From Pseudomonas maumuensis (lineage in GTDB: Bacteria > Pseudomonadota > Gammaproteobacteria > Pseudomonadales > Pseudomonadaceae): a stretch of DNA of 64,000 nucleotides. The notes below the pieces were generated by a model. The model was given only the letters and a program-made list of their open reading frames with translations. It was not told where the DNA came from and ran no database searches. The stretch spans positions 2,852,001 to 2,916,000 of the forward strand of contig NZ_CP077077.1 in the NCBI RefSeq assembly GCF_019139675.1, in the 5' to 3' direction. Made by a program: the position numbers and the translations under genes. Of this stretch, positions 1-64,000 are shown one piece after another. How positions within the stretch are numbered: position 1 is the first letter of the stretch; each line of letters begins with the position of its first letter.

Positions 1-1294
1 GGGCGAATTCGTGGAAGGTGCGCGCCGCAGCGGGCCATTGCGGCGCCCGGTCCTGGGCGCGGGCCAGGTAGGCCTCGGCCAGTTCGGCCATGATCACGTT
101 CAGCGACCACTCGTCGATGGCCATGTGGTGGACCAGGAATGACAGTACCTGGTGGCCACTGTGCGGGTCACGCAGCAGGCGCAGCCTGAGTGGCAGTTCG
201 CGGGCCAGGTCGAAGCGGTGCTTCGCCTCGCTGGCCAGGCTCGCGCCAGCGCTTTCAGCGCTGTTCCAGAACCACTTGAAACGGCCCAGCTCGGCCAGCG
301 GCACGATGCGCTGGCAGGCGTCGTCGCCCTCGCCATGGTAAGTGGTGCGCAGGCTGGCATGGCGCTCCAGCAGGTCAGTGAAGGCCTGCTGCAGCAGCGC
401 TTCGTCCACCAGGTCGTGGAAGTCCAGGGCAAAGGGCAGGTTGAAGATGGTGCCGTAGTCGAAGGCCGCGCAGGCGCGCCACAACGACGCCTGGGCCAGG
501 GCCATCGGCGCTTGCTGGATATCCCTGGCCTGATCGCTGGCCTGGCTGGCTTGCCCTTGGCTCAGCTTGGCCCGTGTGGCCAGCGCCGAGGCGCTGGGCG
601 AGGCGAAGAAGTCGCTGAAGCGCAGTTCGATGCCATGCTCGCCCTGCAAGCGCCCGATGATCCGGGTGGCCAGCAGCGAGTGGCCGCCCATGTCGAAAAA
701 GTCATCGTCCAGGGTCATGCCAGGCTCCGCCAATGCCTGGCGGAACGCCTCGAGGATGCGTTGCGCGATGTCCGTCGAGGGCGCCTGCGACAACGGTTCG
801 AGCACCAGTGGCTGGTCGCCGGCCTGGGCGTCATAGGCGGCGCGGATGCGTTCGAGCAGGGTTTGCGGCGACTGACGCAGCACCGCATGGCAGAGCAGAC
901 CGAGCGCAGCCTGGTGATCGCCGGCCAGCAGCAGGGCCTCGAACGGCGGCTGCATGGTGGAATCCCAGGGCGCCGCCTGGCGCGCCCGCAGCAAGGCGTC
1001 CATGCCCTCGGCCGTGCTCCGTTCGATGCGCAGGCACGGGTACCAGCCGAGCTCCTGGGTCTTGTACAGGTCGCCGTCGTCGCTGAAGTGGTAGCGGCTG
1101 TTCAGGCCCGGCGTGGCTTCGACCACCGCCTGCACGGCCAGGGCCAGCAGCGACAGGTCGGCCGTGGGCCCAAGGCGCCAGGCGCCCAGTTGCCGGTGCA
1201 GCTGCTCGGGTTGCTGTTGCTGGGCGAACCAGGCGAGCTCTTCGTGTTCATCCAGGGCCTGGGGCGAGGGTAGGGTGGTGTTGCGTTCCAACAT
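1..1294 (-). CDS. Siderophore NRPS, PCP-condensation type (AngM/BasB-like), 3' end outside window
   Basis: Partial gene: it starts at the ATG at 1294 (AGGAAG ribosome site just upstream) and runs past base 1, giving at least 431 codons. The first ~170 residues look like a degenerate domain without clear catalytic motifs. A peptidyl carrier domain follows, with the phosphopantetheine serine at about residue 206 in GGHSLL. A condensation domain then begins, with its HHxxxDxW motif (HHMAIDEW) near residue 390. No adenylation domain is seen in this part. This N-region/PCP/C order matches AngM (anguibactin) and BasB (acinetobactin), in which the C domain joins the chain to N-hydroxyhistamine. That function is inferred from the family and from the transport genes next door. 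It is divergent from the sigma factor across a Fur-box-like site. Confidence 0.85.
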   Translation of the reverse strand, partial: MLERNTTLPSPQALDEHEELAWFAQQQQPEQLHRQLGAWRLGPTADLSLLALAVQAVVEATPGLNSRYHFSDDGDLYKTQELGWYPCLRIERSTAEGMDALLRARQAAPWDSTMQPPFEALLLAGDHQAALGLLCHAVLRQSPQTLLERIRAAYDAQAGDQPLVLEPLSQAPSTDIAQRILEAFRQALAEPGMTLDDDFFDMGGHSLLATRIIGRLQGEHGIELRFSDFFASPSASALATRAKLSQGQASQASDQARDIQQAPMALAQASLWRACAAFDYGTIFNLPFALDFHDLVDEALLQQAFTDLLERHASLRTTYHGEGDDACQRIVPLAELGRFKWFWNSAESAGASLASEAKHRFDLARELPLRLRLLRDPHSGHQVLSFLVHHMAIDEWSLNVIMAELAEAYLARAQDRAPQWPAAARTFHEFA

Positions 1295-1434
1295 GGTTAG
1301 CTTCCTGCTGTTCGATCGATCAAGGCCCGCGTCGGCCTTCACTGCCATCCATGGATCGCGGTGAGTGGCCGCGCAGAGGGTTCGCACCACCAGGGTGCAT
1401 TGCGTGAATCCCGAGGATTCGTTATGGTGAGAAA

Positions 1435-1453
1435 GATGCAAATAATTATCATC
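1435..1453. promoter_or_regulatory. Fur-box-like operator
   Basis: An AT-rich 19-mer matching the classical Fur consensus (GATAATGATAATCATTATC) at 13 of 19 positions by eye. It lies 60 bp before the sigma factor start and about 140 bp before the NRPS start, so it could control both divergent genes by iron. Confidence 0.65.
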
Positions 1454-1512
1454 TAGATTGGCGCACGTCAAAGGAAGCCGTCTGGAATGCACCACGCTCA
1501 GGGAGAGGTACC

Positions 1513-2031
1513 GTGGACAACGGAACGTTCGCGCTTCGTCAACAGCTGCAACAGCTGTATCAGGATCATCACGGCTGGTTGTGCGAGCTGCTGCGCCGCA
1601 AGCTGGGCAACGCGGTGGACGCGGCGGACCTGGCCCATGACATCTACCTGCACCTGATGAACAAGGGCCAGGTGCCGACGGCGGAACAATCGCGCTGCCA
1701 CCTGACGCAGATCGCCAACGGCAAGGTCATCGACCTGTACCGCCGCCGCCAACGTGAAACCCGTTACCTCGAGGACCACGGCCTGCAGCCTGAGCCGCGG
1801 GTGCCCTCAGAAGAGGCGCGGGCGCTGGTGGTCGAGGCCCTGGGCGCGATCGACAGCGCCCTGCAACGGCATTCGCCCAAGGCCCGCCAGGCCCTGCTGC
1901 TGTGCCGGCTCGACGGTATGGCCCATCGCGCCATCGCCGCCGAGTTGCGGGTATCGGTGTCCTCGGTCGAGAAGTACATCGCCGCCGGCGTGCGCACCTG
2001 CATGCGCTACCGCATCGGCAGTGGCGCCTGA
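1513..2031 (+). CDS. FecI/PvdS-like ECF sigma factor
   Basis: A 172-residue group IV sigma factor with the usual two domains: region 2 at about residues 8-75 and a region 4 helix-turn-helix at about 110-165 (AIAAELRVSVSSVEKYI). Family members of this size direct RNA polymerase to siderophore synthesis and uptake promoters under iron starvation. The GTG start at 1513 follows GGGAGAGG at 1500-1507. No FecR-like anti-sigma gene follows; the next gene is an ABC exporter. This suggests control by Fur through the box at 1435 rather than by surface signalling. Likely targets are the conserved blocks at 2042 and 9475 (inferred). Confidence 0.9.
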   Translation: MDNGTFALRQQLQQLYQDHHGWLCELLRRKLGNAVDAADLAHDIYLHLMNKGQVPTAEQSRCHLTQIANGKVIDLYRRRQRETRYLEDHGLQPEPRVPSEEARALVVEALGAIDSALQRHSPKARQALLLCRLDGMAHRAIAAELRVSVSSVEKYIAAGVRTCMRYRIGSGA

Positions 2032-2041
2032 GCGTGGGCAT

Positions 2042-2075
2042 TGTTTTTTGCGGGTTTGCCCGCCTCGTGCGGAAT
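2042..2075 (+). promoter_or_regulatory. Putative ECF-sigma promoter of the exporter/uptake operon
   Basis: TTGCGGG (2048-2054), 9 bp, then CTCGTGCGGAAT (2064-2075). The same arrangement with identical spacing occurs at 9481-9508 before the TonB receptor. Two copies in front of the two iron-transport units suggest the promoter of the adjacent sigma factor. The -35/-10 assignment is inference. Confidence 0.5.
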
Positions 2076-2151
2076 ACAGGTTGAGAAGGACTGGCGGGCT
2101 GGGCGCCCAAGTGGCTGCCCGGCCTGCTCTTCGTGCTGAAAAGGAGCATTC

Positions 2152-3939
2152 ATGAGTGTTGAACAAGGGGTGGCGGTGCAGCAGCCCGCCAAGGGGCCGG
2201 TCGCCGCTGTGCTGGCACCGATTCGCGGGCGCTTGATCGTCGCCGGGGTGCTCGCCGCGCTGGGCGCAATGCTCAGCCTGGCGCCCCTGGCCGCGATCGC
2301 CGAGGTCGCCCGGTTGGCGTTCGCTGAAGGGCAAGGCGTCGCGCAGGCCTGGCCGGTGATCGTGCTGGGGCTGGGCTGTCTGTTCGTCGGCATGGCCCTG
2401 ATTTCGCTGGGCGACCTGGTGGCCCACCTGGCCGACAACCACATCACCGGAACGCTGCGCCTGGCAATCATCCGCCGCCTGGCACGGGTGCCGCTGGGCT
2501 GGTTCACCAGCCGCGCCTCCGGCGAGGTGAAGCAGGCCATGCAGGACGATATCGGCATCCTGCACAGCCTCACCGCGCACTTCTACACCACCCTCGGACG
2601 CAGCGCCGGGGCGGTGCTGGCATCGATCGTCTACCTGTTCGCCATGGACTGGCGCATGGCGCTGGTGTCGATGCTGCCGTTCCCGCTGTTCTTCCTGTTC
2701 TTCGCCCGTGCCCACCAGGCCAGCGCGCGCAACATGCAGGCCTTCGGCGCCGGCATGGGGCGGATCAACCAGGCGGTGGTCGAGTTCGTCAACGGCATCC
2801 CGGTGGTCAAGGCCTTCGGTGGCCAGCGCAAGGCGCATGGCAGCTACCGCGAGGCGGTGGACGCCTTCGCCGCGGCCTTCACCGACTTCACCCGGCCGCT
2901 CGTCAGCGCCATGGCCAATGCCAACGCGATGATCGCGCCGGTGTCGGTACTGGGCGTGGTGCTGGCGTTCGGCACGCTGTTCGTCGGCCTGGGCTGGATC
3001 ACCCCGGTGCAGGTGCTGCCGTTCGCCCTGGTGGCGCCGGGCATCTGTGCGCCGCTGCTGTTGCTGGCCTATATCACCCACGACCTGAACAACGCCACCG
3101 GTGCCGCCCAGCGCGTGCAGGCGCTGCTGAACACGGCGGTGCTGGAGATCGACGGCCAGGGCGCCGGCAAGCTGCCGGCCGATGCGCGCATCGAGGTGCA
3201 GGGCCTGGGCTATCACTACGACCCGCGCAATCCGGTGCTGAGCGAGGTGTCGTTCACCCTGGAACCGGGCACGGTCACTGCGGTGGTCGGCGCCTCGGGC
3301 GCCGGCAAGTCGACCCTGGCGCGCCTGCTGCTGCGCTTCTTCGACCCCAGTGCCGGGCGTATCACCCTGGGCGGCGTCGACCTGCGGCAGATCGACAGCG
3401 CGCAACTGTACCGGCGCATCGGCTTTGTCCTGCAGGACGTGCGCCTGATCCATGCCAGCGTGCGCGAGAACATTGCCCTGGGCCGGCCTTCGGCGAGCCA
3501 GGAGCAAATCGAGGCGGCGGCGCGGATTGCCAATATCCACGAGCGCATCCTCGCCCAGCCGCGCGGCTACGACGCGGTGATCGGCGAGGACGTGCAGTTC
3601 TCCGGCGGCGAGCTGCAACGGCTGAGCATTGCCCGCGCGGTGCTGCTCGACCCGCCGGTGCTGGTGCTCGACGAGGCCACCGCGGCGGCCGACGCCGAAA
3701 ACGAAGTCAAGCTGCAACAGGCGCTGTCGCGCTTCGCCCGGGGGCGCACGCTGCTGGTGATCGCCCATCGCCTGGACACGGTGATGCACGCCGACCAGAT
3801 CCTGGTGCTGGACCAGGGCACCGTCGCCGAGCGCGGCAATCACGACGAACTGCTGGCCCGTCGCGGGCTGTATGCCCGCTTGTGGGCCGCCGGCGGCTAT
3901 GCGAAGACGCGGGTGACCGCGCAGGTGGAGGAGCACTGA
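2152..3939 (+). CDS. ABC exporter half-transporter, siderophore locus (BarA/BarB-like)
   Basis: 595 residues: an N-terminal transmembrane domain (about 20-320) with several hydrophobic segments, then a nucleotide-binding domain. Visible motifs are Walker A GASGAGKST, signature SGGELQRLSIARA and Walker B VLVLDEATAAAD. AAGGAG precedes the ATG. It is followed after 2 bp by a second half-transporter of the same design, so the two probably form a heterodimer. In acinetobactin- and yersiniabactin-type loci such pairs move siderophore or ferric siderophore across the inner membrane. The direction of transport cannot be read from the sequence; export is the likelier guess because a complete FecCD/ATPase/binding-protein importer follows. 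Confidence 0.88.
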   Translation: MSVEQGVAVQQPAKGPVAAVLAPIRGRLIVAGVLAALGAMLSLAPLAAIAEVARLAFAEGQGVAQAWPVIVLGLGCLFVGMALISLGDLVAHLADNHITGTLRLAIIRRLARVPLGWFTSRASGEVKQAMQDDIGILHSLTAHFYTTLGRSAGAVLASIVYLFAMDWRMALVSMLPFPLFFLFFARAHQASARNMQAFGAGMGRINQAVVEFVNGIPVVKAFGGQRKAHGSYREAVDAFAAAFTDFTRPLVSAMANANAMIAPVSVLGVVLAFGTLFVGLGWITPVQVLPFALVAPGICAPLLLLAYITHDLNNATGAAQRVQALLNTAVLEIDGQGAGKLPADARIEVQGLGYHYDPRNPVLSEVSFTLEPGTVTAVVGASGAGKSTLARLLLRFFDPSAGRITLGGVDLRQIDSAQLYRRIGFVLQDVRLIHASVRENIALGRPSASQEQIEAAARIANIHERILAQPRGYDAVIGEDVQFSGGELQRLSIARAVLLDPPVLVLDEATAAADAENEVKLQQALSRFARGRTLLVIAHRLDTVMHADQILVLDQGTVAERGNHDELLARRGLYARLWAAGGYAKTRVTAQVEEH

Positions 3940-3941
3940 TC

Positions 3942-5711
3942 ATGTTGGGGACTTTCGTTCGACTGCTCGGCGACGACGCCGTGTTCCTGCGCCGCTACAT
4001 CCGCCTGGCGCTGGTGTATGGCGTGCTGTGCGGGCTGACCATCGTCGCCCTGGTGCCGATCCTGCGTCACCTGCTGGGCAACCAGCTGGAGGCCGCCGGC
4101 CAGTGGCTGGCGCTGCTGGCCGTGGGCGTGGTGGTGTGCTGGTACCTGCGGCGCCGGGTGGAGAAGGCCGGCATCGCGGTGGGCATTGCCGTGCTGCGCG
4201 GTGGCCGCCAGCGCCTGGGCGAGCATGTCGGCACGCTGCCGGTGGGCTGGTTCAATGCCGCCAACACCGCGCGCCTGAGCCATGTCACCACCCAGGGCAT
4301 GATGGAGATCGCGCAACTGCCGGCCCACGTGTTCACGCCGCTGTTCACCGGGGTGGTGACGCCGCTGGTGATCCTCGTTGCGCTGTTGCTGGTCGACCTG
4401 CGCCTGGGCCTGGTGGCCCTGGTCAGCCTGCCGCTGCTGGCCCTGGTGATGCTGGCGACAATGCGCCTTGGCCAGCGCGCCGACCAGCGCTACCAGCGCG
4501 ACACCGCGCAGACCAGCCAGCGCATGGTCGAGTTCGCCCAGGCGCAGTCGGTGCTGCGTGCCTTCAATGGCGAGCAGGGCGGAACGCGCTTTCTGGAGCA
4601 GGCCGTGGCCCAGCAACAACAGGCGGCGCGCAAGCTGATCCAGCTGTCGGCGCTGTCATCGGTGCTCAACGTCTGGGCGGTGCAGACCAGCTTCGCCGCG
4701 TTGCTGGTGGTCGCCACGCTGTGGCTCGGCGAACAGGCCGGCGCGGGCTTCGACAACGCAACGGTGATCGCCACCCTGGTTGCGTTGGTGCTGGCGACCC
4801 GTTTCATCGACCCGCTGCTGGATGTGGCCGGCTACAGCGAGGTGCTGCGCGGCACCCGCGGCCAGTTGCAGGCGGTGGCCGAGCTGCTGGCCGTCGAGCC
4901 GCTGCCCGAGCCCGCCGCACCGCAGGCGCCGGTCGACGGTTCGGTGCAGCTGGAGCAGGTCGGATTCCGCTACGGCGACGACCAGCCCGAGGTGCTGCGC
5001 GAGGTCAGCCTGGACATCGCGCCCGGCAGCATGACGGCGCTGGTCGGCGCATCGGGTTCGGGCAAGACTACCCTGGTGCGCCTGATCGCCCGCTTCTTCG
5101 ACGTCACCCAGGGCCGGATCAAGGTCGGCGGGGTGGATGTGCGGCAGATGTCCGCCGAACAGCTGGCCGGGCAGATCAGCCAGATCTTCCAGGACGCCTA
5201 CCTGTTCCAGGGCAGCATTGCCGACAACATCCGCCTGGGCAAACCCGACGCCAGCGAGGCCGAAGTGCTCGAGGCGGCGCGGCTGGCCGGGGTGCAGGAG
5301 ATCCTCGAACGTCTGCCCGAAGGCTTGCACACGCCGGTGGGCGAGGGCGGTGCGCGCCTGTCCGGCGGCGAACGCCAGCGCATCTCGATTGCCCGTGCGC
5401 TGATCAAGGACGCGCCGATCCTGCTGATCGACGAAGCCACCGCGGCGCTGGACGCCGAGAACCAGGCGGCCATCGCCGAGGCGCTGGCGCGGCTGCGCGG
5501 CAAGCGCACGCTGATCGTCATTGCCCACCAGCTGTCGACGGTGGCCATGGCCGACCAGATCGTGGTGCTGGACGAAGGGCGTATCCGCGAACAGGGCGCC
5601 CATGCCCAGCTGGCTGCCGAGGGTGGCTTGTACGCGCACTTCCTCGAGCAGCGCCGGGCCGCCAAGGGCTGGCGCATCGGTGAGGCCGCAGGCGATGGAG
5701 TGACCGCTTGA
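3942..5711 (+). CDS. ABC exporter half-transporter, partner of preceding gene
   Basis: 589 residues with a six-helix membrane domain and a C-terminal ATPase: Walker A GASGSGKTT, signature SGGERQRISIARA and Walker B ILLIDEATAALDAE. I chose the ATG at 3942, two bases after the previous stop and preceded by GGAGGAG; an in-frame start at 3882 would lie inside the upstream gene. Tight packing with 2152-3939 supports co-translation and a heterodimeric transporter. Its end overlaps the TTG start of the next permease. Confidence 0.88.
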   Translation: MLGTFVRLLGDDAVFLRRYIRLALVYGVLCGLTIVALVPILRHLLGNQLEAAGQWLALLAVGVVVCWYLRRRVEKAGIAVGIAVLRGGRQRLGEHVGTLPVGWFNAANTARLSHVTTQGMMEIAQLPAHVFTPLFTGVVTPLVILVALLLVDLRLGLVALVSLPLLALVMLATMRLGQRADQRYQRDTAQTSQRMVEFAQAQSVLRAFNGEQGGTRFLEQAVAQQQQAARKLIQLSALSSVLNVWAVQTSFAALLVVATLWLGEQAGAGFDNATVIATLVALVLATRFIDPLLDVAGYSEVLRGTRGQLQAVAELLAVEPLPEPAAPQAPVDGSVQLEQVGFRYGDDQPEVLREVSLDIAPGSMTALVGASGSGKTTLVRLIARFFDVTQGRIKVGGVDVRQMSAEQLAGQISQIFQDAYLFQGSIADNIRLGKPDASEAEVLEAARLAGVQEILERLPEGLHTPVGEGGARLSGGERQRISIARALIKDAPILLIDEATAALDAENQAAIAEALARLRGKRTLIVIAHQLSTVAMADQIVVLDEGRIREQGAHAQLAAEGGLYAHFLEQRRAAKGWRIGEAAGDGVTA

Positions 5712-6652
5712 GTCGGTTGTTGCTGCCAACACTGTTGTTGCTGCTGTGTGGCGTTTCACTGATGGTTGGGGCCAGCCAGATGTCCTGGTCGGCCTTGCTG
5801 TCGGCCTCCGACGATGCCTGGCTGACCCTCACCGCCAGCCGCCTGCCACGCCTGGCGGCACTGGTGCTGACGGGTGTCGGCCTGTCGATCTGCGGGGTGA
5901 TCCTGCAGCAGATCGTGCGCAACCGCTTTGTCGAACCGGCCACTTGCGGCGGACTCGACGCGGCCAAGCTGGGCATCCTGGTGGCCCTGACCGTGCTGCC
6001 GGGTGCCGGGGCCACCGGGCGCATGCTGTTTGCCCTGGTGTTCTGCCTGCTGGCGAGCCTGGCGTATGTGGCGATCATTCGCCGCATACGCTTCACCAAC
6101 CTGGTGCTGGTGCCGGTGATCGGCCTGATGTACGGCAGCGTGCTCAGCGCCATCGCCGAGTTCTATGCCTATCGCCACAACATCCTGCAGAGCATGCAGG
6201 GCTGGCTGCTGGGCGACTTCTCGCGGGTGATCGAGGGCAACTACGAGATCATCTACCTGATCCTGCCGATCGTCGTGCTCACCTATCTATATGCCCAGCG
6301 CTTCACCGTGCTGGGCATGGGCGAGGGCATGGCTACCAGCCTCGGCCTGAACTACGCGGCCACCGCGATCCTCGGCCTGGTGCTGGTGGCGGTAACGGTG
6401 TCGGCCACGGTGATAACCGTGGGCGCGATCCCCTTTGTCGGCCTGGTGGTGCCGAACCTGGTGGCGTTGCGCTACGGCGAGAACCTCAAGCGCACCTTGC
6501 CCATCGTCGCCATGTGCGGCGCGGCGTTGCTGCTGGCCTGTGACATCCTCGGCCGGCTGTTGATCCACCCCTACGAAGTGCCCATTGGCCTGACCGCCGG
6601 CAGTGTCGGCGGTGTGCTGTTCCTGGTGCTGATCCTGTGGAAGTGCAAATGA
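5708..6652 (+). CDS. FecCD-family ferric siderophore permease (BauD/FatD-like)
   Basis: 314 residues, almost entirely hydrophobic, with about nine to ten membrane segments as expected for a BtuC/FecCD subunit. The start is TTG at 5708, overlapping the previous stop (TTGA), with GGAG at 5697-5700. The conserved block around GAIPFVGLVVPNLVALRYG, near residue 240, is the FecCD region that contacts the ATPase. It forms the inner-membrane channel with the next gene for import of a ferric siderophore or chelate. Confidence 0.9.
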   Translation: MSRLLLPTLLLLLCGVSLMVGASQMSWSALLSASDDAWLTLTASRLPRLAALVLTGVGLSICGVILQQIVRNRFVEPATCGGLDAAKLGILVALTVLPGAGATGRMLFALVFCLLASLAYVAIIRRIRFTNLVLVPVIGLMYGSVLSAIAEFYAYRHNILQSMQGWLLGDFSRVIEGNYEIIYLILPIVVLTYLYAQRFTVLGMGEGMATSLGLNYAATAILGLVLVAVTVSATVITVGAIPFVGLVVPNLVALRYGENLKRTLPIVAMCGAALLLACDILGRLLIHPYEVPIGLTAGSVGGVLFLVLILWKCK

Positions 6653-7587
6653 TGCGCCGCGCCGCCTGGTTGTTGCTGCCGGCCCTGGTGCTGGCGTTCC
6701 TGTTGCTGGGCTCGGGCCTGGACTTCAGCTACGTAATCCCCAAGCGCCTGGTGCGCCTGGGCGCGATCGTGGTGGCCGGGGTATGCATCGCCTTGTCCTC
6801 GGTGATCTTCCAGACCCTGGCTGGCAACCGTGTGCTGACCCCGGCAATCATGGGCTACGAAGGCATCTACCTGTTGTTCCAGGCCGTGCTGGTGCTGTGG
6901 CTGGGCACCGGCAGCGTGGCGCTGCTCGGCGCGCAGGGCAACGCGCTGCTGTCGATGGCGTTGATGCTCGGATACTCGTGGCTGCTGCAGCGCTGGCTGC
7001 TGCGCGACGGGCGCGGGGATGTCTACCGCCTGTTGCTGCTCGGGCTGGTGCTGACCATGGTGCTGGGCACCTTCACCCAGTTCATCCAGCTAAAGACCAG
7101 CCCGGGGGAGTTCTCGATTCTGCAGAGCCTGGGCTACACCAGCTTCAACCGCGCCCAGCCGGCCCAGGTGCTGTACTCGGGCCTGCTGGTGGCGGCAGTG
7201 GCAGTGCTGGTGGCGCGCGGCACGCGGGTGCTCGACGTGCTGGCGCTGGGCCGCGACCAAGCCATTGCCCTGGGCCTGGACCATGGCCGCTGCCTGCGCC
7301 TGCAGATGGCGCTGATCGCCGTGCTGGTGGCGGTGTCCACCAGCCTGGTGGGGCCGACCGCGTTCATGGGGGTGTTCGTCGCCAACATCGCCTACGCCCT
7401 GGCACGCAGCGCCCGGCACCAGGTGACCCTGCCACTGGCCTGCGCCGTGGCCATCGGCATGTTCCTGCTCGCCCAACTGCTGGTCGAGCATCTGTTCAAC
7501 TACCGGACCAGCGTGAGCATCCTCGTCAACCTGGTGTGCGGCGCGTACTTCCTCGCGCTGATGGTCCGTACCCGAGGCACCCCATGA
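6649..7587 (+). CDS. FecCD-family ferric siderophore permease, second subunit (BauC/FatC-like)
   Basis: 312 residues with about nine hydrophobic segments. I chose ATG 6649, which overlaps the previous stop and is preceded by GGAAG at 6639; GTG 6637 would be too far inside the upstream gene. FecCD features include GPTAFMGVFVANIAYAL near residue 240. Its end overlaps the ATPase start (ATGA). With 5708-6652 it probably builds the heterodimeric channel. Confidence 0.9.
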   Translation: MMRRAAWLLLPALVLAFLLLGSGLDFSYVIPKRLVRLGAIVVAGVCIALSSVIFQTLAGNRVLTPAIMGYEGIYLLFQAVLVLWLGTGSVALLGAQGNALLSMALMLGYSWLLQRWLLRDGRGDVYRLLLLGLVLTMVLGTFTQFIQLKTSPGEFSILQSLGYTSFNRAQPAQVLYSGLLVAAVAVLVARGTRVLDVLALGRDQAIALGLDHGRCLRLQMALIAVLVAVSTSLVGPTAFMGVFVANIAYALARSARHQVTLPLACAVAIGMFLLAQLLVEHLFNYRTSVSILVNLVCGAYFLALMVRTRGTP

Positions 7588-8366
7588 TCACCCTCGAACA
7601 CCTGCACAAGGCCTATGGCGACAAGACCGTGCTCGAAGACGTGAGCCTGGCTTTCCCGGCCGGCCAGGTTACCTCGCTGATCGGCCCCAACGGCGCCGGC
7701 AAGAGCACCTTGCTGATGTGCATGGCCCGGCTGCTGCCGCCAAGCCGTGGGCACATCCTGCTCGACGGCCAGGACATCGGCCGCATCGCCATCGCCGACT
7801 ACGCCCGCCGCGTGGCCACCCTGCGCCAGGTACTGGACTTCAACCTGCGCCTGACCGTCGAGGAACTGGTCGCCTTCGGCCGCTTCCCCTACAGCCGCGG
7901 GCTGCTGACCGCCGACGACCACCAGGTAATCGACGAATCCCTGGATTTCCTGGGGCTGCAAGCGCTGCGCCGCGCCTACCTCGACGAACTCAGCGGCGGC
8001 CAGCGGCAAATGGCCTTCCTGGCCATGACCATCGCCCAGCGCACCGACCTGCTGCTGCTCGACGAGCCGCTGAACAACCTCGACATGAAGCACGCGGTGC
8101 AGATCATGCAGGCGATCCGCAGGCTCTGCGACGAGCAGGGCCGTACAGTGATCCTGGTGGTGCATGACATCAACTTTGCCGCCAACTATTCCGACCACAT
8201 CGTCGCCATGAAGCAGGGCGCGGTGCATAGCCACGGGCCGGTCGCCGAGGTGGTCACCGAGGCCAACCTGCGCGCGCTGTTCGGCCTGGCGTTCGAGATC
8301 CTGCCCAGCGCGCAGGGTTTCGTCTGCAACTACTTCAACCCATCATTATCGAGAGAGCTGGTATGA
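7584..8366 (+). CDS. ATPase of ferric siderophore ABC importer (BauE/FepC-like)
   Basis: 260 residues with Walker A GPNGAGKST (about 34-42), signature LSGGQRQMAF and Walker B LLLLDEPLNNLD, followed by the switch histidine in VVHDINFA. It is a single-domain ATPase of the FepC/FhuC/BtuD group that powers uptake through the two FecCD permeases. ATGA overlaps at both ends tie it to the operon. Confidence 0.93.
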   Translation: MITLEHLHKAYGDKTVLEDVSLAFPAGQVTSLIGPNGAGKSTLLMCMARLLPPSRGHILLDGQDIGRIAIADYARRVATLRQVLDFNLRLTVEELVAFGRFPYSRGLLTADDHQVIDESLDFLGLQALRRAYLDELSGGQRQMAFLAMTIAQRTDLLLLDEPLNNLDMKHAVQIMQAIRRLCDEQGRTVILVVHDINFAANYSDHIVAMKQGAVHSHGPVAEVVTEANLRALFGLAFEILPSAQGFVCNYFNPSLSRELV

Positions 8367-9325
8367 ACGGAATCTGCAAGATACTCCTGGCCGCCGCCGT
8401 GGCGGCCGCATTGCCGGGCTGCGACCAGACCCCGCCGGAGCAGGCGCGCGCCGCCAGCGCCGACTACGCCCCGGTGAAGATCGAGCACGCCCTGGGCACC
8501 ACGCTGGTCGAACACCAGCCGCAACGCGTGGTGGCCTTCGACATGAGCGAGCTGGACACCCTTGACCAGCTCGGCGCGCCGGTGGTCGGTATCGCCAAGG
8601 ACTATGTCGCGGGTTTCCTGGCCAAATACCGCGATGACCCCAAGGTGGCGGACGTCGGCACCACCATCCAGCCCAACCTCGAACGCCTGCATGCGCTCAA
8701 GCCCGACCTGATCCTGATCTCGCCGCTGCAGGCGCAGAGCTACCAGGAGCTGAGCCAGATCGCCCCGACGGTGCATTACGACATCGACATGGACAACCGC
8801 CAGGGCAATGTCATCGACACCGCCAAGCAGCATCTGCTGACCGTCGGGCAAATTCTCGGCAAGGAAGACTTGGCCCGGGAAACCGCCGCGCGCATCGATG
8901 CCAAGGTGGCCCAGGTGCGCAAGGTGACCGACGGGCGCCCGGAAAAGGCGCTGGTGGTGCTGCACAACAACGGCGCGTTCACCGCCTACGGTGTGCGTTC
9001 GCGCTACGGCTTCATCTTCGACACCCTCGGGGTCAAGCCGGCCAGCGACGATATGCAGGCCGGCCTGCACGGCCAGCCGATCTCCAACGAGTTCATCCAC
9101 CAGGCCGACCCGGACATCCTCTACGTGATCGACCGCACCGCGGTGATGGAGCGCCGCGCCGCGCTGGACCGCGAGACCCTGGACAACCCGCTGCTGCGCC
9201 AGACCAAGGCGTGGAAGAACGGCCATGTGGTGTTCGTCGATCCGCAGACCTGGTACCTATGCACCGCCAGCGTGACCTGCCTGGAGCGGGTGGCGGACGA
9301 GGTGGTAAAGGGGTATCAGGGCTGA
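8363..9325 (+). CDS. Periplasmic siderophore-binding lipoprotein (BauB/FatB-like)
   Basis: 320 residues. The N-terminus is a lipoprotein signal ending in LPGC, with the acylated cysteine at about residue 20. The rest has the two-lobed class III binding-protein pattern, with an early QRVVAFDMSELDTL segment and LKPDLILISPL. Such proteins catch the ferric siderophore in the periplasm and hand it to the FecCD channel. It is the last gene of the tight operon that began at 2152 and is followed by a REP pair. Confidence 0.9.
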   Translation: MNGICKILLAAAVAAALPGCDQTPPEQARAASADYAPVKIEHALGTTLVEHQPQRVVAFDMSELDTLDQLGAPVVGIAKDYVAGFLAKYRDDPKVADVGTTIQPNLERLHALKPDLILISPLQAQSYQELSQIAPTVHYDIDMDNRQGNVIDTAKQHLLTVGQILGKEDLARETAARIDAKVAQVRKVTDGRPEKALVVLHNNGAFTAYGVRSRYGFIFDTLGVKPASDDMQAGLHGQPISNEFIHQADPDILYVIDRTAVMERRAALDRETLDNPLLRQTKAWKNGHVVFVDPQTWYLCTASVTCLERVADEVVKGYQG

Positions 9326-9360
9326 CTTCCTGAAAAGGGGGGCTGCTGCGCAGCCCATTC

Positions 9361-9427
9361 GCCGGCAAGCCGGCTCCCACAGAAACTGCAGCCATGCGCG
9401 ATTCCTGTGGGAGCCGGCTTGCCGGCG
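9361..9427. repeat. REP inverted pair (P. putida type)
   Basis: Two head-to-head copies of a Pseudomonas REP unit: GCCGGCAAGCCGGCTCCCAC at 9361-9380 and its reverse complement at about 9407-9426, separated by ~25 bp. They can form a long stem after the binding-protein stop codon and may act as an mRNA-stabilising or terminating structure. Confidence 0.9.
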
Positions 9428-9474
9428 TTGAGGCCGGTACAGATGTGAAACCGATAGTGGCCAAGTGACTGTAA

Positions 9475-9508
9475 TTTCTGTTGAGGGATTCGCCGACTCG
9501 TACGGAAT
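9475..9508 (+). promoter_or_regulatory. Putative ECF-sigma promoter of TonB receptor
   Basis: TTGAGGG (9481-9487), 9 bp, then CTCGTACGGAAT (9497-9508), matching the block at 2042-2075. It lies directly against the Fur-box-like site at 9510, a layout that suggests the sigma factor and Fur both act on the receptor gene. Confidence 0.5.
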
Positions 9509-9509
9509 G

Positions 9510-9528
9510 ACTAATGAGAAACATTACC
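9510..9528. promoter_or_regulatory. Fur-box-like operator of TonB receptor gene
   Basis: This 19-mer matches the Fur consensus at 14 of 19 positions by eye. It covers the in-frame ATG at 9514, which is one reason to place the receptor start downstream at 9553. Confidence 0.6.
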
Positions 9529-9552
9529 ATTGCGTCCCGAAAGGAATCCCTC

Positions 9553-11790
9553 ATGCCTCCACTGCAACATCCCCAGGCACCGAAACTGCCCCGCAGGGCC
9601 TTGCGCATGGCCGTGCTGCTGGGCATGGCCGCCATCGCCGGCAACGCCTTCGCGCAACCGCCACGCAGCACCACCTCGGCGCAGCAGCAAACCCCCGATG
9701 TAAAGGAAGAGGGCCTGACCCTGCCGGAAACCCTGGTGCAGGAAACCCGTGACGCCCTCGGCGTCCCGCCCCCGGAATATGCCGGGGGCCAGGTTGGCTC
9801 AGGCAGCCGGGTAGGGCTGATGGGCAACAAGGACTTCAGCGAAACCCCGTTCAACGCCATCAGCTACACCAAGGAATACATCGAGAACCGCCAGGCCCAG
9901 GATATCGGCTCGGTGATCGGTGCCACCGATCCGTCGGTCTACGTGCCGAGCAAGCGCGGCATCTTCGAGACGTTCTTTATCCGCGGTCTGTACAGCACCG
10001 GCAACGACATCACCTTCAACGGCCTGCCGAGCATGGCGCCGAACATGCGCGGCTCCACCGAGCTTGCCGAGCGCATCGAAGTGCTCAAGGGCCCGTCGGC
10101 GCTGCTCAATGGCATGCCTCCAGACGGCAGCGTCGGCGGCAGCATCAATATCGTGCCCAAGCGTGCCGGCGACGAGCCCCTGGCCCGGTTGACCGCCTCC
10201 TACGAGTCCGATGGCCTGGCCGGCATGCATGCCGATCTCGGCCGCCGCTTCGGCGACCAGAAACAGTTCGGCGTGCGCTTCAATGGCGTCTACCGCGACG
10301 GCGACACCCCAGTGGACGACCTGCAGCACCGCATGCAGCTGTCGTCGCTGGCCCTGGACTGGCGCGGCGAGCGGGCGAGGGCGTCGCTGGACTACTACCA
10401 CCAGCGCGAGCGCATGGACGGGGTCAACTATTTCGGCATCGCCTCGATCAGCCCCGGTGTGACCCACCTGCCCAAGGCCAAGAAGGGCGATCACTCGCTG
10501 GCACCGGAGTGGGGCTACACCGTCAACGACACCGACACCGTGGTGCTGCGCGGCGAATACGACCTCAACGACTCGCTCACCGCATTCGCCGGTTGGGGCC
10601 ATAGGGAAGGGGGCTACAACGCGCTGATGACCAGCGGCATGCTGCTCAATGATGCCGGCGACATCTCCGCCACACCGATCCGCTCGGCCCGAGATGGCGA
10701 GCAGAAGTCCGGCGAAGTCGGCCTGCGCGGGCGCTTCGCCACCGGCCCGGTCGACCACGCCTGGTCGCTGGCGGCCACCCGCTACGACTCCGAGAACAGT
10801 TTCAAGGACAAGCGCCTGTCGTCGAACATCCGCACCAACTACTACAACCTGGACTATGGCCCGCGCCCGGAGATCGGCGAGTACGGCAACGTCACCTCGC
10901 GCATGCGCGCCCGGCTGAGCAGCGAAGCCTTGCTCGACACGATGTCGTTCCTCGATGACAAGGTGCAGTGGACCGTCGGTGCACGCCACCAGAACGTGCG
11001 CGCGTCGAACTACAACGGCAACCACCAGCGTACTTCCAAGCCCTACGATGAAAGCCGGGTTTCGCCGGCCACGGCCTTGCTGGTCAAGGTCACCGACGAA
11101 CTGTCGCTGTACGGCAACTACATCGAAGGCCTGAGCCAGGGCGGCATCGCCCCGGACAACGCGCGCAACGCCGGCGCGATCATGGCGCCGTACCAGACCA
11201 AACAGTACGAACTGGGCGCCAAGCTCGACCTGGGCACCTTCGCGCACACTGTCAGTGTCTACCAGGTGAAGAAACCCAGCGCCTATACCGATCCGCTCAC
11301 GCAGATCTACGGCGTGTACGGCGAACAGCGCAACCGTGGCCTGGAATGGTCGTTCTTCGGCGAGCTTGAGCCGGGCCTGCGCCTGCTGGGCGGTGCGTCC
11401 TACACCAAGGCTGAGCTGACCAAATCGATACGCAAGGAAAACGAAGGCAACCAGGCCACCGGCGTGCCCAAGGTGCTGGCCAAGCTCGGCGTCGAGTACG
11501 ACCTGCGTGAGATACCCGGGCTGACCCTGACCGGCAACGCCAACTATGCCGGCCGGCGCTATGCCACCGATGCCAACAACCTGTCGCTGCCGTCCTACAC
11601 GATTTTCGATCTCGGGGCCCGGTATACCCTGAAGGTCTCGGACAAGCCGGTCACTTTGCGTGCCACCGTGCAGAACGTGACCAACAAGGCCTACTGGATC
11701 GGCTCGTGGAACGGCGGCGACGGCAGCGGACTGTCCGGTGGGCTGGGCACGCCGCGGTCGTTGTTGTTCTCCACCTCGGTGGATTTCTAG
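9553..11790 (+). CDS. TonB-dependent ferric siderophore receptor (BauA/FatA-like)
   Basis: 745 residues from ATG 9553, which follows AAGGAA at 9541-9546. The alternative ATG 9514 lies in the Fur-like operator. The signal peptide runs to about residue 35 (cleavage after AFA). A TonB-box-like segment (LPETLVQ) follows, then a plug domain (about 85-215) with FIRGLYSTGND and ERIEVLKGPSALL. The rest is a 22-strand-type beta barrel ending in phenylalanine, as outer-membrane proteins do. There is no N-terminal signalling domain before the TonB box, so it does not appear to act on a FecR. It imports the ferric siderophore across the outer membrane for the importer encoded just upstream. Confidence 0.92.
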   Translation: MPPLQHPQAPKLPRRALRMAVLLGMAAIAGNAFAQPPRSTTSAQQQTPDVKEEGLTLPETLVQETRDALGVPPPEYAGGQVGSGSRVGLMGNKDFSETPFNAISYTKEYIENRQAQDIGSVIGATDPSVYVPSKRGIFETFFIRGLYSTGNDITFNGLPSMAPNMRGSTELAERIEVLKGPSALLNGMPPDGSVGGSINIVPKRAGDEPLARLTASYESDGLAGMHADLGRRFGDQKQFGVRFNGVYRDGDTPVDDLQHRMQLSSLALDWRGERARASLDYYHQRERMDGVNYFGIASISPGVTHLPKAKKGDHSLAPEWGYTVNDTDTVVLRGEYDLNDSLTAFAGWGHREGGYNALMTSGMLLNDAGDISATPIRSARDGEQKSGEVGLRGRFATGPVDHAWSLAATRYDSENSFKDKRLSSNIRTNYYNLDYGPRPEIGEYGNVTSRMRARLSSEALLDTMSFLDDKVQWTVGARHQNVRASNYNGNHQRTSKPYDESRVSPATALLVKVTDELSLYGNYIEGLSQGGIAPDNARNAGAIMAPYQTKQYELGAKLDLGTFAHTVSVYQVKKPSAYTDPLTQIYGVYGEQRNRGLEWSFFGELEPGLRLLGGASYTKAELTKSIRKENEGNQATGVPKVLAKLGVEYDLREIPGLTLTGNANYAGRRYATDANNLSLPSYTIFDLGARYTLKVSDKPVTLRATVQNVTNKAYWIGSWNGGDGSGLSGGLGTPRSLLFSTSVDF

Positions 11791-11838
11791 CCAACTCCAT
11801 ACTGGCTGCGTGGGAGCGGCGGTGAGCCGATGCGACTT

Positions 11839-11868
11839 GCCCCGCGACCACCAGCGCAGCCGGTGCCA
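11839..11868 (+). repeat. 30-bp direct repeat (REP-tail-like), left of toxin-antitoxin cassette
   Basis: Identical over 30 bp to 12560-12589. The segment (…GCGCAGCCGGTGCCA) resembles the tail that often follows P. putida REP units, and a GTGGGAGCGGC REP-like string lies just upstream (about 11810). With its partner it brackets the toxin-antitoxin genes. Confidence 0.8.
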
Positions 11869-12012
11869 AACTTTCCAGAACCTTGACGACGTTAAACTAT
11901 TCACTATGATTAACTTTCAATCGAAATGCTGAGCAACTGCTGAGTCCGGACACCCGTGGAGGTGCTCATCACCGGCGGGGCTTTCAGCCAAATCCAGTGA
12001 GGAGCGCCAATC

Positions 12013-12285
12013 ATGGCGAGCACCGTAAAAACCCGCTCTGTCACGGCTCACGTGCCCGTGCAACTTGCCGAGAAGGTGGATCTGCTGGCTGAACGCCTGG
12101 AACGTTCCAAGAATTGGATCGTCAAGCAAGCCCTGATAGCCTGGATCGACCAGGAAGAAGAGCGTAGCCGGCTGACGCGCGAGGCCTTGGCTGACGTTGA
12201 TGCCGACCGTGTGATCGACCATCAGGCCGTTCAGGCCTGGGCCGATAGCCTCGGCACGGATACACCCTTGCCCGTGCCCCGCTGA
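12013..12285 (+). CDS. CopG/ParD-like antitoxin
   Basis: 90 residues. The N-terminal half reads as a ribbon-helix-helix DNA-binding fold (a basic beta strand, then VDLLAERLERSKNWIVKQAL), and the C-terminal part is acidic, as expected for a toxin-binding tail. The start follows GAGGAG. Its stop overlaps the toxin start by one base (TGATG), the usual coupling in parDE/relBE operons. It should neutralise the downstream toxin and repress the operon. Confidence 0.9.
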   Translation: MASTVKTRSVTAHVPVQLAEKVDLLAERLERSKNWIVKQALIAWIDQEEERSRLTREALADVDADRVIDHQAVQAWADSLGTDTPLPVPR

Positions 12286-12560
12286 TGGACTTGAAGTGGA
12301 CCAGCAAGGCGCTCTCCGATATCGCCCGACTGTACGAGTTTCTCGCCGCAGTCAACAAACCGGCTGCCGTGAGAACCGTCCAACAACTCACCGGCGCTGC
12401 CTCAATGCTATTGGCCAATCCGCGTATCGGTGAACGATTGGAAGAGTTCGAGCCACGGGATGTGCGCCGGATACAAATCGGCCACTATGAGATGCGTTAC
12501 GAGATCGCGGACTCAACGCTCTTCTTGCTACGCCTCTGGCACACCCGTGAGGATCGGTAG
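12285..12560 (+). CDS. ParE/RelE-family toxin
   Basis: 91 residues with the fold pattern of the RelE/ParE superfamily: WTSKALSDIARLYEFL at the start, a central GERLEEF…VRRIQIGHYEMRYEI, and a C-terminal LLRLWHTRE. Helices without obvious RelE ribonuclease residues and the CopG-type partner favour ParE (gyrase poison) over mRNA cleavage, but this is not certain from sequence. The stop codon falls at the edge of the right 30-bp repeat. Confidence 0.9.
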   Translation: MDLKWTSKALSDIARLYEFLAAVNKPAAVRTVQQLTGAASMLLANPRIGERLEEFEPRDVRRIQIGHYEMRYEIADSTLFLLRLWHTREDR

Positions 12561-12589
12561 CCCCGCGACCACCAGCGCAGCCGGTGCCA
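12560..12589 (+). repeat. 30-bp direct repeat, right of toxin-antitoxin cassette
   Basis: Second copy of the repeat at 11839-11868, 721 bp away. Its first base is the last base of the toxin stop codon and it ends 4 bp before the LysR stop codon. The cassette between the repeats holds only the toxin-antitoxin pair and its promoter. Confidence 0.8.
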
Positions 12590-12592
12590 CGC

Positions 12593-13489
12593 TCACAGCG
12601 CGTCCGGAAACTCTTCGCGCAGGCTGCTCCCCAGCCAATCCATGAACCACAACGCATCGGCACTCGGCGGCTGGGGTGGCGTCAGCAACTGATAGCTCTC
12701 CAGCGCCACGGCCTGTTCCACGCAACGCACCAGGCTGCCTTCGCGCAGTTCACGTCCGACCAGCACCTCGGTGGCCAGGGCGATGCCGTGGCCGCGCTGG
12801 GCCAGGTTCAGCACGATATCGTTGCTGATATGCGAAGTATCGGCCTTGACCCGCACCCTCAGGCCATTGGCGGCGAACCAGCTGTTCCACCAGGTGCCGT
12901 CATCGACATGGATCAGCCGCAAGGCGGGCAGGTCGGCAGCGCTCAGCCCTGCGGGCAACTGCGCCAGGTAGCTCGGCGCGCAGACCGCGAACACCTTCGG
13001 GCGGATCAACACCTTGTGTACACCGCTCAGCTCACCCGGCAGACCGAAGGCGATGCCCAGGTCCGCCTGGCGCGCATCCACGCTGGTGAACGTGGCATTG
13101 GGCTCGATGGCGATCCTCAGGTCCGGGCGCAGGCTGCGCAAGGTGTCGATACGCGGTGTCAGCCAGCGTGAGGCGAACGCCGGCACACAGAGGATGCGCA
13201 GCCAGCGCTCGTCACCACGTTGTCCCAGGCGCGCACCGGCGTCGGCGAGGATCTGCAGCGCCTGCGCTGCGGCCTTGTAGTAATGGGCGCCGGGCAGAGT
13301 AAGGGTCACCCCGCGCGGGGAGCGTTCGAGCAAGCGTACACCCAGCCAGTCCTCGAGGTTCTTCACATGCCGGCCGATCGCCGGCTGGGTCACGTGCAGC
13401 GCCTGGGATGCCGCGACATAGCTGCCCAGGCGGGCAGCGGCCTCGAACGCACGCACGGCGTTGAGCGGGGGCAGGCGATCTTCGGCCAT
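12593..13489 (-). CDS. LysR-family regulator (GcvA-like)
   Basis: 298 residues: N-terminal winged helix-turn-helix (about 8-65, AFEAAARLGSYVAASQALHV) and a C-terminal substrate-binding domain. I chose the ATG at 13489 because AAGGA lies six bases before it; the ATG at 13495 abuts that ribosome site. It is divergent from the serine hydrolase gene, with 120 bp between them, so it probably controls that gene in response to an unknown ligand. Confidence 0.88.
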   Translation of the reverse strand: MAEDRLPPLNAVRAFEAAARLGSYVAASQALHVTQPAIGRHVKNLEDWLGVRLLERSPRGVTLTLPGAHYYKAAAQALQILADAGARLGQRGDERWLRILCVPAFASRWLTPRIDTLRSLRPDLRIAIEPNATFTSVDARQADLGIAFGLPGELSGVHKVLIRPKVFAVCAPSYLAQLPAGLSAADLPALRLIHVDDGTWWNSWFAANGLRVRVKADTSHISNDIVLNLAQRGHGIALATEVLVGRELREGSLVRCVEQAVALESYQLLTPPQPPSADALWFMDWLGSSLREEFPDAL

Positions 13490-13609
13490 GGGCATTCCTT
13501 GGTTGTTAGTTTTTTTAATAGTGAAGGCAAATTTATTGTGCTTTTCCCGCTGGCTCAAGTTGCAGACACTCGGAGCAGCGTATTTCCGCGCTTTACGAGG
13601 AGCCCTCCG

Positions 13610-14941
13610 ATGCGGCCAATAACAATAAAGAAGTCGTTCAACGCTCTTTCCATCCTGGCACTGGCACTCGCCGCACTGGCCGGTGCGGCGCAGGCGGCCG
13701 ACAGCCAGGGGGCCTGCGGCGTGCCGGGGCTTGAGCCTTGCCCGCAGCCTTTCGACAAGGTGCTGCCGGCGGCCAAGGACATGCTCACCTGGGACCAGGA
13801 CACTCGGGTCGTGGGCTTTCGCAACACTTATCGCCTGTACGGCGGCGATGTCTTCGCCCCGCGCGGCGCCACGCCATACCCCTTGCCGCAGGCCAGTCAC
13901 AAACTGAGCGACATGCACTACCAGTTGGCCGGCAAGACCCACAACCTGGCGGACTACCTGGCCAACCAGAGCGTGACCGGCCTGCTGGTGCTCAAGGATG
14001 GCAAGATCGCTTATGAGCACTACGGCAAGGGCAACACCCCGCAGACCTTGTGGACATCGCGCTCGGTGGCCAAGTCGGTGGTCAGCGTGCTGGTGGGCAT
14101 CGCCGTCAAGGAAGGCAAGATCCACTCGCTGGATGACAGGATCAGCCGCTATGTCCCGGAGCTGGAAGGTTCCGAGTGGCAGGACGTGACCCTGCAGCAG
14201 CTGTTGCAGCACACCTCGGGCGTCGTCTGGGACGAGAACTACGCCTCGAAGGATTCGGACTTCTCGCACATGACCCAGTGCGAGGCCACCGCCGATCCCT
14301 ATCACTGCGTGCTCGACCTGGTGCGTTCGGTCAAGCGCAAGCCCGGGGTCAAGCCGGGCGAAGTCTGGTCGTACAACACCGGCGGTGCCTGGCTGGTGGG
14401 CCGGGTGCTGGAAAACGCCACCGGCATGACCATTGCCGAGTACCTGCAGAACCGCGTGTGGAGCCGCTACGGCATGCAGCAGGCCGGGGTCTGGCATGCG
14501 CTGGTGCCCGGCAAGGTGGACATGGGCGGCCATGGCTTCAATGCAACATTGCGTGACTGGGGACGGTTCGGCCAGTTCGTGCTGAGTGGCGGACAATTGC
14601 CGCAGGGCGAAAAGCTGCTCCCGGACGACTGGATCGCGCGCTCCACCCACTGGACCCAGGCCAAGGGCTCAGTGACGACCGCCGCGCCCAAGGGTCAATA
14701 CGGCTACCAGTGGTGGTACAACGCCCCGGCCCCGGACAGCGATGCCGAACCCAAGCGCACCGCCACCAGCGACCAGACGTTCTGGGCGCTGGGCATCTTC
14801 GGCCAGAGCATCGCCATCAATCCGGCGGAGCGCCTGGTCGTGGTGCAGTGGTCGACCTGGAAGAACGCCGAAAGCCCTGGCTCGCTGTATGACGAGCAGG
14901 CGGTGTTCGTCAACGCGGTGGCCAAGGCGCTGAGCCAGTAG
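13610..14941 (+). CDS. Secreted serine hydrolase, class C beta-lactamase fold
   Basis: 443 residues with a Sec signal peptide (about 1-29, ending AQA). The nucleophile motif SxxK is SVAK at residues 152-155, and a WSYNTGG segment near residue 255 corresponds to the Tyr/Asn motif. Relatives include esterases, 6-aminohexanoate-dimer hydrolases and D-aminopeptidases; the substrate cannot be told from sequence. The start follows GAGGAG. The divergent LysR gene is its likely regulator. Confidence 0.85.
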   Translation: MRPITIKKSFNALSILALALAALAGAAQAADSQGACGVPGLEPCPQPFDKVLPAAKDMLTWDQDTRVVGFRNTYRLYGGDVFAPRGATPYPLPQASHKLSDMHYQLAGKTHNLADYLANQSVTGLLVLKDGKIAYEHYGKGNTPQTLWTSRSVAKSVVSVLVGIAVKEGKIHSLDDRISRYVPELEGSEWQDVTLQQLLQHTSGVVWDENYASKDSDFSHMTQCEATADPYHCVLDLVRSVKRKPGVKPGEVWSYNTGGAWLVGRVLENATGMTIAEYLQNRVWSRYGMQQAGVWHALVPGKVDMGGHGFNATLRDWGRFGQFVLSGGQLPQGEKLLPDDWIARSTHWTQAKGSVTTAAPKGQYGYQWWYNAPAPDSDAEPKRTATSDQTFWALGIFGQSIAINPAERLVVVQWSTWKNAESPGSLYDEQAVFVNAVAKALSQ

Positions 14942-14951
14942 CGCCGGGCGA

Positions 14952-14978
14952 GGGCAGGGCGCCGGCAAGCGCCTGCCC
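14952..14978. terminator. Shared hairpin between convergent genes
   Basis: An inverted repeat (GGGCAGG-GCGC … GCGCCTGCCC) filling the 39-bp gap between the convergent hydrolase and chemoreceptor genes. There is no T-run, so it may be a weak terminator or simply a bidirectional barrier. Confidence 0.55.
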
Positions 14979-14980
14979 AG

Positions 14981-16588
14981 TCACACGCGAAACCGCGACA
15001 CGCTCGCCTGCATGCCCTGGGCAATCTCGCCGAGGCGCTGCGCCGCCGAGGCCAGTTGCCGCGTGGTGTCGGTGCTGTCCCGCGACATGCGGGCGATCAG
15101 TTCTACCTGATGGGCGACATCCTGGCTGGCCCTGGTCTGCTCGCCGATGGTCTGCGAGATTTCTTCGACCACCGACGCAGCGCGGCGGGCGCCTTCACGA
15201 ATCTGCTGGATCGACGCCCCGGCCTGGGTGGCCAGCTCCACGCCTGCGCGCACCCGGGTGACGCCGGTCTGCATGCTGTCGACGGCGTTGCCCGTGCTTT
15301 GCCGGATGCGTTCGATCATGCCGGTAATTTCCCGGGTCGACTGCGCCGTGCGCCCGGCCAGACCGCGTACTTCGTCGGCGACCACGGCAAAACCGCGCCC
15401 GGCCTCGCCAGCACGAGCGGCTTCGATGGCCGCGTTCAAGGCCAGCAGGTTGGTCTGCTCGGCAATAGTGTTGATCACCTGGATGATCGAGTGGATTTCT
15501 TCCGAGCTTTGTCCCAGCACAGTGATGGTTTCAGAGGAACGGTTGACCGCTTCGTCGATCCCCTGCATGCCGCCGACCACGTTGAGGATGACCTCGCCAC
15601 CGTCGCTGGCCAGGCGCTCGGACTGCCCGGAGATGGCCTGCGCATCGCGGGCGTGGTCGGCGATCCGCGCCAGGTTGGCAATCATCTGCTCGGTGGCCGA
15701 GGCCATGCTCACGGCGCTGTCGGACTGCTGGCTGGTGCGTTGCACCAGGCTGCTGGAAGCCTGGCCCAGTTCATCGGCCACTTCGCGCAGCAGCAGGTTC
15801 TCTTCATGGATTGCCTTGATCATGCTGCCCAGGCTGTCGCGCATGTCTGCCAGCGAGCGCAACAGATGCCCGGTTTCGTCACGGTCGTGGACCTCGATCG
15901 CGGTGGTGAGGTCGCCCTGGGCGATACGCTCGGCAACGGCCATGGTCTGGCTCAATGGCCGCAGGATGGAGCGCAGCAGTAGGAAGGTGCATAGCGCCAA
16001 CGCCAGGGTCGCCAGGATCATCCCGCCCACCAGCACGCTGATGCCCTGGTGCAGGGTGGCGGTGCTCTGTTCGCGGCTTTTGTCGGCATTGCCGGCGATC
16101 AGGTCGCTCAGGGTGCTGTTGCGCTGCTCCAACTCCTTGAAGGCGGCAACGAAGGCTGGCAACTGCGCCTGGGCCTGCTCAGGCGACTGCAAGGCCAACT
16201 GGATGATCGAGGTGGCACTGGCGATGTAGTGGTCGAGGAGGGGGCCCAGATCATTGATGGCCTGATGCAGGTCGGTGTCCAGAGGCAATTCCAGGTTGCT
16301 TTGCACGACACTGCGGAACCACTTGGCGTGCTCGTCGAGGTCGGCCAGCACCTGGTTGGCGGTGTCCGTATCGCCCGGCTTGACCAGCAGGGCGGCCAGC
16401 ACATCGGCGCGCAGCGCATCGTGCATCATGTCGCCTTCCATGTGGTTGCGCAGGGCGGCCATGCTGGCCTCGCTGCGCTGCAACGCCTGGTTCTGGTCAT
16501 GCTCGGCGAGCAGGCCGCTGCCGCCGAGCAACAGGGCGGCGAGGATGCTGACGAGACCGAACCCGATGGTTTTCTGGCGAATGTCCAT
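14981..16588 (-). CDS. Methyl-accepting chemotaxis protein
   Basis: 535 residues from ATG 16588. The layout is a first membrane helix (about 8-27), a periplasmic four-helix-type sensor (28-190), a second helix (about 190-212), a HAMP domain (about 212-265) and the long cytoplasmic coiled coil. The hairpin tip carries the near-invariant [19 protein letters not shown]. It lacks the C-terminal CheR-tethering pentapeptide. It senses a ligand in the periplasm and controls the CheA kinase; the ligand is unknown. An upstream in-frame start at 16699 would add a 37-residue unsupported extension overlapping the palindrome at 16689. Confidence 0.93.
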
Positions 16589-16688
16589 TTTCGAACAGGC
16601 TCCGTGGGGTGGGTTTGGTGAGCATAGATGGTTCGAGGTATTTCGCAGGGGGAAAAGGACGGCGCTGAGGTGCGGTGGGAGATGCCGG

Positions 16689-16726
16689 ATATAACTCAAT
16701 TAAATGAATATTTAGTTGAGTTATAT
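16689..16726. promoter_or_regulatory. 38-bp AT-rich palindrome, also present in the inovirus
   Basis: A near-perfect inverted repeat centred on GA: left arm ATATAACTCAATTAAAT, right arm ATATTTAGTTGAGTTATAT. Almost the same palindrome occurs in each phage copy (24829-24864, 33025-33060) upstream of the cargo gene. TTTTTRCCAT-like and GCAGGGC strings follow in both contexts. It lies about 110 bp before the secreted-protein gene and is probably an operator or promoter module. Confidence 0.7.
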
Positions 16727-16834
16727 GTTTTTGCCATAAAAAGTCGGGCAGGGCGTACGGACGTTTGCTGACGCCAGAGACCGTGTGTAGTGTGTATCCG
16801 GCTCACTTACCCTCAAAGGAATGAGACATCTACC

Positions 16835-17572
16835 ATGCGTGGACTCACCGCGTTACCGCTGTTGTTTGCCCCCATGATCGCCTGGGGCGACTGCACACAG
16901 AACCTGCAAAACTGGGCCCAGGCCTTGCACCCAACACTTGAGCTCGCCAGCGACTTTGCAGTCTGCAAGGTCAATCCGGCAGATACCAGCCAGGTCGTGG
17001 CAGCCTTGCCGTTGAAGGTGAACGTCGATGAATACGGACAAGGCGATTACAGCCTGGATGTACTGGTGGCCGATGCCGCCAGCGGCAAGATCATTGCCCA
17101 CCATTACCAGGAGGCGGTGATCATCTCCGACGCGGTGCAGTTTTCAGGCCTGACGCTGGACACCGCGCGCTATCAGGTTGCGCCAGGGTTACGCGCATTT
17201 GGCGTGCGCATTCGCCACACAGGCTCGTCACGGGTCAATCCGTTCAGCAGTGAAACCCTGAGCCTGTACGAACACGACGGTTCGCAACTGCGGCAGATCA
17301 TGGGGCATTTGGTTGTGAGCGAGAGTCATGGCGAATGGGACGGTGTCTGCGCTGGAGAATTCGGTGAGATCAAACGGACGCTGGCGATGGGAGAACCCGG
17401 CAAGGACGGTTTCAGCGGATTGCGACTTACCGAGATATCGACCGGGAGCCAGAGTATTGCCAAGGGCGCTGATGACTGTCAGGAAATCGAAGGTGTCACG
17501 CAGACGAAAAGGTTCAGCCTGGAGTATGACGGCGGTCGGTATGGAGTGCCCAAAGGATTGAGGTTCGAGTGA
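16835..17572 (+). CDS. Secreted protein of unknown function, next to dif-side attachment site
   Basis: 245 residues with a signal peptide (MRGLTALPLLFAPMIAWG, cleavage before DC). The mature part is soluble with scattered cysteines (about residues 20, 45, 185 and 215) that could form disulfides. I recognise no family. ATG 16835 is favoured for the signal peptide; a GTG at 16790 is in frame. It sits 69 bp left of attL and is preceded by the same palindrome as the phage cargo gene, so it may be cargo left by an older Xer-integrated element (inference). Confidence 0.75.
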   Translation: MRGLTALPLLFAPMIAWGDCTQNLQNWAQALHPTLELASDFAVCKVNPADTSQVVAALPLKVNVDEYGQGDYSLDVLVADAASGKIIAHHYQEAVIISDAVQFSGLTLDTARYQVAPGLRAFGVRIRHTGSSRVNPFSSETLSLYEHDGSQLRQIMGHLVVSESHGEWDGVCAGEFGEIKRTLAMGEPGKDGFSGLRLTEISTGSQSIAKGADDCQEIEGVTQTKRFSLEYDGGRYGVPKGLRFE

Positions 17573-17640
17573 GTAGATTGGAAATGGGCTTGGTGGAGGA
17601 TGGAATTTGGCCTCCCTCTGGGCGTACTGCTCAATACGAA

Positions 17641-17672
17641 CCTACGCATAATGACAGGGCCTTATGTTGAGC
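17641..17672. other. attL: hybrid Xer site, left end of inovirus array
   Basis: A chromosomal XerC arm (CCTACGCATAA, 17641-17651), the phage 10-bp centre (TGACAGGGCC, 17652-17661) and the phage XerD arm (TTATGTTGAGC, 17662-17672). With the site at 34033 it shows that the array entered by XerCD recombination at dif. Confidence 0.85.
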
Positions 17673-17724
17673 GGCGTCCGGATAATGCCACCGGCTCCGG
17701 GCGTCGCTTAATATAGGGTCCATT

Positions 17725-17955
17725 ATGCGCATCCAACTCTCGCTCTCTGATCGCGCCGTGCGCGATGCTAAGGCCTACATGGCCAACCCTGACCCTGAGC
17801 ATGCCATCGAGTCGCTGATTGATTCGTATGGCGTCCTGGTGGCCGACATTCGCAAGCTGCGCTCCAGGGTTCGTCAGCTCGATGACGAATCCGCCGAGCT
17901 GGATGGCCTGGTTGAAAAGCTGAGATCTGTCGCCGCGCTGATCCAGGATCTCTAA
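17725..17955 (+). CDS. Small phage protein with coiled-coil C-terminus
   Basis: 76 residues. The N-terminus (MRIQLSLSDRAVRDAKAYM) could be a ribbon-helix-helix-like strand and helix, and the second half is a predicted coiled coil. I do not recognise the family. It is the first gene after the attachment site and its stop codon overlaps the first iteron-like repeat. A small DNA-binding regulator or copy-control protein is possible but unproven. Confidence 0.6.
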   Translation: MRIQLSLSDRAVRDAKAYMANPDPEHAIESLIDSYGVLVADIRKLRSRVRQLDDESAELDGLVEKLRSVAALIQDL

Positions 17956-18194
17956 CAGTTGAGGGGCAAAACTCGACAGTTGAGGGGCAGCTTTGACATT
18001 TGAGGGGCCGGAGCTGAGTACCTGGTTGGGATCAGTCGCTCCGCGACCATCCCAGCCGGGGGCTCAGATGCGGCGGACAAGCGCAGCGCGTCAGTTTTCA
18101 CGCCGTTTTGGCTGCTTTCCTTTGGTGTCCAACCGCTTTTGATCGACCTGCAGCGCCGTTTCCAGGGCAGATCTGATGATGACATTTGAGGGGC
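17955..18194. repeat. Four iteron-like repeats resembling RK2 oriV iterons
   Basis: ACAGTTGAGGGGC at 17955-17967 and 17976-17988, and ACATTTGAGGGGC at 17996-18008 and 18182-18194. The first three are spaced 20-21 bp, about two helical turns. The core TGACAnnTGAGGGGC is the known iteron pattern bound by TrfA in IncP plasmid RK2. No TrfA-like protein is encoded here. The block marks the phage intergenic origin region. Confidence 0.75.
18021..18060. other. Strong hairpin in phage intergenic (origin) region
   Basis: A 40-nt imperfect palindrome with a 12-bp outer stem (CCTGGTTGGGAT paired to ATCCCAGCCGGG) and a 5-bp inner stem. Position between the iteron-like repeats and lack of coding suggest a single-strand origin or packaging signal, by analogy with other inoviruses. 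Confidence 0.5.
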
Positions 18195-18220
18195 CGGCGT
18201 CCAGGTAGTTGGCCTGTTGG

Positions 18221-18257
18221 CCCGCCGAAGGCGGGTGGGGGTGCTGTTACACCCCCA
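18221..18257. terminator. Double hairpin downstream of repressor gene
   Basis: Two adjacent perfect stems: CCCGCC-gaa-GGCGGG (18221-18235) and TGGGGGTG-ctgtta-CACCCCCA (18236-18257). They lie 25 bp beyond the stop codon of the leftward repressor gene and may end its transcript, or form part of the replication origin. Confidence 0.5.
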
Positions 18258-18281
18258 CTTTACCGCGGTTTCCCGCGATCT

Positions 18282-18689
18282 TTAGTCTCCGAGCACGCCT
18301 ATTCGCTTGTTTCCTTCGTTGCGCTCACCATTCATGTACTCCTGCATTTCCAGGCCTTGGAGAATGGAACCGATGACATTGAGGGCTATAGGTTTGTGGG
18401 TTTCGTTCAAGCTTCCGAACCGTCGCAGCAGCCCCAACATCTGTATCTCTAACCCTCGCTCTGCATCGCTCAGCAAGATCTCATCGGTGGTACACCCGAA
18501 ATACTTGGCCAGCGCTATGACCTTGTCAGGTGGCGGCAGGTTTTTGCCCTTTTCCCAGCTTGCGACCGTGTTTTCTGCCACGCCGATGGCCTCAGCCACG
18601 ACTTTCTGCGACACCTTTTTGGTCGCCCGCTTGTTTCTGATGTTCTCACCGATGCTCATCGCCGTTTCATCTGAGTGCCCATGATTCAT
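18282..18689 (-). CDS. XRE-family phage repressor
   Basis: 135 residues with an N-terminal HTH_3 domain (about residues 12-68; KVSQKVVAEAIGVAENTVASWEKG is the helix-turn-helix region). The C-terminal half probably dimerises. The start at 18689 follows AGGAG. It is divergent from the replication gene over a 130-bp region packed with repeated TAATACGTGTATTA-like motifs. It should keep the replication operon silent in the prophage. Confidence 0.88.
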   Translation of the reverse strand: MNHGHSDETAMSIGENIRNKRATKKVSQKVVAEAIGVAENTVASWEKGKNLPPPDKVIALAKYFGCTTDEILLSDAERGLEIQMLGLLRRFGSLNETHKPIALNVIGSILQGLEMQEYMNGERNEGNKRIGVLGD

Positions 18690-18819
18690 TGACTATATCT
18701 CCTGTGTTTTTGTACAGCTAATACGTGTATTAGGCTTAGCCACTACGTATTGCTTGCAAAAAGCCTAACACGTGACGTAGCCTTAGCTTCGTAGTGTATT
18801 GGGTTGACAGGGATTTGGG
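18690..18819. promoter_or_regulatory. Divergent promoter/operator region of the phage
   Basis: Contains TAATACGTGTATTA (about 18719-18732) and further related half-sites (CTACGTATTG, CTAACACGTGACGTAG, CGTAGTGTATTGG) at roughly 20-bp intervals. These are the likely binding sites of the XRE repressor. Confidence 0.6.
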
Positions 18820-19950
18820 ATGTTCATCGATTGGCTGACAATTTCGCAGGAGCACGACCATGATCTACCGATCGTGTGCGACGTTGTGACGTTGACGATC
18901 GACTCGAACACGAATGAGGTGCTGAGCACCAAGCAGCCTCGCTTCAAGCACGAAGCAAGCTATTCGACCTCCGTCACTGTTCATGTCCAAGGCCGAAAAA
19001 TCCGAGTCGAGGGCAATCCCAGCAGAGTAGGGCGGCTGGACAACCTATTCGGCTTCACCACCATTGAGCAGTGCGTTGCCGTCTACAACGACCTTCTTCG
19101 CGAATACGGGCTGCCTGGCTTTACTCGTTGTACTCGGCTCGATATCCGTCAGGGCGCTTCGGGCGCAAATTCCGGCGACCGGATTGCCGACGGCGCAAAA
19201 ATCGAACGTATCGACCTCACAACGAACGTTGCGTTGGGTGAAGGCAATGTTTTGGCTTACTTACGCGGTGTATCTAGCCAACGTATCGGCCACTCCATCG
19301 GTTTCTTGTATCCCAATGGTCGCACTGTTGCCTGGACTCCGAAAGGAAATGGCCAGGGTGGCCGCCTGCAATATAGAAAGGCTTATGACAAAGCCTTTGA
19401 AATGGATCAAAACTGCCTCCCAAAAATCAAGCGTATTTATGGTGAAGAATCGCCTGAATATCAGTATGTCCAGCGCGTTCGTGATTACTGCGCTACTGAA
19501 GGTGTAGTGCGCCTAGAGCAAGAGCTAAAAAGCGAATTTTTGCAGCGCGAAGCCCTTTGCTACTGGGGCCTATTTGATGAAGGGCGTTTAGCCCAGCTCC
19601 ACTGTGAGTTTCTTAAAATTGATGAAAAGCTGAAGGTGACTGCGATGGATATCGTTAGCATTAGCGAGCAGCTGTTGGCAGAGAAAATTGTTGATACCAC
19701 TCGCGCTGCAAATACAACTGCCCTTTATGCCATTCAATGGATGCATGGCCAGCGCTTCGATTTCAAGAAACGACAAGTACAAGACCATGCAGCTCGTCTT
19801 AATCGTATCGGCATCAACATTCGCAATGCATGCGATACCAGCCGATTCGCGCCAATTTTCGTCCGCCAGTGCCGCGAAGTCACCAAGTCTACTTTGGCTG
19901 TTCCGTCCTGGTATCAACGCCCTAATCACTTGAGGCAGGTTGCGGCATGA
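18820..19950 (+). CDS. Inovirus replication initiation protein (gene II/RstA-like)
   Basis: 376 residues. The opening MFIDWLTISQEHDHD is typical of the phage replication protein family of filamentous phages (Pf3 and CTX RstA type). Such proteins nick the plus strand and start rolling-circle replication; conserved tyrosines are present (for example QYRKAYDKA and YQYVQRVRDY), but I cannot tell which is the nicking residue. It heads the rightward operon and overlaps the next gene by 4 bp. Confidence 0.88.
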   Translation: MFIDWLTISQEHDHDLPIVCDVVTLTIDSNTNEVLSTKQPRFKHEASYSTSVTVHVQGRKIRVEGNPSRVGRLDNLFGFTTIEQCVAVYNDLLREYGLPGFTRCTRLDIRQGASGANSGDRIADGAKIERIDLTTNVALGEGNVLAYLRGVSSQRIGHSIGFLYPNGRTVAWTPKGNGQGGRLQYRKAYDKAFEMDQNCLPKIKRIYGEESPEYQYVQRVRDYCATEGVVRLEQELKSEFLQREALCYWGLFDEGRLAQLHCEFLKIDEKLKVTAMDIVSISEQLLAEKIVDTTRAANTTALYAIQWMHGQRFDFKKRQVQDHAARLNRIGINIRNACDTSRFAPIFVRQCREVTKSTLAVPSWYQRPNHLRQVAA

Positions 19951-20177
19951 AAACTGTCAGCTTCCAGGGCGTACAGCTTACATCTGGTCAACGGCACAGG
20001 CTGGAACAACAGCGCCGGATTCAAAGCATGTTGAATCCAGTATTAGCCGATCAAGTTGCTCAGACCATTGCAGTACTTGAGGCTCGAAAAGAGCAAGGCA
20101 TTCAACCTGAGAGGCAGTGGATGACTGTCAGCGATTCACGGGGAACAGTCTCCATTGCTGAGTGGATGGGTTACTAA
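19947..20177 (+). CDS. Small phage protein of unknown function
   Basis: 76 residues, soluble and rich in Gln/Arg, with a helical middle. Its ATG overlaps the stop of the replication gene (ATGA), so it is translated with it. By position it could serve replication or its regulation. No family recognised. Confidence 0.7.
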   Translation: MKTVSFQGVQLTSGQRHRLEQQRRIQSMLNPVLADQVAQTIAVLEARKEQGIQPERQWMTVSDSRGTVSIAEWMGY

Positions 20178-20250
20178 ATTAATTCCGCCCAAAAGGGCAA
20201 AACTTAGGTCAGCCATAAGATGCTGACTGCCGATAGGAGAGGGCTGCACC

Positions 20251-20535
20251 ATGTCTAATGCAAATACCATCACCGTTGAAGTCACAGGCCAGTATCGTAC
20301 CGGCACTGCGGCAAAAAGCGGCAAGCCTTACTGCATGTACACTGCATTTGTCCATCTGCCCAATATCCCGTATCCGCAGATGGCTGACTTTTACGCCGAA
20401 CTCCCTAATCAGGTACCTCAACCCGGAACTTACGAGTGCGATGTTATTTCCAGCGTTCGTGATTCTCGACTGAGTTTTGAGGTCGATCCTCGTCAAGGTC
20501 GCCGTGTAAGTACTGCTCAGGCTAAAACTGCCTAA
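20251..20535 (+). CDS. Single-stranded DNA-binding protein (gene V-like)
   Basis: 94 residues, with an OB-fold-like alternation of strands rich in aromatic residues (YRTGTAAKSGKPYCMYTAF). Its size and position between replication and coat genes match the ssDNA-binding protein that coats the genome before export. The start follows AGGAGAG. Its stop overlaps the next start (TAATG). Confidence 0.78.
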   Translation: MSNANTITVEVTGQYRTGTAAKSGKPYCMYTAFVHLPNIPYPQMADFYAELPNQVPQPGTYECDVISSVRDSRLSFEVDPRQGRRVSTAQAKTA

Positions 20536-20762
20536 TGTCTGGTTTATTGCATTGCCCTGGAGAGCTTGTAGTTCAGAGCGGTGCATCGCCCGTGTGCTCG
20601 GTTGATTGGGTGCTTGTTCCATACATTCAACCATTTGACCCTTCACAGCTTGATCCAGTTATTTTGGGGCAAGCATTTGGTGCCGGTTTTACTTTGGTCG
20701 GATCTTTCTTGGTCATGTCCATAGGTGTCCGGGCCTTATTAAATTTCATCAAGCAATCATGA
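20535..20762 (+). CDS. Phage minor coat-like membrane protein
   Basis: 75 residues with one hydrophobic segment (about 45-68, AFGAGFTLVGSFLVMSIGV) near the C-terminus. Position just before the major coat gene and one membrane span suggest a minor virion protein. One-base overlap with the previous stop. Confidence 0.7.
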   Translation: MSGLLHCPGELVVQSGASPVCSVDWVLVPYIQPFDPSQLDPVILGQAFGAGFTLVGSFLVMSIGVRALLNFIKQS

Positions 20763-20773
20763 GGATTCAAAGT

Positions 20774-20998
20774 ATGTCGATCAAAAAACTGTTCGCTGCC
20801 GCTACCGTTACCGCAACTGTTGTTGCCGCGCCGGGTGTCTTCGCAGCGGAAGGAACCGGCTGGGATTATTCCCAGATGACCTCTGCTGTAGATTTCAGCA
20901 CCATCACTACGGGTGTTTTGGCTGTCGCCGGTATTCTTGCAGGCGTTTATGCCGGTATCAAAGGCGCTCGCATCGTTCTCGGTTTCCTGCGCAGCTGA
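20774..20998 (+). CDS. Major coat protein precursor (gene VIII-like)
   Basis: 74 residues from ATG 20774, which follows GAGGA at 20762-20766; an in-frame ATG at 20759 overlaps the previous stop. The signal peptide ends in GVFA, leaving a mature ~50-residue protein. This has an acidic amphipathic start (AEGTGWDYSQMTSAVDF), a membrane helix (TTGVLAVAGILAGVYAGI) and a basic end (KGARIVLGFLRS) for DNA contact, the classic layout of filamentous phage coat proteins. A strong terminator follows. Confidence 0.93.
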   Translation: MSIKKLFAAATVTATVVAAPGVFAAEGTGWDYSQMTSAVDFSTITTGVLAVAGILAGVYAGIKGARIVLGFLRS

Positions 20999-21016
20999 GG
21001 TTGTTTGGGATGATCT

Positions 21017-21042
21017 GGGCGTCTTCGGGCGCCCTTTTTTTT
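21017..21042 (+). terminator. Rho-independent terminator after major coat gene
   Basis: Stem GGGCG/CGCCC (21017-21034) with a TCTTCG-type loop followed by eight T residues (21035-21042). It separates the highly expressed front half from the minor coat and assembly genes, as the central terminator does in fd/M13. Confidence 0.88.
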
Positions 21043-21062
21043 ACTTTTTTCAGGGGGCATGT

Positions 21063-21137
21063 ATGGATCAGCTTTATTACTTCGCCATGTTCTGTATCGG
21101 GTGTGGATGTTCTTTTGCTGTCTTCTCCGGGTGGTGA
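21063..21137 (+). CDS. 24-residue hydrophobic phage peptide (gene VII/IX-like)
   Basis: ATG 21063 to TGA 21135-21137 encodes a 24-residue peptide (MDQLYYFAMFCIGCGCSFAV followed by FSGW), almost entirely membrane-like, after a GGGGG ribosome site. Size, hydrophobicity and location between the terminator and the adsorption gene match the tiny minor coat proteins at the virion tip. Three cysteines (residues 11, 14 and 16) are unusual. Confidence 0.6.
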   Translation: MDQLYYFAMFCIGCGCSFAVFSGW

Positions 21138-21140
21138 ACC

Positions 21141-22187
21141 ATGAGGATTATTTGTTCCATATTTCTCCTGCTTCTATTTTTTCTTCCTTCTGATGAAGCA
21201 TTTTCAGCTTGGTCGTGCAACCAAGCTTCTGTATCTACCTATCCAAAAGAATGTGCAGCGGGTGCTGGGTCGGCTACTCCCGAAGCATTTATTGAGGCGG
21301 CTATGGTCGCTGCTCGCACAGCTAATACTAGCTCTAGGGCCACCGACTATGCAGTCGTCGGCTGCTCTGCTACTGCTGCGGCATCAATGTACAGTTGTAA
21401 GTATTCATACAAATATTTTGGCTCATTATTTGAAGTGGGTATTTTCATCGAGGGAGCTGCTGAGGCGTCTTGTCCTGAGACGCTTGAGTCACGCGGCTCT
21501 AATAGTTCAGTAACAAAAGCCGGAGGTAAATACTATGTTACGTGGTCTGTTCGCTCTGTTGATTCTGATATATGCCATAACTCTTGCTCTTATCTCGCGG
21601 CATCAGCCGCCGTTAGCAACTGTTACCTGGTTACAGGTTCTACAGATAGTGGCTTTTGTAACTACGTCGTGGGTCTTAATTCCGCGAGTCCTTCATGTGC
21701 TTCTGAGGCCGGATACACCGCCCCAGGGATTGGCGATTCTCTCTCCCCAAACGTTGATCCTGGCGACAGTGGCGGCGATGGCTCCGATGGCGGTGCAGGG
21801 GATGGAGGCAATACAGGCGGCGGCAACGGCGGTGGGTCTGGCAACTCCGGTTTTGATGGCGAGCTGTCTTTCTCTGCTCCTGGAGCACTAGACACTGACG
21901 GTGTAGTCAACAGTGAGCTTAATGCAGCTCACTACAAAACATTTGTAGTCGGCACGGAAGCTGACTTTAACGATTCTGGCATTGGCAAAGCTCTTACTAA
22001 CTTCAGCAATAAAATTTCAGGGGCAGGGCAGCAAGGCTCTTGCCCAACGGCTCAAATTCAGTTGTTGGGAACAGTCGTCGCATTCGATGCTCACTGTGAT
22101 TTGTTTTCCGGCATTTCGCCAATCCTCACAGTCGTTTTCATGGCAGCGTGGTCGTTGCTAGCTGTTCGTATTTTTCTCTCAGCTTGA
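21141..22187 (+). CDS. Adsorption/attachment minor coat protein (gene III-like)
   Basis: 348 residues: signal peptide (about 1-22, ending FSA), a cysteine-rich N-terminal domain (about 25-195) that probably binds the host receptor or pilus, and a glycine/aspartate-rich linker at about 205-235 (GDSGGDGSDGGAGDGG). A C-terminal domain follows, ending in a membrane anchor (LTVVFMAAWSLLAVRIF). This is the modular pIII pattern. The host receptor is unknown. Confidence 0.85.
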   Translation: MRIICSIFLLLLFFLPSDEAFSAWSCNQASVSTYPKECAAGAGSATPEAFIEAAMVAARTANTSSRATDYAVVGCSATAAASMYSCKYSYKYFGSLFEVGIFIEGAAEASCPETLESRGSNSSVTKAGGKYYVTWSVRSVDSDICHNSCSYLAASAAVSNCYLVTGSTDSGFCNYVVGLNSASPSCASEAGYTAPGIGDSLSPNVDPGDSGGDGSDGGAGDGGNTGGGNGGGSGNSGFDGELSFSAPGALDTDGVVNSELNAAHYKTFVVGTEADFNDSGIGKALTNFSNKISGAGQQGSCPTAQIQLLGTVVAFDAHCDLFSGISPILTVVFMAAWSLLAVRIFLSA

Positions 22188-22215
22188 TTTTAGCGGCTAA
22201 AACATAGGGGTCTTC

Positions 22216-22500
22216 ATGTCTGGTTTCGGCGAATGGCTACTCTCAGTTCTTCAACAAATAATTCAGTTCCTTGCTGATATCGTCATAGCTGTAGCTGATT
22301 GGCTTTGGCAGGCCATGTTGAGCCTTATAAGCTCCAATACTATTGTGGGATTGATAGAGGTTGCAGGAGGGCTTTTTGAATCTATTGACCCCTCGGTCTG
22401 GTATTTTATGTCCATGTTTCAAATCCCTTATGGCATTACTGTAGTGCTCAGCGCTTATGTGCTGCGTTTTCTCATTCGTCGGATTCCTTTCATTGGGTGA
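22216..22500 (+). CDS. Minor coat protein VI-like (DUF2523 type)
   Basis: 94 residues with about three hydrophobic stretches (for example FLADIVIAVADWLWQAMLSL and YGITVVLSAYVLRFLI). The location between adsorption gene and zot, and the size, match the pVI-like minor coat proteins of inoviruses. Confidence 0.78.
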   Translation: MSGFGEWLLSVLQQIIQFLADIVIAVADWLWQAMLSLISSNTIVGLIEVAGGLFESIDPSVWYFMSMFQIPYGITVVLSAYVLRFLIRRIPFIG

Positions 22501-22503
22501 TTT

Positions 22504-23535
22504 ATGGCTATTCATGCTTATGTTGGAAAGCCAGGGCATGGCAAAAGTTATGGCGTTGTTGAACATGTCGTCATTCCTTCTCTTAAGCAGGATCGCCATG
22601 TCTTTACCAACATCCCGTTGGCCGCAGATGAACTCTTGGCTGCATTTGGTGGAAATATCACTCAGCTACCTGAGGACTGGCATAATTTAGAAGATCTTGG
22701 CGAGATCATTCCACCTGGTGCTGTTGCGATTATTGACGAATGCTGGAGACGCTGGCCTTCGGGGGAGACTATTAATCGTGCAAGGCTTTCAGATAAGTCT
22801 CTGCTTGCGGAGCATCGTCATCGTGTCGATGCAAAAAACAACTCCATGCGTGTTGTTCTTGTCACTCAAGACCTCTCGCAGATAGCTTCATGGGTACGCC
22901 AACTTGTTGAAACCACTTACCGCATCCGTAAGCTTGGAAAGAAGATCTACAAGGTAGACATTTACCAGGGTGCGGTTACTGGCGACTCACCACCCAAGTC
23001 AAAATTAGTTAGGACTGATGCCGGTACTTTTAAGAAGTCTGTTTATTGCTTTTACAAGTCGGCCACTCAATCTGCATCTGGCTCAGTTGGCGATGAGTCT
23101 GCTGCTGATGGTCGCTCAAGTATTTTTAGATCTTTCGGGCTATGGTCTTGCCTTGCGGCCTTTCTGATTTTTATCGTGCTTGGGTCATACGGCGTTAAGA
23201 GCTTCTTCTCCTCTAACTCTGATCATCCCTCTCCTACAGAACCGGCTCTTCACCAGGTTAAGCAAAAGCCTATTGAGTATCCGCTATCCACTACCTGGCG
23301 ATTAGTTGGCTTTGTCCACCCATCTAAGCCTGATCCTAATTCAAGGTCTATCGCTGAACCGTTGGCTCTTGTGTCTGACTCTAGCGGCAACACTCGATAC
23401 ATATCATTTAATCACTGCCGCTACACGGATGATTTCACTGAGGTATTTTGCATCGTTGACGGTTCAAAAATTACTAGCTGGTCGCTTAAAAAACCTTTGC
23501 CTGTGATTGGAGGATTGATTGGGGGAGGGGGTTAG
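22504..23535 (+). CDS. Zot-family phage assembly ATPase (gene I-like)
   Basis: 343 residues. The N-terminal ATPase domain has Walker A GKPGHGKSYG (8-17) and Walker B AVAIIDECWRRW. A membrane helix lies at about 214-234 and a periplasmic C-terminal domain follows. Zot/pI proteins drive virion extrusion through the inner membrane and dock with the secretin encoded next. It starts 3 bp after the preceding stop. The C-terminus ends in a GGLIGGGG tail, and its last codons are part of a hairpin (about 23526-23552). Confidence 0.92.
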   Translation: MAIHAYVGKPGHGKSYGVVEHVVIPSLKQDRHVFTNIPLAADELLAAFGGNITQLPEDWHNLEDLGEIIPPGAVAIIDECWRRWPSGETINRARLSDKSLLAEHRHRVDAKNNSMRVVLVTQDLSQIASWVRQLVETTYRIRKLGKKIYKVDIYQGAVTGDSPPKSKLVRTDAGTFKKSVYCFYKSATQSASGSVGDESAADGRSSIFRSFGLWSCLAAFLIFIVLGSYGVKSFFSSNSDHPSPTEPALHQVKQKPIEYPLSTTWRLVGFVHPSKPDPNSRSIAEPLALVSDSSGNTRYISFNHCRYTDDFTEVFCIVDGSKITSWSLKKPLPVIGGLIGGGG

Positions 23536-23585
23536 CGTAGCGCTGCCCCCTTCACCAATTAATCCATTTTCCCCGGACGATTCTC

Positions 23586-24833
23586 ATGACTTCCTCTAAT
23601 ACTTTTTGCCGCTTCATCATTGCATTGTCCTTCTCGGCCTTTCTCTCGCAGGCTAATGCTGCTGAAACTACCCAGCCATTAACATTTGACTTCCAAACTA
23701 TTCAGGTATCCGCTGCACTTCAGCTGCTGGCAGACTATCGTGGGCTTAATCTCGTCCTGGGCGAAGGCATTACCGGCTCGATGTCGATGCGTATGAAGGA
23801 CGTTAGTTGGGACGATGCTATTGAATTTGTCACTGGTCCTCGCGGTCTTCTGTACACGGTCGATGGTAAGTTTCTTCGCGTCAGCGCATATCCGCAAACG
23901 GACGACGATTCCGGCGGTACTTTCGGGACTTTTACAGGTCCGTCTGGCTCGCTGTCTGGCCCAGCTACACCGTCGTATAAGGTCACCGTATTAAAGGTTC
24001 GAAACATCTCGTCGTCGGATGCCATCAAGGCGTTTCCGCTCGATCAGGGAGAAAGCTTGAACGCCGAGGAAGGCTCTTCAGTTGTTGTTGCACGTATGAG
24101 TGACGAACGCTTGGCCGATCTGCGTACATATCTGACAGCTGTTGATTACTCGCGTAAGCAGGTGCTGATCGAGGCCCGAATTGTTGAGGTTGACCGATCC
24201 TATTCTAAGAATCTTGGTGTCCAATGGTCTGGCTCTGTTGGTAGCGGTGCCGGTGCTTTGATCGGCAGCGTTCCACTTGGCCTGACACCAGCTGCTATCG
24301 CTGGGTTTGGCATTACATCTAGGTCCTTCAATTTGGATGCTGAGCTGAATGCCATGGAACAGGCGGGTAGGGGTCGTGTAATCTCCAGCCCGCGCGTGAT
24401 CATGACTGATCGGCACCAGGCGAAGATCATCAAAGGTTCTCAGGTTCCATACCAACAGTCGGCCGGTGACGGGGCTACATCCGTCTCTTTTAAAGAGGCT
24501 GCGCTTTCGCTCGATGTCACTCCGCTTGTGAACGATACCGGGGTGCTCCTGGACGTGATCCTTTCAAAGGATGAACCTGATTACTCGAAAGCAATGAACG
24601 GGGTGCCACCGATCAACACCACGTCGCTGACGTCCCGGGTGTTTTCAGGCTTTGGCAAAACTGTGGCGTTGGGAGGCGTGTACTCTGATACGGATAGCAC
24701 CGTTGTGCGCAGCGTGCCGGTTTTGGGACAGATCCCAGGGCTTAAATGGCTGTTCAACAGCAGCTCGACAGTGAAGACTGAAACCGAACTGGTTTTGTTT
24801 CTGACGCCGCGCTTGGTAGACGCCCCTATATAA
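23586..24833 (+). CDS. Phage secretin (gene IV-like, GspD/PilQ superfamily)
   Basis: 415 residues: signal peptide (about 1-25, ANA), short N0/N1-type domain (about 30-180) and secretin channel domain (about 190-412). The C-terminal signature is clear (VPVLGQIPGLKWLFNSSS, then LVLFLTPRLV). It forms the outer-membrane pore for virion release. Many inoviruses borrow a host secretin; this one carries its own. Confidence 0.93.
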   Translation: MTSSNTFCRFIIALSFSAFLSQANAAETTQPLTFDFQTIQVSAALQLLADYRGLNLVLGEGITGSMSMRMKDVSWDDAIEFVTGPRGLLYTVDGKFLRVSAYPQTDDDSGGTFGTFTGPSGSLSGPATPSYKVTVLKVRNISSSDAIKAFPLDQGESLNAEEGSSVVVARMSDERLADLRTYLTAVDYSRKQVLIEARIVEVDRSYSKNLGVQWSGSVGSGAGALIGSVPLGLTPAAIAGFGITSRSFNLDAELNAMEQAGRGRVISSPRVIMTDRHQAKIIKGSQVPYQQSAGDGATSVSFKEAALSLDVTPLVNDTGVLLDVILSKDEPDYSKAMNGVPPINTTSLTSRVFSGFGKTVALGGVYSDTDSTVVRSVPVLGQIPGLKWLFNSSSTVKTETELVLFLTPRLVDAPI

Positions 24834-24864
24834 CTCAACTAAATGAATATTTAGTATAGTTATA
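24829..24864. promoter_or_regulatory. AT-rich palindrome upstream of phage cargo gene
   Basis: Left arm TATAACTCAACTAAAT, centre GA, right arm ATATTTAGTATAGTTATA, overlapping the secretin stop codon. It is nearly the same as the chromosomal palindrome at 16689-16726. It lies about 85 bp upstream of the cargo start and is the likely operator or promoter of that gene, letting it be expressed apart from the virion genes. Confidence 0.7.
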
Positions 24865-24949
24865 ACTTTTTACCATTCTTGATGGAGCAGGGCATTCCTA
24901 CGGCACCTCATGCAGCGTGTCAACATTTCATAGAAATTGAGGTGACGGC

Positions 24950-25789
24950 GTGGCAGAAAAACCCAAAGAACAGATTGATTTTGTCGCCTTGGCTGAGGCT
25001 TTCGCTGAAAAAATCGCGCAATTTGTAAGTATTACGGTGCCTGTCATGGAAGCTGTGGCGAAGGTGATTCCTCAAGTTGCCCTTGAGATTGATGGGTACT
25101 TTGAAGCATACCTGAAGAAGCTGGACGCGCTTCCTGCGCAGTCGAAAGTTGCCATGGGCATTGCTGCTGATAAAGGGTGGTTTTTTGGCTGGGCTACCAC
25201 CTTGGAAGACTTGATGCCGCTAATCGAGTCTATTACGAGCATCCCCGAAGAAAAAATTGATCAGTGCATGATCGACTATTATCGCTTCAATTTTGAGGAT
25301 TTTTGTAAGCGATTGCAGGACAGCAATCCTTCTAGAGCCGCAGCGATTGCTGCTGCAGCGAGAGCTCATTCTGAACTCGGTGTCGATGGTTTTCTCCTCG
25401 CCATCCCGGTCTTCATTGCACAGGCTGATGGGTGGCTCTCCGAAATCATTGGCATTCAGATGCCGCTAGGCAGGAAGCGATACCCCAAAGGTAGGCCGAG
25501 CGAGCCCATTACAAACGCAGGCCATATGCTCAAGCAAAGGTTTGAATCTGACCCGGAGTCGCTGGATCTCTTGAATCCTGTTTTCACGCTTCATGATTCT
25601 GACTTCCTCAAAACCTCAGGAGCTCGCAACCAGTCTGGAGCTTTTACGGCACTGAATCGCCACCAGGTTATGCACGGCGAATGTTCTGACTACGGAACTG
25701 AAGTGAACAGCCTGAAAGCGTTCTCGTTTTTGGTTTTTGTGGGCCTGCATCTGCAATCGATCTGTTCGGATCAGGACCTGTTGAGGTGA
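24950..25789 (+). CDS. Phage cargo protein with HEPN-type RX4H motif
   Basis: 279 residues from GTG 24950 (GAGGTG upstream). The N-terminal third is helical (VALAEAFAEKIAQFVSITVP), and the middle is alanine-rich helices. The C-terminus has NRHQVMHG (about residue 239), an R-H-x-x-x-H arrangement as in HEPN ribonucleases, followed by DYGTEVNSLKAFSFLVFVG. It is not a virion or replication gene: it sits after the secretin with its own promoter-like palindrome. A superinfection-exclusion or anti-phage ribonuclease role is inferred, not shown. No partner toxin or antitoxin is seen. Confidence 0.7.
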   Translation: MAEKPKEQIDFVALAEAFAEKIAQFVSITVPVMEAVAKVIPQVALEIDGYFEAYLKKLDALPAQSKVAMGIAADKGWFFGWATTLEDLMPLIESITSIPEEKIDQCMIDYYRFNFEDFCKRLQDSNPSRAAAIAAAARAHSELGVDGFLLAIPVFIAQADGWLSEIIGIQMPLGRKRYPKGRPSEPITNAGHMLKQRFESDPESLDLLNPVFTLHDSDFLKTSGARNQSGAFTALNRHQVMHGECSDYGTEVNSLKAFSFLVFVGLHLQSICSDQDLLR

Positions 25790-25836
25790 TCCAAGCTTCT
25801 AATCTGGCCACCCACACCCCGGCAGCTCCATACGAA

Positions 25837-25868
25837 GGTGCGCATAATGACAGGGCCTTATGTTGAGC
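25837..25868. other. Phage attP-type Xer site between the two prophage copies
   Basis: XerC arm GGTGCGCATAA (25837-25847), 10-bp centre TGACAGGGCC (25848-25857) and XerD arm TTATGTTGAGC (25858-25868). This is the undisturbed phage site, and it differs from dif in having a 10-bp rather than 6-bp centre. Confidence 0.85.
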
Positions 25869-25920
25869 GGCGTCCGGATAATGCCACCGGCTCCGGGCGT
25901 CGCTTAATATAGGGTCCATT

Positions 25921-26151
25921 ATGCGCATCCAACTCTCGCTCTCTGATCGCGCCGTGCGCGATGCTAAGGCCTACATGGCCAACCCTGACCCTGAGCATGC
26001 CATCGAGTCGCTGATTGATTCGTATGGCGTCCTGGTGGCCGACATTCGCAAGCTGCGCTCCAGGGTTCGTCAGCTCGATGACGAATCCGCCGAGCTGGAT
26101 GGCCTGGTTGAAAAGCTGAGATCTGTCGCCGCGCTGATCCAGGATCTCTAA
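25921..26151 (+). CDS. Small phage protein with coiled coil (copy 2)
   Basis: Identical 76-residue protein to 17725-17955. In this copy it lies 52 bp after the central phage attachment site. Confidence 0.6.
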   Translation: MRIQLSLSDRAVRDAKAYMANPDPEHAIESLIDSYGVLVADIRKLRSRVRQLDDESAELDGLVEKLRSVAALIQDL

Positions 26152-26390
26152 CAGTTGAGGGGCAAAACTCGACAGTTGAGGGGCAGCTTTGACATTTGAG
26201 GGGCCGGAGCTGAGTACCTGGTTGGGATCAGTCGCTCCGCGACCATCCCAGCCGGGGGCTCAGATGCGGCGGACAAGCGCAGCGCGTCAGTTTTCACGCC
26301 GTTTTGGCTGCTTTCCTTTGGTGTCCAACCGCTTTTGATCGACCTGCAGCGCCGTTTCCAGGGCAGATCTGATGATGACATTTGAGGGGC
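26151..26390. repeat. Iteron-like repeats (copy 2)
   Basis: The four TTGAGGGGC repeats recur at 26151-26163, 26172-26184, 26192-26204 and 26378-26390, with the hairpins at 26217-26256 and 26417-26453 between and after them. Confidence 0.75.
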
Positions 26391-26477
26391 CGGCGTCCAG
26401 GTAGTTGGCCTGTTGGCCCGCCGAAGGCGGGTGGGGGTGCTGTTACACCCCCACTTTACCGCGGTTTCCCGCGATCT

Positions 26478-26885
26478 TTAGTCTCCGAGCACGCCTATTC
26501 GCTTGTTTCCTTCGTTGCGCTCACCATTCATGTACTCCTGCATTTCCAGGCCTTGGAGAATGGAACCGATGACATTGAGGGCTATAGGTTTGTGGGTTTC
26601 GTTCAAGCTTCCGAACCGTCGCAGCAGCCCCAACATCTGTATCTCTAACCCTCGCTCTGCATCGCTCAGCAAGATCTCATCGGTGGTACACCCGAAATAC
26701 TTGGCCAGCGCTATGACCTTGTCAGGTGGCGGCAGGTTTTTGCCCTTTTCCCAGCTTGCGACCGTGTTTTCTGCCACGCCGATGGCCTCAGCCACGACTT
26801 TCTGCGACACCTTTTTGGTCGCCCGCTTGTTTCTGATGTTCTCACCGATGCTCATCGCCGTTTCATCTGAGTGCCCATGATTCAT
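26478..26885 (-). CDS. XRE-family phage repressor (copy 2)
   Basis: Identical to 18282-18689. Two repressor genes in the array may double the repressor dose and strengthen immunity. Confidence 0.88.
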   Translation of the reverse strand: MNHGHSDETAMSIGENIRNKRATKKVSQKVVAEAIGVAENTVASWEKGKNLPPPDKVIALAKYFGCTTDEILLSDAERGLEIQMLGLLRRFGSLNETHKPIALNVIGSILQGLEMQEYMNGERNEGNKRIGVLGD

Positions 26886-27015
26886 TGACTATATCTCCTG
26901 TGTTTTTGTACAGCTAATACGTGTATTAGGCTTAGCCACTACGTATTGCTTGCAAAAAGCCTAACACGTGACGTAGCCTTAGCTTCGTAGTGTATTGGGT
27001 TGACAGGGATTTGGG
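26886..27015. promoter_or_regulatory. Divergent phage promoter/operator region (copy 2)
   Basis: Same repeated TACGTGTATTA-like motifs as at 18690-18819, between repressor and replication gene. Confidence 0.6.
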
Positions 27016-28146
27016 ATGTTCATCGATTGGCTGACAATTTCGCAGGAGCACGACCATGATCTACCGATCGTGTGCGACGTTGTGACGTTGACGATCGACT
27101 CGAACACGAATGAGGTGCTGAGCACCAAGCAGCCTCGCTTCAAGCACGAAGCAAGCTATTCGACCTCCGTCACTGTTCATGTCCAAGGCCGAAAAATCCG
27201 AGTCGAGGGCAATCCCAGCAGAGTAGGGCGGCTGGACAACCTATTCGGCTTCACCACCATTGAGCAGTGCGTTGCCGTCTACAACGACCTTCTTCGCGAA
27301 TACGGGCTGCCTGGCTTTACTCGTTGTACTCGGCTCGATATCCGTCAGGGCGCTTCGGGCGCAAATTCCGGCGACCGGATTGCCGACGGCGCAAAAATCG
27401 AACGTATCGACCTCACAACGAACGTTGCGTTGGGTGAAGGCAATGTTTTGGCTTACTTACGCGGTGTATCTAGCCAACGTATCGGCCACTCCATCGGTTT
27501 CTTGTATCCCAATGGTCGCACTGTTGCCTGGACTCCGAAAGGAAATGGCCAGGGTGGCCGCCTGCAATATAGAAAGGCTTATGACAAAGCCTTTGAAATG
27601 GATCAAAACTGCCTCCCAAAAATCAAGCGTATTTATGGTGAAGAATCGCCTGAATATCAGTATGTCCAGCGCGTTCGTGATTACTGCGCTACTGAAGGTG
27701 TAGTGCGCCTAGAGCAAGAGCTAAAAAGCGAATTTTTGCAGCGCGAAGCCCTTTGCTACTGGGGCCTATTTGATGAAGGGCGTTTAGCCCAGCTCCACTG
27801 TGAGTTTCTTAAAATTGATGAAAAGCTGAAGGTGACTGCGATGGATATCGTTAGCATTAGCGAGCAGCTGTTGGCAGAGAAAATTGTTGATACCACTCGC
27901 GCTGCAAATACAACTGCCCTTTATGCCATTCAATGGATGCATGGCCAGCGCTTCGATTTCAAGAAACGACAAGTACAAGACCATGCAGCTCGTCTTAATC
28001 GTATCGGCATCAACATTCGCAATGCATGCGATACCAGCCGATTCGCGCCAATTTTCGTCCGCCAGTGCCGCGAAGTCACCAAGTCTACTTTGGCTGTTCC
28101 GTCCTGGTATCAACGCCCTAATCACTTGAGGCAGGTTGCGGCATGA
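27016..28146 (+). CDS. Inovirus replication initiation protein (copy 2)
   Basis: 376 residues, identical to the product of 18820-19950. With two origins and two initiator genes in tandem, nicking at one origin and termination at the next would release a complete phage circle, as shown for CTX phage arrays (family knowledge). Confidence 0.88.
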   Translation: MFIDWLTISQEHDHDLPIVCDVVTLTIDSNTNEVLSTKQPRFKHEASYSTSVTVHVQGRKIRVEGNPSRVGRLDNLFGFTTIEQCVAVYNDLLREYGLPGFTRCTRLDIRQGASGANSGDRIADGAKIERIDLTTNVALGEGNVLAYLRGVSSQRIGHSIGFLYPNGRTVAWTPKGNGQGGRLQYRKAYDKAFEMDQNCLPKIKRIYGEESPEYQYVQRVRDYCATEGVVRLEQELKSEFLQREALCYWGLFDEGRLAQLHCEFLKIDEKLKVTAMDIVSISEQLLAEKIVDTTRAANTTALYAIQWMHGQRFDFKKRQVQDHAARLNRIGINIRNACDTSRFAPIFVRQCREVTKSTLAVPSWYQRPNHLRQVAA

Positions 28147-28373
28147 AAACTGTCAGCTTCCAGGGCGTACAGCTTACATCTGGTCAACGGCACAGGCTGG
28201 AACAACAGCGCCGGATTCAAAGCATGTTGAATCCAGTATTAGCCGATCAAGTTGCTCAGACCATTGCAGTACTTGAGGCTCGAAAAGAGCAAGGCATTCA
28301 ACCTGAGAGGCAGTGGATGACTGTCAGCGATTCACGGGGAACAGTCTCCATTGCTGAGTGGATGGGTTACTAA
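28143..28373 (+). CDS. Small phage protein of unknown function (copy 2)
   Basis: Identical to 19947-20177, with the same ATGA overlap with the replication gene. Confidence 0.7.
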   Translation: MKTVSFQGVQLTSGQRHRLEQQRRIQSMLNPVLADQVAQTIAVLEARKEQGIQPERQWMTVSDSRGTVSIAEWMGY

Positions 28374-28446
28374 ATTAATTCCGCCCAAAAGGGCAAAACT
28401 TAGGTCAGCCATAAGATGCTGACTGCCGATAGGAGAGGGCTGCACC

Positions 28447-28731
28447 ATGTCTAATGCAAATACCATCACCGTTGAAGTCACAGGCCAGTATCGTACCGGC
28501 ACTGCGGCAAAAAGCGGCAAGCCTTACTGCATGTACACTGCATTTGTCCATCTGCCCAATATCCCGTATCCGCAGATGGCTGACTTTTACGCCGAACTCC
28601 CTAATCAGGTACCTCAACCCGGAACTTACGAGTGCGATGTTATTTCCAGCGTTCGTGATTCTCGACTGAGTTTTGAGGTCGATCCTCGTCAAGGTCGCCG
28701 TGTAAGTACTGCTCAGGCTAAAACTGCCTAA
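28447..28731 (+). CDS. Single-stranded DNA-binding protein (copy 2)
   Basis: Identical 94-residue protein to 20251-20535, coupled by one-base overlap to the next gene. Confidence 0.78.
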   Translation: MSNANTITVEVTGQYRTGTAAKSGKPYCMYTAFVHLPNIPYPQMADFYAELPNQVPQPGTYECDVISSVRDSRLSFEVDPRQGRRVSTAQAKTA

Positions 28732-28958
28732 TGTCTGGTTTATTGCATTGCCCTGGAGAGCTTGTAGTTCAGAGCGGTGCATCGCCCGTGTGCTCGGTTG
28801 ATTGGGTGCTTGTTCCATACATTCAACCATTTGACCCTTCACAGCTTGATCCAGTTATTTTGGGGCAAGCATTTGGTGCCGGTTTTACTTTGGTCGGATC
28901 TTTCTTGGTCATGTCCATAGGTGTCCGGGCCTTATTAAATTTCATCAAGCAATCATGA
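28731..28958 (+). CDS. Phage minor coat-like membrane protein (copy 2)
   Basis: Identical to 20535-20762; one membrane helix near the C-terminus. Confidence 0.7.
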   Translation: MSGLLHCPGELVVQSGASPVCSVDWVLVPYIQPFDPSQLDPVILGQAFGAGFTLVGSFLVMSIGVRALLNFIKQS

Positions 28959-28969
28959 GGATTCAAAGT

Positions 28970-29194
28970 ATGTCGATCAAAAAACTGTTCGCTGCCGCTA
29001 CCGTTACCGCAACTGTTGTTGCCGCGCCGGGTGTCTTCGCAGCGGAAGGAACCGGCTGGGATTATTCCCAGATGACCTCTGCTGTAGATTTCAGCACCAT
29101 CACTACGGGTGTTTTGGCTGTCGCCGGTATTCTTGCAGGCGTTTATGCCGGTATCAAAGGCGCTCGCATCGTTCTCGGTTTCCTGCGCAGCTGA
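28970..29194 (+). CDS. Major coat protein precursor (copy 2)
   Basis: Identical to 20774-20998, including signal peptide and ribosome site. Confidence 0.93.
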   Translation: MSIKKLFAAATVTATVVAAPGVFAAEGTGWDYSQMTSAVDFSTITTGVLAVAGILAGVYAGIKGARIVLGFLRS

Positions 29195-29212
29195 GGTTGT
29201 TTGGGATGATCT

Positions 29213-29238
29213 GGGCGTCTTCGGGCGCCCTTTTTTTT
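29213..29238 (+). terminator. Rho-independent terminator after major coat gene (copy 2)
   Basis: Same GGGCG/CGCCC stem and eight-T tract as at 21017-21042. Confidence 0.88.
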
Positions 29239-29258
29239 ACTTTTTTCAGGGGGCATGT

Positions 29259-29333
29259 ATGGATCAGCTTTATTACTTCGCCATGTTCTGTATCGGGTGT
29301 GGATGTTCTTTTGCTGTCTTCTCCGGGTGGTGA
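29259..29333 (+). CDS. 24-residue hydrophobic phage peptide (copy 2)
   Basis: Identical to 21063-21137. Confidence 0.6.
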   Translation: MDQLYYFAMFCIGCGCSFAVFSGW

Positions 29334-29336
29334 ACC

Positions 29337-30383
29337 ATGAGGATTATTTGTTCCATATTTCTCCTGCTTCTATTTTTTCTTCCTTCTGATGAAGCATTTT
29401 CAGCTTGGTCGTGCAACCAAGCTTCTGTATCTACCTATCCAAAAGAATGTGCAGCGGGTGCTGGGTCGGCTACTCCCGAAGCATTTATTGAGGCGGCTAT
29501 GGTCGCTGCTCGCACAGCTAATACTAGCTCTAGGGCCACCGACTATGCAGTCGTCGGCTGCTCTGCTACTGCTGCGGCATCAATGTACAGTTGTAAGTAT
29601 TCATACAAATATTTTGGCTCATTATTTGAAGTGGGTATTTTCATCGAGGGAGCTGCTGAGGCGTCTTGTCCTGAGACGCTTGAGTCACGCGGCTCTAATA
29701 GTTCAGTAACAAAAGCCGGAGGTAAATACTATGTTACGTGGTCTGTTCGCTCTGTTGATTCTGATATATGCCATAACTCTTGCTCTTATCTCGCGGCATC
29801 AGCCGCCGTTAGCAACTGTTACCTGGTTACAGGTTCTACAGATAGTGGCTTTTGTAACTACGTCGTGGGTCTTAATTCCGCGAGTCCTTCATGTGCTTCT
29901 GAGGCCGGATACACCGCCCCAGGGATTGGCGATTCTCTCTCCCCAAACGTTGATCCTGGCGACAGTGGCGGCGATGGCTCCGATGGCGGTGCAGGGGATG
30001 GAGGCAATACAGGCGGCGGCAACGGCGGTGGGTCTGGCAACTCCGGTTTTGATGGCGAGCTGTCTTTCTCTGCTCCTGGAGCACTAGACACTGACGGTGT
30101 AGTCAACAGTGAGCTTAATGCAGCTCACTACAAAACATTTGTAGTCGGCACGGAAGCTGACTTTAACGATTCTGGCATTGGCAAAGCTCTTACTAACTTC
30201 AGCAATAAAATTTCAGGGGCAGGGCAGCAAGGCTCTTGCCCAACGGCTCAAATTCAGTTGTTGGGAACAGTCGTCGCATTCGATGCTCACTGTGATTTGT
30301 TTTCCGGCATTTCGCCAATCCTCACAGTCGTTTTCATGGCAGCGTGGTCGTTGCTAGCTGTTCGTATTTTTCTCTCAGCTTGA
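29337..30383 (+). CDS. Adsorption minor coat protein (copy 2)
   Basis: 348 residues, identical to 21141-22187, with intact glycine-rich linker and C-terminal anchor. Confidence 0.85.
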   Translation: MRIICSIFLLLLFFLPSDEAFSAWSCNQASVSTYPKECAAGAGSATPEAFIEAAMVAARTANTSSRATDYAVVGCSATAAASMYSCKYSYKYFGSLFEVGIFIEGAAEASCPETLESRGSNSSVTKAGGKYYVTWSVRSVDSDICHNSCSYLAASAAVSNCYLVTGSTDSGFCNYVVGLNSASPSCASEAGYTAPGIGDSLSPNVDPGDSGGDGSDGGAGDGGNTGGGNGGGSGNSGFDGELSFSAPGALDTDGVVNSELNAAHYKTFVVGTEADFNDSGIGKALTNFSNKISGAGQQGSCPTAQIQLLGTVVAFDAHCDLFSGISPILTVVFMAAWSLLAVRIFLSA

Positions 30384-30411
30384 TTTTAGCGGCTAAAACA
30401 TAGGGGTCTTC

Positions 30412-30696
30412 ATGTCTGGTTTCGGCGAATGGCTACTCTCAGTTCTTCAACAAATAATTCAGTTCCTTGCTGATATCGTCATAGCTGTAGCTGATTGGCT
30501 TTGGCAGGCCATGTTGAGCCTTATAAGCTCCAATACTATTGTGGGATTGATAGAGGTTGCAGGAGGGCTTTTTGAATCTATTGACCCCTCGGTCTGGTAT
30601 TTTATGTCCATGTTTCAAATCCCTTATGGCATTACTGTAGTGCTCAGCGCTTATGTGCTGCGTTTTCTCATTCGTCGGATTCCTTTCATTGGGTGA
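30412..30696 (+). CDS. Minor coat protein VI-like (copy 2)
   Basis: Identical to 22216-22500. Confidence 0.78.
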   Translation: MSGFGEWLLSVLQQIIQFLADIVIAVADWLWQAMLSLISSNTIVGLIEVAGGLFESIDPSVWYFMSMFQIPYGITVVLSAYVLRFLIRRIPFIG

Positions 30697-30699
30697 TTT

Positions 30700-31731
30700 A
30701 TGGCTATTCATGCTTATGTTGGAAAGCCAGGGCATGGCAAAAGTTATGGCGTTGTTGAACATGTCGTCATTCCTTCTCTTAAGCAGGATCGCCATGTCTT
30801 TACCAACATCCCGTTGGCCGCAGATGAACTCTTGGCTGCATTTGGTGGAAATATCACTCAGCTACCTGAGGACTGGCATAATTTAGAAGATCTTGGCGAG
30901 ATCATTCCACCTGGTGCTGTTGCGATTATTGACGAATGCTGGAGACGCTGGCCTTCGGGGGAGACTATTAATCGTGCAAGGCTTTCAGATAAGTCTCTGC
31001 TTGCGGAGCATCGTCATCGTGTCGATGCAAAAAACAACTCCATGCGTGTTGTTCTTGTCACTCAAGACCTCTCGCAGATAGCTTCATGGGTACGCCAACT
31101 TGTTGAAACCACTTACCGCATCCGTAAGCTTGGAAAGAAGATCTACAAGGTAGACATTTACCAGGGTGCGGTTACTGGCGACTCACCACCCAAGTCAAAA
31201 TTAGTTAGGACTGATGCCGGTACTTTTAAGAAGTCTGTTTATTGCTTTTACAAGTCGGCCACTCAATCTGCATCTGGCTCAGTTGGCGATGAGTCTGCTG
31301 CTGATGGTCGCTCAAGTATTTTTAGATCTTTCGGGCTATGGTCTTGCCTTGCGGCCTTTCTGATTTTTATCGTGCTTGGGTCATACGGCGTTAAGAGCTT
31401 CTTCTCCTCTAACTCTGATCATCCCTCTCCTACAGAACCGGCTCTTCACCAGGTTAAGCAAAAGCCTATTGAGTATCCGCTATCCACTACCTGGCGATTA
31501 GTTGGCTTTGTCCACCCATCTAAGCCTGATCCTAATTCAAGGTCTATCGCTGAACCGTTGGCTCTTGTGTCTGACTCTAGCGGCAACACTCGATACATAT
31601 CATTTAATCACTGCCGCTACACGGATGATTTCACTGAGGTATTTTGCATCGTTGACGGTTCAAAAATTACTAGCTGGTCGCTTAAAAAACCTTTGCCTGT
31701 GATTGGAGGATTGATTGGGGGAGGGGGTTAG
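30700..31731 (+). CDS. Zot-family phage assembly ATPase (copy 2)
   Basis: Identical to 22504-23535; Walker A GKPGHGKSYG intact. Confidence 0.92.
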   Translation: MAIHAYVGKPGHGKSYGVVEHVVIPSLKQDRHVFTNIPLAADELLAAFGGNITQLPEDWHNLEDLGEIIPPGAVAIIDECWRRWPSGETINRARLSDKSLLAEHRHRVDAKNNSMRVVLVTQDLSQIASWVRQLVETTYRIRKLGKKIYKVDIYQGAVTGDSPPKSKLVRTDAGTFKKSVYCFYKSATQSASGSVGDESAADGRSSIFRSFGLWSCLAAFLIFIVLGSYGVKSFFSSNSDHPSPTEPALHQVKQKPIEYPLSTTWRLVGFVHPSKPDPNSRSIAEPLALVSDSSGNTRYISFNHCRYTDDFTEVFCIVDGSKITSWSLKKPLPVIGGLIGGGG

Positions 31732-31781
31732 CGTAGCGCTGCCCCCTTCACCAATTAATCCATTTTCCCCGGACGATTCTC

Positions 31782-33029
31782 ATGACTTCCTCTAATACTT
31801 TTTGCCGCTTCATCATTGCATTGTCCTTCTCGGCCTTTCTCTCGCAGGCTAATGCTGCTGAAACTACCCAGCCATTAACATTTGACTTCCAAACTATTCA
31901 GGTATCCGCTGCACTTCAGCTGCTGGCAGACTATCGTGGGCTTAATCTCGTCCTGGGCGAAGGCATTACCGGCTCGATGTCGATGCGTATGAAGGACGTT
32001 AGTTGGGACGATGCTATTGAATTTGTCACTGGTCCTCGCGGTCTTCTGTACACGGTCGATGGTAAGTTTCTTCGCGTCAGCGCATATCCGCAAACGGACG
32101 ACGATTCCGGCGGTACTTTCGGGACTTTTACAGGTCCGTCTGGCTCGCTGTCTGGCCCAGCTACACCGTCGTATAAGGTCACCGTATTAAAGGTTCGAAA
32201 CATCTCGTCGTCGGATGCCATCAAGGCGTTTCCGCTCGATCAGGGAGAAAGCTTGAACGCCGAGGAAGGCTCTTCAGTTGTTGTTGCACGTATGAGTGAC
32301 GAACGCTTGGCCGATCTGCGTACATATCTGACAGCTGTTGATTACTCGCGTAAGCAGGTGCTGATCGAGGCCCGAATTGTTGAGGTTGACCGATCCTATT
32401 CTAAGAATCTTGGTGTCCAATGGTCTGGCTCTGTTGGTAGCGGTGCCGGTGCTTTGATCGGCAGCGTTCCACTTGGCCTGACACCAGCTGCTATCGCTGG
32501 GTTTGGCATTACATCTAGGTCCTTCAATTTGGATGCTGAGCTGAATGCCATGGAACAGGCGGGTAGGGGTCGTGTAATCTCCAGCCCGCGCGTGATCATG
32601 ACTGATCGGCACCAGGCGAAGATCATCAAAGGTTCTCAGGTTCCATACCAACAGTCGGCCGGTGACGGGGCTACATCCGTCTCTTTTAAAGAGGCTGCGC
32701 TTTCGCTCGATGTCACTCCGCTTGTGAACGATACCGGGGTGCTCCTGGACGTGATCCTTTCAAAGGATGAACCTGATTACTCGAAAGCAATGAACGGGGT
32801 GCCACCGATCAACACCACGTCGCTGACGTCCCGGGTGTTTTCAGGCTTTGGCAAAACTGTGGCGTTGGGAGGCGTGTACTCTGATACGGATAGCACCGTT
32901 GTGCGCAGCGTGCCGGTTTTGGGACAGATCCCAGGGCTTAAATGGCTGTTCAACAGCAGCTCGACAGTGAAGACTGAAACCGAACTGGTTTTGTTTCTGA
33001 CGCCGCGCTTGGTAGACGCCCCTATATAA
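31782..33029 (+). CDS. Phage secretin (copy 2)
   Basis: Identical to 23586-24833. Confidence 0.93.
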   Translation: MTSSNTFCRFIIALSFSAFLSQANAAETTQPLTFDFQTIQVSAALQLLADYRGLNLVLGEGITGSMSMRMKDVSWDDAIEFVTGPRGLLYTVDGKFLRVSAYPQTDDDSGGTFGTFTGPSGSLSGPATPSYKVTVLKVRNISSSDAIKAFPLDQGESLNAEEGSSVVVARMSDERLADLRTYLTAVDYSRKQVLIEARIVEVDRSYSKNLGVQWSGSVGSGAGALIGSVPLGLTPAAIAGFGITSRSFNLDAELNAMEQAGRGRVISSPRVIMTDRHQAKIIKGSQVPYQQSAGDGATSVSFKEAALSLDVTPLVNDTGVLLDVILSKDEPDYSKAMNGVPPINTTSLTSRVFSGFGKTVALGGVYSDTDSTVVRSVPVLGQIPGLKWLFNSSSTVKTETELVLFLTPRLVDAPI

Positions 33030-33060
33030 CTCAACTAAATGAATATTTAGTATAGTTATA
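33025..33060. promoter_or_regulatory. Palindrome upstream of cargo gene (copy 2)
   Basis: Same inverted repeat as at 24829-24864. Confidence 0.7.
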
Positions 33061-33145
33061 ACTTTTTACCATTCTTGATGGAGCAGGGCATTCCTACGGC
33101 ACCTCATGCAGCGTGTCAACATTTCATAGAAATTGAGGTGACGGC

Positions 33146-33985
33146 GTGGCAGAAAAACCCAAAGAACAGATTGATTTTGTCGCCTTGGCTGAGGCTTTCG
33201 CTGAAAAAATCGCGCAATTTGTAAGTATTACGGTGCCTGTCATGGAAGCTGTGGCGAAGGTGATTCCTCAAGTTGCCCTTGAGATTGATGGGTACTTTGA
33301 AGCATACCTGAAGAAGCTGGACGCGCTTCCTGCGCAGTCGAAAGTTGCCATGGGCATTGCTGCTGATAAAGGGTGGTTTTTTGGCTGGGCTACCACCTTG
33401 GAAGACTTGATGCCGCTAATCGAGTCTATTACGAGCATCCCCGAAGAAAAAATTGATCAGTGCATGATCGACTATTATCGCTTCAATTTTGAGGATTTTT
33501 GTAAGCGATTGCAGGACAGCAATCCTTCTAGAGCCGCAGCGATTGCTGCTGCAGCGAGAGCTCATTCTGAACTCGGTGTCGATGGTTTTCTCCTCGCCAT
33601 CCCGGTCTTCATTGCACAGGCTGATGGGTGGCTCTCCGAAATCATTGGCATTCAGATGCCGCTAGGCAGGAAGCGATACCCCAAAGGTAGGCCGAGCGAG
33701 CCCATTACAAACGCAGGCCATATGCTCAAGCAAAGGTTTGAATCTGACCCGGAGTCGCTGGATCTCTTGAATCCTGTTTTCACGCTTCATGATTCTGACT
33801 TCCTCAAAACCTCAGGAGCTCGCAACCAGTCTGGAGCTTTTACGGCACTGAATCGCCACCAGGTTATGCACGGCGAATGTTCTGACTACGGAACTGAAGT
33901 GAACAGCCTGAAAGCGTTCTCGTTTTTGGTTTTTGTGGGCCTGCATCTGCAATCGATCTGTTCGGATCAGGACCTGTTGAGGTGA
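33146..33985 (+). CDS. Phage cargo protein with HEPN-type motif (copy 2)
   Basis: 279 residues, identical to 24950-25789. It ends 47 bp before dif and is therefore the last phage gene before the chromosome. Confidence 0.7.
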   Translation: MAEKPKEQIDFVALAEAFAEKIAQFVSITVPVMEAVAKVIPQVALEIDGYFEAYLKKLDALPAQSKVAMGIAADKGWFFGWATTLEDLMPLIESITSIPEEKIDQCMIDYYRFNFEDFCKRLQDSNPSRAAAIAAAARAHSELGVDGFLLAIPVFIAQADGWLSEIIGIQMPLGRKRYPKGRPSEPITNAGHMLKQRFESDPESLDLLNPVFTLHDSDFLKTSGARNQSGAFTALNRHQVMHGECSDYGTEVNSLKAFSFLVFVGLHLQSICSDQDLLR

Positions 33986-34032
33986 TCCAAGCTTCTAATC
34001 TGGCCACCCACACCCCGGCAGCTCCATACGAA

Positions 34033-34060
34033 GGTGCGCATAATGTATATTATGTTAAAT
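34033..34060. other. dif site (attR), chromosome dimer resolution site
   Basis: XerC arm GGTGCGCATAA (34033-34043), 6-bp centre TGTATA (34044-34049) and XerD arm TTATGTTAAAT (34050-34060). This closely matches the known Pseudomonas dif sequence. The XerC arm comes from the phage and the centre plus XerD arm from the chromosome, so integration rebuilt a working dif on the right side. It marks the replication terminus. Confidence 0.92.
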
Positions 34061-34103
34061 GACGTATTATGGGAGGTGACCTCCTGAGTCGATCACCTGT
34101 GGT
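34053..34103 (+). repeat. 51-bp near-repeat beside dif (left copy)
   Basis: Begins in the dif XerD arm (TGTTAAAT) and runs on through CGTATTATG…GAGGTGACC…GTCGATCACCTGTGGT. It matches 42352-42402 at 47 of 51 positions. Part can fold (AGGTGA … TCACCT). Confidence 0.85.
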
Positions 34104-34115
34104 TTGTGCCTGCCA

Positions 34116-34472
34116 TCACGCTTGAGCTGCCGGCGCCATCTCGACAACTGCACAGCGTCCCTTCGTGCGTACCTTCTGCACCAGTCGCGCCCTGTTGATG
34201 AACACATCGATCTGACAGCTGCCCGAGTGCTGCACGTCTTCCCAGTATTCCGTATGCACAATCTGCCCGTTCTGCGGCCCCGTGTAAGTGCCCGCGGCTT
34301 CACGCGTGACATACCTGAGCACGACCAGATCCTCCTCCGGGACCACCATGACCTGCCGTGGCACGCCGAAGAAATCGATCAGCTCGCCCACCGGGCGATC
34401 TTTCCAGGCGCTGCTGGCTTCCAGCGATGCGCAGCCACTGAGCAATGCAGCGATCTTACAGTCCCTTTTCAA
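34116..34472 (-). CDS. Small putative lipoprotein
   Basis: 118 residues from TTG 34472. A short signal (KRDCKIAALLSGC) ends in an LSGC lipobox with cysteine at residue 14. The mature part includes WKDRPVGELIDFFGVP, reminiscent of small outer-membrane lipoproteins. No better start is available in frame before a stop codon. Function unknown. It lies inside the putative 8.3-kb dif-flanking segment but could be chromosomal. Gap 34473-34636 shows no gene. Confidence 0.6.
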   Translation of the reverse strand: MKRDCKIAALLSGCASLEASSAWKDRPVGELIDFFGVPRQVMVVPEEDLVVLRYVTREAAGTYTGPQNGQIVHTEYWEDVQHSGSCQIDVFINRARLVQKVRTKGRCAVVEMAPAAQA

Positions 34473-34636
34473 CCCATCACAATGACGGTTTACAGGTCAG
34501 CAGCATACGATCTCGCTGCTGACCTGTTCTGCCACTGCAAATTAGCCTTCGTGTGTACACAGGCGCGGCACAATTCGAAGCAACAGTGCTACACCCTGAA
34601 TCGATAAGGGGCGCTGGTAATGCGACCTATCGAGTA

Positions 34637-37600
34637 TCACTCTGCGATCCGCTTTATCGCTTTTTCGATACGCTGACGGCCCGCGTGGGCAAGCTTACCG
34701 ACCCCGGCTTCCTTGGCTACTGCGTAAACCAGCCCCTCTCCTACGTGACCATGCTTAGTCATTTCATCTACTAAGGCACCTAGTTCGGGCAAGCAGATTT
34801 CAGCAAGTGGGCGAATGGCATCGTCATCACCGGGCCTACGAAAGACAACGTTCATATCCGACTCGAGATGAGTCGGCCAGTAGAATGTTCCTGCCTGCTC
34901 CTCTTCATGAGATCGGAATCGTGCCCGCGCTATTTGATCGACGCGATCACGAATGCGCGAGCCCGTTCTGACCCAGCCATGAGCACGCGCGATACGCCGC
35001 GCAAGCGCCATATCGAGCACAGGCCCCTCCTCTGCCACCACATGGGCAATCATCTGTTCCAAGGTAGCCGTGTAGCTCGCTTCGAAGAATCTGTCTGGAT
35101 CAACCGCTTTCACAGCCTCGGCAGGGTCTGCTTCCTTGTAAACCAGGTGCTCTACTGGTACATAAGAAATCACGGTATCTTCTGCTGCTTGAGCCGCGGC
35201 AGCTCTGGCGTATTTCAACTCTGGCATTGCGCCAGACGGATCATTGGCTCCAGCAGCTGAAGTCGAAGCTACAACAGCAACCTGATCCACAACCTCAATG
35301 ACTTCAGCCATGGCAGCATCGACTTTTAGGCGCTCAGCCTCATGGGCAGCATCGATGACCGCCTGCTTGGCCCTCGATTCGGCAAGCAGTTCGGTGAGAC
35401 GTTGATGCACCTTTTCTGCGGTTCCCACGGCATCAACCCACCAGTCGGTCGACCAGATCCTAACGATCTCCCAGCCAAGTCCACGCAGCACAAACTCACG
35501 CAGCTTGTCGCGATCACGCGCAGTCGCACTGCGGTGATAGGTAGCCCCATCGCACTCGACACCGGCTAGGAAGCGCCCTGGAGCATCAGGGTGCACAACC
35601 CCCAAGTCTACTCGGAAGGAAGAGACACCAATCTGGGTATGGATCTGCCAACCCTTCTTGGCCAAGGCAGCAGCGACTGCCTCTTCAAATGGGCTATCGA
35701 ATCCACCCACACTACCGAAATTAGCTTCAGCCAAGGCCTGCGGCCCACGTTCAGCAAATTCGAGGAAATGCTTCAGGTCACGCACCCCGACGGCTTGCGT
35801 CCGAGCAAGGTCAATGTGCTCTGGGCGGAGGGTCGAGAACAGCACCAGTTCTTGGCGAGCACGCGTAATTGCAACGTTCAGTCGGCGCTCGCCACCCGGA
35901 CGGTTCATCGGGCCGAAGTTCATAGACATCACGCCGGCAGCGTCTTTTCCGTAGGTGGTCGAGAAATAGATGATGTCCCGCTCGTCGCCCTGGACACTTT
36001 CCAGGTTCTTCACGAACACAGGTTCGAGCTCAGACTCAGCGAAGTACGAGTCGAGCGACGGATCCCTCCGGCATGCCTCATCGAGCATGTCCATGATGAG
36101 CTTCTGCTGCTCACCGTTGAACGTGACCACTCCCACAGTACGACGGCTCTCACGGAAGGCCGGCGACTGAAGGCGAGCAACAAGGTCAGCAACTAGGGCT
36201 CTTGCTTCAATCAGGTTGGTACGTGAGCCGCCCTTGTCGTAAACACCAGCAACTGGACACAGCCGCACAGCCTTATCAGCCGTGAATGGCGAAGGGAACG
36301 TCACCAGCTTCGAGCCGTAGTAACGCTGGTTGGAGAACGCGATCAGGCTCTCGTGACGGCTGCGATAATGCCAGTTCAGGTTGCGCATCGGCAGGTTCGC
36401 GCTGATGCATTCATCCAGGATGCTCTCGAGATCCGCTTCGACATCCTCATCATCAGCAGTGGACTCAGCCCGGTCAAAGAACGAGGTCGGCGGCAGCTGT
36501 TTCGGGTCACCTACCATCACGACCTGCTTTCCTCGCGCCATCGCACCAATTGCATCCCAGACCGGAATCTGAGAGGCCTCATCGAAGATGACGAGGTCGA
36601 ACGGGGTTGAGGCTGGCGGCAGGTATTGGGCAATCGAGAGCGGGCTCATCAGCAAGCAAGGCGTCAGCTTGGTGAGGGCTTCTGGTGCCCGGGTCATCAA
36701 CTCACGCAATGGAATATGCTTGGTTTTCTTGCCCATCTCATGACGCAGCAAGCCCCACTCTGAAGAGCGGCTCACGCTGTCCTGACTTGGCAGGTCAGCA
36801 CACAGCCGAGCACGGAGCCAGTCCTTCGTCAGCTCGGTGAACTTGTCATCCAGCGCTCGGAAATCGCGAATACGCTGTTCATGCTCAACGCTGACAAATG
36901 TCCGGATCACTTCCTCGTTATCGACAGTGGTATTCAGCCACCAGCGAGCATAATTCACCTCGAAGACGCGGCGGACTTTTCCGGAGGTGATGGCTCCGCT
37001 TTCCATGGCCTGGACAATTGGGGCGAGGCCAACGGCGAAGGCCTCATCGCGCACCTTCCTCCAGGCACACCATGCCTTGAGTCGCGCCTCGGACGAAACT
37101 ACGGTTTCGCAATTTTTCTTGAGGTCATTCAACGAAAGGTGTGAGGTCTCATCAGCACCGGCCTCGGTGAAGTGACCGATCGAAGTCAGATGCGATGAAC
37201 GCTCCTGCAACAACGCAAGCTTTTCACGCAGGCCAACGCCTGCGAGAGCTATCGCACCTTCAGGCTCTAGCAAAGCGTTGCCATCGCCCAAGAGCGTTTG
37301 AAGGGGAGCCTTGTAAGCTGCAATCTGCTCCGGGTTCAGCGCGAGCTTCGCAACAGCAGTTGCTACCTGCCCTTGGAACACCACAGCCTGACGTGCAATC
37401 TCAAGCTTGGTCTTCAGGTCACTCCACACCGGTACCAGTTCTCGCAGGTCAGCCAGGTCAGACAGATCACGTTCAACTGCTGCCCGCTCCTTCAACAGAT
37501 CGAAGTCACCTTTCAGCAAGGCTCCACAGCGGCCCTCCTGCACTTCTGGGTGATCATCAACAAAGTGACCACGTTCTTCGATATCCCGACGCTCAGCCTG

Positions 37601-40600
37601 GAAGCGCAGCGCTGCAGTAAGGAGTTCAATGTTAGTGTCCTTGCCGCACCAAAGCTGCTGAGTGCTCGAGCCAAGGTCGGACAAGGCAGCCATATCGCTA
37701 TCAAGGCGAGTCAGCGTGCGAAGCCGTTGCAGTTCTTCCTTCAATGCATCACCCAGCTGGCCTTGCTCGACCAACTGGAGCCCATCATCGATCCAGTCCG
37801 AGTCTGATTGCTGGAGCCGAATGACCTCTTGAAGTTTGATCGACGTCGAAAGCTTCTCAGCGTCAGACTTAGAACCTTGCCAAACGGCAACGCACTCGTG
37901 CCCTGGCTTAAGCTCATCAATAGCGCGGCGCACGGCACGTATTGCTGCCCAGGTGGCTAAATCCTTACCGTGATCGGCCTCGCCTGCAGTGGTTTGAGTC
38001 GGGGCTAGCAAACCTGCGATACGACGCTTACCGAACCAGGACTTTGGCCAGAACGATTCCTCAGCCTCCTTCCACTCTCTCAGCAACAGATCGATGTCGA
38101 GCGATTCGATCGTATCGCCATAGGTCGCACTGAGCTGCTGCTTGAGCTCTACTATTTGGCTAAGCAGTGCCACCGCCTGAGCAAGCACATCGGTGACACT
38201 TTCCGGCCAGGCCGGGCTGAGCTCACCGAAAATGGTGCGACGTTGCTGCAGCAGGTCAATACCCTGCTTAGCATCCGCCACAACGCGAGAAGTCCAGAGC
38301 GGCGAAAGCTTAGCGTTTAGCTCTCGATGTTGTTCAACCCACGCACAGCCATCGCTCAGCCGTTGAGAAATGGAGCGGGCTTCAGGCCGCAACGCGAAGC
38401 GCCAATCCTGTCCTGCTGCCGCGGGTAGTGCCTGGGAAAGGACTGACAGCCCCTCCAGTGCATCCGGGGTGTATTCCGAAGCTAGGAGCCCAGCCAACTC
38501 AACGAACCGATCAGCCGCACACTGGACATCCAAGACGGTAGGTAACACATCACGAGCCGCCTGCACGAACTGTTGTTGCCAATGAGGTGACCATTCCGCT
38601 TGGCCAACTGCGGACAACGCATTACCAGCAAGCAGGCTGTAGCCCACAGCCTGCGCGTTCACTTCGAGGCGATCGCCCAATTCACGAAGCTCAAGCATGG
38701 CCTTGTGGTCATGCGTCTCAGGTGACGCCCAGCCAACAGGGGCAACAGCTTCATCGACACCCGAAGTGACCGTGCCAATCGCATCGTAGATGGTGTAACC
38801 GTTGCGATGGCGCCGGTGCAGTCGCTCGACGTAAATATTCAGGCTGTCGCGCAGCGTTGCGAGACGCTGAGCCTCAACCTCCCATGCAGCGGAATCGACC
38901 TGCCCTTTTGCCTCCCAAGCGGACTGCAGCTGGGCCAGCACATCAGTTTTCCGAGCCTTGCTTGAGTGCAACTCGAGGCAAAACTCACCCAAGCCAATCT
39001 CACGCAAGCGACGGTACACGACATCCAGCGCGGCGATCTTCTCCGAGACGAACAGCACGCGACGCCCTTGGGCAATCGACTGGGCGATCATGTTGGAAAT
39101 CGTCTGGCTCTTGCCAGTACCGGGTGGGCCGATGAGCACAAAGTCTTTGCCCTTGGCTGCAGCCATCACTGCAGCCAACTGAGATGAGTCAGACGGCAGC
39201 GGGCAGAAAACGTCTGTCGGGCCGTAGTCGCGATCCAGCGATTGCGCCTCTGGGAACGGTGTATCCGAAACGAACGAATCGCGTGGGGTATCCAGAAGGT
39301 GCTGAACGACTGGGCTCTGCCGCAGGTGCTCAGCGTTCTCGGCCAGATCCTTCCACATGAGGTATTTGGCAAACGAGAACATCGACAGCACGACGTCTTC
39401 TCTCAACTCCCAACCTGGGATGTCCTTGATGGCATGGCCAACCTTGTTCCAAATACCGGCGATATCAAGGCCAGAATCGTCCCGAGGCAATTCGTGCTCC
39501 AGCGACCCCAAGCCCAATTCGAAATCCTGTCGAAGCATCTCAATCAGGGTGGGGTTGAAGCGCGGCTCATCATCGTGAAGCACCATGGTGAATCCGGAGC
39601 GAGCGCTCTTGCGCTCCAGCGTAACCGGTATCAAAACCAATGGCGCCTTGTACTTCTGCCCTGCTCTGTCCTCGCGTGTCCAACTCAGGAAGCCAATGGC
39701 CAAGAAGAGCGTATTGGAGCCGCCTTCCTGCAGCGCTGTGCGAGCACCTCGGTACAGTTCGGTGAGTCGAACATCCATCTCGTTGGATGTCAGCGCAACA
39801 AACACCTCTCTGCGATTGAGGGCATCCTCGGCATGCCGGCGACGAACATCCTCACGCTCACGTTGCTCATACAGAGCGCGCTCCCGCGGATCAGCACCAT
39901 CCATGAGGTCTGGGCGGGTGAGCAGCTTCAGCGACTGACCACTGGCCAATACGTCCTCGAGGGCTCCTGGATCTGGGGACTCCAGCTTCAGCGCCCGCTT
40001 GCCTGTCTTGAAGTTCAAGAGGTTGTTTCGAAGCGAGAGATCCAGCAGTTTGCGCTGCCACCGGCCAAGTCGGTCTGCTGGGTCGAGCTTGGAAAGGTCT
40101 TCGACCACTACCTCGTGGATCTCATCAGGGATTCCAGCCCCGTCCTCGACCAGGAGCGTCGGAGAGTCCACCGGAACCTCATCAGCAATCCGAGCGATCT
40201 GAGCCTCAGCACTTGCGAGTGGCTTGATCCGTTGCAGTCGAGCCCGGCGAATGTCGAGCAGCATTTCAAATTCGCTGTCCGCGTCTTCGGCAATCTGCTT
40301 CTCACCTCTCTCGACTGCGTAAGAGAAGGTTGGGACAGGATTCTGCGTACTGAGTGTCGTTTCAAATAGAACCAGTTCCCGCAGCTTCACCCGCTTGCGT
40401 ACCGCCGTCACATCATCGACAAGGGCAGTAGTGAACTCCTCCGGCTTCATCCACAACCCCGCGAAAGCGTGACCGCGGGTGAACACGATGACTGGGTTCA
40501 GCCCGATTTGCTCCAGGGCAGCGCAGAATAGCAGGGTAAGATCCATGCAGGTTGCCAAACCAGTATCGGCAATCTGGCTTGGGCTTCGCACCTTTTGACC

Positions 40601-41263
40601 TGACTGTTCAAAACTTGCCGGCGGCAATGCATAGTCGAGCTTCATCCGTGCGACGGCGCTCCAGACCGCAGACGCCAGCTGCCAAGCTCGCTTCGCGCCA
40701 CCCTCGTAACCATCCAGCGATGAGGACAGTTCACTTTGGCGAAGCAACTCAGCCGTCTGCTTCAAGAGTCGTTCAACTGCCGGATCATTCGGCTGCACGA
40801 AGGCAGCCGTCATGTCAGGAATATGCCGCAACCCACCCCACTGATTTCGGGGCAGAAGGTCTACGACTTGCTCAAAACGGGAGACCTCCTTTCTGCCGCT
40901 CTCGGCTTCCTTGTCGTCCGCCTCAAGCACGAAGGTGAATGTCGACAGCTCAGCTTCGGTCAGACGACTAAGCAACGGGCCGTCCAAGACCAGATCAAGA
41001 CCAGGAATGATCCGGAAGCTATCTGCCCCAATCTCGTCGATTCGCCATACCTTGGCCTTGAACACCTCAGGTTCTGAGGTCAATGTCAGGGTCGCATTAA
41101 CGAAACGGTCTTCGGTCTCGTTCGCTATACGAAGTTCGCGAATTACGGGAATGGCGTTCTGGAAGTCGGCAAGGTTCAGCTTCGCCACAAGGGTGGCAAG
41201 GATCTTAACTTCTTTGGGTGGGATTTCTTCTTGAGCAGCGGGGGGCTGAACGATGTCGTCCAT
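34637..41263 (-). CDS. Giant DUF4011 - SF1 helicase - Vsr-like nuclease - DUF3320 protein (Hhe-like, putative anti-phage defence)
   Basis: 2208 residues from ATG 41263, with AAGGAAGG six bases upstream. Order of parts: a transglutaminase-like region (about 190-275; TCMDLTLLFCAAL with Cys ~240, then RGHAFAG), DUF4011 (about 400-560; RKLLDLSLRNNLLNF), and an SF1 UPF1-like helicase. The helicase has Walker A GPPGTGKSQT near 710, Walker B VIFDEASQIP near 1560 and motif VI RRLNVAITRARQELV near 1800. A Vsr/DUF559-type nuclease follows (about 1857-1945; FRVDLGV, ECDGATYH), then DUF3320 (about 2055-2130). Proteins with this layout occur in defence islands, where single-gene DUF4011-helicase-Vsr systems have been called Hhe; assignment to that exact type is tentative. 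The reading frame is intact. Confidence 0.85.
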   Translation of the reverse strand: MDDIVQPPAAQEEIPPKEVKILATLVAKLNLADFQNAIPVIRELRIANETEDRFVNATLTLTSEPEVFKAKVWRIDEIGADSFRIIPGLDLVLDGPLLSRLTEAELSTFTFVLEADDKEAESGRKEVSRFEQVVDLLPRNQWGGLRHIPDMTAAFVQPNDPAVERLLKQTAELLRQSELSSSLDGYEGGAKRAWQLASAVWSAVARMKLDYALPPASFEQSGQKVRSPSQIADTGLATCMDLTLLFCAALEQIGLNPVIVFTRGHAFAGLWMKPEEFTTALVDDVTAVRKRVKLRELVLFETTLSTQNPVPTFSYAVERGEKQIAEDADSEFEMLLDIRRARLQRIKPLASAEAQIARIADEVPVDSPTLLVEDGAGIPDEIHEVVVEDLSKLDPADRLGRWQRKLLDLSLRNNLLNFKTGKRALKLESPDPGALEDVLASGQSLKLLTRPDLMDGADPRERALYEQREREDVRRRHAEDALNRREVFVALTSNEMDVRLTELYRGARTALQEGGSNTLFLAIGFLSWTREDRAGQKYKAPLVLIPVTLERKSARSGFTMVLHDDEPRFNPTLIEMLRQDFELGLGSLEHELPRDDSGLDIAGIWNKVGHAIKDIPGWELREDVVLSMFSFAKYLMWKDLAENAEHLRQSPVVQHLLDTPRDSFVSDTPFPEAQSLDRDYGPTDVFCPLPSDSSQLAAVMAAAKGKDFVLIGPPGTGKSQTISNMIAQSIAQGRRVLFVSEKIAALDVVYRRLREIGLGEFCLELHSSKARKTDVLAQLQSAWEAKGQVDSAAWEVEAQRLATLRDSLNIYVERLHRRHRNGYTIYDAIGTVTSGVDEAVAPVGWASPETHDHKAMLELRELGDRLEVNAQAVGYSLLAGNALSAVGQAEWSPHWQQQFVQAARDVLPTVLDVQCAADRFVELAGLLASEYTPDALEGLSVLSQALPAAAGQDWRFALRPEARSISQRLSDGCAWVEQHRELNAKLSPLWTSRVVADAKQGIDLLQQRRTIFGELSPAWPESVTDVLAQAVALLSQIVELKQQLSATYGDTIESLDIDLLLREWKEAEESFWPKSWFGKRRIAGLLAPTQTTAGEADHGKDLATWAAIRAVRRAIDELKPGHECVAVWQGSKSDAEKLSTSIKLQEVIRLQQSDSDWIDDGLQLVEQGQLGDALKEELQRLRTLTRLDSDMAALSDLGSSTQQLWCGKDTNIELLTAALRFQAERRDIEERGHFVDDHPEVQEGRCGALLKGDFDLLKERAAVERDLSDLADLRELVPVWSDLKTKLEIARQAVVFQGQVATAVAKLALNPEQIAAYKAPLQTLLGDGNALLEPEGAIALAGVGLREKLALLQERSSHLTSIGHFTEAGADETSHLSLNDLKKNCETVVSSEARLKAWCAWRKVRDEAFAVGLAPIVQAMESGAITSGKVRRVFEVNYARWWLNTTVDNEEVIRTFVSVEHEQRIRDFRALDDKFTELTKDWLRARLCADLPSQDSVSRSSEWGLLRHEMGKKTKHIPLRELMTRAPEALTKLTPCLLMSPLSIAQYLPPASTPFDLVIFDEASQIPVWDAIGAMARGKQVVMVGDPKQLPPTSFFDRAESTADDEDVEADLESILDECISANLPMRNLNWHYRSRHESLIAFSNQRYYGSKLVTFPSPFTADKAVRLCPVAGVYDKGGSRTNLIEARALVADLVARLQSPAFRESRRTVGVVTFNGEQQKLIMDMLDEACRRDPSLDSYFAESELEPVFVKNLESVQGDERDIIYFSTTYGKDAAGVMSMNFGPMNRPGGERRLNVAITRARQELVLFSTLRPEHIDLARTQAVGVRDLKHFLEFAERGPQALAEANFGSVGGFDSPFEEAVAAALAKKGWQIHTQIGVSSFRVDLGVVHPDAPGRFLAGVECDGATYHRSATARDRDKLREFVLRGLGWEIVRIWSTDWWVDAVGTAEKVHQRLTELLAESRAKQAVIDAAHEAERLKVDAAMAEVIEVVDQVAVVASTSAAGANDPSGAMPELKYARAAAAQAAEDTVISYVPVEHLVYKEADPAEAVKAVDPDRFFEASYTATLEQMIAHVVAEEGPVLDMALARRIARAHGWVRTGSRIRDRVDQIARARFRSHEEEQAGTFYWPTHLESDMNVVFRRPGDDDAIRPLAEICLPELGALVDEMTKHGHVGEGLVYAVAKEAGVGKLAHAGRQRIEKAIKRIAE

Positions 41264-41587
41264 GCGCAACCTTCCTTGTTGTGATGCTCAAGGGAGTGCC
41301 GGACTGACCGGCCGCGAAGGGATCCTCTTGAGCTGATGGCGGGATGATAGCGCTTCCTGCTTCAGACGTAATGATCCTTTGGTCGTTCGGTGATGCTTAA
41401 TCTGTTCAGCTAAGCAGCGATCTGCAGCAAAGCGCAGATGCATCCTGACTTGCCACAGACCTATCAGCTCTATCGGGGGTAAAAAATTAGTATCAAAGGT
41501 TTTTCAAAAGTGGCACAAAACTGCAAAAAGCTACATCAAGACTGACTAGCTCAAGGAAAGTCCAGCCACCTAAAACATTCCAGCGAA

Positions 41588-41803
41588 CTATAAGCTAGAT
41601 GTATTGGACTCAATACCTATCAATCTCATCTCAATGTTGTTCAAGCCGTCATACACAACTTTTGCATAGGAATGTTCACCAACCCAGTTCAGCTCATTTT
41701 TTATTTCTGATAAATCATATTTTATATCATCTAGCTTTTGTGAAACCTCTTCATTGATAGCGACAAGCCGTTCCAGAAGCGTCTCAATATTTTCATTACT
41801 CAT
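41588..41803 (-). CDS. Small coiled-coil protein upstream of the defence helicase
   Basis: 71 residues, strongly helical with heptad pattern (LLERLVAINEEVSQKLDDIK). It has an excellent AAAAGGAG ribosome site before ATG 41803. It is AT-rich compared with neighbours and points the same way as the giant gene, 324 bp upstream of it. It could be a partner or regulator of the helicase, or an unrelated small gene. The gap 41264-41587 shows no gene. Confidence 0.6.
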   Translation of the reverse strand: MSNENIETLLERLVAINEEVSQKLDDIKYDLSEIKNELNWVGEHSYAKVVYDGLNNIEMRLIGIESNTSSL

Positions 41804-42153
41804 AAAAACTCCTTTTCAAAGCAGAGGAAACGGTCTGGTAAGTTCTGCGCAAAGTGGTTGGAGGCTGGCCTAGCTTGGCTGCAAATAGACATTTTGAGGC
41901 GCAGCTTGCACATCGAGCAGTGGCTCAGTGCCATCATTAGCATAAAAATGACCTCCTGTGGAAGACCTACGCTTCGTAGTACCGCTTCATCGCCTTAACA
42001 GCGTTAGTGCTCAAGGCCACCGCGGCGCTGTTCGATCAGGCTCAGTAGCGATTTTATAGCCACACTCTGCGGCTTGGTTAAATCGTGCTGGTGAAAAATT
42101 CTCCCCGATCAGCCAGGTTGCTGATCAAGGACTCGCCCTTCAATTTGAATGCA

Positions 42154-42261
42154 TCAATCGGCGATACCGCGATACTTGCGGAACAGGTTCTGAATCGCCC
42201 TGAGCTTCGTATGCACCTCTTTGTCTTGCACTGAGGCCAATAAAGCTAGTTTTATAAACAT
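42154..42261 (-). CDS. Possible 35-residue reading frame or gene remnant
   Basis: ATG 42261 to the stop at 42156-42154 encodes a helical, basic peptide (…VQDKEVHTKLRAIQNLFRKY). No good ribosome site is seen. The surrounding 41804-42568 has no intact gene; short frames closed by stops (such as one ending NAVKAMKRYYEA near 41967) suggest decayed sequence. Confidence 0.25.
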   Translation of the reverse strand: MFIKLALLASVQDKEVHTKLRAIQNLFRKYRGIAD

Positions 42262-42351
42262 CAATCGATGAACGGCCGCATTCGTTCCGAGGACTTTGAG
42301 TCAGTAATCTCCGGCCCGTGAGTGGCTTATGAACATTTGACATCGCCCACT

Positions 42352-42402
42352 TGTTAAATTGCGTATTATGAGAGGTGACCTTCTGAGTCGATCACCTGTG
42401 GT
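42352..42402 (+). repeat. 51-bp near-repeat of dif-flanking sequence (right copy)
   Basis: Matches 34053-34103 at 47 of 51 positions, beginning with the XerD-arm string TGTTAAAT. The sequence left of it (CATCGCCCACT) does not resemble a XerC arm, so it is not a full dif. It marks the right edge of the 8.3-kb segment carrying the defence gene. Confidence 0.85.
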
Positions 42403-42419
42403 GTCAGCGTTGAGAATAA

Positions 42420-42581
42420 ATCGGCCCACCCAACCAGACCCCGTCCGCCCCGGCCTCCAAGGGATCCTTCAACGTCAAGGGCCAGCCTCTGATCATGTCG
42501 CCGGATGTCGCGCTCGCAACGTTTCGCTCCATCGCCCTGGGCACGCTTTACATGGAAGGATTCATCGTATGGAAACCCTAA
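42420..42581 (+). pseudogene. 3' fragment of a broken gene overlapping the carrier-protein start
   Basis: An open frame of 53 codons closed upstream by TAA and lacking a sensible start. It encodes …GSFNVKGQPLIMSPDVALATF… and ends in GTLYMEGFIVWKP. Its stop lies 10 bp into the ACP gene, the coupling expected of an operon neighbour. It begins 18 bp after the right 51-bp repeat, so the gene was probably cut by the rearrangement there. Family not recognised. Confidence 0.5.
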
Positions 42582-42826
42582 CTCACATGGACCTGACCCG
42601 AGTGGTCGACGAAGTTCTGCACACGCTCGCCACTGCCAAGCAAGTCAGCCCGACATCGCCGCTGGACATGATCGTATTTGACTCTCTGGACCAGATGCGG
42701 CTGCTGGTCGCCATCGAAGACCGTGTGCAATTCGTCTTCGACGATGCCGCGCTGCAGCCATTTTGTCTGGACAGCCGCGAGGCGCTGGTCGACAGCGTGA
42801 TCGCCATGATGAACCAAGCGGGATAA
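42569..42826 (+). CDS. Acyl carrier protein (stand-alone)
   Basis: 85 residues from ATG 42569 (GGAAGGA upstream). The phosphopantetheine attachment motif is FDSLDQM with Ser39, followed by the conserved helix (RLLVAIEDRVQFVFDDAAL). It is not the fatty-acid AcpP, because it lacks the near-invariant acidic pattern around DSL. The next gene encodes a carrier-protein-specific amino acid ligase, so it probably carries an aminoacyl thioester. Confidence 0.85.
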   Translation: METLTHMDLTRVVDEVLHTLATAKQVSPTSPLDMIVFDSLDQMRLLVAIEDRVQFVFDDAALQPFCLDSREALVDSVIAMMNQAG

Positions 42827-42831
42827 TCGAC

Positions 42832-43737
42832 ATGTTTGCACTGCAGGATTTACAGGCTCGTCGCCTGCTCTCGGTTGTCGCTTCCGGCAATGGTCTGATC
42901 GGCTACCGTTTTTGCGACACCCTTCACCAGGCCTACGAGGCCTTGGACCAGGCACTGATCAACACCATGAGCCGTCATATCAGCGCCACGGCGCACTCTT
43001 GCACGACGCTGATCGAGCGACAGGCACTGGAGAAGATCGGTTTTTTCAACAAACTGCCCTGCATCCCGATGACCGCCAGCCCGCATGCGTGTAGCGATCA
43101 CTCTGAAAAGGAGCACGAGGGCGACTGGATATTGAGCCCCTCGACCTGCTATCACACATTCACCCACCTGGCCGGCAGCACAGAGCGTTGGGATCTCAAG
43201 TGCTTCACGGCGCTGGGCCATTGCCACCGGTACGAGCCCGTCCTCGAGGAGCCGACACGCCTGGCCAGTTTCACAATGCGTGAATTCGTACTGCTGGGTC
43301 AGCAATCGCAAGTCGAACACATGTGTCAGGTGCTGTTCGACAGTGGCGTGGCATTGATCAGACGCCTGGTGCCTTCGACCTTCGTGAAGCGGGCCAGCGA
43401 TGTCTTTTATGGTGAGTCGGCCCAGGTTACCCGCAAGGTTCAACTGGCGCTGGGCGTCAAGCTCGAAGCAGTGATTCCCTGGCGCCAGCGCCAGGTCAGC
43501 GTCGGATCGCGCAACCTGCACCGCGACCTGTTCACGCAGGCATTCAAGATCGGTCCGCAAGCCCCTGAGCCCGCCATGCACTCAGCCTGCGTAGCCTTCG
43601 GCATGGAACGCCTGCTGCTGTCGTTGCTCGCACAGATCGGCGACCCCGACCGCCTACTTGCTCACTTACACGAGGTACTCGGTGCCCCGCCTGCCGGCCA
43701 ACAGGCAAAGGAGTTCGAGCATGCAGCGCTGGTTTGA
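42832..43737 (+). CDS. Amino acid:[carrier protein] ligase, class II aminoacyl-tRNA synthetase-like
   Basis: 301 residues, the catalytic core of an atypical seryl-tRNA synthetase without the N-terminal tRNA-binding coiled coil. Motif 2 is FTMREF (Arg150, Glu151) and motif 3 is AFGMERLLL (257-260 GMER). Zinc-site candidates are Cys106, Glu151 and Cys253, the Cys-Glu-Cys pattern of this family. Characterised relatives from rhizobia activate glycine or alanine and load it onto a neighbouring carrier protein instead of tRNA. The ACP gene ends 5 bp upstream, fitting that role. The amino acid used here and its destination are unknown. Confidence 0.85.
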   Translation: MFALQDLQARRLLSVVASGNGLIGYRFCDTLHQAYEALDQALINTMSRHISATAHSCTTLIERQALEKIGFFNKLPCIPMTASPHACSDHSEKEHEGDWILSPSTCYHTFTHLAGSTERWDLKCFTALGHCHRYEPVLEEPTRLASFTMREFVLLGQQSQVEHMCQVLFDSGVALIRRLVPSTFVKRASDVFYGESAQVTRKVQLALGVKLEAVIPWRQRQVSVGSRNLHRDLFTQAFKIGPQAPEPAMHSACVAFGMERLLLSLLAQIGDPDRLLAHLHEVLGAPPAGQQAKEFEHAALV

Positions 43738-45121
43738 CGCCGCAGTGGCGAAACGTATCGCCGTTGTCTCGTTTCCGTTGATGGGGACGATGGTCGGTAA
43801 CCTGCTGATGATGCTCGTCGACCGGTTATGCCTGGCGCATTACTCACCGGCTACGTTGGCGGCATCGGGGCCGGCGGTCTTTACCAGCATGGCAATCATA
43901 GCGTTCTTCTGCAGCACCGTCGGGGTTACACGCTCTTTCGTCGCCCAGGCAAACGGCCGCTCGGGACTCGAAGAAGCCCGGGGTGAAGGTGCATTGGGAT
44001 TATTCCTCGGACTGGCCTGCGGTGCGCTGCTGTTCATGGCCGCCCCGCTGATTGCGTTGATTCCGCAGTTGAGCTCGCGTCCCGCGCAAATCGTCAGCCT
44101 TGAGTCGCAGTACATGCTCTGGGCAGCGATTTTCGGTGGCGTGATGGCGATCAATACGGCGTTGTCATCGTTCTTCAATGGCGTGGGACGCACCCGTGAA
44201 ACACTGATGGTCGGCATTGTGGGTCAGGTGGTCGACTCGATCTTTACCGTGGGCCTGGTGTTCGGCAAGTTCGGGTTACCGGAAATGGGTATGGCCGGCG
44301 CGGCTATCGGGACCCTGATCGGAACGTTGTCCATGCTGGGCTGCTACGCGGTCATGCTGCCCCGCGAGGTCTGTCGCGAGCTCCTGAATATCTTCATCGC
44401 CCGCAGTGAACACCTGTGGAGTCGCCTGGCATTCCGTCTGCGCCGAGGCGTACCCAGCGGTTTGTCGGCAGGGGTGGATCAGCTCGGCAACACGGCGTTC
44501 ATCTGGATCGTCGCGGTACTGGGCACCAGTGCGCTGGCGGCCAACAACGTCAACTTGACGATCAACTACCTGGGCATCATCCCGATCATAGGGCTGGGTA
44601 TCGGCTGCAGCATCCTGTGCGCCACGGCGGCAGGAAAACAGCAATATGCCGAGCTGGCGACGATAGTGCGGGTAACCGTGGTCATAGAGTTGATCTACGT
44701 CCTGCTGGTGTCCACCGTCCAGGTGACGATGCCGCAAGTCTTGCTCAAGGCTTTTGGCGACCTGGGGCACAACCAGGAAATCATTGACCTGGCCATCGAT
44801 ACGCAGCGCGTCCTGTGGACGTTTTCCGGTGCATTTGCTTTTTCGATGACCGGTGCCGCCGTTCTCGAAAGCATCGGTATGGCCAGGTTTTCACTGGTCG
44901 TGCGGCTGCTGCTGATGTGGTTCATGAGCATCCCGCTGATCTATTACGTCGCCATGGGCAATCGTGATGACCCGTCGTCGCTGGTGACCTGTTGGATCAT
45001 CGGTTCGGTATTCGAACTCGCCATCGGGCTCATTTACTTCTGGCGGATCGCCAAAGCCGTACGAGGTGCCGAAAACCGCCTGCAGGTCAACCATCGTCCC
45101 GCCACGGAGGACGCCCTGTGA
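43721..45121 (+). CDS. MATE-family efflux transporter
   Basis: 466 residues with about twelve membrane helices; typical MATE segments include VSFPLMGTMVGNLLMMLVDRL near the start and RGVPSGLSAGVDQL in the middle repeat. I chose ATG 43721 (AAAGGAG 7 bp upstream), giving a 17-bp overlap with the ligase gene. MATE pumps use Na+ or H+ gradients to export small molecules. Coupling to the carrier-protein genes suggests it exports the product of this cluster (inference). Confidence 0.88.
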   Translation: MQRWFDAAVAKRIAVVSFPLMGTMVGNLLMMLVDRLCLAHYSPATLAASGPAVFTSMAIIAFFCSTVGVTRSFVAQANGRSGLEEARGEGALGLFLGLACGALLFMAAPLIALIPQLSSRPAQIVSLESQYMLWAAIFGGVMAINTALSSFFNGVGRTRETLMVGIVGQVVDSIFTVGLVFGKFGLPEMGMAGAAIGTLIGTLSMLGCYAVMLPREVCRELLNIFIARSEHLWSRLAFRLRRGVPSGLSAGVDQLGNTAFIWIVAVLGTSALAANNVNLTINYLGIIPIIGLGIGCSILCATAAGKQQYAELATIVRVTVVIELIYVLLVSTVQVTMPQVLLKAFGDLGHNQEIIDLAIDTQRVLWTFSGAFAFSMTGAAVLESIGMARFSLVVRLLLMWFMSIPLIYYVAMGNRDDPSSLVTCWIIGSVFELAIGLIYFWRIAKAVRGAENRLQVNHRPATEDAL

Positions 45122-45465
45122 ACATGAATGAAATTGATGCCCAGACCAACCGACCGATGGAGGCGCCGTTATATCGACGGGTGCTGGGACGTCCACCGAC
45201 AAAAGACTTCGCGACACAGGGCTTCTGCGAAGGCACATTGCTGTTCAGCATCAGAGAAGCGTTCTACAAAGCCATCTTCTCCTTTTGCCAACGCCACGTG
45301 TACGCGGCTGATCTGATCGTGGAGCTGTCGGCCGACCCGGGACACTGCGCAATCCACAGCCTGACGCCTGATCTGGAATCCTGCCTCGCCCCCTTCACTG
45401 TGGATGTTCGGTATACGTTTGATGAACAGCGCATCTACAGCGCCGTCTCTTTGCGCGAGCGCTGA
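45118..45465 (+). CDS. C-terminal half of an EntD/PcpS-type phosphopantetheinyl transferase
   Basis: 115 residues from GTG 45118 (GGAGGA upstream), with its start overlapping the MATE stop (GTGA). The segment LLFSIREAFYKAIF (residues 41-54) matches the PPTase motif FSxKExxYKA, with Lys-to-Arg in the KE pair. The N-terminal half of the family, including the GxDxE metal motif, is absent, although the gene start and coupling look intact. It may be a reduced enzyme, a non-catalytic partner, or a decayed remnant. In a full system it would prime the ACP at 42569. Confidence 0.65.
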   Translation: MNMNEIDAQTNRPMEAPLYRRVLGRPPTKDFATQGFCEGTLLFSIREAFYKAIFSFCQRHVYAADLIVELSADPGHCAIHSLTPDLESCLAPFTVDVRYTFDEQRIYSAVSLRER

Positions 45466-45665
45466 AACAAGACCTAAAGGTTCCGACCTCAGGCTCAGCT
45501 AAGATTCACTGGATATCTTCTCTCCTGCGCACATTCAGCGCTGCTCAGGAGAGGCCATCCACCCATGAAACCCGCCATAGCCGACTGGCTCAACAAAGTG
45601 ACAGCTTCAATTGTTGTTTCTTAGGGCTGGTCGCGCCCCTGGATTTTCCCGAGCTGAACCACAGG

Positions 45666-46217
45666 TCAATTTTCCGCCTCAGGCGCCCGAAATGCTTTGC
45701 TGTAGTAACCAGACGAGTCGAAACAGCAAACCGCCTTCTTACCGGCCGCAAGCATCTCGCAGGCATCCCCAATTCGCTTTTCACGCGTCTTGAGTTGCTT
45801 CGCAGAAGTAATCCAGTGGATCCAGTCCACCCGCGCTAGGGTCGTCGTACTGTTCCAAACCTTTTGAGCCTCAGGTGTGGCTGCCAGGGCTTTCTCGAAA
45901 TCCGCTGGGATATCCGGCTCGGGCTCCTTCTTCACTGGGATCAGTTCGAGGGTAACGATATCGCCAAAGGCCACACCCGCCGCATCAAGTAACTCGCTAC
46001 TGACCTTCAACCAATGGCTCAACTGCCCATCTGGCTCAAGGGTTGCCCGAAAAGGATGCCCATTGATCGTCCCGTCAACAGTCGCCCTTCCCCGCCTCGG
46101 AAGCCGTTCACTCGCGTCCCTCGGAAGCACTACGAACGCCCACGACCTGCCATCACCGGGCTTTGCCGGACGAAGAAGCTTGGCTTCGAATCGCGACCTT
46201 GCATCCGCTACTGTCAT
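45666..46217 (-). CDS. YdeI/OmpD-associated family protein with DUF1905 domain
   Basis: 183 residues. The N-terminal DUF1905 domain (about 8-95; SWAFVVLPRD, GTINGHPFRATL) is followed by a YdeI-like helical domain (about 115-180; WIHWITSAKQLKTREKRI). Exact function is unknown; such proteins are common single genes in environmental bacteria. Gap 45466-45665 holds only a short open frame (45565-45624, 19 residues) with no support. Confidence 0.85.
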   Translation of the reverse strand: MTVADARSRFEAKLLRPAKPGDGRSWAFVVLPRDASERLPRRGRATVDGTINGHPFRATLEPDGQLSHWLKVSSELLDAAGVAFGDIVTLELIPVKKEPEPDIPADFEKALAATPEAQKVWNSTTTLARVDWIHWITSAKQLKTREKRIGDACEMLAAGKKAVCCFDSSGYYSKAFRAPEAEN

Positions 46218-46239
46218 GGCAGGTTCTCCAACCTTGCGC

Positions 46240-47373
46240 TCAGTTAACCATCACCTCGTCCAGCGCCTGCTCAAGGGTGCTGACCGTGCGCTGAAGATTG
46301 TGCAGCTTTTCAAGCCCGAACAGGCCGATGCGGAAGGTCTGGAAGTCGGCCGGCTCGTCGCATTGCAACGGCACGCCGGCGGCAATCTGCAGGCCGTGGC
46401 TGGCAAACTTCTTACCACTCTTGATATCGGCGTCATCGGTGTAGCTCACCACCACGCCAGGGGCCTGGAAGCCTGCTGCGGCCACGCTCTTGATGCCTTT
46501 GCGGGTCATCATTGCGCGCACCCGATCACCCAGGGCCTGTTGTTCGTTGCAGACTTTGTCGAAACCGTAGGCCTGCGTCTCTTTCATTACTTCGTTGAAT
46601 CGCGCCAGGGCATCGCTGGGCATGGTCGCATGGTAGGCGTGGCCGCCCTGCTCATAGGCCTGCATGATCTGCAGCCACTTCTTCAAGTCGCAGGCGAAGC
46701 TGGTGCTTTGCGTCGACTCGATGCGCTCGAGGGCGAACGCGCTGAGCATCACCAAGGCGCAGCAAGGTGAGGCGCTCCAGCCTTTCTGTGGTGCGCTGAT
46801 CAGCAGGTCGACTGCGCATTTGTCCATATCAACCCAGATCGCGCCAGAGGCGATGCAGTCCAGCACGAACAGGCCACCCACCGCATGCACGGCGTCGCCC
46901 ACGGCCCGCAGGTACTCATCGGGCAGGATGATCCCTGACGACGTTTCAACGTGGGGGGCGAAGACAATCTGCGGTTTCTGCGACTCAATGGCCGCCAACA
47001 CTTCTTCCAGAGGGGCCGGGGCGTAGGCCGCCTGGCGGCCCGCTTCAACCGGGCGGGCTTTGAGCACCGTTGTGGCCGCCGGGATATTGCCCATCTCAAG
47101 GATCTGGCTCCAGCGATAACTGAACCAGCCGTTGCGTAGCACCAGGCATTGCTGGCCGGTGGCAAACTGCCGGGCTACCGCTTCCATGCCGAAAGTGCCA
47201 CTGCCCGGGACCACCGCAACCGCCTGGGCGTTGTAGACCTGTTTCAGAGTGGTTGAAATGTTCTTCATCACACCTTGAAACGACTGGGACATGTGGTTGA
47301 GCGAGCGGTCCGTATAGACCACCGAATACTCGACCAGCCCCTCGGGATCGATACCGGGATATATCTTCGACAT
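46240..47373 (-). CDS. Class V PLP-dependent aminotransferase (alanine-glyoxylate/AEP transaminase-like)
   Basis: 377 residues. The PLP lysine is Lys197 in SAPQKGWS and the cofactor-binding aspartate is Asp172 in LFVLDC; GSGTFGMEAV (57-66) is the phosphate-binding loop. Closest groups are serine/alanine-glyoxylate aminotransferases and 2-aminoethylphosphonate transaminases. No phosphonate genes lie nearby, so a glyoxylate or serine role is as likely. It stands alone between unrelated genes. Confidence 0.88.
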   Translation of the reverse strand: MSKIYPGIDPEGLVEYSVVYTDRSLNHMSQSFQGVMKNISTTLKQVYNAQAVAVVPGSGTFGMEAVARQFATGQQCLVLRNGWFSYRWSQILEMGNIPAATTVLKARPVEAGRQAAYAPAPLEEVLAAIESQKPQIVFAPHVETSSGIILPDEYLRAVGDAVHAVGGLFVLDCIASGAIWVDMDKCAVDLLISAPQKGWSASPCCALVMLSAFALERIESTQSTSFACDLKKWLQIMQAYEQGGHAYHATMPSDALARFNEVMKETQAYGFDKVCNEQQALGDRVRAMMTRKGIKSVAAAGFQAPGVVVSYTDDADIKSGKKFASHGLQIAAGVPLQCDEPADFQTFRIGLFGLEKLHNLQRTVSTLEQALDEVMVN

Positions 47374-47472
47374 GGTGTGGCTCCTTTGGCAGAGATGTCC
47401 TTGGCATCGACCCTGCCCTAAGCTATTGCAAATGACAAGATGAAGCAGGCACTACAACATTCGTTGAATAGC

Positions 47473-48441
47473 TCACGCGGCTATCAGCAGAATTTCCCGC
47501 GCCTCGGTCGCATGCTGAAGCAGCCCAGGATGCTTCACTTCAAGCTCAATGAGATCAGCTTGGTAGGTCAGAGACGGCGTCATCCGTGTTCCGTCCTGCA
47601 GGAAGCGAGTCAGACCAGCGAATTGTTCATGAGTGATCATTGACGCAACACTGCGATCCTCGGACAAAGCCTTTACCCGAGAAGCATTGAGGCTGGCGAT
47701 GTCGGTGGCAAGCTCCGTCAGGCTTTGCCGGCTGTACTTGTACGAACCAGCCTTCAACTGAACGTGGGACATTATCAAACCGAGGTTTACCAAGCGATTT
47801 TGCAGTAGTGATATTTGGTCGAGACATGCAACGTTGCTAGTAGCAATCCGCGAATGTCGATCCAGCAGAAGCTTGGTGAATTGATACTGCTCATTGAACG
47901 ATCCAATCAATGCCTTGAGCTGCTGATCATCGTTTTCTTCGCAGAACTGCATTGCGGTGAGTAGCAGGCCTCGAAAACGAGCTTCATCAGCAAGCAGGTT
48001 GCGCTCGTGGGCCTCACTCACCAAATGCCAGGTATGTGTGATCGTTTTTGATTGTTCGTCTATTTTCTGGCTGATCTTGTCGAGTTTTTTGCAAACAATG
48101 ACAAAGCCTGCGGTAGTTACCGCGAGGTTGAGCCCGCTCATTACGAGATTGGCCGACTGCAGGCCCTGGAGCACATTCATGCTTTGCTGAACTTGATCCA
48201 TTCCGGTTTGGAGCGACCCCAGGCCACTGGATAGAGTGGATTGCAGGTTCTGTAGGCTCTCTTGGACATGCCTTGAGTCGCCCGGGAAAAGCAGGTGTCC
48301 AACGATCTGCCCGGCCTTCTCGGTTCCCTTTGAGTGCCGGACTACGCCACCCCAAAGCGTGTAGTCTCCGCTGTGCAGCTTGGCCAGGACATCTGGGATA
48401 TCAGGCAAGGAGCGTACAAGCGCGTCAACGTTTACAAACAT
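47473..48441 (-). CDS. Unknown protein coupled to YaaW-like gene
   Basis: 322 residues. Residues 1-55 form a small N-terminal domain (ALVRSLPDIPDVLAKLHSG), 60-105 a coiled coil rich in Gln/Leu (LQNLQSTLSSGLGSLQTGMD), and about 100-118 a hydrophobic helix (VMSGLNLAVTTAGFVIV). A long helical region follows. No family recognised. It overlaps the upstream YaaW-like gene by 10 bp, so the two are made together. A membrane-associated function is suggested by the single hydrophobic helix. Confidence 0.75.
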   Translation of the reverse strand: MFVNVDALVRSLPDIPDVLAKLHSGDYTLWGGVVRHSKGTEKAGQIVGHLLFPGDSRHVQESLQNLQSTLSSGLGSLQTGMDQVQQSMNVLQGLQSANLVMSGLNLAVTTAGFVIVCKKLDKISQKIDEQSKTITHTWHLVSEAHERNLLADEARFRGLLLTAMQFCEENDDQQLKALIGSFNEQYQFTKLLLDRHSRIATSNVACLDQISLLQNRLVNLGLIMSHVQLKAGSYKYSRQSLTELATDIASLNASRVKALSEDRSVASMITHEQFAGLTRFLQDGTRMTPSLTYQADLIELEVKHPGLLQHATEAREILLIAA

Positions 48442-49136
48442 GCTTTCAGTTTCTCCGTGTAGGCTTGGAAGTCCTGGTCGTAACGTGTGCGACGCAGCTT
48501 GGCAATGTGCAGCACGGCAGGAATGGTGATCCGGAACGCCGGCGACGAAGCCTGGTAAATCGCAAGCCCTGCGGCTCCGATGGCAAGTGGAGCTGCGACC
48601 ATTGAGAGCACCCGGCCGCCGATGGCGCTGGCAAGGCCCGCCCCGCCGCCGGTGGCAGCCATACCACCCAGGCTGCCGGCAGATAACATCAGCGTTTTCA
48701 CCATTTCACTGATGTAGCCAGCGAGATTGCCGCCATTCAGATAGTCCTTGAGCGCTTCATCTCCCATGTACTTGTCCACGGCTTGGCGGATGATGATTTC
48801 CTCAATGGCGAAGATGTCATCTTGCGCGGAGGGTTTCCCGTCCAGCTTTTTGGCGACATCCATCGCAACCTGGAGGTAGCCGATGCTCTCCGATTTGATT
48901 GCGGAGGCAATGGTGTTGCTTCCGAACGCACAAATTTCCTTTTCAAGCAGGCCCGAAATAGATTGCAAGCGGCCCTGCACCTTTCGGGTCACGATGGTTG
49001 CCTTCACATCGCTGTCGAGAGCTATCCTGCCCTTGCCACTATCGGTAATCAGGTCGGCCAAAACTTCCAGATCCGCTGATGCGGCACGCGATAAGAGATC
49101 CGATATTGACCGGTCTCTGGGAACAACTGATTCCAT
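48432..49136 (-). CDS. YaaW-like protein (UPF0174/DUF3944 family)
   Basis: 234 residues. The N-terminal ADLEVLADLITDSGKGR and the C-terminal FRITIPAVLHIAKLRR match E. coli YaaW, where the same blocks open and close the protein. Between them lies a glycine/alanine-rich hydrophobic stretch (about 150-200; GGMAATGGGAGLASAIGG) that may insert into membranes. Function of the family is unknown. It starts at ATG 49136 after a G-rich ribosome site and is followed by the coupled 322-residue protein. Confidence 0.82.
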   Translation of the reverse strand: MESVVPRDRSISDLLSRAASADLEVLADLITDSGKGRIALDSDVKATIVTRKVQGRLQSISGLLEKEICAFGSNTIASAIKSESIGYLQVAMDVAKKLDGKPSAQDDIFAIEEIIIRQAVDKYMGDEALKDYLNGGNLAGYISEMVKTLMLSAGSLGGMAATGGGAGLASAIGGRVLSMVAAPLAIGAAGLAIYQASSPAFRITIPAVLHIAKLRRTRYDQDFQAYTEKLKACL

Positions 49137-49358
49137 GCATCCCCCTGTAAAAATTCCTAAAGTGGCCGATCATCAACGTAATGATTGCCTATGGCCAGTA
49201 CGGGCGAGCTGATTTTAGCCACAAGACGCACGCGTGTCTTGCAGACCGTCGAACCTATTGGCACCAATCTAGGGCGGTTAAGCACGGCTGTGGTGACTTG
49301 TTTATGCGTACCGGGCCGCGAACGGCAGCCTAACGAGGCAATGTGATAGCATCTGCGC

Positions 49359-49372
49359 GCCCCTGGAGGGGC
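49359..49372. other. Hairpin in the leader of the small membrane protein gene
   Basis: Perfect 6-bp stem GCCCCT/AGGGGC with a 2-base loop, followed by CTTTT, 33 bp before the GTG at 49405. It could be a weak terminator or attenuator. The remaining gap 49137-49404 shows no gene. Confidence 0.35.
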
Positions 49373-49404
49373 AATCTTTTGATATCCCGCAAGGAATACG
49401 CTTC

Positions 49405-49623
49405 GTGAAAGACTTCGTCATCAGCGTCAACAACATCGTCCTCTACGTCTCCCTGGCCGTTATCTGGCTGTTCGCCCTCATCACCCTGTTCACCGGCGGA
49501 TTCCTGCCAGCCCTGGGTGTGTTCGTGGTCGGCAGCCTCGGCTGGTGCATCGTTTCCGGCTTCTGGTTCGTCCAGTCGGCCACCTACGAAGAGCTGCGCA
49601 AGCTCAACGCCAGCAAGGACTGA
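49405..49623 (+). CDS. Small membrane protein
   Basis: 72 residues with two membrane helices (about 8-30 and 33-55) and a short basic/acidic tail. The GTG start follows AAGGAA. Pseudomonads carry many such proteins of unknown role. Confidence 0.75.
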   Translation: MKDFVISVNNIVLYVSLAVIWLFALITLFTGGFLPALGVFVVGSLGWCIVSGFWFVQSATYEELRKLNASKD

Positions 49624-49667
49624 CGCATCCGGGCGGCTCGGCACCTCGCCTCGCAGCCGCCCTACCC

Positions 49668-50117
49668 TTACCCCGCACAAGCATCGGCCGATACCTCGCC
49701 CTGCGCCGAGACAGGCACATCGAACACGCGGTCGAACGCCCACTGAAACACCAGCGCATAAAAGAAGAAAAACACGAACAACCCCAGGTCGGTCACCAGC
49801 GCCGCCCACCAGGAAATCTGCAGCCACCAGGCCACCAGTGGCACCAGCAACAGCACCAACCCACCTTCGAACCCCGCCGAGTGCAGCAAGCGCCTGCCGA
49901 AGGTGCGGACACGGTTCAGCTGACGGCGCTCCCAAAACTCGAACAGGTAGTTGTACACCACGTTCCAGGCCAGCGCGCTGGCGGACAGCATCAACGACAG
50001 CGCGCCGGCATGTGCCAGGCCGTTGTCGTAGACCAAGGCGATGACCGGTGACAGCACGGCGACGGCGATCGCTTCGTAAAGAACGGCCTGGACGATCTTG
50101 CGGGCGGGACCTTGCAT
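49668..50117 (-). CDS. PACE-family multidrug efflux transporter
   Basis: 149 residues with four membrane helices in two repeated pairs, the bacterial transmembrane pair layout of AceI-like transporters. A WNVVYNYLFEFWERR segment occurs in the first pair and FVFFFFYALVFQWAFDRVFD in the second. PACE pumps export chlorhexidine, short diamines or related cations. I chose ATG 50117 (AGGTG seven bases upstream). A divergent LysR gene 116 bp away is the usual regulator arrangement for this family. Confidence 0.9.
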   Translation of the reverse strand: MQGPARKIVQAVLYEAIAVAVLSPVIALVYDNGLAHAGALSLMLSASALAWNVVYNYLFEFWERRQLNRVRTFGRRLLHSAGFEGGLVLLLVPLVAWWLQISWWAALVTDLGLFVFFFFYALVFQWAFDRVFDVPVSAQGEVSADACAG

Positions 50118-50233
50118 GGCAATGCACCTGTAAGTGGTCAAAGCGAATGCCGCCACGTTAGCGCTCGGTGAGCGCCACGAAAAATGAGATAAATTGAGCG
50201 GGCATCAATCCAATTCATCCCACGAGGTGGTCG

Positions 50234-51160
50234 GTGTTCTCTTCGCTTCCGCTCAACGCGTTGCGCAGCTTCGAGGCCGCGGCGCGCCTCACCAGCTTCA
50301 AGGCCGCGGCCGAGGAGCTCTCGGTCACGCCGGCAGCCATTTCCCACCAGGTGAAGGTGCTGGAGACCCGGCTTGGCACTTTGCTGTTCGAGCGCAGCGC
50401 GCAGGGCGTGAGGCTCACCGAGCCAGGCGAGCAGCTCTATCGCCAGGTCCATGGCGCACTCCTGGATATCAGTCGTAGCCTGGAGTACTTCCTACCCGGC
50501 ACCGCATCACAGTCCCTGACCCTGTCCACCACACCCGGGCTGGCCGCCGCCTGGTTGATTCCGAGGCTGGGCGATTTCTACCGTGCTTTCGAGGCGCTCA
50601 ACCTGCGCATCGATACCGGCAACGAACTGGTCGACCTGCTGCGCGACTCCAGCATCGACCTGGCAATTCGAGCCGTCAGCCACACCGACCCGAAGCTGTT
50701 CAACCTGCCGTTGATGGAGGAGCGTTTCGCGGTCTATGCCGCGCCTGCGGTGCTCGCCGCCATGGCGGTTGAACAGCTCCAGTTGATCGACCTGCGCTGG
50801 CAGGTCCCGCAAGGCTGCTCGATCAGCTGGCAGCTTTGGTGTGAGGCGGCGGGCTGCCAAGACTGGCTGGAGCGTGCACGCATGCGCGAATTCGATGACG
50901 AGCATTTTGCCTTGAGCGCCGCCGTTGCAGGCCAAGGCCTGGTGCTCGCGAGCAATGTACTGGTGGCCGATAGCGTGCAGCGTGGCGAACTGGCGGCCTT
51001 CCGGCCCGACGTCAGCCTGCCGGGGCCGCGCTACATGGCGGTCTGCGTACCTGGCCGGGAACGGCAGCCACACATGAAGGCACTGTTGGCCTGGCTGGCC
51101 GAAGCGGCCGCCGCGACGATGACAGAGGCAAGTCAGGTGCCGTTCTCCTTGAGCAGCTGA
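50234..51160 (+). CDS. LysR-family regulator, probably of the PACE pump
   Basis: 308 residues from GTG 50234 (GAGGTGG upstream). The winged helix is at about residues 5-64 (LRSFEAAARLTSFKAAAEEL) and the effector-binding domain follows. GcvA-like by sequence feel. Divergence from the PACE gene suggests it induces that pump in response to its substrate. Confidence 0.88.
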   Translation: MFSSLPLNALRSFEAAARLTSFKAAAEELSVTPAAISHQVKVLETRLGTLLFERSAQGVRLTEPGEQLYRQVHGALLDISRSLEYFLPGTASQSLTLSTTPGLAAAWLIPRLGDFYRAFEALNLRIDTGNELVDLLRDSSIDLAIRAVSHTDPKLFNLPLMEERFAVYAAPAVLAAMAVEQLQLIDLRWQVPQGCSISWQLWCEAAGCQDWLERARMREFDDEHFALSAAVAGQGLVLASNVLVADSVQRGELAAFRPDVSLPGPRYMAVCVPGRERQPHMKALLAWLAEAAAATMTEASQVPFSLSS

Positions 51161-51227
51161 CCGACACTGACGAGAACCAGCGCCAAATGATCGACAGTTG
51201 GCTGTGCCGTACCATTCCGAACGGAGG

Positions 51228-51605
51228 TTACCGGTCAAGCAATCCTGCGCGCCTGAGAAGATCGAGGTTGGTCGGCTTCACCGATACATGCACGAGCTCA
51301 GTGGGAGTAAACCAATGACACTCGACAATTTCATCGTCAGCGATCGGTTGCGCTGAAGAAGCCACGGGCATTTTGTACAGATAATGCTCCTCTGCGGCAT
51401 AGGTGTGATGGCCCAGATATTGAGCCTCCTCCAGAGGCAAGCTGGTTTCCTCTCTCAATTCCCGACGGGCCGCTTCAAGCGGTTGCTCACCGGTTTCGAG
51501 TTTCCCGCCTGGCAGGGACCACACCGGGGCCTCCTTGCGTACGAACAGGATCTTTCCTTCCTGCAAGCATATGACTGTTGAATGCCGCTCTCTTGAAAGG
51601 GGCAT
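51228..51605 (-). CDS. Nudix hydrolase
   Basis: 125 residues with a full Nudix box at residues 33-56 (GGKLETGE … REETSL; pattern GX5EX7REUXEEXGU). These enzymes split nucleoside diphosphates linked to another group; the substrate cannot be told. It starts at ATG 51605 and stands alone. Confidence 0.9.
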   Translation of the reverse strand: MPLSRERHSTVICLQEGKILFVRKEAPVWSLPGGKLETGEQPLEAARRELREETSLPLEEAQYLGHHTYAAEEHYLYKMPVASSAQPIADDEIVECHWFTPTELVHVSVKPTNLDLLRRAGLLDR

Positions 51606-51672
51606 GACTTACTCCTGCGGAACCTTGTTCACCGATCAGACGCTGTCGCGCCCGTTGTTCAACCGGCAGCGG

Positions 51673-52053
51673 TCAGCCTTTCTTGCGCAACGCCTCGACC
51701 AGTTGCGCCTTGGTCATGCTCGAGCGCCCCTTGATATCCTTGCTGCGCGCCTCTTTCATCAGGCTTTCCTTGGTTTGTGTTTCCAGTGACGCACCTGACT
51801 CACGCGCGTGGCCCTGACGGGTTTTCGCAGCCCGCTTGGCCGAGTCGGAGCGTGCGGTCTTCTTCTCGCTCGACGACGTCTTGCTTCCCGATCCGCCGGC
51901 CTTGTCACCCCCGCCGGACTGCTTGTTGACGGTAGCCCAGGCACGGGACTCGGCTTCGTCCTTGGAAAGGCCCTTGTGCTCGTAGCTTTGCTCGATGTGT
52001 TCGGCCTTGCGCTTCTGTTTCTCGGTGTACTTGTCTTTGTCTCCACGGGGCAT
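51673..52053 (-). CDS. Small basic protein with Rho-N/SAP-like C-terminus
   Basis: 126 residues, highly charged and low-complexity in the middle (Lys/Ser/Gly). The N-terminus (DKYTEKQKRKAEHIEQSYE) is typical of proteins annotated as plasmid stabilisation or ChaB-like. The C-terminus (LMKEARSKDIKGRSSMTKAQ) resembles a Rho N-terminal helix. ATG 52053 follows AGGAG. Role unknown; nucleic-acid or stress association is a guess from composition. Confidence 0.78.
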   Translation of the reverse strand: MPRGDKDKYTEKQKRKAEHIEQSYEHKGLSKDEAESRAWATVNKQSGGGDKAGGSGSKTSSSEKKTARSDSAKRAAKTRQGHARESGASLETQTKESLMKEARSKDIKGRSSMTKAQLVEALRKKG

Positions 52054-52149
52054 GTCGTTCACTCCTGAGTGGGTTTGGCTGAACGGTTGAAGCCATGGCC
52101 GCTAGCGAAGTGCGATCGGCTGGACGAATGGTCGGCACTGTCCAGGCAG

Positions 52150-52401
52150 CTACACAAGGTGATAATCCGCGCCGGCCACCGCCTTCACGAACGCCCGATC
52201 GGCAAGCCGGCGCAGGTCGCGCCACTCAGTCCAGTCGATCAATCGCAGCCGGTCCATCTCGTCCGCCTGGCGCAGGAGTTCATCGTGATAGGTACTTGGA
52301 CAGTGCCGACGCAGGGCGTGGTTGTCGTAGGTGTCGAACCAGTGGTTGATCGCTGCCAGCCGGCATTGCGCCGGGGTCATCGGGTCGCTGAAGGCATTCA
52401 T
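52150..52401 (-). CDS. Small conserved-looking protein of unknown function
   Basis: 83 residues from ATG 52401, with a helix-rich tryptophan pattern (NHWFDTYDNHALRRHCPSTY, RLRLIDWTEWRDLRRLADRA). No membrane segment. An in-frame start at 52488 would add an unsupported basic extension. Confidence 0.65.
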   Translation of the reverse strand: MNAFSDPMTPAQCRLAAINHWFDTYDNHALRRHCPSTYHDELLRQADEMDRLRLIDWTEWRDLRRLADRAFVKAVAGADYHLV

Positions 52402-52577
52402 CTCGAGCCGCCCTGCTTTCTTTGACGGAAGATGCCTGTGCGTCGTACGAGGTTCCCTCCAGCCGTCTGGACGGTTGGCGCGACGCAAATGCCGCTGGTG
52501 ATCTGCGCTTGAACTTTAACGCGCTCCCTGGCTTCCCCTGCATAGACCGTCCCCACAGCGTGCAGGAGATTCAACCC

Positions 52578-52700
52578 ATGAGAGCTTCGATCTGTCGCGG
52601 TACCGGCGAAGTCCGTATCGAAATGCATGCGGATCCGCTCGTCCTGAGTAGGAACGGCCGTGTGTTCAGCGCTACAGACACACGGAGCGTGCTGCCATGA
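52578..52700 (+). CDS. 40-residue protein coupled to next gene
   Basis: ATG 52578 follows AGGAG at 52564-52568; the stop (52698-52700) overlaps the next start (ATGA). The peptide starts MRASICRGTGEVRIEMHADP. Good ribosome site and overlap support translation; function unknown. Confidence 0.5.
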   Translation: MRASICRGTGEVRIEMHADPLVLSRNGRVFSATDTRSVLP

Positions 52701-53188
52701 TCGATCCCGCCACCGGTATGAAGCAGGGAGAACGCTATGCCGTGGAAAACCTCGAGCGGGTGCATCCGTTCACCGGCTTCTTTCTCGACGGCAAGTACTA
52801 TCTGGGGCCGGAACTGCTGACCGCCGTGGGATGGCTGGAGGGGCGGCGATTTATCTATGACAACCTCGATGCCACGGGCGAGCCTGTGTTCGCCAACCGC
52901 ATCGCGGGTGAGATCAAGGACCTGGTGCTGACCTTGGCCGATGGCACTTCCCTGGCAGTGTCGCGCCTGGAGCATTGGCCCCCTGACGAGGGTGCCGGTG
53001 AAGTCGAACAGCCCGGGCAGCAGCCATCGGCACCCGAAGTTCCAGCCTTTGCAGCGGTGCAGGGACGACGTCTGGTGGCGGGTGTCGAGCGCCTGCAACG
53101 CCACCCCGCAGGCATCCTGGCAGCCGCCCTGGCCCTCGGATTCGTAGCGGGCTGGGTGCTGGCGGCACTTGAACGCAGGCGTCGGTAA
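52697..53188 (+). CDS. Tail-anchored membrane protein of unknown function
   Basis: 163 residues: a soluble N-terminal domain (GERYAVENLERVHPFTGFFL), a linker rich in Pro/Glu/Gln and a single C-terminal membrane helix (AGILAAALALGFVAGWVLAAL) with an Arg-rich end. No signal peptide, so the N-terminal domain should face the cytoplasm. Confidence 0.7.
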   Translation: MIDPATGMKQGERYAVENLERVHPFTGFFLDGKYYLGPELLTAVGWLEGRRFIYDNLDATGEPVFANRIAGEIKDLVLTLADGTSLAVSRLEHWPPDEGAGEVEQPGQQPSAPEVPAFAAVQGRRLVAGVERLQRHPAGILAAALALGFVAGWVLAALERRRR

Positions 53189-53210
53189 GCGTACCAGGCG
53201 TAGGTGCGCC

Positions 53211-53432
53211 CTACCCCGGTCTGCGCCTGTCGCTGACAGCCATGCCAGGCTTGAAGATCAGCGTAAAGCTGCCGGTCAGGCGCGCACGCAATTCCTTGGG
53301 CATGGTGTATCCGAAATGGATCAGCCATGCGCCGTCACCCAGCAGAAAGGTATCGCCCCGATAGCGCTTGACCTCGGTTTCGCTGATGCCGATTTCCATT
53401 GCCACTTCCAGATCGGTGGGGGTGGTCACCAT
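53211..53432 (-). CDS. Small unknown protein
   Basis: 73 residues from ATG 53432. Beta-strand-like pattern (EVKRYRGDTFLLGDGAWLIH, LTGSFTLIFKPG). No family recognised. Gap 53433-53694 shows no gene. Confidence 0.6.
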   Translation of the reverse strand: MVTTPTDLEVAMEIGISETEVKRYRGDTFLLGDGAWLIHFGYTMPKELRARLTGSFTLIFKPGMAVSDRRRPG

Positions 53433-53694
53433 TTTACAAAGGCCTCGGGCAAAATTTTTATTGGAAGGTAAACAGCGCGTGTTCGACTTGAATAAGGGCG
53501 CTTTACCCCTTGGGCGTTCAGACCAAGTCGCAAGTCTCGGACGAATGGCAGCTGCTGTAACACGGTGGCGCGCTGGCGGGGTCAAGACGTTCTCGAAAAG
53601 CGGCCGTGAAAATCCGATCGACCTCTGGCCGCACCTCGACGTCCGATGAAAGGACGCTGTACATCACCGAGGGCAACCAGGAGGCGAGCCACTC

Positions 53695-54795
53695 ATGAAT
53701 GACCGCATCATTGAACTGTTCACCGATACCACGCTATTCGGTATCTCCATCCTCAACCTGCTGCTGGCGTTGGGCGTCGCCACCCTGACCTTTGTCGCGG
53801 CGCGGGCGGCGATCAGCTTTGTGCAGCGGCGGGTACGCCGCTGGTCCGCACACGACGGCGCGTTCAGCCAGGTGCTGGCCAAGGTGCTCGACGGCACCAG
53901 CAATGCCTTGCTGCTGCTCGCCTCGCTGCTGGTGGGCCTGGGCATGCTCGATTTGCCCGAGCGTTGGCTGGCCCGGGTGGGCAGCCTGTGGTTCGTGGTG
54001 GCAGCGCTGCAAATCGGCCTGTGGGCCAACCGCGCCATCGCCTTGGGCCTGCGCCGCTATTTCGCCCGGCACGGCGGCGACGGGCTGAACCAGGGCAGCG
54101 CGCTGGCCACGCTGTCCGCCTGGGGCGCGCGGGTGCTGCTGTGGTCGGTGGTGGTGCTGGCCATGCTGTCCAACCTCGGGGTGAACATCACCGCCTTCGT
54201 CGCCAGCCTCGGGGTGGGTGGCATCGCCGTGGCGCTGGCGGTACAGAACATCCTCGGCGACCTGTTCGCCTCGCTGTCGATCGCCGTGGACAAGCCCTTC
54301 GAGGTGGGGGACTTCATCGTCGTCGGCCCCCTGGCCGGCACCGTGGAGCATGTCGGGCTGAAGACCACGCGCATCCGCAGCCTGGGCGGCGAACAGATCG
54401 TCATGGCCAACGCCAGCATGATCAGCAGCACCATCCAGAACTACAAGCGCCTGCAGGAGCGACGCATCGTGTTCGAGTTCGGCTTGTCCTATGACACCCC
54501 CACCGATGCCGTGAAGAAGGCACCCGGCATCATCGAAGAGGCAATCAAGGCACAGGGCCAGGCACGCTTCGACCGCGCCCACCTGCGTGGCTTCGGCAAG
54601 GAGGCGCTGGAGTTCGAGTGCGTGTATATCGTTAAGGACCCAGGCTACAACCTGTACATGGATATCCAGCAGGCCATCAATTTCCATCTGCTGGAGCGTT
54701 TCTCCAGGATCGGCGCCAAGTTTGCCGTGCCGGTGCGGGCGATCAAGGTCACCGCGTTACCCCAGGAAGACATGCTGCGCTTCAAAGAGGCCTGA
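53695..54795 (+). CDS. MscS-family mechanosensitive channel
   Basis: 366 residues: four to five membrane helices (about 15-40, 65-90, 95-120, 140-190), then the pore-lining TM3 region (ITAFVASLGVGGIAVALAVQ) and beta domain (VGDFIVVG … GTVEHVGLKTTRIRSLGGE). It releases solutes on osmotic downshock. AGGAGG precedes the start. It stands alone. Confidence 0.92.
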   Translation: MNDRIIELFTDTTLFGISILNLLLALGVATLTFVAARAAISFVQRRVRRWSAHDGAFSQVLAKVLDGTSNALLLLASLLVGLGMLDLPERWLARVGSLWFVVAALQIGLWANRAIALGLRRYFARHGGDGLNQGSALATLSAWGARVLLWSVVVLAMLSNLGVNITAFVASLGVGGIAVALAVQNILGDLFASLSIAVDKPFEVGDFIVVGPLAGTVEHVGLKTTRIRSLGGEQIVMANASMISSTIQNYKRLQERRIVFEFGLSYDTPTDAVKKAPGIIEEAIKAQGQARFDRAHLRGFGKEALEFECVYIVKDPGYNLYMDIQQAINFHLLERFSRIGAKFAVPVRAIKVTALPQEDMLRFKEA

Positions 54796-54812
54796 ACGCC
54801 GTTGGCCGATGA

Positions 54813-55337
54813 TCAGCGCCATAGCGTCATCAGGGCGCCTCGTGCGCCGGTCACCGGATCTTGCGCTGGCCTGGGCACGGCGGCGATGCGCGCCAGCGCT
54901 TGGTCGTGCGCGCCGTCCTCGGGCCGCTGAATTTCGTACTTCTCCTGCCCCAGCGGATAAGCCCCCACCACCAGGAAGTCCTCGCTGTGCTCGACACAGC
55001 AATGGCCGGTGCCAGCCGGTAGGACCAAAACATTGCCCGCTTTCACGGTCAACGTCTGGCCGCCCTCGCCGCCCAGTGTCACCCGTGCCTGCCCGCAGGC
55101 CACCCCCAGCACCTCATGGGCATTGGGGTGGAAATGCTGATAGTCGAAGATGCCGTCGCGCCACAACGGCGTCCATTGGTGGGCGGCGAACAACGCCTCG
55201 AAGGCGCCGGCGTTGTCATCAGCCGGCGCAAGGTGCAGGCGGTAGAGCAACACGGCGAAGCGGCTGTTCGGCGTCGCGCCGTCATCGGCGAAATGCAGCG
55301 TCCTTTGCGGCTGGGTGGTGCTGTCGAGGGTAAACAT
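54813..55337 (-). CDS. Cupin-domain protein
   Basis: 174 residues from ATG 55337 (GAGG upstream). A single cupin barrel at about 65-130 carries FDYQHFHPNAHEVLGV (metal-ligand His pair and Glu) and GNVLVLPAGTGH. Related proteins are annotated as small-molecule isomerases or dioxygenase-like; substrate unknown. Convergent with the MscS gene. Confidence 0.82.
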   Translation of the reverse strand: MFTLDSTTQPQRTLHFADDGATPNSRFAVLLYRLHLAPADDNAGAFEALFAAHQWTPLWRDGIFDYQHFHPNAHEVLGVACGQARVTLGGEGGQTLTVKAGNVLVLPAGTGHCCVEHSEDFLVVGAYPLGQEKYEIQRPEDGAHDQALARIAAVPRPAQDPVTGARGALMTLWR

Positions 55338-55482
55338 GAGGGCCTCGCGATGAAGTCGGGCAATACCCTTGAGAATGCGCTGCCAGTGTCGAGGTTCCTG
55401 CCGGGCGACCAGGTACACCCAGTGAAACTTTCGCCTTCGCGATCCAGTCCAGACCCTATCCATCACTGACAGGGACACGACG

Positions 55483-57270
55483 ATGACAACGACGGTAGGT
55501 GACTTCCTGGTCGAGCGTTTGTACCGGTGGGGCGTGCGGCGTATCTATGGTTACCCGGGCGACGGCATCAATGGTGTGTTCGGCGCGTTGAACCGGGCCA
55601 ACGGTAAGATCGCGTTCATTCAGGCCCGCCATGAGGAAATGGCCGCGTTCATGGCTAGCGCCCACGCCAAGTTCACCGGTGAGCTAGGGGTATGCATCGC
55701 CACCTCGGGCCCCGGTGCCTCGCATCTGCTCACTGGGCTGTACGATGCGCGCATGGACCACCAGCCGGTGCTGGCCATCGTTGGCCAGCAGGCACGGGCG
55801 GCGCTGGGCGGGCACTATCAGCAGGAGTTGGATCTGCTGTCGATGTTCAAGGACGTGGCCGGGGCGTTCGTGCAGCAGGCGTCCACCCCTGCCCAGGTAC
55901 GGCACCTGCTCGACCGCGCCGTGCGCACGGCCGTGGGCGAGCGCAGAGTAACCGCCATCATTCTGCCGAATGACTTGCAGGACCTGCCCTATGAAGCGCC
56001 CGCCAGGGCCCACGGCACCGTGCATTCTGGCGTCGGCTACAGCAAGCCGAGGGTGCTGCCCTACTCGGCTGACCTGCAGCAGGCCGCCGACGTGCTCAAT
56101 GCCGGGCGCAAGGTGGCCATGCTGGTCGGTGCCGGCGCACTGCAGGCGAGCGAACAAGTGGAGGCGGTGGCCGAAAAGCTCGGGGCGGGCGTGGCCAAGG
56201 CGCTGCTGGGCAAGGCCGTGCTTCCGGACACCCTGCCCTGGGTCACCGGTTCCATCGGCCTGCTCGGCACCGAGCCGAGCTACAAGCTGATGACTGAATG
56301 CGACACCTTGCTGATGATCGGCTCCGGCTTTCCCTACTCCGAATTCCTGCCCAAGGAAGGCCAGGCCCGTGGCGTGCAGATCGACCTGCAGCCCGACATG
56401 CTCAGCCTGCGCTACCCGATGGAGGTCAACCTGGTCGGTGACGCCGGCGAAACCCTGCATGCGCTGTTGCCCTTGCTCGAACACAAGCCCGACCGGCGCT
56501 GGCGCAAGAAGATCGAAGGCTGGCGCGCGCGCTGGGACAAGACCCTGGAAAAACGCGCCCTGGCCAAGGCCGACCCGATCAACCCGCAGCGGGTGGTGCA
56601 TGAGCTCTCCCCACGCCTGCCGGACGCGGCCATCGTCACCAGTGACTCCGGCTCCTGCGCCAACTGGTTCGCGCGTGACCTGATGATCCGCCAGGGCATG
56701 CAGTGTTCGTTGTCCGGCGGCCTGGCGTGCATGGGCGCCGCCGTGCCCTATGCGATCGCCGCCAAGTTCGCCTATCCGCAGCGCCCGGTGATCGCCCTGG
56801 TGGGCGACGGTGCGATGCAGATGAACAACCTGGCCGAGCTGATCACCGTGGCCAAGTACTGGCAGCAATGGGAAAACCCCAAGTGGATCTGCGCCGTGTT
56901 CAACAACGAAGACCTCAATCAGGTCACCTGGGAGCAGCGGGTCATGGAAGGCGACCCGAAGTTCGAGGCGTCCCAGTCCATACCCGACGTGCCTTACCAC
57001 CTGTTTGCCATTTCCATCGGCCTGCAGGGCATCTTCGTCGAGCGCGAGGACGAGGTCGCCAGTGCCTGGGAACGGGCCCTGGCCGCCGACCGCCCGGTGC
57101 TGATCGAATTCAAGACCGACCCCAACGTGCCGCCGCTGCCCCCGCACATCAAGCTGGAACAGGCGAAGAAATTCGCCAGCACCCTGCTCAAGGGCGACCC
57201 TGACGAGGCCGGCGTGATCGTGCAGACGGCCAAGCAGGTGCTGGGTGCAGTGCTGCCTGGCAAGAAGTGA
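55483..57270 (+). CDS. Thiamine diphosphate-dependent enzyme, pyruvate oxidase/acetolactate synthase-like
   Basis: 595 residues with three domains: N-terminal PYR domain (1-175) containing the catalytic Glu51 in ARHEEMAAFMA, a central domain (190-330), and a C-terminal PP domain with the ThDP motif GDG…NN beginning near residue 441 (GDGAMQMNNLAELI). Length and order fit pyruvate oxidase/PoxB-like proteins. The terminal membrane-binding helix of PoxB is not evident. The PfpI gene follows after 84 bp; they may be co-expressed. Confidence 0.88.
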   Translation: MTTTVGDFLVERLYRWGVRRIYGYPGDGINGVFGALNRANGKIAFIQARHEEMAAFMASAHAKFTGELGVCIATSGPGASHLLTGLYDARMDHQPVLAIVGQQARAALGGHYQQELDLLSMFKDVAGAFVQQASTPAQVRHLLDRAVRTAVGERRVTAIILPNDLQDLPYEAPARAHGTVHSGVGYSKPRVLPYSADLQQAADVLNAGRKVAMLVGAGALQASEQVEAVAEKLGAGVAKALLGKAVLPDTLPWVTGSIGLLGTEPSYKLMTECDTLLMIGSGFPYSEFLPKEGQARGVQIDLQPDMLSLRYPMEVNLVGDAGETLHALLPLLEHKPDRRWRKKIEGWRARWDKTLEKRALAKADPINPQRVVHELSPRLPDAAIVTSDSGSCANWFARDLMIRQGMQCSLSGGLACMGAAVPYAIAAKFAYPQRPVIALVGDGAMQMNNLAELITVAKYWQQWENPKWICAVFNNEDLNQVTWEQRVMEGDPKFEASQSIPDVPYHLFAISIGLQGIFVEREDEVASAWERALAADRPVLIEFKTDPNVPPLPPHIKLEQAKKFASTLLKGDPDEAGVIVQTAKQVLGAVLPGKK

Positions 57271-57354
57271 TGCCAGCCTTCCGGGAATCCGTTGGAACTT
57301 CACGCCAGCCCCGGGGCCTGCCCTTTCAGACCTATCAAAAAAGGAGACACGACG

Positions 57355-57894
57355 ATGAATGCACAACTGAATGGCAAGCGCGTGGCCTTTCTGGTCACCG
57401 ACGGATTCGAACAGGTGGAGTTGACTGGCCCTCGTGAAGCCCTGGAAAAACATGGCGCGGTGGTCGATATCCTGAGCGAAAAGGAAGGGACCGTGCGCGG
57501 CTGGAATCACGACAAGCCCGCCGATGAATTTGCCGTGGATGCAACGTTCGAGGCTGCCCACCTCGATCTGTACGATGCCCTGGTGCTGCCCGGCGGCGTA
57601 CAGAATTCCGACACGATCCGGCTGATACCTGGCGCGCAGAAGCTGGTGAAAAGCCATGATTCCGCGGGCAAGCCGCTGGCGGTGATCTGCCACGGCGGGT
57701 GGCTGCTGGTCTCGACCGGCCTGGCCAAGGGCAAGCGGATGACCAGCTACAAGACCTTGCAGGATGACATCCGCAACGCCGGCGGCAACTGGGTCGATGA
57801 ACAGGTGGTGGTGGACGGCAACCTGATCACCAGTCGCCAGCCGGACGATATCCCGGCCTTCAACGAGCAGTTGATCGCAGCGCTGGGCCGCTGA
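57355..57894 (+). CDS. DJ-1/PfpI-family protein (YhbO/YajL-like)
   Basis: 179 residues. The nucleophile elbow is AVICHGG with Cys112-His113, and Glu19 lies in DGFEQVEL. Members act as stress proteins, glyoxalases or deglycases. The start follows AAAGGAG. It lies behind the ThDP enzyme in the same direction. Confidence 0.9.
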   Translation: MNAQLNGKRVAFLVTDGFEQVELTGPREALEKHGAVVDILSEKEGTVRGWNHDKPADEFAVDATFEAAHLDLYDALVLPGGVQNSDTIRLIPGAQKLVKSHDSAGKPLAVICHGGWLLVSTGLAKGKRMTSYKTLQDDIRNAGGNWVDEQVVVDGNLITSRQPDDIPAFNEQLIAALGR

Positions 57895-58086
57895 CATTGG
57901 CGCATGGCCCCCTCGTCCCAGGCCTGCATCGAGCCGGGGCCATGCTTTGGGTTGTTCATGCCAGCTGCCGCCCGAATCTCTCTTGCTCCACACGCAAAAC
58001 TCCTTGTCCCGCCAACGGCTTTTTCCGCTTTCCACCTCCACCCAGAATCCGCCCCTGACATCCCTCCCCGTTCAGGAGCCCACAAA

Positions 58087-59022
58087 TTGCACTATTTCAA
58101 ACCCCTATTAGTCACCCTGGCCCTGGTCAGCACCGCCCAAACCACCCAGGCCACCGATTGGCAATCCTCCCCCTACGGCCCTAACGACGAAATCGGCGCC
58201 GCCAACCTCCTCAGCCCCGAGGTGGTCAAGCAAGCCATCAGCCTGGTCAAAACCGGCAAGACCTACCCCCTCGCAGTCCCCGTCAGCAAGGACTTGCCCG
58301 CCTTCCGCCACCGCAGCTTCCACCTCTACAACATCCAGCCCGGCGAACAGGCCGGCCAGACCCTGGGCAAGAACAAATTCAGCTTCAACGATGAACTGGT
58401 CAACGGCTGGACCGGCGTCGGTACCCAGCTCAACGGCATCGGCCATATCGGTATCGACAACGTCTACTACAACGGCAACAAGGCCGCCGACTTCGTCACC
58501 GTCGAAGGTGTGACCAAGCTTGGTGTGGAAAAAGTGCCGCCGATGGTCACCCGTGGCGTGGTGCTGGACATGACCGCGTACTATGGCAAGGCCATCGTGC
58601 CGGGCGGTACGTCGTTCACCGTCAACGACATCAAGACGGTACTGAAGCGACAAGGCATCACCCTGCGCAAGGGCGACGTGGTGCTGTTCAACACCGGCTG
58701 GCTGGAACTGATCGGCAAGGACAACCAGCAGTTCCTCGCCACCGAGCCGGGCATTGACCTGCCGGCGGCCGAGTGGCTGGCCGACCAGGGCATCGTCGCC
58801 TTCGGCGGTGACACCTGGGCCTCGGAGGTCTACCCGAACCCCACCGGCGAAGAGTTTCCGGTCAACCAGTACATGCTGGCCAAGCGCGGCATCTACAACC
58901 TGGAACTGATCGATACCCGGGCGCTGGTGCGCGACAAGGCCTTCGAGTTCCTGTTCGTACTGGGCCAGCCGCTGTACAAGGGGTCGACCCAGGTCAATAT
59001 CAACCCGGTGGCCATCCACTGA
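58087..59022 (+). CDS. Exported cyclase-family protein (kynurenine formamidase-like)
   Basis: 311 residues. I chose TTG 58087: AGGAG lies eight bases upstream and it yields a clean signal peptide (HYFKPLLVTLALVSTAQTTQ). An earlier ATG at 57904 would add 61 residues without support. The cyclase fold is seen in GTQLNGIGHIG (metal site region) and GDVVLFNTGW, with GGDTWASEVYP later. It probably hydrolyses an amide or lactone in the periplasm; substrate unknown. Confidence 0.82.
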   Translation: MHYFKPLLVTLALVSTAQTTQATDWQSSPYGPNDEIGAANLLSPEVVKQAISLVKTGKTYPLAVPVSKDLPAFRHRSFHLYNIQPGEQAGQTLGKNKFSFNDELVNGWTGVGTQLNGIGHIGIDNVYYNGNKAADFVTVEGVTKLGVEKVPPMVTRGVVLDMTAYYGKAIVPGGTSFTVNDIKTVLKRQGITLRKGDVVLFNTGWLELIGKDNQQFLATEPGIDLPAAEWLADQGIVAFGGDTWASEVYPNPTGEEFPVNQYMLAKRGIYNLELIDTRALVRDKAFEFLFVLGQPLYKGSTQVNINPVAIH

Positions 59023-59065
59023 GTGCGAGCCGTTGCACGCCCTGCCCGCTACCTGCCGCTGCCAA

Positions 59066-59275
59066 TTACGCTGTGAAAGCCCGTTCTGCAAAAACAGCCA
59101 TCAGCGCTCCAGGGTAGTAGTGACACCAGTCGCCCAGCACTTGCAGCAGCTGGCCGCGTTCCAGTTGCTCCTTGACCATGTCCTCGAAAACATCGACCAG
59201 GCCAAGGCCTTGCAGGGCGGGCGCCAGCATCAGGTTCAGGTCGCCGAGGAACCGCGCTTGTGAGGCCAGCGCCCT
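59066..59275 (-). pseudogene. C-terminal remnant of a LysR-family regulator
   Basis: On the minus strand, a ~70-codon frame reads …FLGDLNLMLAPALQGLGL… then FEDMVKEQLERGQLLQVLGD and WCHYYPGALMAVF before a stop. This is the conserved end of LysR effector domains (GxGLxxxPEDxVxxxLxxGxLxxVLxDWxPxxPG). The rest of the gene is gone: its upstream edge meets the 3' end of the MerR gene. Confidence 0.65.
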
Positions 59276-59279
59276 GCTG

Positions 59280-60161
59280 TTACAGGTCCAGGGCGCCCCT
59301 GAGCAAGGCGTTGAGCATCCCCGCCACATCATCCCCCTGCTCGTCCAGCATACGCAGCGGGATGCCCTGCAACGCCGCTTGCGAATCCGCCACCCCGGTG
59401 AGGGCCAGCGGGCAGGCAATCTCCATCTGCAACGCGCGCAGTCGCCTGGCCAGGCCGGCGCTCACCGGCCCCTGCACCGCGATCACCAGCGCCGCTGGCT
59501 GGGTCGCCGCGCACACCAGGGGAAGTTCCTCCAGCGGCTGCCCGCAGCCGAGCACGTCGACGCGCTGTTGCTCGCCGCTCAGCAGCAGGCCGGTACACAG
59601 CAACGGCAGTTCGGCATGCCCCTCGGTACCGGCCAGCAGCACCCTAGGCGCATCGGCCTGATTCATCTGCAGGCGCAGCAGCAGGCGGGCGCGCAGGAAC
59701 GAGTCGAGGAACAACCATTGGCTGCGCTCCCCGAAAGCCCTGCCCGCCGCCATTTCCTGCCACACCGGCAGCAGCACTTCACGCAGCACGATGGCCTTGG
59801 GCAGAAGCGTGAACAGCTGGCCATGGACACCTTCCAGCGCCCATGCATCGAATGCCATCGCCGCCCGTTTCACGGCGGCGCGCCAATCGTGGAAGGCCGA
59901 GTCCTGCTGTACGGGAGCGTGGTGCTGGGCGGCGAGCATTTCGCCGACCTTGCTGATCGGCAGGCCGTTGGCTGTCCAGTGCAGGATGTCGCGGATGCGC
60001 TGTACGTCGCCAGGCGTGTACAGGCGATGGCCACCCTCGGTGCGTTGCGGGCGGATTAGCCCGTGGCGCCGCTCCCAGGCACGCAAGGTCACCGGATTGA
60101 TGCCGGTCAGGCTGACCACGTCGCGCATAGGCAGTAAATCGGGTGAGGTGGCGTCGGTCAT
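59280..60161 (-). CDS. MerR-family light-response repressor (LitR/CarH/PplR-like)
   Basis: 293 residues from ATG 60161. The MerR winged helix is at about 12-80 (VTLRAWERRHGLI, GGHRLYTPGDVQRI). The C-terminal part keeps the helical shape of B12-binding CarH domains, but the usual EH and DxHxxG cobalamin residues are not evident (GERSQWLFLDSFLRARLL), so it probably does not sense light by B12. The adjacent LOV protein is its likely light sensor, as reported for P. putida. Confidence 0.85.
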   Translation of the reverse strand: MTDATSPDLLPMRDVVSLTGINPVTLRAWERRHGLIRPQRTEGGHRLYTPGDVQRIRDILHWTANGLPISKVGEMLAAQHHAPVQQDSAFHDWRAAVKRAAMAFDAWALEGVHGQLFTLLPKAIVLREVLLPVWQEMAAGRAFGERSQWLFLDSFLRARLLLRLQMNQADAPRVLLAGTEGHAELPLLCTGLLLSGEQQRVDVLGCGQPLEELPLVCAATQPAALVIAVQGPVSAGLARRLRALQMEIACPLALTGVADSQAALQGIPLRMLDEQGDDVAGMLNALLRGALDL

Positions 60162-60197
60162 CGCGAGGGGTCGTCGGAGAGGTGACACATTCTAAAC

Positions 60198-60245
60198 CCA
60201 TTCGCTACTGCGGCGAGCACAGGTAGGCCATTATGTAGCGAATGG
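60198..60245. promoter_or_regulatory. Inverted repeat between MerR and LOV genes
   Basis: Perfect 11-bp arms CCATTCGCTAC (60198-60208) and GTAGCGAATGG (60235-60245), 26 bp apart, in the 146-bp divergent region. Could be an operator or a leader stem; it is unlike the TGTACA operators downstream. Confidence 0.5.
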
Positions 60246-60307
60246 CGCTGGCGCTTCGCATTCGTTGCGACCGGTATACCGCTTAGGATTTTCCGTGGGT
60301 GGCCCCA

Positions 60308-60754
60308 ATGATCAACGCAAAACTCCTGCAACTGATGGTCGAGCACTCCAACGATGGCATCGTCGTCGCCGAGCAGGAGGGCCACGACAGCATCCTGATC
60401 TACGCCAACCCCGCCTTCGAGCGCCTCACCGGCTACTGCGCGGACGATATCCTCTACCAGGACTGCCGCTTTCTCCAGGGCCAGGATCAGCAGCAGCCGG
60501 GCATCGCAGCGATCCGCGAGGCGATCCGCGCGGGCCAGCCCTGCCGTCAGGTGCTGCGCAACTATCGCCAGGACGGCAGCCTGTTCTGGAATGAATTGTC
60601 CATCACCCCGGTGCGTAACGAGGCAGACCAGCTGACCTACTACATCGGCATCCAGCACGACGTTTCGGCGCAGGTCGCCGCCGAGCAACGGGTGCGCGAG
60701 CTGGAAGCCGAGGTCGCTGACCTGCGTCGTCAACTGGAGGCGGCCGGGCGCTGA
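60308..60754 (+). CDS. Short LOV blue-light photoreceptor (PpSB1-LOV-like)
   Basis: 148 residues: a LOV core with the flavin adduct cysteine at Cys53 in QDCRFLQG (consensus NCRFLQ), then a C-terminal helix (AEQRVRELEAEVADLRRQLE). There is no effector domain, as in the P. putida short LOV proteins, which have the cysteine at the same position. Blue light should form the flavin-cysteine bond and change dimer or partner contacts. Divergent from the MerR regulator, its probable partner. ATG 60308 is used rather than GTG 60299. Confidence 0.93.
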   Translation: MINAKLLQLMVEHSNDGIVVAEQEGHDSILIYANPAFERLTGYCADDILYQDCRFLQGQDQQQPGIAAIREAIRAGQPCRQVLRNYRQDGSLFWNELSITPVRNEADQLTYYIGIQHDVSAQVAAEQRVRELEAEVADLRRQLEAAGR

Positions 60755-60764
60755 GCAAAATATC

Positions 60765-60839
60765 TGTACAAGGACGTTGACTTGTACAGATTTAATCGTA
60801 GGCTTCCAATATACCTGTACAAAAATACCAGGCTGTACA
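60765..60839 (+). promoter_or_regulatory. Two TGTACA-N12-TGTACA operators
   Basis: Site 1: TGTACA 60765-60770 and 60783-60788. Site 2: TGTACA 60816-60821 and 60834-60839. Both have exactly 12 bp between half-sites, the pattern I recall for LitR/PplR binding sites in P. putida. They lie between the LOV gene and the following operon and should place that operon under the MerR repressor and light. Confidence 0.85.
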
Positions 60840-60858
60840 GGGTTGCCCGGAGCCGAGC

Positions 60859-61281
60859 ATGTCAACGTACCTGCAGCAATTCGCCGAGCGCTTTGCCCAG
60901 CTCGATGGGGACCACCTCGATGCGCTGGAAAACCTGTACAGCGAAGACATCACTTTCCGCGACCCGCTGCATCGGATCGATGGGCTGAAGGACCTGCGGG
61001 CTTACTTCGCCCAGCTGTACGCCAACGCCCATGACATCCGCTATGTCTTCGCCGGTGCCGACGAGGTGATGCCCGGACAGGGCTACCTGCGCTGGACCCT
61101 GCAGTTTCGTCACCCGCGGCTGGCCGGCGGTCGCCCGGTTTCCCTGCAAGGCTGCAGCTACCTGCAATGGCGCGACCGGGTGCATTTCCACCAGGACTTC
61201 TTCGACGCCGGCGCCCTGCTCTACGAGCATATTCCGCTGATGGGCGGGGCGATTCGCTGGCTCAAGGGGCGGTTGGCATGA
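60859..61281 (+). CDS. SnoaL/NTF2-like protein
   Basis: 140 residues with the NTF2-like cone fold pattern (LENLYSEDITFRDPLHRIDG; YLRWTLQFRHPRL; HQDFFDAGALLYEHI). First gene of the light operon, 19 bp after the second operator. Its stop overlaps the SDR start (ATGA). Role unknown; the same gene order occurs in P. putida light loci. Confidence 0.85.
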   Translation: MSTYLQQFAERFAQLDGDHLDALENLYSEDITFRDPLHRIDGLKDLRAYFAQLYANAHDIRYVFAGADEVMPGQGYLRWTLQFRHPRLAGGRPVSLQGCSYLQWRDRVHFHQDFFDAGALLYEHIPLMGGAIRWLKGRLA

Positions 61282-62030
61282 GCCGCTGCTGGTTGACCGG
61301 TGCCAGCAGCGGCATCGGCGCGGCGCTCGCGCAGTGCCTGCTGGAGCAAGGCCACCAGGTTGCCCTGGGCGGGCGCCGGACCGAGCAACTGGTGCCGTTC
61401 GCCGAGCGCTTTCCCGGGCAGGTGCTGCTGGCAAATGGTGACCTGGACGATCCCAAGCAGGTCGCGCACATAGCAGACCGCATCCGTCAGGCCTGGGGCG
61501 CCCTGGACCTGGCGATCTTCAACGCGGGTACCTGCGAGTATCTGGAGCCCGGCCGGTTCGACCCGGAGCTGGTCGAGCGCGTGATGCGCACCAACCTGCT
61601 GGGTCTCAGCCATTGCCTGGCGGCCGCCCTGCCCCTGCTGCGGGCCGGCGCACGTCCTCACCTGGTGGTGATGGGCAGCTCGGTAACCTGGCTGGCCCTG
61701 CCCCGGGCCGGCGCCTATGGCGCGTCCAAGGCCGCCGTGCGCTACCTGGTGGAATCGCAGCGCATCGACCTGGCGCAGCAAGGTATCGACGTCACACTGG
61801 TCAGCCCAGGCTTCGTCGACACACCGCTGACCCGGCGCAACGACTTCCCGATGCCGCAGCTGTGGTCGGCCCAGCGCGCCGCCCGGCATATCGCCAGGCG
61901 GCTGCCGCGCCGGCCGCTGGAAATCAATTTTCCGAGCCTGTTCACCTGGGGATTGCGCCTGCTCGGCGCGCTGCCGGCGCGGGCGCGCCTGGCATTGGGC
62001 CGGCGTCTGGCACGCCGAGAAGCGGACTGA
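61278..62030 (+). CDS. Short-chain dehydrogenase/reductase
   Basis: 250 residues: NAD(P)-binding TGASSGIG (7-14), an N-A-G motif (FNAGT) and the catalytic YGASK (Tyr146, Lys150). ATGA overlap with the preceding gene. It probably acts on a lipid or isoprenoid substrate together with the FAD enzyme downstream (inference from context). Confidence 0.9.
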   Translation: MSRCWLTGASSGIGAALAQCLLEQGHQVALGGRRTEQLVPFAERFPGQVLLANGDLDDPKQVAHIADRIRQAWGALDLAIFNAGTCEYLEPGRFDPELVERVMRTNLLGLSHCLAAALPLLRAGARPHLVVMGSSVTWLALPRAGAYGASKAAVRYLVESQRIDLAQQGIDVTLVSPGFVDTPLTRRNDFPMPQLWSAQRAARHIARRLPRRPLEINFPSLFTWGLRLLGALPARARLALGRRLARREAD

Positions 62031-62036
62031 GCAATC

Positions 62037-63284
62037 ATGCGCATAGCCATCATCGGCAGCGGCATCGCAGGCCTGACCTGCGCTTACCTGCTGTCACGCA
62101 AGCACGAGGTGACGGTTTTCGAAGCCGCCGGCTGGATCGGTGGCCACACCCACACCATCGACGTGGTCTGGCGTGGCGAGCGCCATGCCATCGACACGGG
62201 GTTCATCGTCTTCAACGACTGGACCTATCCCCATTTCATCCGCTTGCTTGAACAACTCGGGGTTGCCTCGCAGCCGACGCAAATGAGTTTCTCCGTGCAT
62301 GACCCGCGCAGTGGCCTGGAATACAACGGGCACGACCTGAACACATTGTTCGCCCAGCGCCGCAATCTCCTGTCGCCAGGCTTCTGGGGCATGCTGCGCG
62401 ATATCCTGCGCTTCAACCGACAGGCCCTCGCCGACCTGGAACAACAGCGTATCGACGCCACCACCACCTTGGGCGCGTATCTTCACGAGCGCGGTTACGG
62501 CCTGCGGTTCATCGAGCATTACATCGTGCCCATGGGCTCGGCGATCTGGTCGATGTCCCGTGCCGACATGCACAGCTTCCCGCTGGCGTTCTTCGTGCGC
62601 TTCTGCCGCAACCATGGCTTGCTCTCGGTGAACCAGCGCCCGCAGTGGCGTGTGGTCGAGGGCGGCTCGCGCAGCTATGTCGCCCCGCTTTGCCGAACCT
62701 TCGCCGAGCGTATCCGCCTCGACTGCAGGGTGCAGCGGGTCGGTCGCGACGAAGGCGGTGTCACCCTGTCCAGCGACGCCGGCACCGAGCGCTTCGACAA
62801 CGTGGTGTTCGCCTGCCACAGCGACCAGGCTCTGGCCCTGCTGGAAGCCCCGAGCGTGCAGGAGCGTGCGGTGCTGGGCGCCATCGGCTATGCCGACAAC
62901 GACGTGGTGCTGCACACCGACACCCGCCTGCTGCCACGCCGCCGCAACGCCTGGGCCAGCTGGAACTACCGGCTGGGCGGCTCCGAGCAGGCGCCGGCCG
63001 CGGTGACCTACAACATGAACATCCTGCAGGGTCTCCAGGCAGCGACGACCTTCTGCGTCAGCCTGAACCAGACCGCGCTGATCGACCCTGCGCAGATCCT
63101 CGCCCGCTTCAGCTACGCCCACCCGCAGTACAGCCTGGCGGCATCCGCCGCGCAGGCCCGGCAAACACAACTGCAAGGCCAGCAGCACAGCTACTTCTGC
63201 GGCGCCTACTGGGGCAACGGCTTCCATGAGGATGGTGTCGTCAGTGCGTTGCAGGTGGCCAGGCACTTTGGAGAACAGCTGTGA
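62037..63284 (+). CDS. FAD-dependent amine oxidase-like oxidoreductase
   Basis: 415 residues. The N-terminal dinucleotide-binding motif GSGIAG (7-12) is followed by GGHTHTID, typical of proteins annotated as NAD/FAD-binding or flavin amine oxidases. These are found next to DUF1365 and cyclopropane-fatty-acid synthase genes. It starts 6 bp after the SDR stop and its end overlaps the DUF1365 start. Confidence 0.88.
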   Translation: MRIAIIGSGIAGLTCAYLLSRKHEVTVFEAAGWIGGHTHTIDVVWRGERHAIDTGFIVFNDWTYPHFIRLLEQLGVASQPTQMSFSVHDPRSGLEYNGHDLNTLFAQRRNLLSPGFWGMLRDILRFNRQALADLEQQRIDATTTLGAYLHERGYGLRFIEHYIVPMGSAIWSMSRADMHSFPLAFFVRFCRNHGLLSVNQRPQWRVVEGGSRSYVAPLCRTFAERIRLDCRVQRVGRDEGGVTLSSDAGTERFDNVVFACHSDQALALLEAPSVQERAVLGAIGYADNDVVLHTDTRLLPRRRNAWASWNYRLGGSEQAPAAVTYNMNILQGLQAATTFCVSLNQTALIDPAQILARFSYAHPQYSLAASAAQARQTQLQGQQHSYFCGAYWGNGFHEDGVVSALQVARHFGEQL

Positions 63285-64000
63285 ACAGCGGCCTGTGCCT
63301 GGGCTGGCTCAGTCATCGGCGCCTGAGCCCAAGGCCTCATGCCTTCCGTTACCGGATCGGCCTGTTCTACCTGGATCTGGACGAGCAGGCCTGGCTGATG
63401 GGCCTGTCGCGCTGGTTGGGACGTTGGCGCCTGGCCCCGCTGTGCTGGCGCGAAACCGACTACCTGCCGACCCTCACCCGCCAAGGTCAGTCGCTGGCCC
63501 AGGCCGCACGCCTGCTGGTGAGCCAGGCCACGGGGCAAATGCCCGACGGGCCGGTACGCCTGCTGGCCCAGCTGCGCTGCTGGGGGCTGTCGTTCAATCC
63601 GGTGAGCTTCTATTTCTGCCATGACCGCGACGGGCACCTGGCGGCGATCCTGCTGGAGGTGCGCAATACCCCGTGGCGTCAGCGTTTCCACTACGTGCTG
63701 CCGACGCACGGCGATCAGGCGAAAACGTTCGCCATGGCCAAGCGCTTTCATGTGTCGCCGTTCATGCCCTTGGACATGGACTATCGCTTGCGCTTTCACC
63801 TGGACCCGGCGCAGGTACGCATCCACATGGAGAACTGGCAAGGCGGCCAGAAAGTGTTCGAGGCCGACCTGGCCCTGAAGCGCCGACCGCTGGATCGCAA
63901 AGCCGTGCATGGCTACATCCTGGCCTTTCCCTGGATGAGCCTGCGCACCGTTACGGCCATCTACTGGCAAGCCCTGTGCCTGTTCGTCAAACGCATGCCC
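63281..64000 (+). CDS. DUF1365-family protein, 3' end outside window
   Basis: At least 240 codons from GTG 63281 (GTGA overlap with the oxidoreductase stop). The family pattern is clear: HRRLSPRPHAFRYRI near the start, FNPVSFYFCH, and FHVSPFMPLDMDYRLRF. DUF1365 proteins accompany the FAD enzyme and cyclopropane-fatty-acid synthase in light-induced operons. The reading frame runs off the right edge. Confidence 0.9.
   Translation, partial: MNSGLCLGWLSHRRLSPRPHAFRYRIGLFYLDLDEQAWLMGLSRWLGRWRLAPLCWRETDYLPTLTRQGQSLAQAARLLVSQATGQMPDGPVRLLAQLRCWGLSFNPVSFYFCHDRDGHLAAILLEVRNTPWRQRFHYVLPTHGDQAKTFAMAKRFHVSPFMPLDMDYRLRFHLDPAQVRIHMENWQGGQKVFEADLALKRRPLDRKAVHGYILAFPWMSLRTVTAIYWQALCLFVKRMP

Follow-up and report, generated by a model that had tools for sequence, protein, structure and literature searches.

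INTRODUCTION

Amino acid:[carrier protein] ligases of the rhizobial Bll0957 type have a class II synthetase core, with Cys/Glu/Cys positions that we take to be the zinc site and an arginine in motif 3. The cysteine-protease-like enzymes CcbD/LmbD, CtaG, AziU2-U3, and BtrH are a second group of interest here. In the lincosamide systems the donor is charged by an A domain, while in butirosin it is charged by an ATP-grasp ligase. CcbD, which has been described with a Cys-His-Glu arrangement, transfers carrier-bound aminoacyl groups directly to an amine and so forms an amide. Also relevant are the reducing type II PKSs of ishigamide and aryl polyenes and the AmcF-AmcG pair of cispentacin.

We analyzed a ligase-centered gene run in a 64,000-nucleotide stretch of the Pseudomonas maumuensis chromosome (the window). 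An initial annotation, made from the sequence alone, had read it as a compact cluster of an ACP, a ligase, a MATE pump, and a PPTase-like protein. Our comparisons indicate that positions 42465 to 45465 are probably what deletions at both ends have left of a larger biosynthetic cluster, situated close to the replication terminus.

RESULTS

Layout and chromosomal site of the gene run

The four ORFs of the initial annotation are where it placed them, and their coordinates bear out the tight packing it described (Table 1). The ACP and ligase genes are separated by a gap of 5 bp, the ligase and MATE genes overlap by 17 bp, and the PPTase-like ORF runs from 45124 to 45465, with an alternative GTG start at 45118 that would give a 4-bp overlap with the MATE gene. 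Since the same gene order and the same 13-bp overlap between the carbamoyltransferase and ACP genes occur in Pseudomonas sp. NFACC02, the arrangement did not arise by chance. A scan for sigma-70-like promoters gave 0 sites, against 2.3 expected by chance.

Table 1. Features of the gene run and its left border (positions in the window)
Feature	Position	Strand	Remarks
92% second copy of the dif-like site right-arm sequence (34053-34103)	42352..42402	+	Left border of the relic
Carbamoyltransferase gene, 3' end (final 38 residues plus stop)	42465..42581	+	Left-truncated; tblastn
Acyl carrier protein (ACP) gene, 85 aa	42569..42826	+	13-bp overlap with the carbamoyltransferase gene
Amino acid:[carrier protein] ligase-like protein, 301 aa	42832..43737	+	Class II synthetase core; intact open frame
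MATE family efflux pump, 466 aa	43721..45121	+	Intact open frame; PF01554
First five codons of BtrH/CcbD-like condensing-enzyme gene	45118..45132	+	Left side of putative deletion joint
PPTase domain, second half, beginning at the GIDxE motif	45133..45465	+	One ORF with the five preceding codons

On the left, the DNA that the window has in common with genome G216 breaks off at 42377. On the right, a chromosomal gene at 45666 has 92.5% identity in genome G170. Because G170 has the same large upstream gene and then different DNA before its counterpart of the gene at 45666, the site of the relic is, by this comparison, a variable one. The window occupies 2.85 to 2.92 Mb of 5.76 Mb, a position at the terminus provided that the record begins at the origin. 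This suggests that the window is near the replication terminus, and the dif-like site agrees.

Both ends of the run are broken

It had been proposed that the broken upstream gene might be the missing acyl acceptor enzyme. By tblastn, this gene is instead the tail of a carbamoyltransferase (E of 9.7e-8 at this site), with 62% identity to the NFACC02 enzyme and 68% to a Photorhabdus carbamoyltransferase (37 aa). The NFACC02 protein matches PF02543 and PF16861; of such a full-length, two-domain enzyme of the NodU/CmcH type, 38 C-terminal residues are left in the window. There is one other carbamoyltransferase in the same genome (37% identity), and it is common to the genomes of two congeners, G236 and G354.

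At the other end, the stop codon of the MATE gene overlaps the start of the following gene; in both G236 and G354, that following gene is BtrH-like. The window shares the first five BtrH-like codons with relics L086 and L087, and beyond 45132 its DNA no longer matches either of them. The PPTase-like ORF matches PF01648 with an E of just 0.21. It matches the PPTase domain (4PPT_N plus ACPS) that terminates NRPS2 of NFACC02 with an E of 5e-16 (tblastn; 34% over 109 aa), the alignment starting at the GIDxE motif and running through to the C terminus of that domain. A complete PPTase domain carries HSD and GIDxE motifs. In the window the first half is absent, and the ORF starts at the ID of the second motif and reads IDAQ. 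Because the shared BtrH-like start gives way at 45132 to the end of an NRPS2-type PPTase, the ORF is, by these alignments, a deletion joint between five BtrH/CcbD-like codons and the second half of an NRPS-borne PPTase domain.

The 113-aa fusion product had no relatives among database proteins of 0.55 to 1.75 times its length. The initial annotation was right that the ORF is PPTase-like. We rejected its role as a working partner, because it is a deletion-joint fusion that lacks the first half of the domain and has no relative of similar length. With both ends broken and the fourth ORF made by deletion, the reading of the run as a compact, complete cluster is not supported. The interval matching the right deletion is approximately 12 kb in NFACC02, a size judged from the cluster of another lineage. 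Searches of the same genome for a BtrH-like gene or a CLF-like gene elsewhere found neither.

The ligase, ACP, and MATE pump

The proposed kinship of the ligase with the rhizobial enzymes holds: residues 93 to 287 match Bll0957 (PDB) with a phmmer E of 2e-17. The proposed zinc-site residues, C106, E151, and C253, and R260 in the motif 3 region align with the same residues of Bll0957, and all four are invariant in 30 aligned sequences, namely, 29 of the 56 relatives from the database plus the window protein itself. As in the Bll0957-type systems, an ACP gene adjoins the ligase gene. However, the window protein is shorter than the 346-residue chain of Bll0957, its subfamily occurs in PKS/carbamoyltransferase clusters, and the distant ligase loci match at 26 to 36% in the best segment. 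The NCBIfam model for amino acid--[ACP] ligases, NF005479, matched with an E of 7e-32 and 110.7 bits, short of its cutoff of 357. We therefore class the protein as a relative in a separate subfamily and not as an NF005479 equivalog. In a quick tree that carried long-branch warnings, a 23-row subfamily formed one side of a branch with SH-aLRT of 88, so that the tree supports the subfamily only moderately. The 56 relatives were those at E of ≤1e-3 among 2008 candidates, the last 10 or so being distant. The closest (95%) was from Pseudomonas allokribbensis (P0001), covered at the protein level; others came from Photorhabdus, Xenorhabdus, Streptomyces, Amycolatopsis, Micromonospora, Chitinibacter, and metagenomes.

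The ACP scored 20.4 bits against Pfam PP-binding (PF00550), slightly below the cutoff of 20.8; the serine is present in its DSL motif, and over 74 aa it shares 57% identity with the ACP of NFACC02 (E of 1e-18). The pump scored 96.9 bits in two stretches against PF01554 (cutoff, 24.9) and 129.4 against TIGR00797, below the cutoff of 147.4. It is 55% identical to the NFACC02 MATE protein over 451 aa.

Relics in other Pseudomonas genomes

Among 398 genomes drawn from the genus, seven had a ligase match: the window's own genome, fragments in G236 and G354, and distant ligases in four others. In an overlapping draw of the genus the count was 4 of 298, and among 144 relatives only the own genome had one. 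A BtrH-like gene was found in three of the 398 (G096, G236, and G354), as a fragment in every case. The one CLF-like match was weak, covering 73 positions inside an 872-aa frame, and was not convincing. Thus, we met no intact BtrH-like or CLF-like copy in this draw. All that is left in G236 and G354 is a ligase C terminus, a MATE gene whose frame is intact, and the beginning of the BtrH-like gene, which in G236 runs up to the start of a transposase-like ORF recognized by eye.

G236 and G354 have broken ligase and BtrH-like genes, yet their MATE frames are intact, as is that of the window, which raises the question of whether the MATE protein is selected as a stand-alone pump, with the ACP and ligase merely riding along. 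Between G236 and G354, the MATE genes have a dN of 0.011 and a dS of 0.053 (dN/dS, 0.20), which favors this idea. The window gene has a dN of 0.08, a dS of 1.2, and a dN/dS of 0.065 against G236 and a dN/dS of 0.061 against G354; with a dS of 1.2 to 1.3 for both pairs, near saturation, these ratios are rough. However, the purifying signal may partly predate the breakage, the ACP and ligase frames of the window are intact too, and the BtrH-like fragment of G096 has no MATE or ligase match in the 3.2 kb examined around it. We therefore consider selection for the pump alone a rather unlikely account.

Fuller clusters in other genomes

The surroundings of the ligase are conserved in other genomes, and fuller versions of the cluster exist, as a neighborhood search suggested in the initial annotation revealed; the annotation had named a lack of such conservation as a refutation, and on this point it holds. 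Scanning named genomes with the subfamily alignment confirmed 129 stretches, of which we retained the best 80, representing 78 loci. The contigs of some loci are short (3.5 kb in the extreme case), which partly accounts for missing neighbors there. A close ligase was present in 10 loci (L008 to L017), from seven Photorhabdus genomes, NFACC02, Xenorhabdus griffiniae, and Kutzneria buriramensis. The NFACC02 cluster begins with an SDR, a CADD-like protein with a C-terminal ACP, a CLF-like protein, a FabA-like dehydratase, and a FabF-like KS. These are followed by the carbamoyltransferase, ACP, ligase, and MATE genes, in the same order as in the window, and then by a BtrH-like protein and an ATP-grasp protein. 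Next come a glutamate-semialdehyde-aminomutase-like aminotransferase, a 172-aa protein, and an NRPS (C-A-T), and the cluster closes with an MbtH-like ORF (recognized by eye), a second NRPS (C-A-T-TE-PPTase), and an A domain.

Using the NFACC02 proteins as tblastn queries, we found the KS, CLF-like, dehydratase, carbamoyltransferase, and BtrH-like genes in all 10 close loci, the SDR in nine, and MATE in two. In the Kutzneria locus (L013), the carbamoyltransferase match is just 73 aa at the locus edge, and no SDR was found. None of the 68 distant loci (L018 to L085), some of them short, had a CLF-like, dehydratase, carbamoyltransferase, MATE, or BtrH-like match; they gave one KS, one SDR, one aminotransferase, three ACP-bearing-protein, and several NRPS matches. 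In profile searches of 85 sequences, the ligase was found in all 85, the CLF-like protein in 10, and the BtrH-like protein in 12 (the ten close loci and relics L086 and L087, with the window lacking it).

Of the 10 fuller loci, only two, NFACC02 and Xenorhabdus, have an intact ACP gene beside the ligase. The seven Photorhabdus loci have no MATE gene and no ORF of >45 aa between the carbamoyltransferase and the ligase; two of them (L012 and L017) show partial ACP matches of 36 to 37 residues beside the ligase, and no ligase-side ACP was recognized in Kutzneria. Because scraps at most were recognized at this position, the Photorhabdus and Kutzneria clusters would either use another ACP or be decaying as well.

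The PKS genes and a candidate acceptor enzyme

The best fold matches of the NFACC02 CLF-like protein, from a model with a pLDDT of only 69, are the ishigamide CLF and ApeC, which points to the reducing type II PKSs. The protein had no NCBIfam match. The KS matches AmcF, but at 156 bits against a cutoff of 325, and the PKS-side ACP matches AmcB weakly. The cispentacin-type reading, prompted by the AmcF match, was not adopted. Unlike the ishigamide, aryl-polyene, and cispentacin systems, the NFACC02-type clusters add the ligase, the BtrH-like enzyme, and the carbamoyltransferase.

A fold like that of CcbD and CtaG is predicted for some 300 residues of the NFACC02 BtrH-like protein, and its putative catalytic residues follow the Cys-His-acid order of the CcbD/LmbD, CtaG, AziU2-U3, and BtrH enzymes, although identity to them is only 10 to 15%. 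Its C22, H130, and D148 are invariant in 25 rows and match C11, H128, and D144 of CtaG (PDB variants) in order, the residues being compared by order and not superposed. The putative acid is Asp, in contrast to the Glu of CcbD. Against PF14399, the NFACC02 protein scored 21.2 (cutoff, 29.7), whereas the full-length BtrH-like proteins of P. helmanticensis (P0065) and of a group of 13 sequences (P0077) passed. Run against the sequences of solved structures, the BtrH-like profile gave five matches, the best with an E of 0.08, which we took as chance. Judging from the predicted fold, the BtrH-like enzyme is the most likely candidate for the absent acceptor; its gene followed the pump and in the window is deleted down to five codons. 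Unlike in the lincosamide and butirosin systems, a synthetase-like ligase would charge the donor.

We also asked whether the aminoacyl-ACP of the fuller clusters could be the type II PKS starter, condensed by the KS and CLF, with the BtrH-like enzyme offloading the finished chain. The presence of KS, CLF-like, and dehydratase genes in all 10 loci fits this scheme, as does the PKS-side ACP being the only intact ACP in Photorhabdus, and we noticed no AmcH-like starter loader by eye in L008 and L012. However, the loci of NFACC02 and Xenorhabdus contain two ACPs, one on the PKS side and another next to the ligase, and CcbD forms its amides directly from carrier-bound aminoacyl groups. These points make the starter role doubtful, and we favor the BtrH-like enzyme as the acceptor of the aminoacyl group.

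DISCUSSION

Comparison with the fuller clusters suggests what the complete pathway would do. The ligase would adenylate an amino acid and load it onto the ACP. The BtrH-like enzyme would take the aminoacyl group on its putative catalytic cysteine (of Cys-His-Asp) and pass it to an amine or hydroxyl of the product. This product would be built by the reducing type II PKS set (KS, CLF-like protein, dehydratase, SDR, and ACP) and carbamoylated; in NFACC02 and Xenorhabdus, NRPSs would also extend it and the MATE pump would export it. The small exported product proposed in the initial annotation is plausible for the fuller clusters.

By sequence, the window retains intact ACP, ligase, and MATE frames and the tail of the carbamoyltransferase, and it lacks all that would lie between codon 5 of the BtrH/CcbD-like gene and the middle of the NRPS-borne PPTase domain. 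The whole pathway could then not run; at most, aminoacyl-ACP would form without an acceptor enzyme, and the pump may be retained for another use. That the run is instead a streamlined working mini-cluster, in which a host enzyme encoded elsewhere releases or moves the aminoacyl group from the ACP and the pump exports the product, is improbable, since the three intact, tightly spaced frames and the low MATE dN/dS against G236 (at near-saturated dS) are set against a truncated gene at each end, a fusion ORF with no relatives of its length, the loss of the BtrH-like gene from the genome, and the differently broken relics of G236 and G354.

We did not find a description of these clusters in a partial search of the open-licence literature. 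Tentatively, they may constitute an undescribed family in Pseudomonas, Photorhabdus, Xenorhabdus, and actinomycetes. In this family, a tRNA-synthetase-like ligase, and not an NRPS adenylation domain, would supply a charged ACP to a cysteine condensing enzyme of the CcbD/CtaG type, giving an aminoacylated, carbamoylated, reducing type II polyketide. The family would have been lost several times in Pseudomonas, where three relics may represent the pump plus scraps. The window itself is an example of a relic that is easily mistaken for a tidy operon. For the purpose of ACP charging by carrier-protein ligases, the fuller neighborhoods provide this subfamily with one candidate acceptor that has solved relatives, and the question is thereby reduced to a three-protein assay.

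ACP remnants and lux-like neighbors in Photorhabdus

In three Photorhabdus loci with a close ligase and a fuller cluster (L008, L011, and L016), the position expected to hold the ligase-side ACP gene (approximately 9830 to 9990) contains only ORFs of 41 to 45 aa, and a DSL-containing stretch is kept there in L016. The fuller clusters of L008 (5159 to 18366) and L012 lie immediately 5′ of genes that, identified by eye, look like luxCDABE.

The dif-like site and its neighbors

Two tandem copies of 8.2 kb, 99.95% identical, occupy window positions 17629 to 34045 and end at the dif-like site; with gene types judged by eye, they look like a filamentous-phage prophage.

Features around the dif-like site
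Feature	Window position	Detail
dif-like 28-mer	34033-34060	26/28 match to dif consensus
Gene for 2210-aa product	34637-41269	
Second copy of dif right arm	42352-42402	92% identity; 8.3 kb beyond 28-mer

The large gene is probably mobile, because its DNA is ~98.8% identical in two other genomes (G216 and G170), versus 92.5% identity to the window for chromosomal DNA farther right in G170. Since the right arm recurs past the 28-mer, a dif-targeting element may occupy the interval between them.
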